Origin: Aequitasia blattaphilus
GTDB lineage: Bacteria > Bacillota > Clostridia > Lachnospirales > Lachnospiraceae
DNA: 47,159 bases
Assembly: GCF_024721305.1 (NCBI RefSeq)
Contig: NZ_JAMXOD010000020.1
Location: forward strand, 1 to 47,159
Reading direction: 5' to 3'
Below, in pieces: positions 1 to 47,159 of this stretch. Made by a program: the position numbers and the translations under genes. Under the pieces are notes generated by a model. That model was not told where the DNA came from and ran no database searches. It saw only the letters and a list, made by a program, of their open reading frames with translations. Within the stretch, counting starts at the first letter, position 1; each line of letters begins with the position of its first letter.

Positions 1-441
1 TCCCCTCATGAATGAGGGGTCAGGGGAGTTGAAGTGTCGCAGACACTATTTTTATAGTATTTCACGTCTATTATAAATCTTGATGATTATATTCAATATA
101 ACTGTATGATAAGGAAAAATGTATATTATTTCTTATTGACTTACTGCTCGAATGGTCTGATCCCGCTTCTGAAAATAAGTACGGTAATGGTGACATTATC
201 ATAAGTTAATAATACAAGAAAAACAATTGTAGTTGATGGTGCGGCAAAATTGTGTTAAAATAACAAAAAACATGCGTAGTCATTGCGAGTGGCGACTCTC
301 CTCAAAAAAACGGTTTGCCTCTCTTGCCTTTAATGGTGTTTATCTGACAGACCTTCTTTTACAGATAGCGATCTCTCATTATCTGGCACAGATAGCAAGA
401 AATGACTTAAATCAATACACAATATTTATGGAGGATCAAAA
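1..441. other. Left-edge non-coding stretch
   Basis: I see no convincing gene here. Positions 2-19 form a perfect 8-bp hairpin (CCCCTCAT, two-base loop, ATGAGGGG) without a clear T-run. Positions 198-235 carry a minus-strand promoter with an operator-like sequence, listed separately. Open frames between 233 and 454 have no ribosome binding site and odd composition, so I do not call them. The following VOC gene has its own ribosome binding site just before 442. Confidence 0.5.
198..235 (-). promoter_or_regulatory. Promoter reading left, with BlaI/CopY-like operator
   Basis: On the minus strand a TTGTTT -35 box (221-226) is followed after exactly 17 bases by a TATGAT -10 box (198-203). The plus-strand sequence AAACAATTGTAGTTG (221-235) is identical to the one in the blaI promoter at 12582-12596, also over the -35 box. 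It contains TACAATTGT, close to the TACAnnTGTA operator of CopY/BlaI repressors. The controlled gene would lie left of the window. Confidence 0.5.
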
Positions 442-828
442 ATGGATGACTTAACTATCGACCTGCGTACTGTCGTGCTGGACTGCACCGATGTAAATGC
501 GCTGGCTGACTTCTACATCAATATGCTTGGCTGGGTAAAGGAGTATGAGATACCCAATCAATGGCTCTGCATTCAAGCCCCGTCGGGCGGCGTGAGATTG
601 GCCTTTCAAAGCAATCCCGACTATGTTCCCCCTACTTGGCCGGAGAAGCCTGAAAAACAGCAGCAAATGCTACACATTGATTTCTGTGTGTCCAGCAATG
701 ACCAAATGAAAAAAGCCATAGAATACGCCATTACTTGTGGGGCAACTAAGGCGAATAAGCAGTATTCAGAAGAATGGACTGTAATGCTCGACCCGGCAGG
801 GCATCCCTTCTGCTTTGTGGTTCATTGA
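442..828 (+). CDS. VOC family (glyoxalase-like) protein
   Basis: This 128-residue protein has the length and beta-alpha-beta-beta-beta layout of a small vicinal-oxygen-chelate protein. It opens with a strand and the DVNALADFYINMLGW segment typical of the family and ends with DPAGHPFCFVVH, where the family's C-terminal metal or ligand residues usually lie. The start is set by a GGAGG-type ribosome binding site near 430. Members include glyoxalases, dioxygenases and antibiotic-binding proteins; nothing here fixes a substrate. It stands alone, followed directly by a broken YdeI-like gene. Confidence 0.75.
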   Translation: MDDLTIDLRTVVLDCTDVNALADFYINMLGWVKEYEIPNQWLCIQAPSGGVRLAFQSNPDYVPPTWPEKPEKQQQMLHIDFCVSSNDQMKKAIEYAITCGATKANKQYSEEWTVMLDPAGHPFCFVVH

Positions 829-842
829 TAACGATATAATAA

Positions 843-1304
843 GGATAGGTGGTGGATATTATTCGGAAAAAAGGACGGGCCGAAAACACTCTCTGCCAAT
901 GACGCACTGGAAGAAGCTTTGTGCTACGGCTGGATTGACGGTCAAATGCAGAGTCTCGATGATCGGTCATATATCAAGTATTTCGCACAGCGCCGGGAAA
1001 ACAGCAAATGGTCTGATAAAAGCAAGGGTTTATGACTGATTATGGCAGAGCTAAAATCGAAGAAGCCAAAAAGAATGGGCAATGGGATAAGCCCAAAGCA
1101 GCACCCATTACGGAAGAACAGATTTTGAAGTTGGACGATTTATTAAAGGAATACGAGCCTGCTTATACAAATTTTCAGGCGATGCCGCCATCCGTAAAAA
1201 AGACTTATACCAAAGCATATCTGGATGCAAAAACGGACGCAGGCAGGGCAAGCCGCATTGCATGGATGGTTGAGCGGTTGAATAAAAACCTCAAGCCCAT
1301 GTAA
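843..1304 (+). pseudogene. YdeI/OmpD-associated family protein, truncated and frameshifted
   Basis: Two frames joined end to end give a YdeI-family protein. The first (to 1036) contains ANDALEEALCYGWIDGQ and a segment ending SKWSDKSKGL; the second, starting about 1032, continues TDYGRAKIEEAKKNGQW and runs to 1304. The switch is at GGTTTATGAC near 1031, where a single-base loss would break the frame. The first frame also has stop codons just upstream of 843, so roughly 30 N-terminal residues are missing. The second half could be read from ATG 1032 but would lack the conserved core. I read this as a decayed gene; function of the family is unclear. Confidence 0.7.
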
Positions 1305-1375
1305 TCGGCAATAGAGGTCTAAAACAGATCGGTTTGGCGCAGGAACTAAATATATTATCTTGCAGGAAGGATGTA

Positions 1376-1618
1376 ATGAATATGGAAGCGATGAAACGGG
1401 CACTTGAAATTGCAAATAGTAACAAAGTCGGAATGCTTGGCACTGTTGACGAAAATGGGAATCCTTATATTAAAGCGATGCTGTACATAAAACATGATGG
1501 GCTTCGAGAATTTTGGTTTTGCTCAAACACCTCGTCCAAACGAGCGAAGCATATTACCAAGAATCCAAATACATGCCTGTACTTTTATGAGGGAGATTGC
1601 AATGAAAGATATTATTGA
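1376..1618 (+). pseudogene. Pyridoxamine-phosphate-oxidase-like protein, 3' truncated
   Basis: The frame from ATG 1376 has the start of a split-barrel flavin-binding protein of the general stress protein 26 / PNPOx-like type: ALEIANSNKVGMLGTVDENG, then a strand and the segment ending NPNTCLYFYEGD. At that point it runs into the next gene and stops after six unrelated residues, giving 80 residues where the family usually has about 130-150. The last bases of the fragment supply the ribosome binding site of the downstream gene, so a deletion probably fused the two. I consider it non-functional. Confidence 0.65.
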
Positions 1619-2204
1619 TTTTCTTGAAACAAACGTGAATGGGAAAACTTTGCACACAAAAGAGTTGCTCTATGAACTTGAAGGTGGTGCTTTGGAAGGT
1701 GTCTATTCAGACCAAATCTCTTTTTCCAACCTAAAGTATTCGGGGAGCGCCTTCCAGTTGGATATGTTTATTGTGTCTAACGAAAAAATATGGATTGTGA
1801 AAAATAAGCAGCGCGAAGCGCTTCGAAAAGATTTTAGCAGCGTTTCTTTATTTCGCTTTGAACTTGCCAAACGCAAAAGTGTCAATGCCATAACAGGCTT
1901 CTTTCGCTTCATTTCTGCTTCCGTGAAGGATGTGCCAGCAGAAGCTATCGTAAGCAGCATCTATGATGTGCGGCTTGATAACGGTGTGTTGACACTGAAA
2001 GAAGAACAGGCATTATATCGTGACCAGCCTGTTCAAGATGGTTGCTTCAAGCCGGTTGCATTTCAATCAAACCAACGCTTTTTTATTGAAGATGGCAAGC
2101 TGCATTATGAATATGACGGCAACAGTTTTGATGTAGAGCCAGCGACAATGCAGCGTAAAGCATCTTTGGACAACATTCCCCCATTTGTTTCGGTTGAAAA
2201 ATAG
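1602..2204 (+). CDS. Conserved-looking protein of unknown function, 200 residues
   Basis: The start at 1602 is chosen because GAGGGAG lies 7-13 bases upstream; a longer frame from 1494 overlaps the truncated gene before it and has no binding site. The protein is soluble, without signal peptide or membrane segment, rich in short charged stretches and F/Y residues. It contains TKELLYELEGGALEGVYSDQ and a repeated basic-aromatic middle (FRFELAKRKSVNAITGFFRF). I do not recognise a domain. It reads as an intact gene whose upstream neighbour was cut off by a deletion. Confidence 0.6.
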   Translation: MKDIIDFLETNVNGKTLHTKELLYELEGGALEGVYSDQISFSNLKYSGSAFQLDMFIVSNEKIWIVKNKQREALRKDFSSVSLFRFELAKRKSVNAITGFFRFISASVKDVPAEAIVSSIYDVRLDNGVLTLKEEQALYRDQPVQDGCFKPVAFQSNQRFFIEDGKLHYEYDGNSFDVEPATMQRKASLDNIPPFVSVEK

Positions 2205-2231
2205 GCTCACTTGATAGAAAGGGTGTACAAG

Positions 2232-2645
2232 ATGAAGAAAGAAATTCCCTCACAAAGCGAATTGCAAAGATTGTTCGGTAAAGAGAGATTGGAAGCATGG
2301 AACGCGGTATGCAATGCCGTTGATTCCGCCTACGAAATGGAGAAGCTCTGGAACGATGGTGGGAAGAAATGGGACTACGAATACAAATATCGCCGGGGCG
2401 GGAAAACACTGTGCGCCCTGTATGCCCGCGAAAATTGTTTTGGTGTGCTCATCATTTTCGGCAAGGATGAAAGAGCCAAGTTTGAAGCGTACCGCAGCCA
2501 GTATTCCGATGCAATTCAGCGCATTTATGATGATGCAGAAACCTACCACGATGGCAAATGGATGATGGCCTACATGGACGACAGTTCATTGCTTGATGAA
2601 GTGATGCATCTATTGGCAATCAAGAGAAAACCTAACAGGAAGTAA
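2232..2645 (+). CDS. DUF3788 family protein
   Basis: This 137-residue protein carries the family core WDYEYKYRRGGKTLCALYAR followed by FGVLIIFGKDERAKFE, ending near DGKWMMAYMDD. The family is widespread in gut Firmicutes and has no established activity; the fold is expected to be a small alpha/beta domain related to the YjbR/DUF1801-type proteins (weak inference). The start at 2232 follows GAAAGGG; an upstream TTG in frame at 2211 is less likely. It lies 27 bases after the preceding gene and may be co-transcribed with it. Confidence 0.65.
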   Translation: MKKEIPSQSELQRLFGKERLEAWNAVCNAVDSAYEMEKLWNDGGKKWDYEYKYRRGGKTLCALYARENCFGVLIIFGKDERAKFEAYRSQYSDAIQRIYDDAETYHDGKWMMAYMDDSSLLDEVMHLLAIKRKPNRK

Positions 2646-2802
2646 GCATAGGCGTGGTCGGCTTTTGAGTGGGAAAACGAACCACTTGGAACCTATATTG
2701 TGCAGACAATATGCCAATACGCAATCACGCAAGCAAGCCCCTCGAAGAATTTAAAGTTGAGCTGTCTAATGAGCATTAGTCAAATTAGTTTGGAGGATAT
2801 CT

Positions 2803-3648
2803 ATGAAGTATTATCATGTTGATGTGTTTAGCAAAACACCCATGAGCGGGAATGGCCTAACCGTTGTGCTCCTTGACGAGCCGCTGCCCGATCAGGACTT
2901 GTTAAGCATCACTAAGGAGTTTAACCAGTTTGAGAGTATTTTTCTTTATCCGATGGAAAATGGGATGTTCCAAGCAAGGATATTTACCGTACAAGAGGAA
3001 TTGCCGTTCGCAGGCCATCCAATTTTAGGAGCTGGCGCGGTTATCCATAAGTTGTTTTACGCTGATAACAGCACCATTGACATTCCGTTTTCTTTGGCTG
3101 AACGCAATATTTTGATTCATTCCGAAAAGGCGGAGCAACATTTTAAAGTCAAAATGAATCAGGGCGCAGCTGCATTTGTATCCACTATTGGTAGCGCAGA
3201 GCACTGCAGGATAGCTGGGGCTCTTAGCTTGTCTCTTGATGATATTGACAAGGACTACCCGATTGAAACTGTTTCTACGGGATTACCTTACCTGCTTGTC
3301 CCAGTAAATAAAAACATTGAAAAATGCAGAATCAGCTGCTCGGACTTTGAGCTGTTTCTGTCCGGTTATGGTGCGAAATTCGTTTATGTGTTCGACACAT
3401 CCACGCTACAATGCCGCACTTGGGATAATGGCGGAGCGGTAGAGGATATTGCTACCGGGAGCGCAGCAGACCCCTTATGTGCTTATCTGGTGAAGAATGG
3501 TCGGGCTGCTCAAGGCGATATAATCACGCTCCATCAAGGTAGTTATGTTGGACGGCCGAGCGTGATTAAGGGTTGTGTAGACAGCCGGAATGAAGTTATC
3601 ATCATGGGTGATGTGGCTTTCTTTGCGACGGGTACAATATCCATTTAG
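2803..3648 (+). CDS. PhzF family isomerase/epimerase
   Basis: The 281-residue protein has the PhzF hallmarks: N-terminal DVFSKTPMSGNGLTVVL, the catalytic Glu in FNQFESIFLYP (about residue 45), the glycine-rich FAGHPILGAGAV, and the mirrored second half with VSTGLPYLLVPV and DIATGSAADPLCAYL. The family includes PhzF of phenazine synthesis and DapF-like epimerases, but most members have unknown substrates. The usual GNP of the first motif is GNG here. A TTGGAGGATAT ribosome binding site precedes the start. No phenazine genes are nearby, so a PhzF role in phenazine synthesis is unlikely. Confidence 0.85.
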   Translation: MKYYHVDVFSKTPMSGNGLTVVLLDEPLPDQDLLSITKEFNQFESIFLYPMENGMFQARIFTVQEELPFAGHPILGAGAVIHKLFYADNSTIDIPFSLAERNILIHSEKAEQHFKVKMNQGAAAFVSTIGSAEHCRIAGALSLSLDDIDKDYPIETVSTGLPYLLVPVNKNIEKCRISCSDFELFLSGYGAKFVYVFDTSTLQCRTWDNGGAVEDIATGSAADPLCAYLVKNGRAAQGDIITLHQGSYVGRPSVIKGCVDSRNEVIIMGDVAFFATGTISI

Positions 3649-3733
3649 CATTAAGTATCTAAGGATAAACAGGTTGTTTTTTGCGAAGGAAGTAAATAAT
3701 GGAAAGTAGTCTAAACGAGGAGGTCTTACAAAT

Positions 3734-3958
3734 ATGAAGGTGCGTATACTCTATACGGTTATGGTTACGATATTCACGGTCACTTTTGCTGTAGGGGTAT
3801 TTATGAACCCCAACTTTAACATATATGATTTCTGCATGAATCTTGCGTCAGAGATTCTTGGTCTTGCTATTGCGTTAGTTATTGTGGAAACCTATATAAA
3901 GGAAAAAGCGAAAAGGGACGATTCCCAAAAGGATTTGAACTGTGATGAAAAACTATAA
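3734..3958 (+). CDS. Small two-helix membrane protein, unknown
   Basis: The 74-residue product has two predicted membrane helices (about residues 5-26 and 36-55) and a charged tail KEKAKRDDSQKDLNCDEKL. GAGGAGG at about 3717-3723 sets the start. A 12-codon frame beginning near 3700 overlaps its start codon (ATGA), which could be a leader or a remnant. No family is recognised. Confidence 0.5.
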   Translation: MKVRILYTVMVTIFTVTFAVGVFMNPNFNIYDFCMNLASEILGLAIALVIVETYIKEKAKRDDSQKDLNCDEKL

Positions 3959-4073
3959 GCTCGGTTAAGATGGGTGCATCGGTAGCTGATTTAGAAAAAC
4001 TGCTCAATGGCTGAGATAGTGAGTGTTTTCCTTCATATCGTTTTCAGCAAATAATAACCGTTAGGAGAAGAAT

Positions 4074-4757
4074 ATGGACACAAATATAATATTAAAGTAT
4101 CTTTCAGAATTGGATAAGAACAATAATCGTGACTGGTTTCACGAGCACAAAGACCAAAGACTGGTGGCACAAAAGGAGTTCGAGGAGCTGATTCAAGCAC
4201 TCATTTTTGAGATTGGAAAGTTTGATGCCTCAATACTTCTCCACAACCCGAAAGACCTCACCTTCAAGATGGTGAGAGATACACGCTTCAGCCATGACAA
4301 AACGCCATATAACCCTGCTTTCCGTTGCCATATTTCGTCCAAAGGGAAGCTTCCTGTACCTGTGGGATATTTCTTAATGATAAAGCCCGGCAACCAATCC
4401 TTTTTAGGCGGTGGTCTTTTTGCGGATATGTTTAAAGATGCTACTGCTTTAATTCGAGACTATATCTACGAAAATTCGGCTGAGTTTTTGAGCATCATAG
4501 AACATCCTCTATTTGCAGAAAATTTCAAAGTCTCAGGAACTTCTTTGAAAAACGTCCCAAAAGAATTTTCTACCGAATGTCCAGCTGCTGAATATTTAAA
4601 ATATAAAAGCTGGTACATTGAATACCCAATTGACGATACAGCGCTCTGTGACGCTTCATCCTTTGTTGATTTTGCCAGTGAAAAGTTTTTGCAAATGCGC
4701 CCATTCAATGATTTCCTGAATAAAGCATTAGAAGGGTTTGTTATGCCTACAAGATAA
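4074..4757 (+). CDS. DUF2461 family protein
   Basis: The 227-residue protein matches the DUF2461 (TIGR02453) pattern: N-terminal LDKNNNRDWFHEHKD, the central FKMVRDTRFSHDKTPYNP with its conserved D-T-R-F and K-T-P-Y, then GYFLMIKPGNQSFLGGG, a lysine-rich linker and a C-terminal helix. Length fits the family. Function is not established; members are soluble and found singly in many bacteria. TTAGGAGAAG lies just before the start. Confidence 0.8.
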   Translation: MDTNIILKYLSELDKNNNRDWFHEHKDQRLVAQKEFEELIQALIFEIGKFDASILLHNPKDLTFKMVRDTRFSHDKTPYNPAFRCHISSKGKLPVPVGYFLMIKPGNQSFLGGGLFADMFKDATALIRDYIYENSAEFLSIIEHPLFAENFKVSGTSLKNVPKEFSTECPAAEYLKYKSWYIEYPIDDTALCDASSFVDFASEKFLQMRPFNDFLNKALEGFVMPTR

Positions 4758-4878
4758 ACACGGTATATTTTTCTTCGAATCTTTTACATAGTTTTGAATC
4801 GCCTTATTTTTTGCTATTATTCGCCCGTCTGTATATAATATTAGTTAAGATTTTGAGGAATAGGGAGGGAATATAAGA

Positions 4879-5014
4879 ATGAAAAAGATTTTCTACACAA
4901 AAACAGCTTAAGATGCCGGAATATGCAGCAATCGAAAATGCGCTCATCTGGTATCTGGAAAAAAATCAAACGACTCTAAGCAATCAGCTTGAAGGACGCA
5001 TTATAATAGAATAA
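4879..5014 (+). pseudogene. Short gene remnant
   Basis: A strong GGGAGGG ribosome binding site precedes ATG 4879, but that frame stops after ten codons. A second frame from ATG 4913 encodes 33 residues (EYAAIENALIWYLEKNQTTL and a short tail) and stops at 5014. The good start signal before a nearly immediate stop suggests what is left of a deleted gene. I cannot name the parent family. Confidence 0.3.
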
Positions 5015-5056
5015 GAGAAGAATGATTTGAAATTGATACTATGAAAGGAAAAACAT

Positions 5057-5539
5057 ATGGAACGAGTATTTTTTGAAATGGTGAAATATTATTCTGGTGA
5101 CCCACATCAGATACAGCATTTCACAAAGGTGCATGATTATGCACGTATGATAGGAGTTGGGGAAAAGGTTGATTGTAATACAATGGAAATACTGGAAATT
5201 GCTGCTATTATGCACGATATTGGCATTAAGCCGGCAATGGAAAAGTATGGAATAGGAAACGGGAAACTTCAGGAATCAGAAGGACCACCAGTTGCAAGAA
5301 GGATGCTAGAAAACCTTGAGTTCTCTCAGGAAATCATAGAAAGAGTATGCTATTTGATTGGACACCATCATACCTATAAAAATATAGACGAGATAGATTA
5401 CCAAATATTGGTAGAGGCAGATTTTTTAGTAAATATACATGAGGATAAAATGAATGAAACATCAATTAAGTCGGTGTTGGAGAAAGTATTTCGAACCAAT
5501 ACAGGTAAGGAATATTGTCGCGCGATGTTCGGTGTTTAG
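5057..5539 (+). CDS. HD-domain phosphohydrolase
   Basis: This 160-residue protein has the HD superfamily metal-binding set: H in QHFTKVHDYAR (about residues 21-31), the HD pair in IAAIMHDIGIKP (about 50-61), HHH in IGHHHTYKN and a later D in ILVEADFLVN. Such proteins are metal-dependent phosphohydrolases acting on nucleotides or related compounds; the substrate is not predictable. AAAGGA precedes the start. The gene sits alone between two remnants. Confidence 0.75.
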   Translation: MERVFFEMVKYYSGDPHQIQHFTKVHDYARMIGVGEKVDCNTMEILEIAAIMHDIGIKPAMEKYGIGNGKLQESEGPPVARRMLENLEFSQEIIERVCYLIGHHHTYKNIDEIDYQILVEADFLVNIHEDKMNETSIKSVLEKVFRTNTGKEYCRAMFGV

Positions 5540-5556
5540 AAAAGGAATTAAGAAGA

Positions 5557-5668
5557 TGCAGGAACATCGCCAACGACAGTGCAACTTTTTACGTCTTTGG
5601 TAACAACTGCATCAGCTTCAATAATGGTATTATCCCCAATTGTGACACCAGCAAGAATTGTTGCTGTT
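5557..5668 (-). pseudogene. Hexapeptide-repeat acetyltransferase, C-terminal remnant
   Basis: Translation of the minus strand gives ILAGVTIGDNTIIEADAVVT then KDVKSCTVVGDVPA, the left-handed beta-helix end of the maltose/xenobiotic O-acetyltransferase family (usual pattern GVTIGDNTVIGAGSVVTKD). Nothing upstream or downstream continues it, so only about 37 codons remain. It lies antisense to and just after the HD-domain gene. Confidence 0.6.
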
Positions 5669-5674
5669 TATTTC

Positions 5675-5761
5675 TTACTTACATATGGTATTCATTAGTA
5701 TAATCATAATTGCGCTATCAATTACTACTGCCACCAAAAAAAAGACCGTAATAACTAACAT
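5675..5761 (-). other. Possible 28-residue hydrophobic peptide or remnant
   Basis: A minus-strand frame encodes MLVITVFFLVAVVIDSAIM and a short tail ending at 5675, one membrane helix in length. The frame is open upstream for another dozen codons to a stop near 5798. It lies just downstream of the ABC permease gene in the same direction and could be the tail of that operon or the residue of another permease. No ribosome binding site stands out. Confidence 0.25.
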
Positions 5762-5835
5762 TCCAATGCCTGCCACTCTCGATAGTTTTTCCCTTTAGAA
5801 ATTCTAATTTTATGATCCCGTCTCAACTAATTCGT

Positions 5836-6549
5836 CTATATCTCCATTTTGTTTACTGCATTTGATAAATCGAACAATGCCAAAACGCCTGCAACTGCGC
5901 TGATTACAGCCAATCCGACACTTGCAATCGGATAAGAGGTTCCCAATACTATAAAATTTGCGGGAGCAATGCTGATAATAACCGCAGCTATAATTGTTGT
6001 TTGCACGGATTTTTTTCGAAAGCCTATCCATACAGATACAAGACCGATGCCCACAGAAATAACCGCCATACAAAGAGCATCACGAATTACATTAGCAACT
6101 AATAGAATGCTAATGCTATCATCAACCAATGGGAAAATACTTTCAGTCAGTCCCCAAACCGAGCAAATCGCAAAGGTTGTAGCCAGTAGGGATATAGTGG
6201 TAAAAGTCGTCACAAGTATCACCTTTGCAAACAAGGTTGATTTCCGTTTCACTGGATAGGAAAACAGCATAATTGCATTTTTGCCAGAGTAATCTTTGAT
6301 CACAAAGGCAGTGAACATCACTGCAGCAAGGATACTAAATGCGAACATAATCAAAGCATTTGTCAAAACCATTATGTTGTAATAGCTCGAAAATTCGGCG
6401 GCATCAGCTTCACTGCCCATATATGACACAGCGGAAAAGGTATACAACATGCCTAGCATACATAGAGCAATAATGGCACTCGCCCATACGTATGGGCGTA
6501 TGCGGGTTTTACGAAGTTCTAATTTTATTAAATTATACATATTGTTCAC
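5836..6549 (-). CDS. ABC-2 type transporter permease (BcrB-like)
   Basis: The 237-residue protein has about six hydrophobic helices and opens with MNNMYNLIKLELRKTRIRPY, the amphipathic start seen in permeases of bacitracin/lantibiotic-type exporters. It overlaps the end of the preceding ATPase gene by 17 bases, which marks them as a coupled pair. Expected location is the cytoplasmic membrane as a dimer with the ATPase. The substrate is unknown; peptide antibiotics or immunity are typical for this type. It is the last gene of the five-gene minus-strand operon. Confidence 0.75.
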   Translation of the reverse strand: MNNMYNLIKLELRKTRIRPYVWASAIIALCMLGMLYTFSAVSYMGSEADAAEFSSYYNIMVLTNALIMFAFSILAAVMFTAFVIKDYSGKNAIMLFSYPVKRKSTLFAKVILVTTFTTISLLATTFAICSVWGLTESIFPLVDDSISILLVANVIRDALCMAVISVGIGLVSVWIGFRKKSVQTTIIAAVIISIAPANFIVLGTSYPIASVGLAVISAVAGVLALFDLSNAVNKMEI

Positions 6550-7267
6550 CTGCTTTCATCAAGTTGAAAAAATAATCCTCTAAACCAGTCGGGGTTTTTG
6601 CCTTTACTTCTGAAATAGTAACTTCTTTTTTAATTCGTCCATTTGTGATTACACCGATGGTATCGGCCATTTGCTCTATTTCACTTAAAATGTGGCTTGA
6701 AATAATGATGGTCATATTTTTTTCTTTTACCAGGGTTAAGAATAGCTCTCTCATCTGTCGTATTCCCATAGGGTCAAGTCCGTTAATTGGTTCGTCTAGC
6801 AGTAATAATGTAGGACAATGGACGATAGATCGTGCGATTCCAAGTCGTTGCTTCATGCCAAGAGAAAATTCTGAAACAGGCTGCTGCCCTGCCTGATGCA
6901 GTCCCACAAGCTGTAAGGATTCTTCGATGTTGCGTTTAGGCAGTTGCATGTAAGACAGATGAAGAGCCAAATTCTCAGTTGCGGTAAGGTGTTCATAGAA
7001 TATGGGGGTCTCAATTATGCTGCCTATTTTTTTTAATATAGAAGGGTAGCTTTCCCTTAGGTCACCTCCTCCAATCTCTATTTTTCCAGAGGTAGGAGTG
7101 AGAAGACCCATCAGCATTTTTAAGACCGTGGTTTTGCCGGCTCCATTTTCTCCAAGAAACCCGTAAATGGTTCCTTTCTTAACACACATATCACAGTGGC
7201 TGATAACCTCTCGCCCATGAAATGTTTTTACTAAATCTTTTGCTTGAACTAGAATGTTAGAATTCAT
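6533..7267 (-). CDS. ABC transporter ATP-binding protein (BcrA-like)
   Basis: The 244-residue ATPase has Walker A GENGAGKT (about residue 39), the signature FSLGMKQRL instead of LSGGQ, Walker B LLLLDEP and a switch His in IISSHILSE. The SLGMK signature is characteristic of the BcrA/lantibiotic-immunity branch. It is partnered with the permease whose start it overlaps and lies three bases after the preceding permease gene. It should energise export or shielding against a membrane-active peptide (family inference). Confidence 0.85.
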   Translation of the reverse strand: MNSNILVQAKDLVKTFHGREVISHCDMCVKKGTIYGFLGENGAGKTTVLKMLMGLLTPTSGKIEIGGGDLRESYPSILKKIGSIIETPIFYEHLTATENLALHLSYMQLPKRNIEESLQLVGLHQAGQQPVSEFSLGMKQRLGIARSIVHCPTLLLLDEPINGLDPMGIRQMRELFLTLVKEKNMTIIISSHILSEIEQMADTIGVITNGRIKKEVTISEVKAKTPTGLEDYFFNLMKAGEQYV

Positions 7268-7270
7268 TTT

Positions 7271-8257
7271 TTAGTATGCTCCTTTCGATGTTTTTGTTGC
7301 TACGACGGATATTGTAATTGTGTAGAATAACATGGAGAGAGCAAAGAGATAAAATAACTCTCCACCATAGTCAGAAAAATGTCCACCAAATTCCACACCA
7401 TGAACAATATCCATGTATACTTTTTGTGGCAATGCATTACAAATAGTCATTAAGATTACGTTGTCTGATGATATGGATAAAAAGCACCCAGACAAAACGC
7501 AAGTAATGATGGTAACCCCACTGGTTACTAAATTGATATTCCTATCTAGTACAGTAGAAATGAAAATTGCAAAAGCGGTTGCAAATAGTGTAATAATCAG
7601 CAAAAGTACTGCCAACAAGTCAATGGAATACCCCAGTTCTGCACCGAAACAACGCTTTGCAAGTATAATTGCAACGTATGTTGGGAGATACAGGCTTATA
7701 AATGTAAATATAATTTGTGCGAACAAGTAGGAATATATATTTGCCGAAGAAGACATAATCCGTCGCAATGTCCTCAAGTTTCGGTCTTCTGGATACATTG
7801 TTGTGAGTGCTACACCTTGGATGATAATAAGCATTGTGATAAAACCAAGTATATTTGTACCAGTGCCTCGCTCCTTGCGTTTGGCATCATCGCCTTTATA
7901 ATTGCTGGGAAGTTGACCAGTGGTGAATAAAGTTTCAATTGCTGCGCTATCGGTATCGCTTTTAAGTGTTGTTACAGTATATTTGTTATGATTGTCTTTC
8001 GATACCACGGCAGCATACATACCCTCAGCCATTTGAGAAAGTTTTGGCATTTCGGAAATGGGGACAACGGTGTATTGATCACATTTTGGCAAATTGGTTA
8101 TGTCAGTTCCTAAATAGCCAATTTGTTCCTTTATTGATGAATGCCCCGAAAAAAATATTGCCAATACAATCATAAGTGGCATAATAATGAGAGCGAGAAC
8201 CAGGATTGCTTTTTTTTGTAGAATACGCTCGAATTTGTTTTGCAAAAGATTTCTCAT
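7271..8257 (-). CDS. ABC-2 type permease, 328 residues
   Basis: The start at 8257 is preferred over the longer frame from 8302 because GGAGGAAT lies directly upstream and the start overlaps the previous stop as ATGA. An N-terminal helix (about 13-35) is followed by a ~120-residue extracytoplasmic domain and then five to six helices, the ABC2_membrane_3 layout. It resembles half of a two-permease exporter with the gene before it and shares their ATPase. Substrate unknown. Confidence 0.75.
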   Translation of the reverse strand: MRNLLQNKFERILQKKAILVLALIIMPLMIVLAIFFSGHSSIKEQIGYLGTDITNLPKCDQYTVVPISEMPKLSQMAEGMYAAVVSKDNHNKYTVTTLKSDTDSAAIETLFTTGQLPSNYKGDDAKRKERGTGTNILGFITMLIIIQGVALTTMYPEDRNLRTLRRIMSSSANIYSYLFAQIIFTFISLYLPTYVAIILAKRCFGAELGYSIDLLAVLLLIITLFATAFAIFISTVLDRNINLVTSGVTIITCVLSGCFLSISSDNVILMTICNALPQKVYMDIVHGVEFGGHFSDYGGELFYLFALSMLFYTITISVVATKTSKGAY

Positions 8258-9000
8258 ATATATTCCTCCGGCTTGAATCGCAACCCACATATCAGTAAGC
8301 AAATAAGAGAAAGAATCGCTAAACTGATGATGATAGATAGTAGTAAATGCAAATCATTATCGTAAATAATTTGATAGCTGCACCTTACAATCCATTTTAC
8401 TGGCGAGATATAGGAAATCTCGTTTACGATCTTACCCAAACGGTGAATGGAAACGAGAACACCACCTAAGAAGATAAAGATAAAAAGCGGAATCTGCATA
8501 ATGGAGTTTGCTTGCTCTTCACTTCGAAAAATGCAGCAGAACATAGCTCCAAAGCAGCACTCGAAAAATGAGAATGCATTTAAAAGCAGTGCAAACCATA
8601 GGCACCTGTTTCCACCCATATTAACCCCCAATATATATTGACAGAATGGAATCAACATCCCGTAGCAAATCGATACAAATATATAGGAGGAAACTATTTT
8701 CGATAAAACCATCTCCATTTTAGAAACAGGTGCATAGGCGATGCGCATATTACCACGAATCACTTTTTCCTCCATAAAAGAATTGCTGGTAGTGATTGCA
8801 ACAATCAAAGATACAGAAAAAATCAACATATTTACACTCTGATAATCATAAGCGGATAATGGTTCTTTTCCAAAATTGTTTTGTGTTACAAATCCCAAAA
8901 CAGCAATCAAGACAACGGGAAGAATTGTGTTGGATATAATTAGTGCAGGGTTATGCAATATATTGATAAAGTCGTACTTTACTATTTTTAGAAAATTCAT
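8254..9000 (-). CDS. ABC-2 type permease, 248 residues
   Basis: The protein has about six membrane helices and a cytoplasmic start MNFLKIVKYDFINILHNPAL typical of ABC-2 permeases. The segment ISPVKWIVRCSYQIIYDND near the end is the usual conserved loop. Ten bases separate it from the ATPase gene upstream, and its stop overlaps the next permease start (ATGA). These three genes make one exporter: an ATPase and two permeases. Confidence 0.75.
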   Translation of the reverse strand: MNFLKIVKYDFINILHNPALIISNTILPVVLIAVLGFVTQNNFGKEPLSAYDYQSVNMLIFSVSLIVAITTSNSFMEEKVIRGNMRIAYAPVSKMEMVLSKIVSSYIFVSICYGMLIPFCQYILGVNMGGNRCLWFALLLNAFSFFECCFGAMFCCIFRSEEQANSIMQIPLFIFIFLGGVLVSIHRLGKIVNEISYISPVKWIVRCSYQIIYDNDLHLLLSIIISLAILSLICLLICGLRFKPEEYI

Positions 9001-9010
9001 ACTCCTCCTC

Positions 9011-9949
9011 CTAGTCTCTAAGTTTTTTTCCGGTCAAAGTTAAGAATACCGTTTCCAATGATGCTTTTTCACTATTCATGCTTTGAAGGTTGCAGCCATT
9101 TGAAATAAGGATTGAAATAATTTCATTCAAGTTGTTTTTCTTGCTATCCGTCACAACTTGAATTGTATTCTCCTTTATTGCAATTTCTTTTACCCCGATG
9201 ATTTGCGATAAAATACTTTCTTTCATAAATTTCGTCGTGTCCACCTGGAACGAATAAGTGATTTGGTTTTCAAAGCCTTTGCAGAGTTCTTGTGTTGTAC
9301 CTGATGCAATTACAGCGCCATCATTCAAAATGAGAACACGGTCGGCAATTGCCTCTACCTCCTCCATGTAATGGGTAGAATAAATAATAGTAGCACCTTT
9401 TTCTTGCAAAGCCACAATCGTCTCTAGAATGTGATTTCTAGATTGCGGATCGATACCAACCGTAGGTTCATCCATGATGATAATATCTGGTTGGTGTGCA
9501 ATTGCGCACGCAATATTAAGACGACGTTTCATACCTCCAGAGAATGTCTTTGGCTTAGCCTTGCGTCGGTCGTATAAGCCCACTGATTTTAGAGCTGTTT
9601 GAACTTGAGCGCTCAAATGTGCTTCAGAAACACCATAGAGACTTGCAAAAAAGCGCACATTCTTTTCTGCACTAATTTCCTCATAGATGGCAAGGTCTTG
9701 CGGAACAATCCCAATCACTCGCTTGATTTGCATCTTTTCTTTTTGTAGGTCATGACCTGCGATAATAACCTTACCGCTGTCAGGCTTTAGTACCGTAGCA
9801 AGAATATTGATGGTTGTACTTTTCCCTGCACCATTTGGTCCAAGTATCCCAACAATTTCTCCCTTTGATACGGTAAAACTTAAGTTATTTACAGCCTGCA
9901 CGTTGTGGTAGCATTTTTTTAGATTATGAACACTAATTGTTACCGGCAT
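9011..9949 (-). CDS. ABC transporter ATP-binding protein (drug/peptide exporter type)
   Basis: The 312-residue ATPase carries Walker [10 protein letters not shown] (about residue 37), signature SGGMKRRL, Walker B IIIMDEP and switch His in YSTHYMEE. The ~90-residue C-terminal extension after the ATPase core is typical of the DrrA/CcmA-like exporters. The start at 9949 is chosen because GGAGGG lies ten bases upstream; the frame can be extended to a TTG at 9973, but that would place the binding site inside the gene. First gene of the operon, under the promoter at 9989-10029. Confidence 0.85.
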
Positions 9950-9988
9950 TAAACAACACCCTCCTTTCGACAATATGATGTCTTAAGA

Positions 9989-10029
9989 AGAATACCACCA
10001 CACTCTTGGTTTGTCAACATGTTGTCTAA
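9989..10029 (-). promoter_or_regulatory. ABC operon promoter with MarR operator
   Basis: On the minus strand TTGACA (10012-10017) is followed after 17 bases by TATTCT (9989-9994). The plus-strand sequence TTTGTCAACATGTTGTCTAA (10010-10029) covers the -35 box and contains the palindrome CAACATGTTG. Nearly the same 20 bases cover the -35 box of the marR promoter (10689-10708). A weaker copy (CAATATGATGTC) lies at 9971-9982. I infer that the MarR protein represses this operon here. Confidence 0.75.
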
Positions 10030-10033
10030 AAAG

Positions 10034-10069
10034 ACAAAAAAACATCCGCCCTTAGAAATGACGGATGTT
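10034..10069 (-). terminator. Rho-independent terminator of marR
   Basis: On the minus strand an ACATCCG stem (10042-10069) is followed by a run of seven or more T (A on the plus strand, 10034-10041). It lies five bases past the marR stop and separates it from the ABC promoter. Confidence 0.75.
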
Positions 10070-10073
10070 GTAT

Positions 10074-10631
10074 TTATTTACTATTTCTTTTTTGAGAAAA
10101 CGTTTCTAACGCAGATTTGAAGTGCTGCATTTCGGAAGGAGAGTTAATAATTTCCCGCCCTGTGTCTTCAAAGCCGTCTTGCTTATTACCATCAAAGCAA
10201 TAGAGTTTTTTTACCATTTTCCAGAAGCTCTCTAATTCAGAAGTGTTAAACTCATGAAAAATATCTGCCATAAAATGAATTGCTTTTTCCGAACATTCAA
10301 TCGTTTTTTGCTTGCCGCTTTCTGTAAGTGTTACGTTTGTAGCACGCTTGTCTTTTTTGCTGGGAAATGAAGAAAGATATCCTAATTTTTCAATGCTTGC
10401 TACCATACGATTTGCATTTTGTTTGCTGGTTCCAAGTTTACGTGCGATATTATTAATTGTCGTTTCTTCTTCAGGTAAATGTAAAATGGCTATAATGGTC
10501 ATATATTGTCTAAATGTTAAACCCTCAAGATAATTATCACCAGTAATTTGCAATTTGTTTATGAGAGAGAACATAGTGGCATAAGCCTGTTGCATTAAAA
10601 ATAGGTCATGAAGTTCTTTTTCAAAACTCAT
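10074..10631 (-). CDS. MarR family transcriptional regulator
   Basis: The 185-residue protein has the winged-helix core TTINNIARKLGTSKQNANRM (recognition helix, about residues 57-76) followed by the wing with FPSKKDKRATNVTLTESG, the typical MarR D-x-R-x-x-x-x-x-LT pattern. It has a C-terminal extension of about 45 residues beyond the usual length. It is transcribed toward the ABC operon, and both promoters share an operator-like sequence, so it probably represses itself and the exporters until a drug or peptide binds. CTAGGAGGTAC precedes the start. Confidence 0.85.
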   Translation of the reverse strand: MSFEKELHDLFLMQQAYATMFSLINKLQITGDNYLEGLTFRQYMTIIAILHLPEEETTINNIARKLGTSKQNANRMVASIEKLGYLSSFPSKKDKRATNVTLTESGKQKTIECSEKAIHFMADIFHEFNTSELESFWKMVKKLYCFDGNKQDGFEDTGREIINSPSEMQHFKSALETFSQKRNSK

Positions 10632-10667
10632 AAAGTACCTCCTAGCTCAGTGTATATGAATGCTTTT

Positions 10668-10708
10668 AGAATATCAGTTGCATTGCGATTTGTCAACATG
10701 ATGTCCAA
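10668..10708 (-). promoter_or_regulatory. marR promoter with operator
   Basis: TTGACA (plus-strand 10691-10696) and TATTCT (10668-10673) are 17 bases apart on the minus strand. TTTGTCAACATGATGTCCAA (10689-10708) covers the -35 box and differs from the ABC operon site at only two of 20 positions. Confidence 0.75.
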
Positions 10709-10767
10709 TGAGGTTATTTATGCCAGCGGCAGATGTAACTTTAGTATCATTTATAACAAAAGCAACT

Positions 10768-12135
10768 TCAAAGCCAGCGGGCAATCAGAGAGTAGATAAA
10801 GACAGAACCTTTCTGATTCTGTACCTGGGGAAAATAACGGTAATCCTCGCCGTATTGCTCCAACTCACTGCAGGGCAAAGTGTATTCTACATAGGTTTGT
10901 GCCATATCCACAGGATTGAATGAATCTTCATCTAAATCCATGGAGTAAACAACCGACTGAAACCATATTTCCTCAATGGCTAAGCCCTCATCCTGATATG
11001 GTTTTATTGCCCTGGAAAGAGCGGGAACGTTAACCTGTAGAGCTTCTTCTGAAACCGTGTAGACTTGGTCTGCTACATCCGTCGGTAAAGGTAACATGGT
11101 GTATTCAAGCTCACCTAAATCATTTGTTTCGGCAAGCATCATATTCACATCAAACTTTTTGTAGCTGGAATCATTTGGAATAAACCAACTGGCAGGATGG
11201 TGGTATAACCACAAAAGGGACAGAGCCAAGGCGGCAAAAGAAATAATAGAAACAACAGCATAGCCAGGCTTTTCGGGCTTGAAATGATAGAGAGCCTCTA
11301 AACGACTGGCAATAGTACGGTAGGAATCAGAAAAGCTGAGTCCTTTCACAACAGTTTGCGTAGAACACTCTTTTATCAGTAATTCACCGTAGGTATTTCG
11401 ACCGTTATTCTGAAAACCTATGACCTGATTATCACAAAGTATTTCAATATCCCTCTTGAAGGGCCTATCAAACAGACGTAATACCCAAATAAAACATGAA
11501 ATCAAGCTAAAAAGACACAACTTCATTGTGTCACGATTTTTAATATGTACCATTTCGTGAAGAAGGAGTAACTCCAATTCGAGGGAGGTATATTTTTTTT
11601 CATATTCAGCAGGCAGCAGAATTGTTTTTTTGAACATGCCATAGGATACGGGAGATCCAACCCACTCTACGGCAGCAATATGGATGTACTTTTCTTGTAA
11701 GCCAACGGTGTTTGCCACACGAAGCTTGAGATTGCCACGATCTCTATAAGGTGCAGCGGCAGCAATCAGTTGTTTGATTCGCCAAGTATGAACGATGAAC
11801 TTTGCCAAACGAAGCATAGAAATAGAGAGCCAAAATGCAACTGCTATAAATAGCACAGCACGCCACTCTTGATGAATTGCACGATAAATCGGCAGCTTTA
11901 TAGAATCATTCCACTTACAGCAAGATAAGGGAAAACTAAGGAGGAGCCCATACCATACATAATAATTTGTACGTGCTCCCATATGATTGTGAAATTTTTT
12001 CTGAACAAACCGAATTCCTTGATAGATTAAAAGGCAGTAAATCGATAGAAGCAGACATTTCACAACAAGGGCAACCAGAAGAAAAAAAACTGGCATAGTA
12101 CAGATTGTATTGATTTGGCCTAATATGCTATTCAT
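10768..12135 (-). CDS. M56 family metallopeptidase (BlaR1/MecR1-like sensor)
   Basis: The 455-residue membrane protein has N-terminal helices (about 15-40, 55-75, 90-110), then the zinc protease motif LLLHEMVHIKNRD with H193, E194 and H197, a further helix pair, and one helix at about 300-322 followed by ~130 extracytoplasmic residues. In BlaR1/MecR1 this protease relieves repression by BlaI/MecI. The C-terminal part has no recognisable penicillin-binding motifs, so the signal is probably not a beta-lactam. The gene overlaps the BlaI-like gene by eight bases, which fits the sensor-repressor pairing. Confidence 0.85.
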   Translation of the reverse strand: MNSILGQINTICTMPVFFLLVALVVKCLLLSIYCLLIYQGIRFVQKKFHNHMGARTNYYVWYGLLLSFPLSCCKWNDSIKLPIYRAIHQEWRAVLFIAVAFWLSISMLRLAKFIVHTWRIKQLIAAAAPYRDRGNLKLRVANTVGLQEKYIHIAAVEWVGSPVSYGMFKKTILLPAEYEKKYTSLELELLLLHEMVHIKNRDTMKLCLFSLISCFIWVLRLFDRPFKRDIEILCDNQVIGFQNNGRNTYGELLIKECSTQTVVKGLSFSDSYRTIASRLEALYHFKPEKPGYAVVSIISFAALALSLLWLYHHPASWFIPNDSSYKKFDVNMMLAETNDLGELEYTMLPLPTDVADQVYTVSEEALQVNVPALSRAIKPYQDEGLAIEEIWFQSVVYSMDLDEDSFNPVDMAQTYVEYTLPCSELEQYGEDYRYFPQVQNQKGSVFIYSLIARWL

Positions 12136-12523
12136 TTGATTCCGCTTTCTTTTGTTCTAGTAAAGCTCTTAAATGGTCAATTTCTTCACCGGATAAATCA
12201 GTGCTATTCACAAAGGTAGCAAAGAGATTTTCCACGTTATCCTGATGATATTGCTTCAAGAACTGCTTATTGACTTTTTTTACACACTCTTCTTCCGTTA
12301 CAAGTGGAAAATAATAATAAAGCTTTGAGTTTTTTTCATCTATGGTAAAGCCAACAGCATCTTTCGCAATCAATCGCCGCAACAAGGTTTTTACAGTGGT
12401 GGAAACCAGCTTCTGTTCTGCTTGAACATTTTTCACAAGCTCCATAATAGTAAGAGGTGACTTTTTCCACAGCACCTTCATAACATTCCATTCACTTTGT
12501 GTGATATGCGGTAAATCACTCAT
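12128..12523 (-). CDS. BlaI/MecI/CopY family repressor
   Basis: The 131-residue protein has the family start ITQSEWNVMKVLWKKSPLT, the winged helix with STTVKTLLRRLIAKD (about residues 41-55) and a C-terminal helical dimer domain. The length fits BlaI (about 126). It should bind the TACAATTGT-type site in its own promoter and be inactivated through the M56 protease encoded next. GGAGGATACACTC precedes the start. Other targets may include the promoter at 198-235. Confidence 0.85.
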   Translation of the reverse strand: MSDLPHITQSEWNVMKVLWKKSPLTIMELVKNVQAEQKLVSTTVKTLLRRLIAKDAVGFTIDEKNSKLYYYFPLVTEEECVKKVNKQFLKQYHQDNVENLFATFVNSTDLSGEEIDHLRALLEQKKAESNE

Positions 12524-12558
12524 GAGTGTATCCTCCTAAGAAACAATTTGATGGATAT

Positions 12559-12596
12559 ACTATAACATGTTGGTAAGGAAAAAACAATTGTAGTTG
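12559..12596 (-). promoter_or_regulatory. blaI-M56 promoter and operator
   Basis: TTGTTT (12582-12587 on the plus strand as AAACAA) and TATAGT (12559-12564 as ACTATA) are 17 bases apart on the minus strand. AAACAATTGTAGTTG (12582-12596) covers the -35 box and is repeated exactly at 221-235. It resembles the TACAnnTGTA site of the BlaI/CopY class. Confidence 0.65.
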
Positions 12597-12619
12597 CTAG
12601 TATCTTTTGGGGATATTTC

Positions 12620-12648
12620 TTGACAAAACTTTAAGTTTTTTATAAAAT
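12620..12648 (+). promoter_or_regulatory. Promoter of the tetR-type gene, with palindrome
   Basis: TTGACA (12620-12625) and TAAAAT (12643-12648) are 17 bases apart. The spacer contains AAAACTTTAAGTTTT (12625-12639), a palindrome around one central base that could be the operator for autoregulation by the TetR protein. Confidence 0.6.
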
Positions 12649-12681
12649 AACAATGTTATATTAAGAAAGGCAAAGGACCAA

Positions 12682-13296
12682 ATGCGAACATTTAATGCGA
12701 AGCTGCGAGCCGCTATTCTAGAGGCAGGACAGAAGGAATTTTTAAAATATGGATTTGAGAAAGCAACGTTACGAAGAATTGCAGCAGCAGCCCAGGTGAC
12801 TACAGGGGCAATCTATACATATTTTCCAGATAAAGCAGCTCTGTTTGAAGCACTTGTGTCGGGAACAACAGAAAAGCTTAAGGAACAAATTATGGCTTCT
12901 GTTAATGAGATGGATGAAACACTTCGTAAAGATATAACTCCTTGGCGCAAGTGGCTAGATATTAATCCGGATATCTTAGTTGATTATTTATATGAACATT
13001 TTGATGCCTTTCGCTTACTTTGCTGTAGCGCCAGCGGAACGAGCTATGAAAACTATATTGACTCACTTATAGAAATTGAGACCGAGTCCACAATCCGCTT
13101 TACCCATTACTTGAGACAGCAAAAGATATTAAAACGTGATATTGACGAAGAAGCGATTCACATTATAACCAGTACATATTATGCCGGAATCTTTGAACCA
13201 ATTATTCATGAGATGCCAAAAGAACAAGCATTGGGATGTGTACGAGTTTTAGAGGAATTTTATACAGCTGGATGGCAGAAAATACTGGGGTTTTAA
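12682..13296 (+). CDS. TetR/AcrR family regulator
   Basis: The 204-residue protein has the TetR helix-turn-helix: AAILEAGQKEFLKYGFEKAT, LRRIAAAAQVTTGAIYTYF, PDKAALFEAL (about residues 9-58), then an all-helical ligand domain. It reads toward the feo operon and ends in a terminator that overlaps its stop codon, so it is probably a separate unit. Its target may be the feo operon or an unlinked exporter; the sequence does not decide. Confidence 0.85.
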   Translation: MRTFNAKLRAAILEAGQKEFLKYGFEKATLRRIAAAAQVTTGAIYTYFPDKAALFEALVSGTTEKLKEQIMASVNEMDETLRKDITPWRKWLDINPDILVDYLYEHFDAFRLLCCSASGTSYENYIDSLIEIETESTIRFTHYLRQQKILKRDIDEEAIHIITSTYYAGIFEPIIHEMPKEQALGCVRVLEEFYTAGWQKILGF

Positions 13297-13310
13297 CCCC
13301 GTTATTTTTT
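13287..13310 (+). terminator. Terminator overlapping the tetR stop
   Basis: GGGGTTTTAACCCC is a perfect palindrome (13287-13300) followed by GTTATTTTTT. The TAA stop of the TetR gene lies inside the stem. Confidence 0.7.
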
Positions 13311-13318
13311 AACCAATA

Positions 13319-13334
13319 GTTAGCAAGAACTAAC
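13319..13334 (+). promoter_or_regulatory. Inverted repeat before feoA, possible metal-regulator site
   Basis: GTTAG, six bases, CTAAC (13319-13334) stands 24 bases before the feoA start. TTAG/CTAA half-sites are usual for DtxR/IdeR-type iron repressors, but no such regulator is encoded in the window. The TetR protein is the alternative. Confidence 0.4.
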
Positions 13335-13357
13335 CAATTTTATGAGGAGGAATTGTT

Positions 13358-13585
13358 ATGCAAAAATTAAACGAGCTAAAAACAGGACAGCAAGGTACCA
13401 TAGCCAGCGTACAAGGTGACACCCGTTTTTTGACCAGGATAATATCCATTGGTCTAACGGTAGGAAGCCGGGTTGAGGTGCTGCGGAATGAAAAGAAAAT
13501 GCCGCTGCTGCTTTATGGACGGGACAGCATGGTTGCACTTAACCGGGATGAAAGTGACAATATTTTGGTGGAGGTGACAGTATGA
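13358..13585 (+). CDS. feoA: FeoA, ferrous iron transport accessory protein
   Basis: The 75-residue SH3-like protein has the FeoA layout: LNELKTGQQGTIASVQGD, RIISIGLTVGSRVEVL, and the final NILVEVTV strand. FeoA is a cytoplasmic partner needed for FeoB function. GAGGAGGAATTGTT precedes the start, and the stop overlaps the feoB start as ATGA, giving translational coupling. Confidence 0.9.
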   Translation: MQKLNELKTGQQGTIASVQGDTRFLTRIISIGLTVGSRVEVLRNEKKMPLLLYGRDSMVALNRDESDNILVEVTV

Positions 13586-15621
13586 GTACCATGACAGCAG
13601 TGAAAACACCGGTAATAGCACTTCTTGGACAACCAAATTCCGGTAAGTCCACGTTATTTAATGCTCTTACAGGGTCCCATCAGCATGTTGGTAATTGGCC
13701 AGGTAAGACGGTAGAAAAAAAAGAGGGATACTTTACCAAGAATGGTGAGCGTTACGGTGTGACGGATTTGCCGGGAAGCTATAGCCTCTCAGCAAATTCG
13801 GATGAGGAGGTTATCACCCGGGACTATATTGCCAGTGGAAAGGCAGATGTAGTATGTATTTTAGCAGATGCGGCTCAGCTGGAGAGGAGTATGTTTATGC
13901 TGGCAGACTATGCAGGCATGGATTGCCCGGCAGTATTGCTTTTGAATTTGATGGATATTGCAAAAGAACAAGGGAAGAAAGTGGATGCTAAGAAGATTGA
14001 ACAACGCTTGGGAATTCCAGTAGTTCCTTTTATTGCGGCAAATCGTAAGGAATATGACGGATTTTATCAAGCAATTGATCGAGCTTTGGAGAAAAAGGAG
14101 TGTCTGGATGTAAAAAAACTGGATCAGCGTTACCGTGAGATGGAAGGCGGCTATTATAAAGCTCTTTATGATTTAATGCCAAAGGATGGAATCGATGGAT
14201 ATTCACCTGTTTGGCTTGCGGCAAAAGCTTTAGAGGGAGATCAGGTAGTGATTGCAAAGGTAAGAGAGAGCCTGTCTATCGAGAAGAAAAAAGCTTTTGA
14301 AGAAACCATTTCACAGATAAAAAATGGAGCGCTTTTAACGGGTGATTGTAAGTTCAAATGGATTGATGAAACCCTGCAGGGAGCTGTTTCAGGGAAAAAG
14401 CAGAGAGGGACACTTTCAAAATTTGATAAGAAGGCAACCAGTAAGCGATGGGGTAAACTAATAGCAATTTGTATTATGCTGGCAGGATTAATTGCATCCT
14501 TTATTCCAGCTGCCCCTATTATGATGATTGGTCAAGGTCTTATTGGATTAGGCGGAGGGATTACCGCAGGTCTTACCGCAATGGGAGCGCCACCTATTAT
14601 TATCAGCTTGTTGGTAGATGTTGCCCTTAATACAGTAGGATTTGCAATATCAATGATTGGTTTTGTTTTTAGCGTCAATCTGGTGTTTGGCCTAATTGAA
14701 GAAGTGGGCTATATGGCGCGGGTTTCTTATGTGTTCGATGGAACAATGACCAAACTAGGTTTACAGGGAAAGGCAGTCATGCCGTTTCTCGTTAGTTTTG
14801 GCTGTACCATCGGTGGAGCTGCTGGTACCCGTGTAATTGATAGCTGGGGGCAACGGGTTCTTACAATTGCTTTAGCATGGGTTGTACCTTGTGCAGCAAC
14901 CTGGTCGATTGTACCATTTTTATCAAGTCTTTATTTTGGAATGGGAGCACCATTGGTAATTATTGCTATTTTTGCTGTTGCATTACTACATATGATGATT
15001 ACAGCAAAAATATTTGGGAAACGCCTGGTAAAAGAAGAAGACCGAACAGGGCTTATCATGGAGCTTCCACCGTACCATAAGCCGAAATGGGGAGCACTAA
15101 TTCGCTCGATTCTAGTGCAAACCAGAGATATTTTGTGGAAAGCCATTAAGGTTATTTTCATTGTATCCTTAGTATTTTGGTTGCTCACTTATACAGGAAA
15201 TGGAAATCCAGAAACAACCATTTTGTATCGCTTCGGTCGTTTTATCGAACCAGTGACTCAAATTTTTGGCTTCACATGGCAGACATTTTTAGCTTTTGTC
15301 TCCTCTGCGATTAGTAAAGAAGCTGCACTAGGTGTCTTATCCACTCTTTATGTAGGTGGTGGAAGTCTTTTCTCGGCAACCTTTGGCGGAAGTGGAACAG
15401 CGGCGAATTTAAGTGAAGTATTGGCCACTTCCATTACGCAGGCTCAAGCGTTATCCTTTATTTTTGCGGTTACCTTTAATGTGCCTTGCCTTATGGCAAT
15501 TAGTTCTACTTATCAGGAGACACGCTCACTTAAATGGACACTTAAAATTGCTCTTTACTATTTCTGTGCCGCATTAATATTGGCCTTTTTGGTTTATCAT
15601 ATTGGGTTGCTTATTTTCTAA
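13582..15621 (+). CDS. feoB: FeoB, ferrous iron transporter
   Basis: The 679-residue protein has an N-terminal G domain with G1 GQPNSGKST (16-24), the FeoB switch HQHVGNWPGKTVEKKEG, G3 DLPGSYSL and G4 NLMD, a helical GDI-like domain, then two Gate regions with about eight to ten helices. The conserved VSFGCTIGGAAGTR and FNVPCLMA motifs carry the Gly/Cys residues of the Fe2+ path. It imports Fe2+ across the cytoplasmic membrane. Upstream is feoA; downstream a FeoC-like protein 19 bases away. Length is within the range of FeoB proteins. Confidence 0.95.
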   Translation: MSTMTAVKTPVIALLGQPNSGKSTLFNALTGSHQHVGNWPGKTVEKKEGYFTKNGERYGVTDLPGSYSLSANSDEEVITRDYIASGKADVVCILADAAQLERSMFMLADYAGMDCPAVLLLNLMDIAKEQGKKVDAKKIEQRLGIPVVPFIAANRKEYDGFYQAIDRALEKKECLDVKKLDQRYREMEGGYYKALYDLMPKDGIDGYSPVWLAAKALEGDQVVIAKVRESLSIEKKKAFEETISQIKNGALLTGDCKFKWIDETLQGAVSGKKQRGTLSKFDKKATSKRWGKLIAICIMLAGLIASFIPAAPIMMIGQGLIGLGGGITAGLTAMGAPPIIISLLVDVALNTVGFAISMIGFVFSVNLVFGLIEEVGYMARVSYVFDGTMTKLGLQGKAVMPFLVSFGCTIGGAAGTRVIDSWGQRVLTIALAWVVPCAATWSIVPFLSSLYFGMGAPLVIIAIFAVALLHMMITAKIFGKRLVKEEDRTGLIMELPPYHKPKWGALIRSILVQTRDILWKAIKVIFIVSLVFWLLTYTGNGNPETTILYRFGRFIEPVTQIFGFTWQTFLAFVSSAISKEAALGVLSTLYVGGGSLFSATFGGSGTAANLSEVLATSITQAQALSFIFAVTFNVPCLMAISSTYQETRSLKWTLKIALYYFCAALILAFLVYHIGLLIF

Positions 15622-15640
15622 GTGAAGGAGGCGAAGAGGG

Positions 15641-15892
15641 ATGTTAATTAAACTTCTAGCATTATTGGATGAGGGCCGTGCATATTCCCAGTTGGAATTA
15701 GCCGAGCTTTGTGGAACCAGAGAAGAGAGCGTAAAGGCTCAGATGGAATATTTAGAGAGAGCAGGATTCTTACGCCGGGTAACGAGTGGCAGTAGTTGTG
15801 AAAGCTGTGGCGGGAAATGCAGTGGTTCGACAGGTGGATGCGGGAAAGACACATCCCGAGGTGTGGCTATGTGGGAGAAGACTCTATTATGA
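15641..15892 (+). CDS. FeoC-like winged-helix protein with Cys cluster
   Basis: The 83-residue protein starts with a small winged helix (LALLDEGRAYSQLELAELCG then EESVKAQMEYLERAGFLRRV) and continues with five closely spaced Cys in SSCESCGGKCSGSTGGCGKD. FeoC proteins pair such a helix with an oxygen-sensitive iron-sulfur cluster; by analogy this one may sense iron or oxygen and adjust FeoB. GAAGGAGGCGAAG precedes the start. Its stop overlaps the next start (ATGA). Confidence 0.75.
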   Translation: MLIKLLALLDEGRAYSQLELAELCGTREESVKAQMEYLERAGFLRRVTSGSSCESCGGKCSGSTGGCGKDTSRGVAMWEKTLL

Positions 15893-16257
15893 TGACATAT
15901 ATTATTGCTGGTGGAATATTTGTTTTTTGTGGATTTGTTCTCTATCACTATGTAAGTAAGCTGCGTCGTGGTGAGAGCTGTTGCAGCGAAGGAGAAGAGC
16001 CGATTAAGAAGGTACATGTAGCGGATAGAAATAAAAAACACTACCCATATGAGATTATATTTTTTATTGATGGTATGACTTGTGCAAACTGTGCACTTCG
16101 AGTTGAAAACGTGCTCAATAGCCAGCCAGGTATTTATGCAAAAGTAGATTTGGGACAGAGAAAAGCAAGTGTGCTTAGTAAAGAGCCAGCAGATGTTTCT
16201 GCCCTAAGGCAAAGGGTTCGGGATGCGGGATATACTGTCCTTAATGTAAAAGAATAA
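15889..16257 (+). CDS. FeoB-associated Cys-rich membrane segment fused to an HMA domain
   Basis: Residues 1-37 are one membrane helix followed by a basic stretch and a CC pair (MMTYIIAGGIFVFCGFVLY, then RRGESCCSEGE), as in FeoB-associated Cys-rich membrane proteins. Residues about 55-122 form a heavy-metal-associated domain: FFIDGMTCANCALRVENVLN carries the CxxC metal site, and the domain ends AGYTVLNVKE. HMA domains usually carry Cu(I) or Zn(II). The fusion would put a soft-metal chaperone next to FeoB. The start overlaps the previous stop as ATGA; it is the last gene of the operon. Confidence 0.8.
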   Translation: MMTYIIAGGIFVFCGFVLYHYVSKLRRGESCCSEGEEPIKKVHVADRNKKHYPYEIIFFIDGMTCANCALRVENVLNSQPGIYAKVDLGQRKASVLSKEPADVSALRQRVRDAGYTVLNVKE

Positions 16258-16263
16258 AACAAA

Positions 16264-16304
16264 CCCCAATAAGTTAGAGTTAAAATCTGATTTATTGGGG
16301 TTTT
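16264..16304 (+). terminator. Terminator of the feo operon
   Basis: CCCCAATAA (16264-16272) pairs perfectly with TTATTGGGG (16292-16300), followed by TTTT. The reverse direction also has a T-rich flank (GTTTGTTTT), so it can serve the sensor kinase gene that ends at 16331 on the other strand. Confidence 0.85.
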
Positions 16305-16330
16305 GCTAATGAAATTAATTTTGGGAAAAC

Positions 16331-16553
16331 TTATAACAAGTGGTTGTCTATTTTTTTCATTAATTCATTTACGTTTATCGGTTTTGAAATATGATCATTC
16401 ATACCAGCCTCTAAGCATCTCTCAACATCTTCTGAAAATGCATTGGCTGTCATGGCAAGAATTGGAATATTCGATGCATTTTCGCATTCGCTTTCCCGGA
16501 TTCTTCGGGTAGCTTCGTAGCCATCCATTTCGGGCATCTGTACATCCATAAGA
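16331..16553 (-). pseudogene. Hybrid sensor kinase, 3' fragment (receiver domain end)
   Basis: This is the last 73 codons of the kinase gene whose 5' part lies at 27557-30216, cut off by the mobile element. It encodes LMDVQMPEMDGYEATRRIRE, the phosphate-accepting Asp (D890 of the rebuilt protein), PILAMTANAF and a final helix SKPINVNELMKKIDNHLL. Joining 30216-27557, one GA dinucleotide and 16551-16331 gives 2,883 bases in one frame, with DLILMDVQMPEMDG across the join. By itself this piece has no start signal. Confidence 0.95.
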
Positions 16554-16575
16554 TGTAGGACGGATTTTGCGGACA
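16552..16575 (+). mobile_element. Left element end (attL)
   Basis: The GA crossover dinucleotide is 16552-16553. Eleven bases further in, TTTTGCGGACA (16565-16575) is the inverted copy of TGTCCGCAAAA at the right end (27533-27543), which also lies eleven bases from its GA. Large serine recombinases of the TnpX group use GA targets and leave GA at each end. Confidence 0.85.
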
Positions 16576-16609
16576 TTCAAAATAAAAAAGAATGTGGAGG
16601 TAACAGACA

Positions 16610-16984
16610 ATGGCAAAATCATTATTTGAGGAACTGGGCGGCAAATACGAAAGGCAAGGGGATTATTTGATACCGTGCTTAACTGTACCCGCCGAAGAAG
16701 AACAGGCAATAGGCATCTGGGGGCAACGGCATTTAGATTATCTAAAACAGTACCGTAAAGTTACATACACCAATCTTCTTACAAGCGGCAGGCTAAACGC
16801 CTACCTTGCCGACATCAACAGACAGGCACAGGAACGCTTTGAAAGGCTCATAGAGGGTATGAAACAGGCACAGGGCATAACGGAACAGCTAAAGGCAGAA
16901 AACGCCTTAGAATGGACAGGATGCCTCAATAACATAAGGGCTTGTGCGAGGGAGATTGTGGAAAAGGAAATTATTTTTGCATAA
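16610..16984 (+). CDS. tnpV: TnpV, transposon-encoded protein
   Basis: The 124-residue protein matches TnpV of Tn4451-type elements: N-terminal LFEELGGKYERQGDYLIPCL, then GIWGQRHLDYLKQYRKVTY and a long helical C-terminus with ERFERLIEGMKQAQGITEQL. Its role is not settled. It is the first gene at the left end, 55 bases from the crossover, with GTGGAGGTAACAG before the start. In the excised circle it would follow tnpX directly and could be read from the same transcript. Confidence 0.8.
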   Translation: MAKSLFEELGGKYERQGDYLIPCLTVPAEEEQAIGIWGQRHLDYLKQYRKVTYTNLLTSGRLNAYLADINRQAQERFERLIEGMKQAQGITEQLKAENALEWTGCLNNIRACAREIVEKEIIFA

Positions 16985-16994
16985 ACAGATGATT

Positions 16995-17024
16995 AGTGGC
17001 AGGGGGAAATCCTGCCGCTTTTTC
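16995..17024 (+). terminator. Terminator after tnpV
   Basis: AGTGGCAGG (16995-17003) pairs with CCTGCCGCT (17011-17019) with one G-T pair, followed by TTTTT. Confidence 0.75.
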
Positions 17025-17041
17025 TGCTTTAGTTTGTCAGC

Positions 17042-17070
17042 TTGACAAATAAAGGGTTAAGGAATATAAT
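17042..17070 (+). promoter_or_regulatory. tet(O) promoter
   Basis: TTGACA (17042-17047) and TATAAT (17065-17070) are 17 bases apart, both consensus. It matches the promoter known upstream of ribosomal-protection tet genes and lies 281 bases before the tet(O) start, with an attenuator leader in between. Confidence 0.9.
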
Positions 17071-17102
17071 TAGATTCAGTATTATACAAGGAGTTAATAA
17101 AT

Positions 17103-17126
17103 ATGCGGCAAGGTATTCTTAAATAA
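17103..17126 (+). CDS. tet(O) leader peptide MRQGILK
   Basis: Seven codons and a stop follow AAGGAG (17088-17093). The frame overlaps GGTATTCTTAAATAAACTG, which can pair with CAGTTTAAGAATAC near 17200-17217. In tet(M)-type genes, translation of a leader in this region links tetracycline-slowed ribosomes to read-through of the downstream terminators. I infer the same here. Confidence 0.6.
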   Translation: MRQGILK

Positions 17127-17278
17127 ACTGTCAATTTGATAGTGGGAACAAAAAGTAGCAGTCCCGTTTCACTTTTAATATGGGGCTTAGTTTTTTGTAC
17201 CCAGTTTAAGAATACTTTTATCATGTAATTTTATATGCCCGAAAACATATAAGTGTTTTGGGGCTATTGGAGTTATTT

Positions 17279-17314
17279 ACCCAGTGATAGGAGTATTTAT
17301 CACTGGGTATTTTT
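17279..17314 (+). terminator. Attenuator terminator before tet(O)
   Basis: ACCCAGTGATA (17279-17289) pairs perfectly with TATCACTGGGT (17298-17308), followed by ATTTTTA. This hairpin, with the earlier leader pairing, is the tetracycline-responsive attenuator arrangement of the tet(M)/tet(O) group. Confidence 0.8.
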
Positions 17315-17350
17315 ATGCCCTTTTTTGGGTGTTGATAGGAGGAAAATCAC

Positions 17351-19270
17351 ATGAAAATAATTAACTTAGGCATTCTGGCTCACGTTGACGCAGGAAAGAC
17401 AACATTAACGGAAAGTTTATTGTATACCAGTGGTGCAATTGCAGAACTAGGGAGCGTAGATGAAGGCACAACAAGGACAGATACAATGAATTTGGAGCGT
17501 CAAAGGGGAATCACTATCCAGACAGCAGTGACATCTTTTCAGTGGGAGGATGTAAAAGTCAACATTATAGATACGCCAGGCCATATGGATTTTTTGGCGG
17601 AAGTATACCGTTCTTTATCCGTATTAGACGGAGCAGTATTATTAGTTTCTGCAAAGGATGGCATACAGGCACAGACCCGTATACTGTTTCATGCACTACA
17701 GATAATGAAGATTCCGACAATTTTTTTCATCAATAAAATTGACCAAGAGGGGATTGATTTGCCAATGGTATATCGGGAAATGAAAGCAAAGCTTTCTTCG
17801 GAAATTATAGTGAAGCAAAAGGTTGGGCAGCATCCCCATATAAATGTAACGGACAATGACGATATGGAACAGTGGGATGCGGTAATTATGGGAAACGATG
17901 AACTATTAGAGAAATATATGTCAGGGAAACCGTTTAAAATGTCAGAACTGGAACAGGAAGAAAACAGGAGATTCCAAAACGGAACGTTATTTCCCGTTTA
18001 TCACGGAAGCGCTAAAAACAATCTGGGGATTCGGCAGCTTATAGAAGTAATTGCCAGTAAATTTTATTCATCAACGCCTGAAGGTCAATCTGAACTATGC
18101 GGGCAGGTTTTTAAGATTGAATATTCAGAGAAAAGGCGGCGTTTTGTTTATGTGCGTATATATAGCGGAACATTGCATTTGAGGGATGTTATTAGAATAT
18201 CTGAAAAAGAGAAAATAAAAATCACAGAGATGTGTGTTCCGACAAACGGTGAATTATATTCATCCGATACAGCCTGCTCTGGTGATATTGTAATTTTACC
18301 AAATGATGTTTTGCAGCTAAACAGTATTTTGGGGAACGAAATACTGTTGCCGCAGAGAAAATTTATTGAAAATCCTCTCCCTATGCTCCAAACAACGATT
18401 GCAGTAAAGAAATCTGAACAGCGGGAAATATTGCTTGGGGCACTTACAGAAATTTCAGATGGCGACCCTCTTTTAAAATATTATGTGGATACTACAACGC
18501 ATGAGATTATACTTTCTTTTTTGGGGAATGTGCAGATGGAAGTCATTTGTGCCATCCTTGAGGAAAAATATCATGTGGAGGCAGAAATAAAAGAGCCTAC
18601 TGTTATATATATGGAAAGACCGCTTAGAAAAGCAGAATATACCATCCACATAGAAGTCCCGCCAAATCCTTTCTGGGCTTCTGTCGGGTTGTCCATAGAG
18701 CCGCTCCCTATTGGAAGCGGAGTGCAGTATGAAAGCAGAGTTTCACTTGGATATTTAAATCAATCGTTCCAAAATGCGGTTATGGAGGGGGTTCTTTATG
18801 GCTGCGAGCAGGGGCTGTATGGATGGAAAGTGACAGACTGTAAAATCTGTTTTGAATATGGATTGTATTATAGTCCTGTAAGTACCCCCGCAGACTTTCG
18901 GCTGCTTTCCCCTATCGTATTGGAGCAGGCTTTAAAAAAAGCAGGGACAGAACTATTAGAGCCATATCTCCACTTTGAAATTTATGCACCGCAGGAATAT
19001 CTCTCACGGGCGTATCATGATGCTCCAAGGTATTGTGCAGATATTGTAAGTACTCAGATAAAGAATGACGAGGTCATTCTGAAAGGAGAAATCCCTGCTA
19101 GATGTATTCAAGAATACAGGAACGATTTAACTTATTTCACAAATGGGCAGGGAGTCTGCTTGACAGAGTTAAAAGGATACCAGCCAGCTATTGGTAAATT
19201 TATTTGCCAACCCCGCCGCCCGAATAGCCGTATAGATAAGGTTCGGCATATGTTCCACAAGTTAGCTTAA
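17351..19270 (+). CDS. tet(O): Tet(O), ribosomal protection tetracycline resistance protein
   Basis: The 639-residue EF-G-like GTPase has the P loop AHVDAGKTT (10-18), switch [14 protein letters not shown], and the C-terminal domain IV/V that removes tetracycline from the ribosome. The sequence agrees with my recollection of Tet(O) throughout, including [19 protein letters not shown] where Tet(W) and Tet(M) differ, so I see no sign of a tet(O/W) or tet(O/32) mosaic. Length is the standard 639. GGAGGAAAATCAC precedes the start. Expression is probably controlled by the leader attenuator. Confidence 0.97.
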
Positions 19271-19321
19271 CAGCTTGCAAAAGTCATATAAAATGAGATT
19301 TGAAAGGATTAGAGACTAATT

Positions 19322-19495
19322 ATGATGAAATGCGAATGGATATTGTGTCCTGTTTGTGGGAGCAAAACCCGTAATAAAATTAGGAAGGACACTGTTTTGG
19401 AGAATTATCCCCTTTATTGTCCAAAATGCAGACAAGAAAGATTGATTAAAGTTGACAACTTGAAGATAACTGTCATCAAAGAGCCAGACGCTTAA
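19322..19495 (+). CDS. Cysteine-rich KTR-type small protein
   Basis: The 57-residue protein starts MMKCEWILCPVCGSKTRNKI and has a second pair in YPLYCPKCRQERLI: two CxxC knuckles typical of a zinc ribbon. A small Cys-rich KTR protein of this kind commonly follows ribosomal-protection tet genes on conjugative elements. It is 51 bases downstream of tet(O) and before a terminator, so the two are probably co-transcribed. Function is unknown. Confidence 0.8.
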   Translation: MMKCEWILCPVCGSKTRNKIRKDTVLENYPLYCPKCRQERLIKVDNLKITVIKEPDA

Positions 19496-19500
19496 GACGC

Positions 19501-19547
19501 AGAGCCGATGAAATTGTGGAACAATTCACGAATCATCGGCTCTTTTT
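19501..19547 (+). terminator. Terminator of the tet(O) unit
   Basis: AGAGCCGATGA (19501-19511) pairs with TCATCGGCTCT near 19532-19542, followed by TTTTT. It lies directly after the Cys-rich gene. Confidence 0.85.
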
Positions 19548-19836
19548 GTTTCGTATTTGAAAGAACAAACTCACCAAATAAAAAAAACGATATTCGGGTG
19601 GGTTATTTTGTTATACCCTAAATTACCCTCTGAATTTGTTTTTAAATTTGGAGGGATTTTTTTATGTCCTTTTTTCGGGCAGTTATCTATCTGCTCATAC
19701 GAAGCAAAATTTATCAATACATAGCATATCAGAGAACGGCAGGAAACCAGTTAAAAAAATTTCTGCCAGTGCAACGGTACTTCTCACCTTGAAAGTAGAA
19801 GTACAATCTCCATACAATAGAATTACTATTTCCTAT

Positions 19837-19876
19837 AACCGTAAAGGTCACAGAGCCTTTGCGGTTTTTCTTTTGT
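19837..19876 (+). terminator. Terminator/attenuator before sigma-like gene 1
   Basis: AACCGTAAAGG (19837-19847) pairs with CCTTTGCGGTT (19856-19866) with one mismatch and is followed by TTTTCTTTT. It lies about 110 bases before the start of the next gene. Confidence 0.7.
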
Positions 19877-19982
19877 CGATTTTTGTTGGAAAGTGCCGTA
19901 GGGCTGTTTCTGATATGCGGTGTCGTTCTCCGCCTCTCCATCTGGATTTTTTACATTTCAAAAATTCAGATGGGAGGTATTT

Positions 19983-20495
19983 ATGGTGAAATATGCACCA
20001 AGAAAGGTATATATCAGAGAAAGTGGCGGCTATGTGGAATTATCCTACACGGAGTTCTGCCGTTGCAGGGAATCCGACCAGACCTATATGGACAAGCTGT
20101 TTATCCCCATTCAAGGCTGTCTGCTTGAAGTCGTGAGGGAGCAATACACAGACTTCTACCGTGACAAGGAACGGTGGCGTTATCTGCAAAAATTAGATAC
20201 AAAGAATAGACTGCTATCTCTCGACGGATTTACGGACAGCGAGGGGAATCCTCTGGACTTTATCACTGATGAAGCGGTGGACATTGCAGAAACCGTTGTC
20301 AATGCGGTCATGGTGGACAGGCTGAAAGCCGCCCTGCCTTTGCTGTCGGATAGTGAACAGGAGCTGATACAGGCAATCTTTTTTGACGGACTTTCCGAGC
20401 GTGAAGTCGGGGCGAGGTTGGGCATAACCCAGAGCGTTGTAAACAAACGCAAAGCCAGAATCCTAATAAAACTAAGAAAGATAATAGAAAATTAA
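19983..20495 (+). CDS. Sigma-70-like regulator 1
   Basis: The 170-residue protein ends in a region-4 type helix-turn-helix: SEQELIQAIFFDGLSEREVG then ARLGITQSVVNKRKARILIK. The N-terminal part resembles the sigma-like proteins common on Gram-positive conjugative elements and lacks a clear region 2. GGGAGGTATTT sets the start at 19983. A terminator-like hairpin lies after the stop. It probably controls transfer or excision genes. Confidence 0.7.
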   Translation: MVKYAPRKVYIRESGGYVELSYTEFCRCRESDQTYMDKLFIPIQGCLLEVVREQYTDFYRDKERWRYLQKLDTKNRLLSLDGFTDSEGNPLDFITDEAVDIAETVVNAVMVDRLKAALPLLSDSEQELIQAIFFDGLSEREVGARLGITQSVVNKRKARILIKLRKIIEN

Positions 20496-20509
20496 AATTT
20501 AAGGCGTTC

Positions 20510-20550
20510 AGCCCCCTTGTTTTTTCCTTTGGGAAGATGAGGGGGCTTTT
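20510..20550 (+). terminator. Terminator between sigma-like genes 1 and 2
   Basis: AGCCCCCT (20510-20517) pairs with AGGGGGCT (20540-20547), followed by TTTCT. The T-run is short. Confidence 0.65.
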
Positions 20551-20589
20551 CTCTGCCCTCTCAATCAATTCTGATTGGAGGAAGTAAGA

Positions 20590-21015
20590 ATGGCATACAA
20601 CCACGGACGGGAGGACAGGAAATGGCGTATCTGGAAAGAAGCGGAGGAAAAGCTGCTGCGTGAGTGCGGCGTTGATGAAGCGACCATTGAGCAGATACGC
20701 ATGGCGGACAGGGCAGACTTCAATTCCAACAGGCGGTTTTACCGATGGACGAATGACGTTGCGGAATATCTTGAGGACATGGCAGGCAGGGAGCGGCAGG
20801 CGGAAGTGGGTACGGTTGCGGAGTTACTGGAAGAGATTGAGAGCGAAAATCTCTATCAAGTATTAGTCACGGTGGACGGGCGTACCTTGAAAATCGTCCT
20901 GCTGAAAATGCAGGGGTATTCCACAAAGGAGATTGCCCCGCTTGTGCATTTGACGACTGGTGCCATCTATGCGAGGTTAGACCATCTGCGGAAGAAGCTG
21001 CGGAAAATTTTATAG
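20590..21015 (+). CDS. Sigma-70-like regulator 2
   Basis: The 141-residue protein has a C-terminal helix-turn-helix in MQGYSTKEIAPLVHLTTGAI then YARLDHLRKKLRKIL. The N-terminal half is charged and rich in Glu, Arg and Trp (GREDRKWRIWKEAEEKL). ATG 20590 is preferred over an upstream TTG because GGAGGAAG lies six bases before it. It belongs with its neighbours to a set of three sigma-like proteins. Confidence 0.65.
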   Translation: MAYNHGREDRKWRIWKEAEEKLLRECGVDEATIEQIRMADRADFNSNRRFYRWTNDVAEYLEDMAGRERQAEVGTVAELLEEIESENLYQVLVTVDGRTLKIVLLKMQGYSTKEIAPLVHLTTGAIYARLDHLRKKLRKIL

Positions 21016-21098
21016 CTTCTAAAACAGCCTGCCATCCTGCGGGCTACTGGGTGAGGGATGGAAATCCCCTCACTCATTTTTTGCAGGAGGACAACAGG

Positions 21099-21851
21099 AT
21101 GGCATACAGGGTTAAGGCATACACGCTTCGGGAGGAATCCACGGAAAGCGGCACAAGGTATTTTATCAGCTTTAAGGACGGGCAGGGCAAATCCCACGAG
21201 TTGGAAGTGTCGGAACAGTTCTTTATGGAGTTTCGGCAGATGGAGCGCAGGAACAGGAATCTTTTCTAATGGGACGAGCGGCACAGGGAGTTTAACGAGG
21301 TATGGGACGAAACCCTTTACAGACGGGCGTTGCGTGTGCCTAAGAGCCTTGATGAACGCATGGTTGAGGAAGAACGGAATGAAACGCTCTATAAGGCGGT
21401 TGGGAGCCTTCCAGAGATACAAAGGCGGCGTTTCCTGCTCTACTACGAGTATGAGTTCAATTTTTACCAAATCGCCGCTATGGAGCATTGCACCGCTTCG
21501 GCAATACAGAAATCTGTTGCGATTGCAAAGGAGAAAGTAAAGGCGGAAATTGAAGAAATATCTCCAACCGTGACCGACACCGCCCGAAAAAGAAATCTGT
21601 TTTTTATTTGTGTGGGATTGGCGGCATTACATACTCTCACTTTTTTCCGTGGGAGTAAATCTATTTTTAAGGAGGTCAACGCCTATGTGCAACGAAAACA
21701 AAGACACCGCCCGAAAGGAGGAAAGCCATGCAGAAGTTACAGACAGTCAACGCCGAAACGCTCCTTTATGAACCGCTTGAGAAACCATCCTTTGTGGTGG
21801 ACAGCCTTATCCCGACAGGCTTATCGCTGTTCTGCGGCTCACAGAAGATAG
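21099..21851 (+). pseudogene. Sigma-70-like regulator 3, interrupted by a stop codon
   Basis: The frame from ATG 21099 encodes MAYRVKAYTLREESTESGTR and stops at TAA 21267-21269. The same frame continues without a shift as WDERHREFNEVWDETLYRR and then the region-4 helix-turn-helix FYQIAAMEHCTASAIQKSVA. The upstream part ends RRNRNLF, so a CAA to TAA change is the simplest explanation. The downstream half could restart at GTG/TTG codons near 21330. Past about 21640 the frame overlaps the next genes and its end is uncertain. Either a pseudogene or a split protein. Confidence 0.65.
21685..21771 (+). CDS. Possible 28-residue protein overlapping the ATPase start
   Basis: ATG 21685 follows AAGGAGGTCAACG, a strong ribosome binding site, and encodes MCNENKDTARKEESHAEVTD and a short tail ending at 21771. 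It overlaps the RepA-like gene start by 44 bases, so it could serve translational coupling. There is no recognisable domain. Confidence 0.4.
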   Translation: MCNENKDTARKEESHAEVTDSQRRNAPL

Positions 21852-22753
21852 GCAAAAGCTGGCTCATGCTGAAGCTATGCTTATGCGTGTCGCAGGGAAT
21901 CCCTTTATGGGATATGCCGACAATGGAGGGCGATGTGCTTTACCTCTGCCTTGAGGACACGTTCTGCCGCATACAGGACAGGTTATTTCGTTTGACGGAC
22001 GAAGCAAGCGGGCGGCTCCACTTTGCCGTGGCAAGCTGCAAGCTGTCAGACGGTCTTATCGTGCAGCTTGAAGATTATCTGAAAGATTACCCAGACAGCA
22101 GGCTCATTGTCATTGATACCTTGCAGAAAGTCCGTACAGCTTCAAAAGACAATGCCTATGCAAGCGACTATGGGGACATCTCCCTCATCAAAGACTTTGC
22201 CGACAGGCACTCTCTGGCGGTCATTGTCGTACACCACATCCGAAAGCAGAATGACAGCGACGTGTTCAACAAGGTGTCTGGGACGACAGGATTAACGGGG
22301 AGTGCGGACGCTACCTTTGTTCTGGAAAAGGAGAAACGTGCGTCTGACACCGCCAAGCTGTATGTGACGGGCAGGGACACGCCTTATCAGGAATACACGC
22401 TGCGTTTCCGTGATTGCCGTTGGGAGCTTGTGGAGCGGAAAACGCAGGAGCAGCTTGCGAAAGAAACGATACCAGATGTCCTTTTTCGGTTGGTGGATTT
22501 TATGAGGGATAAGGAAGAATGGATAGGCACGGCAACGGAACTGTTAGCCGCTATGGGGGAAACGGAAACCATACCCACGGTGATTACGAAATGGCTGAAT
22601 GAATACCGCACCACATTTTTAAGCGAGAACCGTATCTGCTACCAGTACAGCCGCAGGAAAGACGGCAGGCGGATTGCCCTTGCAAGGAGGGCGGGTGACA
22701 GCGGTGATGGTGGTGACAGCGATATTAGGATACCCCCCTGTTACTGTCATTGA
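21728..22753 (+). CDS. RepA-like AAA/RecA-fold ATPase
   Basis: The 341-residue protein has Walker A GSQKIGKSW (37-45), Walker B RLIVIDTLQKV, and the AVIVVHHIRKQ and GLTGSADATFVLEK segments of the RepA/RSF1010-type hexameric helicases. On mobilizable elements such proteins help replicate or process the excised circle. AAAGGAGGAAAGCC precedes the start. The last 20 residues (AGDSGDGGDSDIRIPPCYCH) are encoded by the first copy of the 43-bp repeat, so the gene end and a DNA site coincide. Confidence 0.75.
   Translation: MQKLQTVNAETLLYEPLEKPSFVVDSLIPTGLSLFCGSQKIGKSWLMLKLCLCVSQGIPLWDMPTMEGDVLYLCLEDTFCRIQDRLFRLTDEASGRLHFAVASCKLSDGLIVQLEDYLKDYPDSRLIVIDTLQKVRTASKDNAYASDYGDISLIKDFADRHSLAVIVVHHIRKQNDSDVFNKVSGTTGLTGSADATFVLEKEKRASDTAKLYVTGRDTPYQEYTLRFRDCRWELVERKTQEQLAKETIPDVLFRLVDFMRDKEEWIGTATELLAAMGETETIPTVITKWLNEYRTTFLSENRICYQYSRRKDGRRIALARRAGDSGDGGDSDIRIPPCYCH
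22693..22735 (+). repeat. 43-bp repeat, copy 1 (direct)
   Basis: It starts GGGTGACAGCGGTGATGG and ends AGGATACCC. It matches copy 2 at 39 of 43 positions and lies inside the 3' end of the RepA-like gene. Confidence 0.85.
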
Positions 22754-22790
22754 CGCTTAAAGCCATGTAAAGCTGGCGGCTCTGCCCTGC

Positions 22791-22833
22791 GGGTGACAGC
22801 AGTGACGGTGGTGACAGTGATTTTAGGATACCC
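22791..22833 (+). repeat. 43-bp repeat, copy 2 (direct)
   Basis: It starts GGGTGACAGCAGTGACGG and ends AGGATACCC. It is followed closely by the left arm of the 16-base inverted repeat of the oriT region. Confidence 0.85.
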
Positions 22834-22857
22834 TGCCGCTGTCATCCCTACGGGAGA

Positions 22858-23006
22858 ACACCCCGTAAACGCAAAATGCAGGCGTGAGATTTACTCGCCC
22901 TTTTCGGTCGTGTAAAACCACCCCTGCGGTCAGAAAAATCATTCCGATTTTTCCGACTGCGTTTACAGGGTGTAACACACTACACTTTGCCCTGCAAAGT
23001 CGTGTG
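22858..23006 (-). other. oriT: Candidate origin of transfer (oriT) for the MobV relaxase
   Basis: On the minus strand TAGTGTGTTA (22973-22982) equals the nick-site core of MobV-type oriTs (pMV158 MobM cuts TAGTGTG/TTA), placing the nick between 22976 and 22975. Beside it is the expected hairpin: ACTTTG (22984-22989) with CAAAGT (22995-23000), flanked by CACAC (22976-22980) and GTGTG (23002-23006). A 16-base inverted repeat, ACACCCCGTAAACGCA (22858-22873) and its partner (22958-22973), matches at 15 positions. Transfer would start toward the ATPase and tet(O) and bring the relaxase gene in last. Confidence 0.75.
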
Positions 23007-23115
23007 CCAGACGTTCCCTCTGGACTCCCTTAAGGCAGGGCTGTGCCCTGCTATCCTACGCCTTACGGCTTCGGATAAAAGAATGGCGGCATGACGGTGA
23101 CGGCTCTTGCGAGGG

Positions 23116-23158
23116 GGGTATCCCAAAAACACCGTCATCATCGACATGACCGTCATGC
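23116..23158 (-). repeat. 43-bp repeat, copy 3 (inverted, diverged)
   Basis: In reverse orientation it ends TTTTGGGATACCC, identical to copy 4 over those 13 bases, and keeps TGACGGT motifs in the rest. About 30 of 43 positions match copy 4. Confidence 0.65.
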
Positions 23159-23193
23159 AGGGGGTGAGGGTGACAGTTGCGGCAGTCGGCAGG

Positions 23194-23236
23194 GGGTATC
23201 CCAAAACTGCTGTCACCACCGTCACCGCTGTCACCC
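23194..23236 (-). repeat. 43-bp repeat, copy 4 (inverted)
   Basis: In reverse orientation it starts GGGTGACAGCGGTGACGG and ends GGGATACCC, matching copy 1 at 38 of 43 positions. It lies 41 bases before the relaxase start. Confidence 0.85.
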
Positions 23237-23277
23237 CAAAGGACGGTCACCCGCCGAAAGAAAGGAGGAATCCGCCT

Positions 23278-24243
23278 ATGCCTTATGCAATCCTGCGTTT
23301 CCAGAAACGAAAAGCGGGCGGCGTTGCGGCTTGTGAACGCCACAACGAGCGGAAGAAAGAAGCCTACAAAAGCAACCCAGATATAGATATGGAACGCTCT
23401 AAAAACAATTACCATCTCATAGCACCACCAAAGTACACCTACAAGAAAGAGATTAACCGCATGGTAGCCGAAGCGGGGTGCAGGACAAGGAAAGACAGCG
23501 TGATGATGGTGGAAACGCTCATCACAGCTTCACCAGAATTTATGAACCAGTTACCGCCCGAAGAACAAAAAGCGTATTTCCAGACGGCTCTTGACTTCAT
23601 TTCGGAGCGTGTTGGAAAGCAGAATATCCTCTCCGCTGTCGTCCATATGGACGAGAGAACGCCCCATATGCACCTCTGCTTTGTGCCGATTACGCCAGAC
23701 AATAAGCTGTCAGCGAAAGCTATCTTAGGCAACCAGAAATCATTATCCGAGTGGCAGACCGCCTACCATGAGCGGATGTCCTCACGGTGGAATCAGCTTG
23801 AACGGGGGCAGTCCTCAATGGAAACCAAGCGGAAACACGTCCCCACATGGCTCTATAAATTAGGCGGCAGGCTTGATAAACAGTATGAAGAAATCGTGTC
23901 TGCCCTATCCGACATCAACGCCTTTAACGCAGGGAAGAAAAGGGATAAAGCGTTAGATTTACTCTCTGCATGGCTGCCAGACGTGGAGAAATTCTCTAAG
24001 GAAATCGGGAAACAGCAGGCGTATATCGACAGTTTGAAAGAGAGAATTGGGCAGGAATCAGACTATGCGGGGCGTATGCGTGATGAAAAGTACGAGCAGG
24101 AACTAAAGGTGCAGAAAGCGAATCAGAAGATATTTGAATTGCAGAGAACCAACGAGCAGATGGGGCGGCTGCTGTCAAAAATACCGCCCGAAGTGTTGGA
24201 AGAATTGCAGAAAAATCATAGAAGCAGAGCGAAAGAAAGGTAG
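23278..24243 (+). CDS. MobV family relaxase (Pre/Mob)
   Basis: The 321-residue protein has the MobV motifs: motif I near VAACERHNERKK, motif II EINRMVAEAGCRTRKDSV followed by MVETLITASPEF, and the metal-binding HMDERTPHMH (H123, D125, E126, H130, H132). The C-terminal third is a coiled coil, as usual. ATG 23278 is chosen because AAAGGAGG lies upstream and the family starts MPYAILRFQKRK; the longer frame from 23107 is encoded by the repeats. It should nick the oriT candidate about 300 bases upstream and mobilize the excised circle. Confidence 0.9.
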   Translation: MPYAILRFQKRKAGGVAACERHNERKKEAYKSNPDIDMERSKNNYHLIAPPKYTYKKEINRMVAEAGCRTRKDSVMMVETLITASPEFMNQLPPEEQKAYFQTALDFISERVGKQNILSAVVHMDERTPHMHLCFVPITPDNKLSAKAILGNQKSLSEWQTAYHERMSSRWNQLERGQSSMETKRKHVPTWLYKLGGRLDKQYEEIVSALSDINAFNAGKKRDKALDLLSAWLPDVEKFSKEIGKQQAYIDSLKERIGQESDYAGRMRDEKYEQELKVQKANQKIFELQRTNEQMGRLLSKIPPEVLEELQKNHRSRAKER

Positions 24244-24251
24244 ATATGTGA

Positions 24252-25106
24252 ATGAAGAAACAGGATTTTAAGGTGTTAAAGACCAAAGACTTGTACCCGT
24301 TCCCCGACAATCCGTTTCATGTGGCAGAAGATGAAACACTGTCAGAGTTAGCGGAAAGCATCAAGGAATTTGGCATTGTCACGCCGATAATCACACGCCC
24401 GAAAGAGGACGGGGACGGTTATGAAGTGATTGCAGGACAGCGGCGTGTCCGTGCTTCTGAACTTGCAGGGATAAATACCGTGCCTGCGTTTGTCCTGCCC
24501 TTAGACCGTGACCGAGCCATCATCACCCTTGTAGACAGCAATTTGCAGCGTGAGAATATCCTGCCATCGGAGCGGGCGTTTGCTTACAAGATGAAATCCG
24601 AAGCCATGAAGCGGCAGGGTTTCCGCACAGACTTAACCTCGTCACAAGTTGTGACGAAGTTGCGGACGGACGACAAGGTGGCACAGGGCTTCGGCGTGGG
24701 CAGGATGACCGTGCAGCGTTTTATCCGCCTGACGGAACTGATACCGCCGATTTTGCAGATGGTGGACGAGGGGAAAATCGCCCTCACGCCTGCGGTGGAA
24801 CTGTCCTTCTTGAAGAAAGACGAGCAGGAAAACCTCTTTGCCACGATGGAGAGCGAAGAAGCAACGCCCTCACTCTCACAGGCACAGCGGATGAAACAGT
24901 TAAGCCAGAGCGGGCGGCTTGACATGGATACGATATTTGCGATTATGACGGAGGAAAAGGGCAACCAGAAAGAAACCTTGAAAATCAACACAAGCAAGCT
25001 GAAAAAATACTTTCCGAAGAACACAACGCCGAAGCAGATGGAGGAAACCATCATCAAACTTTTGGAGCGTGAGTTGCAGAGGAAACGCAACCGTGACAGC
25101 CGCTAA
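24252..25106 (+). CDS. ParB/Spo0J-like protein
   Basis: The 284-residue protein has the ParB N-terminal domain (YPFPDNPFHVAEDETLSELA, then the CTPase-type motif VIAGQRRVRASELAG at about residues 59-73), a helix-turn-helix region around VAQGFGVGRMTVQRFIRLTE (about 141-160), and a charged C-terminus. No ParA gene is nearby, so it probably acts as a regulator or maintenance factor rather than in classic partition. It starts eight bases after the relaxase stop and is probably co-transcribed. Confidence 0.8.
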   Translation: MKKQDFKVLKTKDLYPFPDNPFHVAEDETLSELAESIKEFGIVTPIITRPKEDGDGYEVIAGQRRVRASELAGINTVPAFVLPLDRDRAIITLVDSNLQRENILPSERAFAYKMKSEAMKRQGFRTDLTSSQVVTKLRTDDKVAQGFGVGRMTVQRFIRLTELIPPILQMVDEGKIALTPAVELSFLKKDEQENLFATMESEEATPSLSQAQRMKQLSQSGRLDMDTIFAIMTEEKGNQKETLKINTSKLKKYFPKNTTPKQMEETIIKLLERELQRKRNRDSR

Positions 25107-25151
25107 TCTTCTTTTTTCGGGAAGTAAATACAGAGAGTTGAGGTATGGAGA

Positions 25152-25382
25152 ATGAGAGAAATCCAGTATGAAATCGTAAAGGAAATCGCAGTATTGTCTA
25201 CGGGCGACAGTGGCTACACAAAGGAAATCAATCTCATTTCATGGAATGGGAAAGAGCCGAAGTATGACATCCGCAGCTTTTCCCCGAACCGTGAAAAGTG
25301 CGGCAAGGGAATCACGCTGAACGCTGATGAAGCGGCGGCACTCCTTAAAGCATTACAGAAAGAATTAAACAGCGAGGATTAA
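25152..25382 (+). CDS. PC4/YdbC-like single-stranded DNA-binding protein
   Basis: The 76-residue protein matches the YdbC/PC4 pattern: EINLISWNGKEPKYDIRSFS, then REKCGKGITLNADEAAALLK. Such proteins are small dimers that bind single-stranded DNA. Within this element it may protect or process the transfer strand. Its stop codon overlaps a possible start of the next frame (TAATG). Confidence 0.8.
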   Translation: MREIQYEIVKEIAVLSTGDSGYTKEINLISWNGKEPKYDIRSFSPNREKCGKGITLNADEAAALLKALQKELNSED

Positions 25383-25453
25383 TGGTATCTGATTGGCAGG
25401 GCGGGGACATTTCCAAACTCTTCCCTGCCCTGTCTGGAAAGGAAGATTTAAGT

Positions 25454-25645
25454 ATGGGCGAGGATAAGAAAGCAGATAAAAAGAGAAAGCGTATCGTGCC
25501 AAAAGCACCAGTGCAGATGATAATCAGCCGTGAATATGTCGGCACACAGACCGTTACAGAAGCGTTTGTCCCGATTATCTCCGAGGATATTCGGAAGAAG
25601 ATTGCCGAGGGCGACACCTTCGACAATGAGGGGCTGTCCGCTTAG
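25454..25645 (+). CDS. Small transposon protein, possibly TnpW-like
   Basis: The 63-residue protein has a lysine-rich start (MGEDKKADKKRKRIVPKAP) and a body with REYVGTQTVTEAFVPIISED, which recalls the small TnpW-type proteins of Tn4451-like elements (low certainty). ATG 25454 follows AAAGGAAG at a good distance; an alternative start at 25382 overlaps the previous stop and adds 24 residues. It lies just before tnpX. Confidence 0.55.
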   Translation: MGEDKKADKKRKRIVPKAPVQMIISREYVGTQTVTEAFVPIISEDIRKKIAEGDTFDNEGLSA

Positions 25646-25699
25646 AATGTACGCAATGGGACATGAAAACAGATAGGACAGATACGGAGGTTTTACAGT

Positions 25700-27556
25700 A
25701 TGGCAGGAATCAAAGAAGAAAAGAAAATCTATTTAGTCGGCATTTATTGCCGCTTATCTAAAGACGATGGTACGGATAACGAGAGTGCGAGCATTGCGAC
25801 ACAGAAATCCATCCTCACGGATTATGTGAAAAAGCAGGGATGGCACATAGCAAAAACGTATGTGGACGATGGTTATTCTGGTACAAATTTCCAAAGACCA
25901 AGTTTCCAGAATATGATAAAAGACATTGAAAGCGGTCTGATAAACTGCGTGATTACGAAAGATTTATCCCGTCTGGGGAGAAACTATCTTGATTGTGGGT
26001 TATATCTGGAAGTTTTCTTCCCAGAGCATAACGTGAGGTATATAGCGGTCAATGACGGCGTAGATACCTTGAATAAATCTGCTATGGACATCACGCCTTT
26101 CCGCAACATTTTAAACGAAATGTATGCCGCTGACATATCTGTTAAGATAAAATCGGCATATCGGGCGAGGTTTCAACAGGGGAAATTCATGGGAACTACC
26201 GCCCCTTATGGCTATATCAAAGACCCTGCCGACCACAACCATCTGCTGATAGATGATAAAGTGGCACATGTTGTAAAAGAGATATTCGACCTTGCATTAA
26301 AAGGGAATGGAGTTGCCAAAATTTGCAGACATCTTAATAAACAGCATATCCTACGCCCTGCCGCTTATGCGGCGGAGCGTGGCGAAACAGGCTTTGAACG
26401 TCATTTTGAGGGGAACGAGGACAAACGCTATATTTGGAGTGGGAACAGCGTGAGGAGCATTTTAAGAAGCCCGATATATGCGGGAAATCTTGTAGGCTAC
26501 AAACGGATTGCCGCCAATATGAAAAGCAAGAAACGCCCCTCTAAGCTGCCCGAAGAATGGGAAGTGATACCCAATACCCATGAGGGAATAGTCACGCAGG
26601 AGGAATTTGATATTGTCCAACAGCTTATTACAAGTCGTAGGCTTCCACAGAACAAGGGAGGATTTGTAAATATTTTTGCAGGCGTTATCAAGTGTGTGGA
26701 CTGCGGATGTGCTCTGCGGGCAATGAACGTACACAGGAGGAAACGCCCAGAGATTATCGACTGTGTACAGTATTCATGTAATAATTATGCAAGAAACGGA
26801 AGAAGCGAGTGTAGTGCCCACAATATAGAAGCAAGGGATTTATTCAATGCCGTTCTTGCCGACATCAACTGTTTTGCGGATATGGCAGTGAATGATGAAA
26901 AGGCGGTCAGGGCCATAGAAAAGCGGCTCACGGAAACAGACCAGAGCAGGGCGAAAGCATTAGAGAAAGAACGTAAGAAGCTGAACAAACGCCTTGCGGA
27001 ACTGGACAGGCTGTTTTCCTCTCTCTACGAGGATAAGGTCATGGAGCGTATTACCGAGCGGAATTTTGAGATGATGTCGGGGAAATACCAGAAAGAGCAG
27101 CTTGAAATTGAAGCAAGGCTGAAAGAGGTGACGGAAACTCTTAATGAAAGCTACGAGAAATCACGGGGAATCCGTGACTTCCTCGCCCTTATCCGAAATT
27201 ATCAAGGCTTAAAAGAACTGGATGCAACAGTTATAAACGCACTCATAGACAAGATACTTGTTTCGGAGCGTGAGAAGATGGCAGACGGAACAGTGAAGCA
27301 GGAAATCAAGATTTACTATAAATTCATCGGCTTTGTCGATGAATTACATATCATACCTACAAAACGGTGGGCAGCAATGCCCGCTAAAAATTGTACGGTG
27401 TGCGGCGTTGAATATGTCCCGGGCTCTGGTGCATCAAGGTATTGTCCTGCTTGTGCCAAGAAGATACGGAGGGAGAAATCAAACGAGAGCAAACGCAGGA
27501 GCAGAGAACAGAAAAGGATAGCATGTATGAACTGTCCGCAAAAAATGACCGACTGA
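25700..27556 (+). CDS. tnpX: Large serine recombinase, TnpX type
   Basis: The 618-residue protein has the resolvase domain with catalytic S20 in IYCRLSKDD, Arg pairs in TKDLSRLGRNYLD, a recombinase domain (GYIKDPADHNHLLIDDKVAH), a zinc ribbon (CVDCGCALRA with later YSCNNY and C in RSECSAH), a long coiled coil (about 415-500) and a DUF4368-like end. A further C-terminal ribbon has CTVCGVEY and CPACAKK. It should excise and insert the element at GA dinucleotides. CGGAGGTTTTACAG precedes the start. Its TGA stop (27554-27556) contains the right crossover GA. Confidence 0.92.
   Translation: MAGIKEEKKIYLVGIYCRLSKDDGTDNESASIATQKSILTDYVKKQGWHIAKTYVDDGYSGTNFQRPSFQNMIKDIESGLINCVITKDLSRLGRNYLDCGLYLEVFFPEHNVRYIAVNDGVDTLNKSAMDITPFRNILNEMYAADISVKIKSAYRARFQQGKFMGTTAPYGYIKDPADHNHLLIDDKVAHVVKEIFDLALKGNGVAKICRHLNKQHILRPAAYAAERGETGFERHFEGNEDKRYIWSGNSVRSILRSPIYAGNLVGYKRIAANMKSKKRPSKLPEEWEVIPNTHEGIVTQEEFDIVQQLITSRRLPQNKGGFVNIFAGVIKCVDCGCALRAMNVHRRKRPEIIDCVQYSCNNYARNGRSECSAHNIEARDLFNAVLADINCFADMAVNDEKAVRAIEKRLTETDQSRAKALEKERKKLNKRLAELDRLFSSLYEDKVMERITERNFEMMSGKYQKEQLEIEARLKEVTETLNESYEKSRGIRDFLALIRNYQGLKELDATVINALIDKILVSEREKMADGTVKQEIKIYYKFIGFVDELHIIPTKRWAAMPAKNCTVCGVEYVPGSGASRYCPACAKKIRREKSNESKRRSREQKRIACMNCPQKMTD
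27533..27556 (+). mobile_element. Right element end (attR)
   Basis: TGTCCGCAAAA (27533-27543) is the inverted copy of the left-end TTTTGCGGACA, eleven bases from the GA crossover at 27555-27556. The sequence encodes the last residues and stop of tnpX. Confidence 0.85.
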
Positions 27557-30216
27557 ATAAGATCATAGTGGGACGAGTCCGCGTGATACTTTTCTACAGC
27601 TTGAGCACCATTATTTGCGAATTCAAGTGTAATTCCAGTAGGATGAAGTAAAGCATGTATAATTTCTTGATTGATTTCAATATCTTCCGCCATCAATATG
27701 GTTTTATTAGGCCAACTATAGTTGGATTTTGTGTCAACAGAAGAAATTTTTTCCTTTGCACCACGTGTTAACTCCACAATTGTATTAAAAAGTGAAGAAG
27801 GTAATAAGGGTTTTGCAAGAAAACGTGTGATACCGATTTCAGTTGCTTGGGGTTTCAAATCACACCAGTCTGCCACAGAAATCATGATAACAATGGTCTC
27901 AGGAGGAACTATTTTTTGAATCGCTTCAGCGGTTTCGAGACCGTCCATGCCTGGCATCTTCCAGTCAAGGAAAATAATGTCATACGGTGATTGGCCTTGT
28001 ACAAGTTGAATTGCCTGAGGACCACTATTGGCGGTATGACATTGCATGTGAAAACCTGAAATAATCTGCTGGCAATATTCCAAAACGTCTGTGCTGTCAT
28101 CTACGACCAAGATACGTGTGTTTCTCAAATCTGGTAAATCCTTTGGAGGAATGATGCTGGGTCCACCAAGCTCTACCGGTGTTTCAAATATAAAGCGGGA
28201 GCCAGTACCTTCTTCGCTTTCTACCCATATCCTGCCACCCATTAAATCAATGATTTTACGGCAGATGGAAAGTCCAAGGCCTGTACCGCCAAACCGTCTG
28301 GTAATGCTGCCATCAGCTTGCTCAAAGGGCTGAAACAACTTATCCTGTTCCTCTAAGCTAATGCCAATTCCGGTATCCTGCACTTCAATTCGCAGGACAG
28401 CATTATCCTCATTCTGTTTTACAAAAGAAGAATGTAAGGTGATCGCACCATTTTCCGGAGTGAATTTAACTGCATTGGAAAGCAGATTTGTGACCACTTG
28501 TGTCAGACGCAGTTCGTCACTGATTAAGCATCGGTCAAAATTCGTATCCAGATTAAAGGAAAAATCAAGTCTCTTTTCATCTACACGAGGTTGTATTACG
28601 TTATATACATTCTGTAGCATCTTTTCGAAGTTGAACTCAGCATTTACAATTTCCATCTTGCCGGATTCAATTTTAGACAAGTCTAAAATGTCATTAATGA
28701 GACCTAGCAGCTGATGAGATGCTTGCTCTATTTTAGCAAGACAATAACGTATGCGCTGAGGGTCTTTTGCCGTCTTTGCAATCTCGTTCATACCAATAAT
28801 AGCATTCATTGGAGTTCGTATCTCATGGCTCATACGGGATAGAAAATCGGTTTTTGCCTGACTTGCTTGTTCTGCCTGTTCAATTGCTTCTTCTAATTTA
28901 AGCTGCATTTGCTGCATATCAGTCACATCTAAAGCAACACCAACGATGCCGTTTACAGTGCCGTCCAGTGTACGAAGAGGTGTTGTTTCACAAGCAAAAT
29001 GGAGATTTTCGATATCCGCATAATAGCTTTGGCTTCCAGAGGTAAATGTTGCATTATGCTTTTCCAGCAGACTTATTCCAGGTATCCCCTCTTCTGTTAA
29101 TAGCGTATTAATATTGGCACCCATCAGGCTATCCTTATGCACGCCAAGATCACTTAAAGCCTGCCCTTCAAATAAAGTGATATGATTGGATTTATCTACG
29201 GACCAGATAATACCAGGATAGCTGTTGACAATTTCACGAAGCTTTCCATAGGCATCATGAAGTTCATTTTCCATCTTGTTTTTTTCCAAGGTTGAGGACA
29301 TAATACTGCCAATGGTCTGGAGCATATTAAACTCACTCTCTGTCCAATAATGAGGGCCGCTGCCATAATCGGCACCTAGAAAGCCCCAAAACTGGCCATT
29401 GCACAATATGGGTAAGTCAGCAAAGGAATGGATTCCACTTTCTCGCTGGACACGATAAGCCTCACCAGTAAACTGAAAGGTGTCATCCACCGCAATATAA
29501 GGTCTTGTGGTAAGCTGAATAAACCCTTCATCGTCATCGTTGTAAGGAATATTCTGTAAGAGAGCTTTCGTTGAAGGAACGTCAGGTGCACACCATTCAT
29601 AGATTACACTGTAGGTCTTGTGCTCCAAGTCGTGTCGGAAAATAGAACAGCGGTCTACGTTCATAAAAGTTCCCAGCTCCTGTAAGACGTGATTAAATAG
29701 TTTGTCCAGAGAAGCATCGGAGTTTTTTGCAAAAGCAGAAGACAAATCGGTAATAAGCTTTTGCTGTTCTAATTGTATGGAGGCATGTTGGTCAATTGTA
29801 CGGAAGGATTCACCATATAATTCTTTTCGAAGTTTTCCCAAAGTCTCTGAAGTAATGCGTCGCACCGCAATGCTATATCCATGGAAATCTTCCATAGAAA
29901 ACGGAAGACTTTTTATTTGATACATTCCTGTTAATGGATCAGTATATACAGTTTCTACTCCCCCTTTTTTCTGGTTATGCTCATCTTTTAAAAGCTGCAT
30001 TACTTCGGTGCGAGAGTCATAAGGCAAAAAATTTTCAAAGGAAAGACTAATTAGGTTAACGGGTAAGATTTCTCCCGTAGCGCTTTGACATTTGTGGGCA
30101 TAACAGATTGTAAATAGTTCATCAGTAATGAATGCCCAATCACAAGCGGATTCTATTAGATCCAGCTGGTAATCTGGCATTATTTTAAAATCGTTAATGG
30201 CAGCAGTTCTGTGCAT
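27557..30216 (-). pseudogene. Hybrid sensor histidine kinase, 5' fragment interrupted by the element
   Basis: The intact gene would encode 960 residues; 887 codons remain here. The order is an N-terminal PAS-like part, a GAF domain (about 155-310), a PAS domain (about 325-440), HisKA with H464 in SRMSHEIRTPMNAIIG, HATPase with DTGIGIS and GGTGLGLSI, receiver 1 with D751 in FLDWKMPGMDG, and the start of receiver 2 (ILMAEDIEINQEI to SSHYDLI). There are no membrane helices. After the junction the frame runs about 79 codons antisense into tnpX to 27316, so a chimeric kinase lacking receiver 2 could still be made. AGAGGAG precedes the start. Confidence 0.93.
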
Positions 30217-30257
30217 ATCAATTCTCCTCTATAGATGAAAATAAAATTATTGACACC

Positions 30258-30263
30258 ATTATA
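30258..30263 (-). promoter_or_regulatory. -10 box of the sensor kinase gene
   Basis: The minus strand has TGCTATAAT, an extended -10 box, about 42 bases before the kinase start. No good -35 box is visible, as is common with the extended type. Confidence 0.5.
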
Positions 30264-30372
30264 GCATAAATAACTTTGGTTTCATATTTAAACATGGGTG
30301 GCGTCTTGCAATGGGACTTGGAAAAGAATTTAAAATTTATTAAGAATGTTTTGGTTATATTGCACAAAAGAA

Positions 30373-30430
30373 ATGTCTTTCACGTAAAAAAATGAGCAGT
30401 TTACGTGAAAGACATTTTTTCTTTTTTTTA
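30373..30430 (+). terminator. Strong orphan hairpin with T-run before the GH2 gene
   Basis: ATGTCTTTCACGTAAA (30373-30388) pairs without mismatch with TTTACGTGAAAGACAT (30400-30415), followed by a long T-rich run to 30430. It has the form of a Rho-independent terminator, but no plus-strand gene ends before it: the kinase gene upstream is divergent. It may attenuate the glycoside operon or end a short untranslated RNA. A possible -10 TAGAAT lies after it near 30437-30442. Confidence 0.7.
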
Positions 30431-30477
30431 AGTGATAGAATGATGACGATAACTTAGATAAAGGAAAGGGATGTGCA

Positions 30478-32817
30478 ATGAAACGGATTGATTTTAATAG
30501 AGGATGGGAAGTTCTGCATAAAGATGAAGAAAATGCTTTTAGAAAGCAAGTGACACTTCCACATGATGCGATGTTAGGTGAAAAACGTACAAAAAATAGT
30601 CTGGGAGGCATTCATACAGGATGGTTTGAGGGATACGATTACCTCTACGAGAAGTATTTTGAGGTGCCTTTGGAAATGGAAGATCAAAGAGTCATCTTTG
30701 AGTTTGAAGGAGTTTACCATAATGCAGAGGTGTATTTGAATGGTAAGAAAGCTGCATTTCGTCCGTATGGTTATTCGAATTTTTATGTATCTGCTGATTC
30801 CTATTTAAAATATGGTAAAACCAATCAGATGCAAGTAATTGCACGAAACAAAGATCAGCCCAATAGCAGATGGTACTCAGGTGCAGGAATATATAGACCG
30901 GTATGGATGTATGTGGCAGAAAAACATCACATTTTATTAAATGGTATAAAGGTGCGTACCTTGAGTATAGAACCTGCAATTATCGAAATTAAAGTGGATA
31001 CGACTACACAGGGATCTGTTCAAATAGAGATACCGGAAGCAGGGATTCAAACTGAGATTCCTTCTGGGGAAATGACAGCGATACAAATTGATAATGCGAA
31101 ACTATGGAGTGTTGATTCACCATATTTGTACACTTGTAAAGCATTTTTTGAAGAAGATACCGTGACGGAAACATTTGGTATTCGTCAATTGGAATGGGAT
31201 AGTAAACAAGGTTTTAAGATGAATGGAAGAAGAGAAATTTTACGAGGAGCGTGCATTCATCATGATAATGGGATTTTGGGTGCTTGCTGTTTCCCGGAAG
31301 CGGTGGAAAGAAAGATTCGAATCTTAAAAGAAAATGGTTATAACGCAATTCGATCCGCTCATAATCCATGTTCGAAGGCATTATTAGATGCCTGTGACAG
31401 ACAGGGGATGCTAGTAGTAGATGAGTTCGTAGACGTTTGGTATATTCACAAAACAGAATATGATTATGTGGATTACTTTATGAAATGGTGGAAACAAGAT
31501 TTAAAGGATATGGTGGATAAAGACTACAATCATCCCTGTGTAATTATGTATTCTACAGGAAATGAGGTTTCAGAAACTGCACAGAAAAAGGGAATTGACT
31601 TGGCTGGACAGATGACAAAGTATTTACATATTTTGGATAGCAGCCGACCGGTTACCTGTGGTGTCAATATCTTTTTCAACTTTTTGAGTTCGATTGGATT
31701 AGGGGTATACAGTGATAAAAAGGCAAAAAAGAAAGCGGTTGGAAGCGAGTTCTTTAATAATTTGGCGGGTCTGCTTGGAAGAGATGTGATGAAGATAGGG
31801 GCATCATTTTATGGATGTGATGTAAAGACACATAAAGCATTCGCAAATTTAGATATCGCAGGATATAACTATGGAATAAAACGTTATCGAAAGGATTTGA
31901 ATAAATATTCAAACCGATTAATTCTTGGAAGTGAGACATTTTGTTCGGACGCATATGATTTTTGGGAAATGGCAAAGAAAAACAACCGATTAATAGGTGA
32001 TTTTGTGTGGGCAGGTATGGATTACTTAGGTGAAGTAGGTGTTGGTGCATGGGAATACAGAGATTATGCACCTGATTTCTCCCATGGAGTGGGGTGGATT
32101 ACAGCTGGAAGTGGACGCATTGACTTGACGGGAAAGCCATTGGCAGAAGCAGGTTATACGAAAGTGGCTTTTGAGCAAACGGATAAACCTGTCATTGCAG
32201 TGGTGCCAGTGAATCATACAGGAGATAAGCATTCTCCTTCAGCATGGAAGATGACAAATGGGATTGAATCATGGTCTTTCCGTGGATACAGTGGGAAGAA
32301 AGCAATTGTGGAGGTTTACGCAAGAGCAGCGGAAATAGAGCTTTTAATCAATGGAAAAAGAGCTGGCCGGAAGCGATTAAAAAATAAATGTGATACAGTA
32401 TTTCATACCGTTTATCAGAACGGAACCATTGAAGCAGTTGCTTATAACTCCAAGGGACAAGAAATAGCGAGAACAAGACTTAAAACAGCAAAAACGGATA
32501 CAGAAATACAGATTGTTCCGGAGGAAAATGTAGCGAAGAAAGGAAAGCTATCATTTATCCGGTTGAAATACACAGATAAAGAGGGAACGCTAAAACCTTT
32601 GATGGGAGGGACGCTAAAAATGAAAGTTGAGAATGCGGAATTGATAGCATTTGGAAATGCCTGTCCCTTTAATAAAAGAGGGTATTTAACCAATCAGACC
32701 GATGCGTATTACGGAGAAGCATTGGCAGTCATTCGGGCAAATGGGAGTGGAAATGTAAGGATGAAAGTAACAGATGGACGTTTGTCATCAGAATATATAT
32801 TACCCCTTTCTGTCTAG
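30478..32817 (+). CDS. Glycoside hydrolase family 2 enzyme (beta-galactosidase-like)
   Basis: The 779-residue protein has the GH2 order: sugar-binding jelly roll (about 1-150, with HNAEVYLNGKKAAFRPYGYS), Ig-like domain, TIM barrel with ILRGACIHHDNG and IRSAHNPCSKALLDACD, acid/base E363 in STGNEVSE, nucleophile E486 in LGSETF, and C-terminal Ig-like domains. There is no signal peptide, so it acts in the cytoplasm on imported sugars. The exact sugar (galactose, glucuronic acid or other) is not fixed. AAAGGAAAGGG precedes the start; it heads the glycoside gene cluster. Confidence 0.85.
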   Translation: MKRIDFNRGWEVLHKDEENAFRKQVTLPHDAMLGEKRTKNSLGGIHTGWFEGYDYLYEKYFEVPLEMEDQRVIFEFEGVYHNAEVYLNGKKAAFRPYGYSNFYVSADSYLKYGKTNQMQVIARNKDQPNSRWYSGAGIYRPVWMYVAEKHHILLNGIKVRTLSIEPAIIEIKVDTTTQGSVQIEIPEAGIQTEIPSGEMTAIQIDNAKLWSVDSPYLYTCKAFFEEDTVTETFGIRQLEWDSKQGFKMNGRREILRGACIHHDNGILGACCFPEAVERKIRILKENGYNAIRSAHNPCSKALLDACDRQGMLVVDEFVDVWYIHKTEYDYVDYFMKWWKQDLKDMVDKDYNHPCVIMYSTGNEVSETAQKKGIDLAGQMTKYLHILDSSRPVTCGVNIFFNFLSSIGLGVYSDKKAKKKAVGSEFFNNLAGLLGRDVMKIGASFYGCDVKTHKAFANLDIAGYNYGIKRYRKDLNKYSNRLILGSETFCSDAYDFWEMAKKNNRLIGDFVWAGMDYLGEVGVGAWEYRDYAPDFSHGVGWITAGSGRIDLTGKPLAEAGYTKVAFEQTDKPVIAVVPVNHTGDKHSPSAWKMTNGIESWSFRGYSGKKAIVEVYARAAEIELLINGKRAGRKRLKNKCDTVFHTVYQNGTIEAVAYNSKGQEIARTRLKTAKTDTEIQIVPEENVAKKGKLSFIRLKYTDKEGTLKPLMGGTLKMKVENAELIAFGNACPFNKRGYLTNQTDAYYGEALAVIRANGSGNVRMKVTDGRLSSEYILPLSV

Positions 32818-32854
32818 AGAATATGGATATGATAGAGAATAAAAGGAGAAAGAG

Positions 32855-35437
32855 ATGCTGAAAATATCAAGGTTTACAGTGGAAAGTTTATCTTCTGGAT
32901 GTGTTACAGATAATGAGAAGCCACGGTTTTCTTACTTTGTAGAAAGTGACAAACAAGAGGTGGTCATAAAAAATGCAACTTTATCAATGAGCAATGGATG
33001 GCAGAAGAACACAGTGGAACAAATTGGGGTTACTTACGATGGAGAAGGACTGGATGCATTTCATCAATACACTGTGAAGCTGGAGGTATCCAATAATTAC
33101 AATGAAACGGCAGTGGCGGAACTAACCTTCGAGACGGGGCGTATGTTGAGTGAGTGGAAATCAAAGTGGATTACGGATGGAGCCTATCATTTTAAGGAAG
33201 CAAAGGTTTCTCCTAAAACAATGACTTTTCGAAAGAATATCAATTGCTCAAAGGAAATAAGATGTGCAAAGATTTACGTGACGGCATTCGGAATTTATGA
33301 GCTGATGCTAAATGGAGAAAAGGTAGGTGAAGATTACTTTGCTCCCGGCTTTACTTCGTACCGTAACCAATTGCAATACCAGACCTATGATGTTACAGGG
33401 CAGCTCCAAGAGAAAAATTGTCTTGTGGTAGTTGTAGGAGGCGGCTGGGCGGTTGGCTCGTTTACCTATAAAAGAAGAAATCGGGTATATGCAAAACGTC
33501 AAGCATTGTTGGCAGAGCTACGGATTGAATACTGTGATGGGACAAAAGAGATAGTCGGCACAGATGAGACATGGAGCGTTACGGAAGAGGGGAATTTCCG
33601 AGAAACAGAGTTTTATAATGGGGAAGTCTATGATGCCACAGTAGATTTGGATCAAATCCAGTGGCGAAAGGCAGAGCAGGAACAAATTAAAATCAGTCCT
33701 AAAATCATGGCTCAATATGGAGTACCAGTAAGAGCAAAGGAACAGTTTGAACCGATTTGCTGTACCCATACAAAGGGTGGAATGTTACTTTATGATTTTG
33801 GACAAAACTTTGCGGGTGTCATTTCAGCAGAGATAAGAGGAAAAAAGGGACAAAAAATAACCTTTCGCCACGCTGAGATTTTGATGGATGGAAAACTATA
33901 TACAGAGCCACTTCGAACGGCAAAACAAGAAGCTGTTTATATCTGTGAAGAGGGAATGCAGCAGTATTCACCCAGAATGACATATATGGGTTTTCGTTAT
34001 GTAGAGGTAACAGGAATTGAAGAGCAAGATCTTCGTATCACAGCCATTGCCCTTTATTCTGATATGGAAGAGAATGGAAAATTTTCGTGCTCAAATAAAT
34101 TACTCAATCAATTACAAAGCAATATCTGTTGGGGAGCAAAATCCAATTTTGTAGATATTCCAACGGATTGTCCTCAGCGAGATGAACGTATGGGATGGAC
34201 AGGAGATATTGCACTATTTTCTTCTACTGCAACATACAACTTCAATATGGGACGATTTCTGGAAAAGTGGCTTCTCGATGTAAAAGCGGAGCAGACAAGA
34301 GGCGGTGGAATTCCAGTAACGGTTCCACTGGTTCGTGTTCCACTTCAATGGGAAATCATGATTCCGATGGCAGTGGATCACTGGGGAGATGCATGTATTT
34401 TAGTTCCATGGGCGGAGTATAGAGCCAGAGGGGATAAAAATCTTCTTAAAAAAATGTATCCTACGATGAAGCGCTATATGAAAGCCTGTAAATTTTGGGC
34501 ACAGTTGTTTTCATTTGGTAAGCATCGCAGAATTTGGCGTTTATTGCATCACTATGGTGATTGGTGTGCACCAGAAGTCAGTATGTGGGGATGGATGGGC
34601 AGAGGAAAGTGGACCGCCACCGCCTGCTTGGCATATTCAAGCGGAATTGTTGCACAGATTGCCGAGATATTGGGAGAAGAAAAAGATGCCAAAGAATATG
34701 CGGCGCTGAGTAAGGAAACAGGAGATGCATACCGTTCTATTTTGATGAAGGAGGATTGCTCCGTGAAGAAAGAATTCCAGACAGCATATGTTCTTCCACT
34801 CTATTATGAAATGCTTTCTACAAGTGATAAAAAGCAAACGGCAAAGCATCTTTCCAGGATGATTCGGGAGAACAACTACCACATAGGAACCGGTTTTCCA
34901 GGAACCCCTTACGTGCTTTTTGCTTTGGCAGACAACGGGTTTGCCGAGGACGCATTTCGAATGTTATTAACAGATACTTGTCCATCATGGCTCTATGAAG
35001 CGAAAGTGGGAGGTACGACGATTTGGGAACGCTGGGATGCACTTCGTGAAGATGGTACTTGCAATACCGGGGAAGGTGATGGAACTGGCGGCATGGTTTC
35101 CTTTAATCATTATGCCAGTGGTGCAGTCGGAGATTTCTTGTACCGAAGAATTGCTGGAATCGAACCTCTGGAAGGTGGCTATAAACGCTTTCAAATCAAA
35201 CCACTTATGGGCGGAAAAATAAGTTGGGCAAAGGGAGAAGTGTTAACTGCTTATGGAAAGGTATCAAGTAGTTGGAAGATAGAGAATCATATTTTTTGCA
35301 TTGACATAGAAGTGCCGGTAGGAGCAACGTGTCAACTGGTTATGCCATCCGGTGAGCAGCAACTACTGGCAAGTGGATCCTATCATTTTGAGGAAGAAGA
35401 GAGGAACAGAGAGAATGAACATGAATCAAATATTTGA
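32855..35437 (+). CDS. Glycoside hydrolase family 78 alpha-L-rhamnosidase
   Basis: The 860-residue protein shows the GH78 layout: N-terminal beta domains (AYGIYELMLNG-like VTAFGIYELMLNGEKVG), the (alpha/alpha)6 barrel with DCPQRDERMGWTGD (acid E444) and TTIWERWD (base E725), and a C-terminal beta sandwich. It lacks a signal peptide. It should remove terminal L-rhamnose from plant glycosides after uptake. AAAAGGAGAAAGAG precedes the start, 37 bases after the GH2 gene. Its 3' end overlaps the transporter start by 23 bases. Confidence 0.9.
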   Translation: MLKISRFTVESLSSGCVTDNEKPRFSYFVESDKQEVVIKNATLSMSNGWQKNTVEQIGVTYDGEGLDAFHQYTVKLEVSNNYNETAVAELTFETGRMLSEWKSKWITDGAYHFKEAKVSPKTMTFRKNINCSKEIRCAKIYVTAFGIYELMLNGEKVGEDYFAPGFTSYRNQLQYQTYDVTGQLQEKNCLVVVVGGGWAVGSFTYKRRNRVYAKRQALLAELRIEYCDGTKEIVGTDETWSVTEEGNFRETEFYNGEVYDATVDLDQIQWRKAEQEQIKISPKIMAQYGVPVRAKEQFEPICCTHTKGGMLLYDFGQNFAGVISAEIRGKKGQKITFRHAEILMDGKLYTEPLRTAKQEAVYICEEGMQQYSPRMTYMGFRYVEVTGIEEQDLRITAIALYSDMEENGKFSCSNKLLNQLQSNICWGAKSNFVDIPTDCPQRDERMGWTGDIALFSSTATYNFNMGRFLEKWLLDVKAEQTRGGGIPVTVPLVRVPLQWEIMIPMAVDHWGDACILVPWAEYRARGDKNLLKKMYPTMKRYMKACKFWAQLFSFGKHRRIWRLLHHYGDWCAPEVSMWGWMGRGKWTATACLAYSSGIVAQIAEILGEEKDAKEYAALSKETGDAYRSILMKEDCSVKKEFQTAYVLPLYYEMLSTSDKKQTAKHLSRMIRENNYHIGTGFPGTPYVLFALADNGFAEDAFRMLLTDTCPSWLYEAKVGGTTIWERWDALREDGTCNTGEGDGTGGMVSFNHYASGAVGDFLYRRIAGIEPLEGGYKRFQIKPLMGGKISWAKGEVLTAYGKVSSSWKIENHIFCIDIEVPVGATCQLVMPSGEQQLLASGSYHFEEEERNRENEHESNI

Positions 35438-36980
35438 CAAGCCATTGTTGAAGACAAAGATTACCTCGGCAAATGTTAAGCCAAAAGAGATGCTGATTGG
35501 ATATTTTATAGGACCATTTTGTGCGTTTATTTCAAATGCAATTTTTGGTGCATACTTGAATCGCTACTATTCAGATATTCTAGGATGGACCGATACGAAA
35601 AGATTTGGTGCTTTTTCAGCGTTACTTCCTATTATTTCGGTCATCTTTGTAATTATTGGAAACTTGTTGGTCGGACGCTTGATTGATAATACGAGGACAT
35701 CACAGGGCAAGGCAAGACCCTATATGCTGTTATCGGCGCCATTAGTGATGATTTCTATTTTGCTTTTATTTATGACACCACAAAATACCAGTCCCTTTAC
35801 TCAGGTTATTTGGATTGCACTATCCTACAATTTATATTATGCGGTTGCCTATCCATTTTTTTATACCGCACACAGCTCAATGGTTGGACTTTCTACCAGA
35901 AACTCGAATCACAGAGGAATGCTGGCAACATTTTCAAATGCATCGGGCGTGGCAGCAGTAGGAATAGGCGCCAGTATATTGATTCCGGTGCTTTTGCAAA
36001 GCTTTTTATTTGTTGAAAAAGAAGGGGTAATTGACAAAGCTGCGAGTTACAATCATTGGAGAATCATTATGGGTGTACTTAGCATAATCACATTTTTTGC
36101 AATCTTATTGGAGTATTTCTTTACAAGGGAACGTATTACGGAAGAAAATATTAAACTTGATATTAAAGAAGAAAAATTGCCGATGAAGAAGCAGATAAAA
36201 GCTTGTATTAGTAATAAGTATTGGTGGTTTATTATACTATATTTTTTGTTATTTCAATTAGGTGGATTGATTAAAAATGGATCAATGAGCTATTACTGCA
36301 GATGGATGTTTGAGGGAATAAATAGTGAAGCATCGGCTGGTACAGCAATGGGTATATTAGGACTGATTGGTGGAATACCAACGGCAGTTGGAATGGTGTT
36401 GGCATGGCCAATCGCAAATAAAATCGGAAAACAACGTGCCGTAACTTTCGGTTTGGCAATCTCTGTGGTTGGTGGATTAGTGAGTTTTACCAATATTCAT
36501 AGTTTCGTAATTGTATGTATCGGTGTGATTTTAAAAGGAATTGGGTCTATTCCAGCGATGTATGTCACATTAGCCCTTTTATCAGATGTACTGGATCACT
36601 TAGAGGCGAAGAATGGGTTTAGAAGTGATGGTTTTACCATGTCTGTTTATGGTGCAATTATGGTAGGAATGACGGGACTGGGAAATGGAATTATTAATGC
36701 TCTTCTGACGGCGTCAGGATATGATGCTACGATGACGGTACAAACTGAAAATGTTAAATGGGTGCTGGCTTTATGCTTCCTAGGAATTGAGCTGATTTGT
36801 TACGCAGTTCTCGTAGTCATTACGAGCTTCCTGAAAGTGGAAAGACATGTAAAAGAGGATCAGGCAACGATTTTAAAAGTACAAAAAGAAGCTGTTTTAG
36901 AATCTGGTGGAACATGGATAGAACCAGAAGAACGTCTTCGTATGGAACAAGAAGAGGCTGAAAATAACAATATGCTTTAG
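35415..36980 (+). CDS. GPH-type (MelB-like) glycoside/cation symporter
   Basis: The 521-residue membrane protein has about twelve helices and the GPH family pattern: GYFIGPFCAFISNAIFGAYL at the start, a loop with GRLIDNTRTSQGKARPYMLL, and AMYVTLALLSDVLDHLEAKN in the second half. Such carriers take up glycosides with H+ or Na+. ATG 35415 is preferred because a GAGAGGAAC binding site lies upstream; the frame is open to 35352. The overlap with the rhamnosidase gene points to coordinated production of importer and enzyme. Confidence 0.85.
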   Translation: MNMNQIFDKPLLKTKITSANVKPKEMLIGYFIGPFCAFISNAIFGAYLNRYYSDILGWTDTKRFGAFSALLPIISVIFVIIGNLLVGRLIDNTRTSQGKARPYMLLSAPLVMISILLLFMTPQNTSPFTQVIWIALSYNLYYAVAYPFFYTAHSSMVGLSTRNSNHRGMLATFSNASGVAAVGIGASILIPVLLQSFLFVEKEGVIDKAASYNHWRIIMGVLSIITFFAILLEYFFTRERITEENIKLDIKEEKLPMKKQIKACISNKYWWFIILYFLLFQLGGLIKNGSMSYYCRWMFEGINSEASAGTAMGILGLIGGIPTAVGMVLAWPIANKIGKQRAVTFGLAISVVGGLVSFTNIHSFVIVCIGVILKGIGSIPAMYVTLALLSDVLDHLEAKNGFRSDGFTMSVYGAIMVGMTGLGNGIINALLTASGYDATMTVQTENVKWVLALCFLGIELICYAVLVVITSFLKVERHVKEDQATILKVQKEAVLESGGTWIEPEERLRMEQEEAENNNML

Positions 36981-37018
36981 CAAAAGCAAATGTTATATAA
37001 TGAATGAGGAGGAAGAAA

Positions 37019-40000
37019 ATGGAGAAGAAAAGAAATTCAAAGAAGCGTCAGGTGTGGCGGGGAATCACGACGGTAACAGCATCTCTTCTTGCACTTACGT
37101 TGACAGCAGGTGCGGTTGTGGATGGTTTCCGAACGGACATTGACAAGAATTTAGGGACTCAGAGCACGAAAATACTAACGGAGGCAGAGGACGGGGAGGA
37201 ATTATATAATTACACATCGGACTATGCAAATACGACGGAGCTATTGGATGCAATTGAGGATTTGGGAGAGCGAATGAATGAGGAAGGCTCTGTTCTCTTA
37301 AAGAACAATGGAGCCCTGCCTTTATCAGAGGAAGAAACGAAAAAAGTTTCGTTCATGGGATTTAGTAGTTACTATCCTGTACAAGGTGGCGATTTTGGAA
37401 GCTCGTTATCTGAAAATGTTGGTACAGATGCAGATACGGTAGATATGGTAACGGCATTTAAGTCTAGGGGATATGAAATCAATCCAACGCTTCAATCTCT
37501 ATACGAAGGAATGAAAGAAAGTTTTAAATCGGAAGCAGTACTTCCTTGGGGAGTGACCACCTATTATCGAACGACAGCACCTGGGATAGGAGGTACCTTT
37601 ACAAGTATAGAAGCCAGTCAGGAGGATATGGATAAAGGAGAATCCGGCTGGAAAGAAAGCTTGAATGATTACAATGTTATGATTGTCACACTTGCACGTG
37701 GGGGAAGTGAAAACGCGAATTATACCCCGGGGAAAGAGGGCGTCAATCCAGAACAGAAGCTGAACCAGACAGATCCCTTAGGTTTGTCCGATACGGAGCG
37801 CGATATAATTAATGCAGCCGTGGAGGCAAAGGCAGGGAATAATGGAAAAGTAGTTGTGTTGTTAAATAATGCAAGTGCAATGGAAATCGATGAAATCAAG
37901 AAGAATGACGGCGTAGATGCAATATTAGAAATAGGACTGCCTGGGGGCTACGGATTTTATGGTGTTGCAGATGTGTTGAGTGGCGAGGTAAATCCATCAG
38001 GGCATTTAACCGATACATATGCAGTTACGAATGCGAACTCTCCGGCTGCCCAAAATTATGGAAACTATATGTACACAAATGCAGATGATTCCCATGCAAT
38101 TAATTCCGCATTGGTTGAAGCAGAAAATATTTATATGGGATATAAGTATTATGAAACCAGATATGCAGATTGCGTTCTAAAGCAAGGAAATGCGGATAAT
38201 GGTCAATGGAATTATAACGATGAAGTATCCTATCCATTTGGTTACGGGTTATCTTACACGACATTTGAACAGACATTAGAGCAAGTAGAAGTTAATCTGG
38301 AGGAGCGAACAGTAACGGCTCAGGTCACTGTGAAAAACACAGGTGATGCTGCGGGAAAAGATGTTGTAGAGCTCTATGTATCTTTGCCTTATACTGAATA
38401 TGATAAAGAGCATAAGGTTGAAAAATCAGCAATTCAGTTATTAGATTATGGAAAAACAGATACACTGGAGCCGGGGGAAACAGTAAATCTAATTATTACT
38501 GCAGATGCCCAGGATATGACGAGCTGGGATAGTACCTATAAGAACGAAGCAGGAACTACTGGAAATTATATTCTGGATGAAGGAACCTATTATTTCGCAT
38601 TAGGAAATGGATCTCATGAGGCAGTTAATAATGTACTTGCAATGCAAGGAAAATCAGAAGCAGATGGAATGACGAAAAATGGAAATACGGATAAAGTAAA
38701 GACATGGGAACTCTCGGATTTTAATTCTACAGCATTTGCTTACTCTGTAACTGGAGTGGCAGTAGAAAATCAACTTGAAGATATGGATTTGAATTATTAT
38801 ATGCCGAACACGGTAACTTATTTGTCGAGAAATGATTGGAGTGGTACATGGCCAACCACCTATCAAGATATTACTGCGACAGAAGAGATGTTGGAGGTTC
38901 TTGATAATGATACGTATGAAATTACGGAAAATGGAGATGCCTCGGCCATTGTTTTTGGAGCAGACAATGGATTGTCACTAGCTGATTTAAAAGGGGTAAC
39001 GGATATTGAAGACGAAAGATGGTCTTCTTTAGTCGATGAAATTACTTTAGAAGAGAGTATGATACGAACAGGGTTTGGCGGGACGAGTACAAAGACAATA
39101 GAGTCTATTATATCACCGGAAGTAATTCAAAATGATGGACCAAATGGATTTAATTCATATCCTCTGGGTCAATACGCAAATACAGATACCGCATCTAATG
39201 ATCCATATGTAATTTCACCCGATGATAAAAACATGAATTACAAAGCAGGTGTCATGAGCAATGCGACTGTAATCGCCCAAACATTCAGTAAGGAATTGGC
39301 AACGGAGTTCGGCGAGGTGATGGGGAATTATTCATTATGGTCGAACCTTACAATTTTCTGGGGAGCAGGAACGAATCTCCATCGAACACCTTATAATGCG
39401 AGAAATCATGAGTATTATTCTGAGGATGCAGTTCTAACGGCATATCAGGCGGCATCCTTCGTATCTGGTGGAAAGAAATATGGATGTATTATTGCTCCAA
39501 AACATTTCGCTTTTAATGATACTGAAATCAATCGAACGGGTCTGAGTGTATTTATGACAGAGCAGCAAGCACGTGAAAATGAGCTAAGAGGTGTACAGTC
39601 AGCAGTTGAAGATGCGGGGGCATTGGGAATAATGACGGCATATAATCGTGTGGGATGTACGACGGATAATTCACATTATGGATTACTTCAAAATATTCTT
39701 CGTAAAGAGTGGGGATTCCAAGGTTTGATGTCAGAGGATTTTATTCAGGATGCAGAATATGCAACACTGAAAGAAGCGGTACATTGTGGAGTAACAATGA
39801 CCTGTAATACGGGAGCAAATAACATTGACGCAGTATCTGCAATCTGGCCATATTGGACGGTTGAGAATGTGAGCAAAGATGCCACACTCTTACAGGATCT
39901 AAAGAACGCAATGCTATGGCAGAATTATGCAATTGCAAATTCCAATGCTATGGATGGAATCTCTGCAAATTCAAAAATTGTAAATGTAAGAACGTGGTAT

Positions 40001-40099
40001 GATAATGCATTATTAGCAGCACAAATTGCATTTGCACTCCTTACGATTCTTGCAGTGATTATGTATTTTAGAAGTATGAAACGAAAAGAGGAGGTATAG
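37019..40099 (+). CDS. Circularly permuted GH3 glycosidase anchored at both ends
   Basis: The 1,026-residue protein has an N-terminal membrane helix (about 15-36) and another at the C-terminus (about 1,000-1,020) before RSMKRKEEV. In between, the GH3 C-terminal sandwich comes first (SVLLKNNGALPLSEEE, GLPGGYGFYGVADVLSGE), then a fibronectin-III-like domain (SYPFGYGLSYTTFE), and last the catalytic barrel (NDGPNGFN, APKHFAFND, nucleophile D907 in GLMSEDF). That is the reverse of usual GH3. ATG 37019 fits because AGGAGGAAG lies just before it. It should act outside the cell, cutting glycosides before import. Confidence 0.85.
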   Translation: MEKKRNSKKRQVWRGITTVTASLLALTLTAGAVVDGFRTDIDKNLGTQSTKILTEAEDGEELYNYTSDYANTTELLDAIEDLGERMNEEGSVLLKNNGALPLSEEETKKVSFMGFSSYYPVQGGDFGSSLSENVGTDADTVDMVTAFKSRGYEINPTLQSLYEGMKESFKSEAVLPWGVTTYYRTTAPGIGGTFTSIEASQEDMDKGESGWKESLNDYNVMIVTLARGGSENANYTPGKEGVNPEQKLNQTDPLGLSDTERDIINAAVEAKAGNNGKVVVLLNNASAMEIDEIKKNDGVDAILEIGLPGGYGFYGVADVLSGEVNPSGHLTDTYAVTNANSPAAQNYGNYMYTNADDSHAINSALVEAENIYMGYKYYETRYADCVLKQGNADNGQWNYNDEVSYPFGYGLSYTTFEQTLEQVEVNLEERTVTAQVTVKNTGDAAGKDVVELYVSLPYTEYDKEHKVEKSAIQLLDYGKTDTLEPGETVNLIITADAQDMTSWDSTYKNEAGTTGNYILDEGTYYFALGNGSHEAVNNVLAMQGKSEADGMTKNGNTDKVKTWELSDFNSTAFAYSVTGVAVENQLEDMDLNYYMPNTVTYLSRNDWSGTWPTTYQDITATEEMLEVLDNDTYEITENGDASAIVFGADNGLSLADLKGVTDIEDERWSSLVDEITLEESMIRTGFGGTSTKTIESIISPEVIQNDGPNGFNSYPLGQYANTDTASNDPYVISPDDKNMNYKAGVMSNATVIAQTFSKELATEFGEVMGNYSLWSNLTIFWGAGTNLHRTPYNARNHEYYSEDAVLTAYQAASFVSGGKKYGCIIAPKHFAFNDTEINRTGLSVFMTEQQARENELRGVQSAVEDAGALGIMTAYNRVGCTTDNSHYGLLQNILRKEWGFQGLMSEDFIQDAEYATLKEAVHCGVTMTCNTGANNIDAVSAIWPYWTVENVSKDATLLQDLKNAMLWQNYAIANSNAMDGISANSKIVNVRTWYDNALLAAQIAFALLTILAVIMYFRSMKRKEEV

Positions 40100-40101
40100 G
40101 A

Positions 40102-40536
40102 ATGAAGCCGACAAGAAAACAGGCCATGGGATTTTATCTTTCAATATTAACAATTATTATAGCGCTTGCAGCACTTATATTCTATTTGATTAATTGTAAT
40201 TCATCTTATTTTAAAAATCAGGGGGTACATCCACTTGTTGCAGGAGGTATTACAGCGGCAATTATTGTGGAAATAGTATATGTTATTCTCGTGGAGAAAC
40301 TAGGTTCCGAAAAGATATTTGATATTTTACCGGTAATCGTAGGGATATGCTTAATGGTTGCTTTTGGAATGTTTATCAGTGTCCGTGTGGCGGGAATAGC
40401 AAGTATCATGACATTTGAGAAAAATGCGCAGACAACAGCGGATATGAATGGTGCAATTATAGGCATGGTTCTATGTGTCAGCGCCGGGATATTAAATATG
40501 ATAACATCTTTCTTCCGGATTATTAAAGAGGATTAG
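40102..40536 (+). CDS. Four-helix membrane protein, unknown, partner of the GH3
   Basis: The 144-residue protein has four membrane helices (about 10-29, 46-65, 76-95, 116-136) and short loops. It begins two bases after the GH3 stop, with AGGAGGTATAGG as binding site, so the two are tightly coupled. No family is recognised. It may hold or export the anchored GH3 (inference). Confidence 0.65.
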   Translation: MKPTRKQAMGFYLSILTIIIALAALIFYLINCNSSYFKNQGVHPLVAGGITAAIIVEIVYVILVEKLGSEKIFDILPVIVGICLMVAFGMFISVRVAGIASIMTFEKNAQTTADMNGAIIGMVLCVSAGILNMITSFFRIIKED

Positions 40537-40549
40537 TATAAAGAGAGAG

Positions 40550-40590
40550 CAGACAGGTATTCGGAAAGAATGCCTGTCTGTTGTTTAATT
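40550..40590 (+). terminator. Terminator of the glycoside operon
   Basis: CAGACAGGTATTC (40550-40562) pairs with GAATGCCTGTCTG (40568-40580) with one G-T pair, followed by TTGTTTAATTT. The T-run is imperfect. Confidence 0.7.
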
Positions 40591-40647
40591 TATATGGAAA
40601 GGTTATACTATTAAGTAATAAAACGTGTAATAGATTGGAGGCTTGGG

Positions 40648-41361
40648 ATGATGATACGGATTGCATTAGTTGAAGACGATTTGGTGTATGTAAAAGAACT
40701 AGTTGAGTACCTAAAACGTTATGAAGAAGAGAGCAAAACGAAAATACGAGTATCTGTTTTTCCTGATGGTGAAGATATTATAGAGAATTATCAAGCGAAC
40801 TTTGATGTGATTTTAATGGATGTTGAGATGCAATTCATGGATGGGATGACGGCAGCAGCAAGGATAAGGGAGACGGACTCAGAAGTTGTTATCATTTTCA
40901 TCACAAATATGCCACAATATGCACTGAAAGGTTATCAGGTAGAGGCCTTGGACTATGTATTGAAGCCAGTTTCGTATTTTGCATTTTCTCAGAGAATCGA
41001 TCGGGCGCTAACAAGAATGAAAAAACGCACAGGACAATATTTGACCGTTCCAATAAAGGGTGGAAAAAAGAAGTTTGATATTTCTAAGATCTATTATGTG
41101 GAGGTTCAAGATCACGATTTGATATTTCACACGATATCCGGAGAGTATTTGGCAAAAGGTTCTATGAAAGATATTGAGGAGACATTGATACAGCAAGGAT
41201 TTTTTCGCTGCCACCGTTGTTATCTTGTAAATTTAGAGTATGTAGAGCATTTTCAAAGTGTGGATGTGATTGTTGCAGGTGATACAATTCAAGTCAGTAG
41301 AAGCCGCAAAAAAATGATGCTGGATGCATTGAATAATTACATGAATGAGGTAGGGAAATGA
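40648..41361 (+). CDS. LytTR response regulator (AgrA/LytR type)
   Basis: The 237-residue protein has a receiver domain with acidic pair VEDD (8-11), phosphorylated D58 in VILMDVEMQ, and Lys in DYVLKPVSYFAF, then a LytTR DNA-binding domain (about 135-235) with CHRCYLVNLEYVEHF and VSRSRKKMMLDALNNY. It is encoded with an AgrC-like kinase and directly follows the glycoside operon, which it may control. GATTGGAGGCTTGGG precedes the start. The stop overlaps the kinase start (ATGA). Confidence 0.9.
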   Translation: MMIRIALVEDDLVYVKELVEYLKRYEEESKTKIRVSVFPDGEDIIENYQANFDVILMDVEMQFMDGMTAAARIRETDSEVVIIFITNMPQYALKGYQVEALDYVLKPVSYFAFSQRIDRALTRMKKRTGQYLTVPIKGGKKKFDISKIYYVEVQDHDLIFHTISGEYLAKGSMKDIEETLIQQGFFRCHRCYLVNLEYVEHFQSVDVIVAGDTIQVSRSRKKMMLDALNNYMNEVGK

Positions 41362-42683
41362 GTATGGGACAGGGTGTAAATCCACCTGGATTTTATTATT
41401 CTATTGCTTATTGGCTAATTTGTTTTATTTACATTAGCTCCTATAAGAGGCGGTTAGAAGGAGTGAAGTTATTCTTGGCTCATATTTGTTTTTTTGCTGC
41501 TATTTTTGTATTTATGACAATCACAGATGGAATTAATGCTCTTCTTTTTATTCCCTGCATGATTGTTACTTTCTGTATTTTATTGGGATACATTTATATC
41601 TGTTGTGAGTTTTCTTTCTTAGAGGTGGTTTATTACTGTTCAAGAGCTTTTATAACGGGTGAATTTGCAGGTTCACTTGCGTGGCAGCTATGCTATTATG
41701 CGTGGCCGCGATTACAAATAAGTTCAAAAGAGATTTTTGGTGTTGCGATTCTTATAATTATTTACCCTATTTTATTTGGAGTTTTCCTGATTATGGAGAG
41801 AAGTTTTGTTAAAAAAAATGAAATGCGGGTTTCAAAAAGAGAAACTATTGTGGTTCTTTGTATTATGGCAGCAGCGTTTGCAATAAGTAATATTAGCTAT
41901 ATTAGTCCCAACACACCATTTTCTACAAATTATGCGGAGGAGCTGTTTATTATTCATACATTCGCCGATTTGTGTGGCCTGGCGATTCTGTACGCTTATC
42001 ATTTTCAAAATCAAGAACTGCAGAGAATATTTGATGTTAATACACTTCAGAATATTGTAGATGCCCAATACCGAAATTATCAAATGGCGCAAGAAAGTAT
42101 CGATATTATTAATCAAAAGTACCATGATTTGAAGCATCAGATTGGAATACTGAAAATGGAAGCAAAAAATGGGAAATCCATTCAGTATTTGGAACAGATG
42201 GAGAAGGAAATCAAAAGCTATGAGGCTCAAAATAAGACCGGTAATCACGTTGTAGACACGGTACTGACGAGTAAAAGTTTATATTGCCAGACAAGAGGAA
42301 TTACCTTGACCTGTGTGGCAGAAGGCAGTGTACTGAATTTTATGGATGATATGGATGTGAGTGCTTTATTTGGAAATCTATTGGATAATGCCATAGAAAG
42401 CGTTGAGAAAGAGCAGGATAGAGAAAAGAGATTAATTCATCTATCGGTTCTGCAACAAAAAGACTTTTTGAGGATACGTGCAGAAAACTACTGCAAGGAA
42501 GAAATTAGATTTAAGAACGGAATTCCAGTCACGACAAAAAGTGATCGAACCACGCATGGATTTGGGATGAAAAGCATGCAAAGCACAGTACAGAAATATG
42601 GAGGATCACTACAAGCAACATGGAAGGATTCATGGTTTGAAGTGAGAATTTTGATACCAATCAGTAAAAATGAAATATTGTAA
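41358..42683 (+). CDS. AgrC-like sensor histidine kinase (GHKL)
   Basis: The 441-residue protein has about six membrane helices in residues 10-225, a dimerization helix with the phospho-acceptor His in INQKYHDLKHQIGILK (H256 or H260), and a C-terminal GHKL ATPase with LFGNLLDNAIESVEKE and TTHGFGMKSMQ. Such kinases usually sense peptides or small ligands through the membrane domain. No peptide precursor gene is nearby, so a sugar-related signal is possible. It overlaps the response regulator stop and ends at a strong terminator. Confidence 0.88.
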   Translation: MSMGQGVNPPGFYYSIAYWLICFIYISSYKRRLEGVKLFLAHICFFAAIFVFMTITDGINALLFIPCMIVTFCILLGYIYICCEFSFLEVVYYCSRAFITGEFAGSLAWQLCYYAWPRLQISSKEIFGVAILIIIYPILFGVFLIMERSFVKKNEMRVSKRETIVVLCIMAAAFAISNISYISPNTPFSTNYAEELFIIHTFADLCGLAILYAYHFQNQELQRIFDVNTLQNIVDAQYRNYQMAQESIDIINQKYHDLKHQIGILKMEAKNGKSIQYLEQMEKEIKSYEAQNKTGNHVVDTVLTSKSLYCQTRGITLTCVAEGSVLNFMDDMDVSALFGNLLDNAIESVEKEQDREKRLIHLSVLQQKDFLRIRAENYCKEEIRFKNGIPVTTKSDRTTHGFGMKSMQSTVQKYGGSLQATWKDSWFEVRILIPISKNEIL

Positions 42684-42708
42684 CGATAAAGCAAAAAGTG
42701 ACGAAGGA

Positions 42709-42751
42709 AAAACTAGCGGAAATTGTAACGAAGCTTTCAGCTAGTTTTTTT
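42709..42751. terminator. Bidirectional terminator after the two-component pair
   Basis: AAAACTAGC pairs with GCTAGTTTT (stem within 42709-42748), with TTTTTTT on the plus side and T-rich DNA on the minus side. It separates the kinase gene from the convergent gene at 42763. Confidence 0.8.
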
Positions 42752-42762
42752 GCACATAAATA

Positions 42763-43272
42763 TTACCAGAGGAAGAAATACAAGATTCCATAGTCAATCA
42801 CAGTAAAGACCAATGCAATCAGGGACATATAAAAGCAGCCCTGTAGAAAACCATTAAAATGAAACTTATAATCTTTCCATCCCTTGCAATGTTCTGTTCC
42901 AGGTATCATGAGCCAATCAGGTGTAATGGCACAAACAATCAACCAGTCTAATATCAGTAAATCAACAATATTCCAAAAAAAGCAAATAATCCAAAGATGC
43001 AGGAGTAATGACCAGAAGGATATGGGGGTACTGTGATAATGCCATAGTCCGGCACCCATTAAAGTTCCAATTATAATGAAATATCCTAATATAGAAAAAA
43101 TCAGTCCATTTCGTTTTTGAGGGGCAGACGGTCTTGGGATATTGGCGGCTTCGCGGATATCCTTTGGGTAATCATGCTCAATGAGCCAAGGAAATCGTAG
43201 GATTAAGGTGAAGACCACAATGGACCAGAGAACGGACCAAACAACGGCCTCTAAAAGAACTATAAATTGCAT
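42763..43272 (-). CDS. Membrane protein, 169 residues, unknown
   Basis: The protein has four membrane helices (about 5-27, 58-77, 85-110 and 143-166) with a cytoplasmic loop HDYPKDIREAANIPRPSAPQ. Tyr, Trp and Phe are frequent. It overlaps the TetR gene end by 13 bases, and AGAAGGGATG serves as binding site inside it. It is probably controlled by that TetR protein. I do not recognise the family. Confidence 0.7.
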   Translation of the reverse strand: MQFIVLLEAVVWSVLWSIVVFTLILRFPWLIEHDYPKDIREAANIPRPSAPQKRNGLIFSILGYFIIIGTLMGAGLWHYHSTPISFWSLLLHLWIICFFWNIVDLLILDWLIVCAITPDWLMIPGTEHCKGWKDYKFHFNGFLQGCFYMSLIALVFTVIDYGILYFFLW

Positions 43273-43865
43273 TGCATCCCTTCTTTCTTAAAAATATTTG
43301 AAAACAGCAGATCATACAGCTGATCCAGTGTTCTATTTAAAGCATCGGTATGAAGCTCTGCTTTATTAATTTGCGTTAAGGCCATTATTTTCAGCAGGTT
43401 GCCAATCAGATGTTCATCGAGATCCGGCCGTACATTTTCCATATGACGAAAAAGATAATTCATTACATTGGCTTCTCCATCTATATCCAAAAAGCATTCC
43501 GGAGGTAATTCAGCACGGAGCTTTTCTTTGTCTTCTGGTGTCAAATATTGGTAGATACTATCCTCATTAAAAATAATCTCTTTGAAAAAATCCTGTGCTT
43601 GAGCAATCGGCAGTTTGTCTCTGCCGTCCAGAAGTTCCTCAAAATGTGCCATAAGCTTCATACGCATGGACACAGCAATTTCATAAACAAAATATTCTTT
43701 ACTGGGAAAAAAATTATAAAAGGTGGTTCGTCCTAATCCGGCGGCTTTCGTTACCTTCTCCACACTAGCATGTGTCATTCCATGCTCGCGAATCAGTTCA
43801 AATCCTATTTTCAACATTTCTTCCCGCACTCTTTTTCGATCTTCCTCTGAAAATAAATAAGGCAT
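43260..43865 (-). CDS. TetR/AcrR family regulator
   Basis: The 201-residue protein has the TetR helix-turn-helix in ELIREHGMTHASVEKVTKAA then GLGRTTFYNFFPSKEYFVYE (about residues 21-60) and a helical C-terminal domain. GAGGAG lies before the start. It precedes and overlaps the membrane protein gene, so the two form an operon, probably self-repressed at the inverted repeat 43886-43914. Confidence 0.85.
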   Translation of the reverse strand: MPYLFSEEDRKRVREEMLKIGFELIREHGMTHASVEKVTKAAGLGRTTFYNFFPSKEYFVYEIAVSMRMKLMAHFEELLDGRDKLPIAQAQDFFKEIIFNEDSIYQYLTPEDKEKLRAELPPECFLDIDGEANVMNYLFRHMENVRPDLDEHLIGNLLKIMALTQINKAELHTDALNRTLDQLYDLLFSNIFKKEGMQCNL

Positions 43866-43885
43866 CTTTTTCTCCTCACATCACA

Positions 43886-43947
43886 TTGCGACAGTTTTTA
43901 AAATAATGTCGCAAGACAAGAATAGCATTCCATTGTTGCTTTGTCAA
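43886..43947 (-). promoter_or_regulatory. TetR promoter and operator
   Basis: On the minus strand TTGACA (43942-43947) and TATTCT (43919-43924) are 17 bases apart. Just downstream TTGCGACA (43886-43893) and TGTCGCAA (43907-43914) form a perfect inverted repeat with a 13-base spacer, the expected place for a TetR operator. Confidence 0.75.
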
Positions 43948-43951
43948 CATT

Positions 43952-44191
43952 CAGGATGACATTTTACAGCAGGAATTAAGTCAGACCTCGGATGAAAAGA
44001 TGAAATCCATTATTACCTCCATCCCCATGTCAAAAGGTCTGGAATTTGACGAGGTTATAATCCCAAATGGAGATCGTGCAACTTACTCATCAGAATATGA
44101 CAGAGGTTTACTCTATATCGCCTGTACACGGGCAATGCATCGCTTAATGGTTCTATACGTAGGAGAATTGACGGAATTAGTGACAGAATAA
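43952..44191 (+). pseudogene. UvrD/Rep-type helicase, C-terminal remnant
   Basis: The frame encodes helicase motif V (IPMSKGLEFDEVIIPNGD) and motif VI (GLLYIACTRAMHRLMVLY), the last 80 codons of a superfamily 1 helicase, and ends at 44191. No start or ATPase part precedes it; the frame runs straight into the TetR promoter. The 5' part, normally about 600 codons, was deleted. Confidence 0.8.
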
Positions 44192-44206
44192 GAGGAGGCG
44201 ACTTTG

Positions 44207-44261
44207 TTTCGGTACATCGAAATAAATCAAGAAAATTAGAAGTTATTTCGATATACCGAAA
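44207..44261 (+). promoter_or_regulatory. Two palindromic boxes before the AAA ATPase
   Basis: TTTCGGTACATCGAAA (44207-44222) and TTTCGATATACCGAAA (44246-44261) are each near-palindromes (TTTCG, six bases, CGAAA). Extended by three bases they also form a 19-base inverted pair with one mismatch. A possible -10 TAGAAT lies at 44291-44296. They look like operator sites for a dimeric regulator, about 39 bases apart. Confidence 0.6.
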
Positions 44262-44323
44262 TAAAACTGGATTCTCGAAAGATATTCTGCTAGAATAGGG
44301 GTATCTAGAAGGGAAGTGTATTT

Positions 44324-45523
44324 ATGATTAAAAGAGAAGGTTATCTTAAAAAAATCAGGCCGTTTTATGATAATGAGTTAGTCAAAGTCATTTTTGGAAT
44401 CAGGAGATGCGGAAAGTCAATTCTATTACAGCAAATCATAGATGAGTTAGTGGAAAGAGGCGTAGAGAATGAACAAATCATCTTTATCAATTTCGAGGAT
44501 TTGAAGTACGCTGGGATAAAAAACGCACTTGCATTGAATGATTATGTGCTGGAGAAGATTATAAAGGGGAAGAAGACCTACCTATTTTTTGATGAAATCC
44601 AAGAAGTGGAGGAGTGGGAAAAAGCCATTAATTCTTTTCGGGCTACCCTTGATTGTGATATTTACATCACCGGTTCAAACAGTAAACTTCTCTCAGGAGA
44701 GTTAGCAACCCATCTCTCTGGACGTTATATAAGTATCAAAATAATGCCGTTTACTTTTGCAGAAGCTTGTGAATACATGGGGAAAAGCAAGAACCAGGTA
44801 AATGATGATGATATTATGAATTACATAAATTGGGGTGGAATGCCACAACAATTACAGTTTGAAAATGAAAGGGATAAACGAGTTTTTCTTCAGGATTTAT
44901 ACAATTCAATTATCTTAAGAGATATTGTTGAACGAAATAAAATAAAGGATGTGGGAGTGTTCAAGAGAGTGTTGGAATATTTAATTCAAACACCGGCACA
45001 GATATTTTCTGCCACTTCGGTTTCTAAATATTTTGAAAGCATTAACCTTAAAATATCAACGGAGACACTGTATAATTATATTGAATTTGCAGTCTCTTCT
45101 ATGATTATAGATAAGGTTAAGCGTTATGATGTCAGAGGGAAAAGAGTATTGACGAGGAGCGACAAAATCTATTTAACAGATCTTGGATTTGATAAGATAG
45201 TAAGTTCTGGGATGAAAGTAGAGATTGGTCCACTCTTAGAAAATACCGTCTATAATGAACTTATTGTACGTGGCTATCAAGTGTATGTTGGCAAGACCAC
45301 AAAGGGAGAAATTGATTTTGTGGCATCAAAAGATGGAAAGAATGAATATTATCAGGTGGCGTATTTATTAGCTACCGAGGATGTTATTGAAAGGGAATTT
45401 GGAGCATTTAAAGATATTACCGATAATTATCCGAAGTATGTTCTTTCCCTTGATAAATTTGATTTTTCAAGAGATGGTATTATTCACAAAAATATGATCG
45501 ATTTTCTGTTAGAAGGGAAATAA
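44324..45523 (+). CDS. AAA-family ATPase with DUF4143 domain
   Basis: The 399-residue protein has an AAA_14-type ATPase with Walker A GIRRCGKS (25-32), Walker B YLFFDEIQEV (about 86-95) and ITGSNSKLLSGELATHLSGR, then a DUF4143 domain (about 200-365) with LENTVYNELIVRGYQVYVGK and a nuclease-like GEIDFVASKDG. These proteins are common in gut Firmicutes and Bacteroidetes; their role is not established, though the C-terminal part resembles PD-(D/E)XK folds. AGAAGGGAAG precedes the start. Confidence 0.85.
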   Translation: MIKREGYLKKIRPFYDNELVKVIFGIRRCGKSILLQQIIDELVERGVENEQIIFINFEDLKYAGIKNALALNDYVLEKIIKGKKTYLFFDEIQEVEEWEKAINSFRATLDCDIYITGSNSKLLSGELATHLSGRYISIKIMPFTFAEACEYMGKSKNQVNDDDIMNYINWGGMPQQLQFENERDKRVFLQDLYNSIILRDIVERNKIKDVGVFKRVLEYLIQTPAQIFSATSVSKYFESINLKISTETLYNYIEFAVSSMIIDKVKRYDVRGKRVLTRSDKIYLTDLGFDKIVSSGMKVEIGPLLENTVYNELIVRGYQVYVGKTTKGEIDFVASKDGKNEYYQVAYLLATEDVIEREFGAFKDITDNYPKYVLSLDKFDFSRDGIIHKNMIDFLLEGK

Positions 45524-45524
45524 A

Positions 45525-45977
45525 ATGAAAATATTAGTAGATGCGGATGCATGTCCAGTAGTATCCATAGTGGAGAATATAGCAAAGAAGTATCAGATAC
45601 CCGTGACGCTTTTATGTGATACGAATCACGTGCTGCACTCAGATTACAGTGAGGTTATAACCGTAGGAGCAGGAGCGGATGCAGTGGATTTCAAACTGGT
45701 AAGTATTTGCCAAAAAGGGGATATTGTTGTAACCCAGGATTATGGGGTAGCGGCGATGATTCTGGGAAAAGGAGCCTATGGGATACATCAGAATGGAAAA
45801 TGGTATACCGATGAAAATATCGATCAAATGCTGATGGAAAGACATCTGACCAAGAAAGCCAGAAGCGCAAAGAAGAAAAATCATCTGAAAGGGCTGTCAA
45901 AGAGGACGGCAGAGGATGATAAACGGTTTGAGGAATCAATGGACAAACTAGTTCAAAAGGCGAACATCACTCCGTAG
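45525..45977 (+). CDS. YaiI/YqxD family protein (DUF188)
   Basis: The 150-residue protein has the family markers: KILVDADACPV at the start, VTVGAGADAVDFKLVSICQKGDIVVTQDYG in two adjoining segments, and a basic C-terminus. The fold is PIN/NYN-like, so a nuclease role is possible. It starts one base after the ATPase stop, so the two genes are one unit. Confidence 0.85.
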   Translation: MKILVDADACPVVSIVENIAKKYQIPVTLLCDTNHVLHSDYSEVITVGAGADAVDFKLVSICQKGDIVVTQDYGVAAMILGKGAYGIHQNGKWYTDENIDQMLMERHLTKKARSAKKKNHLKGLSKRTAEDDKRFEESMDKLVQKANITP

Positions 45978-46136
45978 TAAGTGCTTTTTCTACCCATAAA
46001 TTAAGAGAATCTATTACGAGAGACATTTTCTCAAGATCCTTTTTTATTCTTGGTTAGGTCATTTAAGATCGCAAGCATCTCAAAAAATACAAACGGTTTT
46101 AGGTGATTTAGAGAACTGGGAACGAAGAATTCAATA

Positions 46137-46209
46137 ATAATGTGATTTGATCCACATAAAAACGTATAATAATGTGATAGAATACACATAATTATGTATA
46201 ATGGTGTGA
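46137..46209 (+). repeat. Tandem 32-bp repeat with ATGTG/CACAT dyads
   Basis: ATAATGTGAT occurs at 46137-46146 and 46169-46178, exactly 32 bases apart, each followed after five to six bases by CACAT. A third, degenerate unit (ATAATGGTGTGA) starts at 46198 and includes a TATAAT box (46197-46202). They stand 26 bases before the DUF1905 gene and are probably regulator sites at its promoter. Confidence 0.6.
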
Positions 46210-46234
46210 AAAGAGACGTTTTGGAGGTGACAAT

Positions 46235-46855
46235 ATGGGTAAAATTTATGAATTTGATGCTGTGATTATAGAAGAGGTAGAGCACAATGGTGCTTATGTT
46301 GAAATTCCATTTGATGTGAAAGAGACATTTGGGAAAGGACGGGTTCCTGTTCATGCTACTTTTGATGGAGAACCTTATGATGGACAGGCTGTGAAGATGG
46401 GAACACCGTGTCATATCATCGGAATCCGAAAAGATATCCGTAAAAAAATCCAAAAACAGCCAGGAGATACAATTCACGTATCAATTACAGAACGTACCCC
46501 TGAATCACCAACCATTAAGACGGTTTCGGATTACATCGCCCAATATGATGGTGAGACAAAGGAACGTCTTGAGAAACTAAGAGCACTTGTTCTTGCCAGT
46601 AACCCAGATATAACAGAGAAAATCTCCTGGGGGATGATGACCTTTGTTCTGCGTGGAAATCTGGTGCATTTTGCAGCGGCAAAGCATCACATAGGATTCC
46701 ACCCTGCCCCCAGCGCAATTGAAACATTTGCAGATCGGTTGACCGAGTATAAGTGCTCCAAGGGAACGGTACAGCTTCCCTATACAAAGCCAGTTCCTTA
46801 TACTCTAATTCAGGAGATGGTGAACTTTCGTATACAGGAAAATTTAGCGAAATAA
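46235..46855 (+). CDS. DUF1905-DUF1801 two-domain protein
   Basis: The 206-residue protein has a DUF1905 N-terminal domain (about 1-85; [37 protein letters not shown]) and a DUF1801/YdhG-like C-terminal domain (about 95-205; [34 protein letters not shown], then [16 protein letters not shown]). DUF1801 folds resemble iron chaperones of the YdhG/Fra group; no function is proven. TGGAGGTGACA precedes the start, and the tandem repeats lie in its promoter. Confidence 0.8.
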
Positions 46856-47159
46856 AAACTCAAACAAGCTCCCAACGCAGTACGGCTGTTTTTTACCAAA
46901 AGCTAACGTATAAGTGTTGAAAAATGTAATATTTCCAAAAAAGTTCATGCAATATAATGTGAATTTAATGAAAAAACCCATTGAAATCAACACGAACATG
47001 AATTATACATATGAGTATGCACATAAAGGAGACCGTTGTATGTATAGAAAAATAGCGAGCTTTTTAACAAAAACATCAAGAATTCTCCTTCCTCTATAGG
47101 GAGTGAGATGAATTGATTTACTTGCCTGTCGGCAATGAAAAGGTTTTTGACTGAAATCT
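46856..47159 (+). other. Right-edge stretch without a firm gene
   Basis: No complete gene is convincing. A 19-codon frame at 47040-47099 (MYRKIASFLTKTSRILLPL) has AAAGGAGACC before it and may be a small peptide or a remnant cut by decay. An open frame from 46914 has no binding site. The stretch may belong to a gene past the window. Confidence 0.4.

Follow-up and report, generated by a model that had tools for sequence, protein, structure and literature searches.

Among the mobile elements that resemble the tet(O) element described here, Tn5397 carries tet(M) as its resistance gene, and Tn4451 has a full set of tnp genes. Classes of integrative mobilizable elements (IMEs) are defined in the Coluzzi scheme by integrase and relaxase, and snf2 or ppi is the usual site of IME_Class_6 in the available portion of PMC9815147. 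In Streptococcus suis, the elements of this class (IMESsu..., with a Ser_3 integrase and a MOBV relaxase) are, as far as the accessible parts of PMC9815147 and PMC7168690 describe them, in many cases about 11 kb long, commonly with tet(O), and they share TnpV, a serine integrase, a PF01076 relaxase and the TTTTGCGGACA repeat with the element found here. The same partial sources describe the integrase as highly specific for snf2 or ppi, and report identical Ser_3 integrases in 12 ICE-borne class 6 IMEs of S. suis; two S. suis relatives that were assayed showed no excision in the laboratory, and the integrase gene of one was broken (PMC7168690, in part). Tn5397 is likewise similar in its large serine recombinase (TndX), in GA at both ends and in one GA in the target; however, Tn5397 is conjugative, related to Tn916 and 21 kb long, whereas the present element is mobilizable, 11 kb long and carries tet(O) (PMC4430133, portion available). 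According to the part of PMC3672683 at hand, TndX makes 2-bp staggered cuts at GA, leaving one GA in the circle. Tn4451 and Tn4453, likened here through the description of TnpX, are small mobilizable elements that combine a MobV relaxase with a large serine recombinase using a 2-bp core (PMC5704250, in part), but their resistance gene differs from tet(O); Tn4451/Tn4453-like elements are reported to be frequent among gut Clostridiales of humans and swine in the accessible text of PMC9765467. Finally, the multi-targeting large serine recombinases with DUF4368 (Cp36 and kin), compared by features, share this domain and a multiplicity of target genes with the element, and their clade includes TndX-like transposases (PMC10083194, partial text).

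The window, i.e., the whole 47,159-nucleotide stretch of Aequitasia blattaphilus DNA that was analysed, contains an element of 11,005 bp on the plus strand (16552..27556), counting the GA at each end. Published IME_Class_6 elements lie in snf2 or ppi and often on ICEs; here the host is a gut commensal and the interrupted gene codes for a histidine kinase. The element itself is already known, and its insertion site in the kinase gene is new. Its boundaries, which the original prediction had fixed to the base by rebuilding the kinase gene, are independently fixed by two Enterococcus faecalis plasmid records (LR962153.1 and LR962508.1), because both match query positions 3-11007 (window 16552-27556) at 100% identity. 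The same span with the same ends was also found at 100% identity in 9 of 80 genome-contig loci, all in other genomes. As predicted, GA is present at both ends; among the distinct ends compared, 49 of 53 on the left (here 16552..16553) and 95 of 100 on the right (here 27555..27556) have GA as the crossover dinucleotide. The 11-bp inverted repeat TTTTGCGGACA lies just inside, with its left copy at 16565..16575 (plus strand) and its right copy at 27533..27543 (minus strand); the same repeat is given for S. suis IMEs in the available part of PMC9815147.

All genes assigned on the element are read from the plus strand. They encode TnpV (16610..16984; PF14198, E 3.4e-45), the ribosomal protection protein Tet(O) (17351..19270; NF033148, 1308 bits), a sigma-70 family factor (19920..20495; PF04545, E 1.1e-8), an AAA_25 ATPase (21728..22753; PF13481, E 5.5e-23), a MobV relaxase (23107..24243; PF01076, E 1.8e-59; NF041497), a ParB-like protein (24252..25106; PF02195, E 1e-18) and a large serine recombinase of 618 aa (25700..27556). 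The predicted gain of tet(O) is borne out, since the gene in the identical element copy of LR962153.1 is called tet(O) (99.84%). The recombinase matches PF00239, PF07508, PF13408 and PF14287 and thus shows the features of the TndX/TnpX type, i.e., Resolvase, Recombinase, zinc ribbon and DUF4368 together with a GA crossover; the comparison that was made is with the annotated TndX (37.4% identity over residues 13-544), rather than with TnpX, the reference named in the prediction. It is also 100% identical to copies in three S. suis loci (L044, L062 and L067). Beyond integrase and relaxase, a Pfam search of the eight larger open reading frames, one of which had no family, revealed no transfer-pore gene; by its gene content, it classifies as an integrative mobilizable element with its own integrase and relaxase and without conjugation machinery of its own. 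The relaxase agrees with the MOBV/PF01076 definition of IME_Class_6, and TnpV and the inverted repeat, features of S. suis cargoes that lie outside the class definition, are both present; the usual snf2 or ppi site is not the one occupied. No tRNA was found in the window, and an Rfam scan of it returned nothing at gathering scores.

The interrupted gene encodes a hybrid histidine kinase on the minus strand. Its upstream piece (27557..30216), read from 30216 to 27557, comprises 2660 nt (886 codons plus 2 nt) with no stop, and covers GAF, a weak PAS match, HisKA, HATPase_c, the first receiver and the initial part of the second receiver. The downstream piece (16331..16553), which includes the left GA, is read from 16553 to 16331 as 1 nt plus 73 codons and a stop; it starts LMDVQMPEMDG and holds the remainder of the second receiver (Response_reg profile positions 47-110, E 1.3e-18). 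With 886 codons, one codon at the join and 73 codons, the rebuilt kinase therefore has 960 codons plus stop, the length originally proposed. The second receiver is broken immediately before its phospho-acceptor Asp. Today the gene ends in a chimeric stretch (27316..27558, minus strand) of 80 codons plus stop, antisense to the recombinase gene, in which all except the first base or two is element sequence, and the product is 966 aa long. The description of the kinase as cytoplasmic is consistent with a top 19-residue Kyte-Doolittle mean of 1.29 in the upstream piece. Because the sequence shows no damage to the histidine kinase core or the first receiver, the gene would appear not to be simply dead.

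A genome of the same genus without the element end (G001) carries an uninterrupted kinase (locus L005), against which the two pieces were searched separately. The match of the upstream piece ended at nt 1474 and that of the downstream piece began at nt 1470, leaving one codon between them. When the G001 DNA at the join (CCATGAGAACGACGTC) was aligned with the predicted empty site (CCATAAGAATAAGATC), the two were of equal length with a single GA in register, and 11 of 16 bases were equal. The interrupted kinase has no second split, as its start lines up with residue 1 of the G001 gene and no stop occurs in the frame before the join; furthermore, the G001 gene carries two receiver domains, in agreement with the predicted loss of the second receiver. 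However, identity to G001 is 67% over 1161 bases and the gene neighbours of the kinase differ; given this divergence, the G001 kinase is an ortholog or close paralog rather than the identical locus in another strain of the species.

It is conceivable that the contig of the element was misplaced into the kinase during assembly, and the assembly does consist of 60 contigs; nevertheless, the kinase frame is preserved across both junctions, each of which has GA, with a single codon between the two pieces, and the genome has one recombinase copy at 100% besides three other matches that are 27-37% identical. Such an artefact is very unlikely. Arrival by homologous recombination or inside a larger element, with a coincidental pair of GAs, is also very unlikely. 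Pieces of the element do move by other routes, as several Streptococcus phage records contain its left end (query 3-3084) without the rest, but both ends here are the exact element ends seen beside many unrelated flanks, and the plasmid copy L104, identical throughout, is flanked by other sequence (snf2); its match ends at 16552 and 27556 despite 2 and 4 further bases in the query. Among the end flanks compared (100 right and 53 left, distinct), no copy shares the host flanks of the window.

Almost certainly, then, a tet(O) IME of the IME_Class_6/TndX-like serine recombinase type integrated across one GA in the hybrid histidine kinase gene of a gut bacterium probably belonging with Sellimonas and other Lachnospiraceae, with receiver 2 lost from the phospho-acceptor Asp on. 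Both ends, the GA at each, the single GA at the matching place in the uninterrupted relative, the two receivers of the G001 gene, the element with the same ends elsewhere, its gene set, the similarity of the recombinase to TndX and the published TndX mechanism argue for this integration; the weak target-matrix score of the site (see below), the lack of a circular junction, the two S. suis relatives that showed no excision and the divergence and different neighbours of G001 count against it. By analogy with TndX, the recombinase would cut GA in circle and target with a 2-bp stagger and then join them, and the MobV relaxase suggests that the circle may be carried by a helper conjugative system. 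No circular or tandem junction was present in the loci searched for one, and viral contigs gave 0 hits. The predicted outcome is a second receiver that loses its phospho-acceptor Asp and all beyond, with kinase core and first receiver retained ahead of the 80 element-read codons. The insertion shows, to single-base precision, the placement of a widely shared tetracycline-resistance element in a gut commensal chromosome, and it reveals a concrete cost, a truncated signalling protein, along with a testable target rule.

Regarding that rule, the GA core of the proposed TnpX target rule stands, but GA proved to be just the core of a longer degenerate target, the dyad GNYC-N4-GA-N4-GRNC. The kinase site has three of the four key dyad bases, positions whose enrichment is partly circular because they were picked from the same sites used for the frequencies. 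Its target-matrix score is 0.71, whereas the lowest of the 19 leave-one-out sites reached 2.7; among the 4339 other GA sites in host DNA of the window, 131 score at least as high. Flanks were called snf2 by similarity to the pieces of L029 and to pieces of MN270279.1 annotated as SNF2 family protein, since Pfam gave the snf2 piece of L029 no family. Motif sorting had placed the right flanks of L112 and L063 in snf2; tblastn rejected both, which were counted as other and left out of the target matrix, and right flanks too short for a tblastn verdict (e.g., L146, 48 bases; L147, L028) were also counted as other. Counted in this way, 46 of 99 distinct right flanks of the element and its close relatives are snf2 and 53 are not.

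The kinase may have been hit since the preferred snf2 site is missing in the host genome, much as Tn5397 prefers the Fic gene where it is present while only GA is seen where it is absent (PMC4430133, in part). A DNA search of the A. blattaphilus genome gave nothing, for which reason a protein query was added, and this also revealed no snf2 homologue; applied to 27 genomes, that query detected one in 16. Set against this, an snf2 homologue is present in 7 of the 16 family genomes that carry the element at a site other than snf2 (gene presence counted), with an open frame of at least 2400 codons in 6 of the 7, and the 9 of 16 without snf2 are not above the background of 79 in 100 family genomes without it. 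These seven counter-examples leave absence of snf2 unsupported as a general rule, and it is a doubtful cause for the kinase insertion. It is more likely than not that the tet(O) IME has a multi-target integrase of the Ser_3/TndX-like type, which reads GNYC-N4-GA-N4-GRNC, and that the streptococcal snf2 specificity is only apparent, reflecting a conserved part of the helicase gene that happens to match well and the benefit of riding ICEs. What is useful here is the breadth of the target range, which may already be in print; if the element enters many genes beyond snf2 and ppi, searches confined to those sites would miss many carriers. The target also bears on the integrase itself: the recombinase stop codon, TGA, is formed by the final base of the element together with the GA core, and because the crossover GA completes this codon, the C-terminal end of the integrase depends on the target dinucleotide. 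At right ends with a TG core (n = 3), the recombinase stop is absent.

In the window, the upstream piece of the kinase gene is open on the minus strand from 30216 to 27557, and the end piece lies on the same strand from 16553 to 16331, with 11,003 bp separating the two. The original prediction, which set the bounds of the tet(O) integrative mobilizable element (IME) by rebuilding the interrupted kinase as one frame of 960 codons plus stop, agrees with our count (886 full codons, one across the join, 73 more and the stop). An intact first receiver lies at residues 702-812 (Response_reg), and the start of the second is kept, ending in ...HYDL and the split codon. Two residues, Leu-Met, separate this codon from the Asp in LMDVQMP, the residue that the typical receiver pattern marks as the phospho-acceptor. 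The present frame continues for another 80 codons in element DNA, on the strand opposite to the recombinase gene, and yields a protein of 966 aa with no clear membrane segment.

The two kinase pieces were used as separate queries, and the uninterrupted gene was found in G001, a genome of the same genus. The upstream piece matched with 71% identity over residues 441-886 and 67% over residues 1-322, ending at nt 1474 of the G001 kinase locus L005, and the downstream piece matched with 79% identity, beginning at nt 1470 of that locus, with exactly one codon between the two matches. The DNA at the join in G001 is CCATGAGAACGACGTC, and the predicted empty site was CCATAAGAATAAGATC; GA is at the same place in both, with no indel, and the right end of the element is absent from G001. 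The G001 kinase (838 aa) contains GAF, HisKA, HATPase_c and two Response_reg stretches. Synteny lends no support, since the G001 kinase neighbors GH127, GH43 and a phosphate transporter, whereas the window kinase neighbors FeoB and HMA proteins and GH2. Both the observation and its interpretation, that this strain lost the second receiver by gaining tet(O), stood after this follow-up. The G001 kinase (L157:8943-11459) is without the region intervening between GAF and HisKA, which is about residues 323-440 of the window protein (27557-30216), where PAS matches the window kinase only weakly, scoring 20.6 bits, below the Pfam threshold.

A megablast search of plasmids with 16550-27560 returned LR962153.1 and LR962508.1 (E. 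faecalis) at 100% over query 3-11007, equal to window 16552-27556, and no base beyond. A relative of this recombinase is encoded by 226 loci; of the best 80, which were retained, nine (L026, L029, L030, L041, L042, L047, L048, L049 and L059) contain all 11,005 bp at 100%, with record titles naming Lachnospiraceae, Blautia, Sellimonas, Lachnoclostridium, Acetivibrio and Traorella, and 22 loci in all had a single full-length match at at least 99%. The right-end pattern occurred in 25 of 398 family genomes, own genome counted, and insertion flanks were common to G034 and L041 (Sellimonas caecigallum), G004 and L056 ('Lachnospiraceae bacterium'), and G327 and L059 (Acetivibrio ethanolgignens). These common flanks suggest that the host belongs to Lachnospiraceae. 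The left 3.1 kb (16552-19633, query 3-3084), holding tnpV and tet(O), was found without the rest of the element in several records of Streptococcus phages, phi-m46.1 among them, which gives this fragment another right boundary, recurring near 19633.

The element encodes TnpV, tet(O), a sigma factor, a family-less ORF, an AAA ATPase, a MobV relaxase, ParB and a 618-aa large serine recombinase with DUF4368, a domain described as a mark of a multi-targeting clade (PMC10083194). Its inverted repeat TTTTGCGGACA (16565-16575 and, inverted, 27533-27543) is the one described in S. suis IMEs of ~11 to 13.5 kb, which are located in snf2 or ppi and carry one Ser_3 integrase said to give high specificity (PMC9815147). 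Elsewhere, tet(O) IMEs were reported in SNF2 and PPI, and the two that were tried showed no excision (PMC7168690). Tn4451 is described with an identical 2-bp core and low specificity (PMC5704250), and Tn4451/Tn4453-like elements as common among human and swine gut bacteria (PMC9765467). TndX, to an annotated copy of which our recombinase is 37.4% identical, cuts at GA with a 2-bp stagger (PMC3672683) and prefers a Fic gene in C. difficile, with only GA reported in B. subtilis (PMC4430133). The element is a known kind at a new place.

The ends were mapped in loci from L024 on, with the own-window pair L106 and L111 and also L157-L158 set aside; L001-L023, which came from the kinase searches, were likewise excluded. 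In total, 55 left ends and 115 right ends were mapped, representing 53 and 100 distinct flanks. The core was GA in 49 of the 53 left and 95 of the 100 right flanks, and TG (3 and 3) or AA (1 and 2) in the others. One empty right flank (contig end) was removed, and tblastn with SNF2 pieces called 46 of the remaining 99 right flanks snf2 and 53 other, counts that represent distinct sequences, not independent genes; by the same call there were 18 snf2 and 41 other right ends at at least 99% identity, and 25 snf2 and 28 other left flanks. Nine of the 53 non-snf2 right-end pieces, picked by length, were scanned with Pfam and fell into nine different families (type I restriction subunit R, ParB, lactate racemase, alcohol dehydrogenase, MCP, permease, PTS EIIC, nitroreductase and GH2), with no kinase or receiver among the nine; in the GH2 case the element may have inserted immediately upstream of the gene. 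Compared with what is published for S. suis, the IME integrase appears to have far lower site specificity. A ParB-type gene family held four distinct insertions (L026, L131/L041, L045 and L047), making it a second recurrent target besides snf2. One insertion site was common to L032, L044 and L062; L032 has snf2 on its left and the site of L044 and L062 (S. suis) on its right, and with these mixed flanks looks like a recombinant of two insertions.

No snf2 homolog was found in the own genome, G000. The element lay outside snf2 in 16 of the 25 family genomes and within it in nine; a snf2 homolog was present in seven of those 16 and absent from nine, indicating that absence of snf2 is not needed for insertion elsewhere. 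A homolog was found in 21 of 100 family genomes, a set that partly overlaps the 25 carriers.

Among the non-snf2 flanks, position +5 was G in 38 and position +8 was C in 40 of 51 right flanks; in mirror image, position -5 was C in 22 and position -8 was G in 24 of 28 left flanks. Together the flanks gave the target dyad GNYC-N4-GA-N4-GRNC. Among the 36 loci mapped at both ends, at least three of the four key bases were present in 18 of 19 non-snf2 and 17 of 17 snf2 sites, compared to 93 of 4339 background GA dinucleotides from host DNA in the window. The kinase site has three of the four, with A, not G, at -8. Its full-matrix score of 0.71 was equaled or exceeded by 131 of the 4339 background sites, and all 19 leave-one-out sites scored above it; the kinase site is therefore poor and would have been missed by a prediction from the matrix.

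The recombinase stop, TGA at 27554-27556, consists of the last element base and the core GA. Across the 115 right ends, the first in-frame stop fell exactly at the core in 96 copies with a GA core and in one with AA, 30 codons earlier in seven GA and one TG copies, 49 codons earlier in one GA and one AA copy, and five codons earlier in one TG copy; in TG-core L069 the frame reads nine codons into the target, and six ends returned no stop, probably because the pre-end stretch was too short for the script. This stop-at-crossover arrangement may be chance. TG replaces the GA core in L069, L088, L102 and L115; it is present at both ends in L069 and L088, and L102 and L115 were mapped at one end only. 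Apparently, the core dinucleotides at the two ends can change together.
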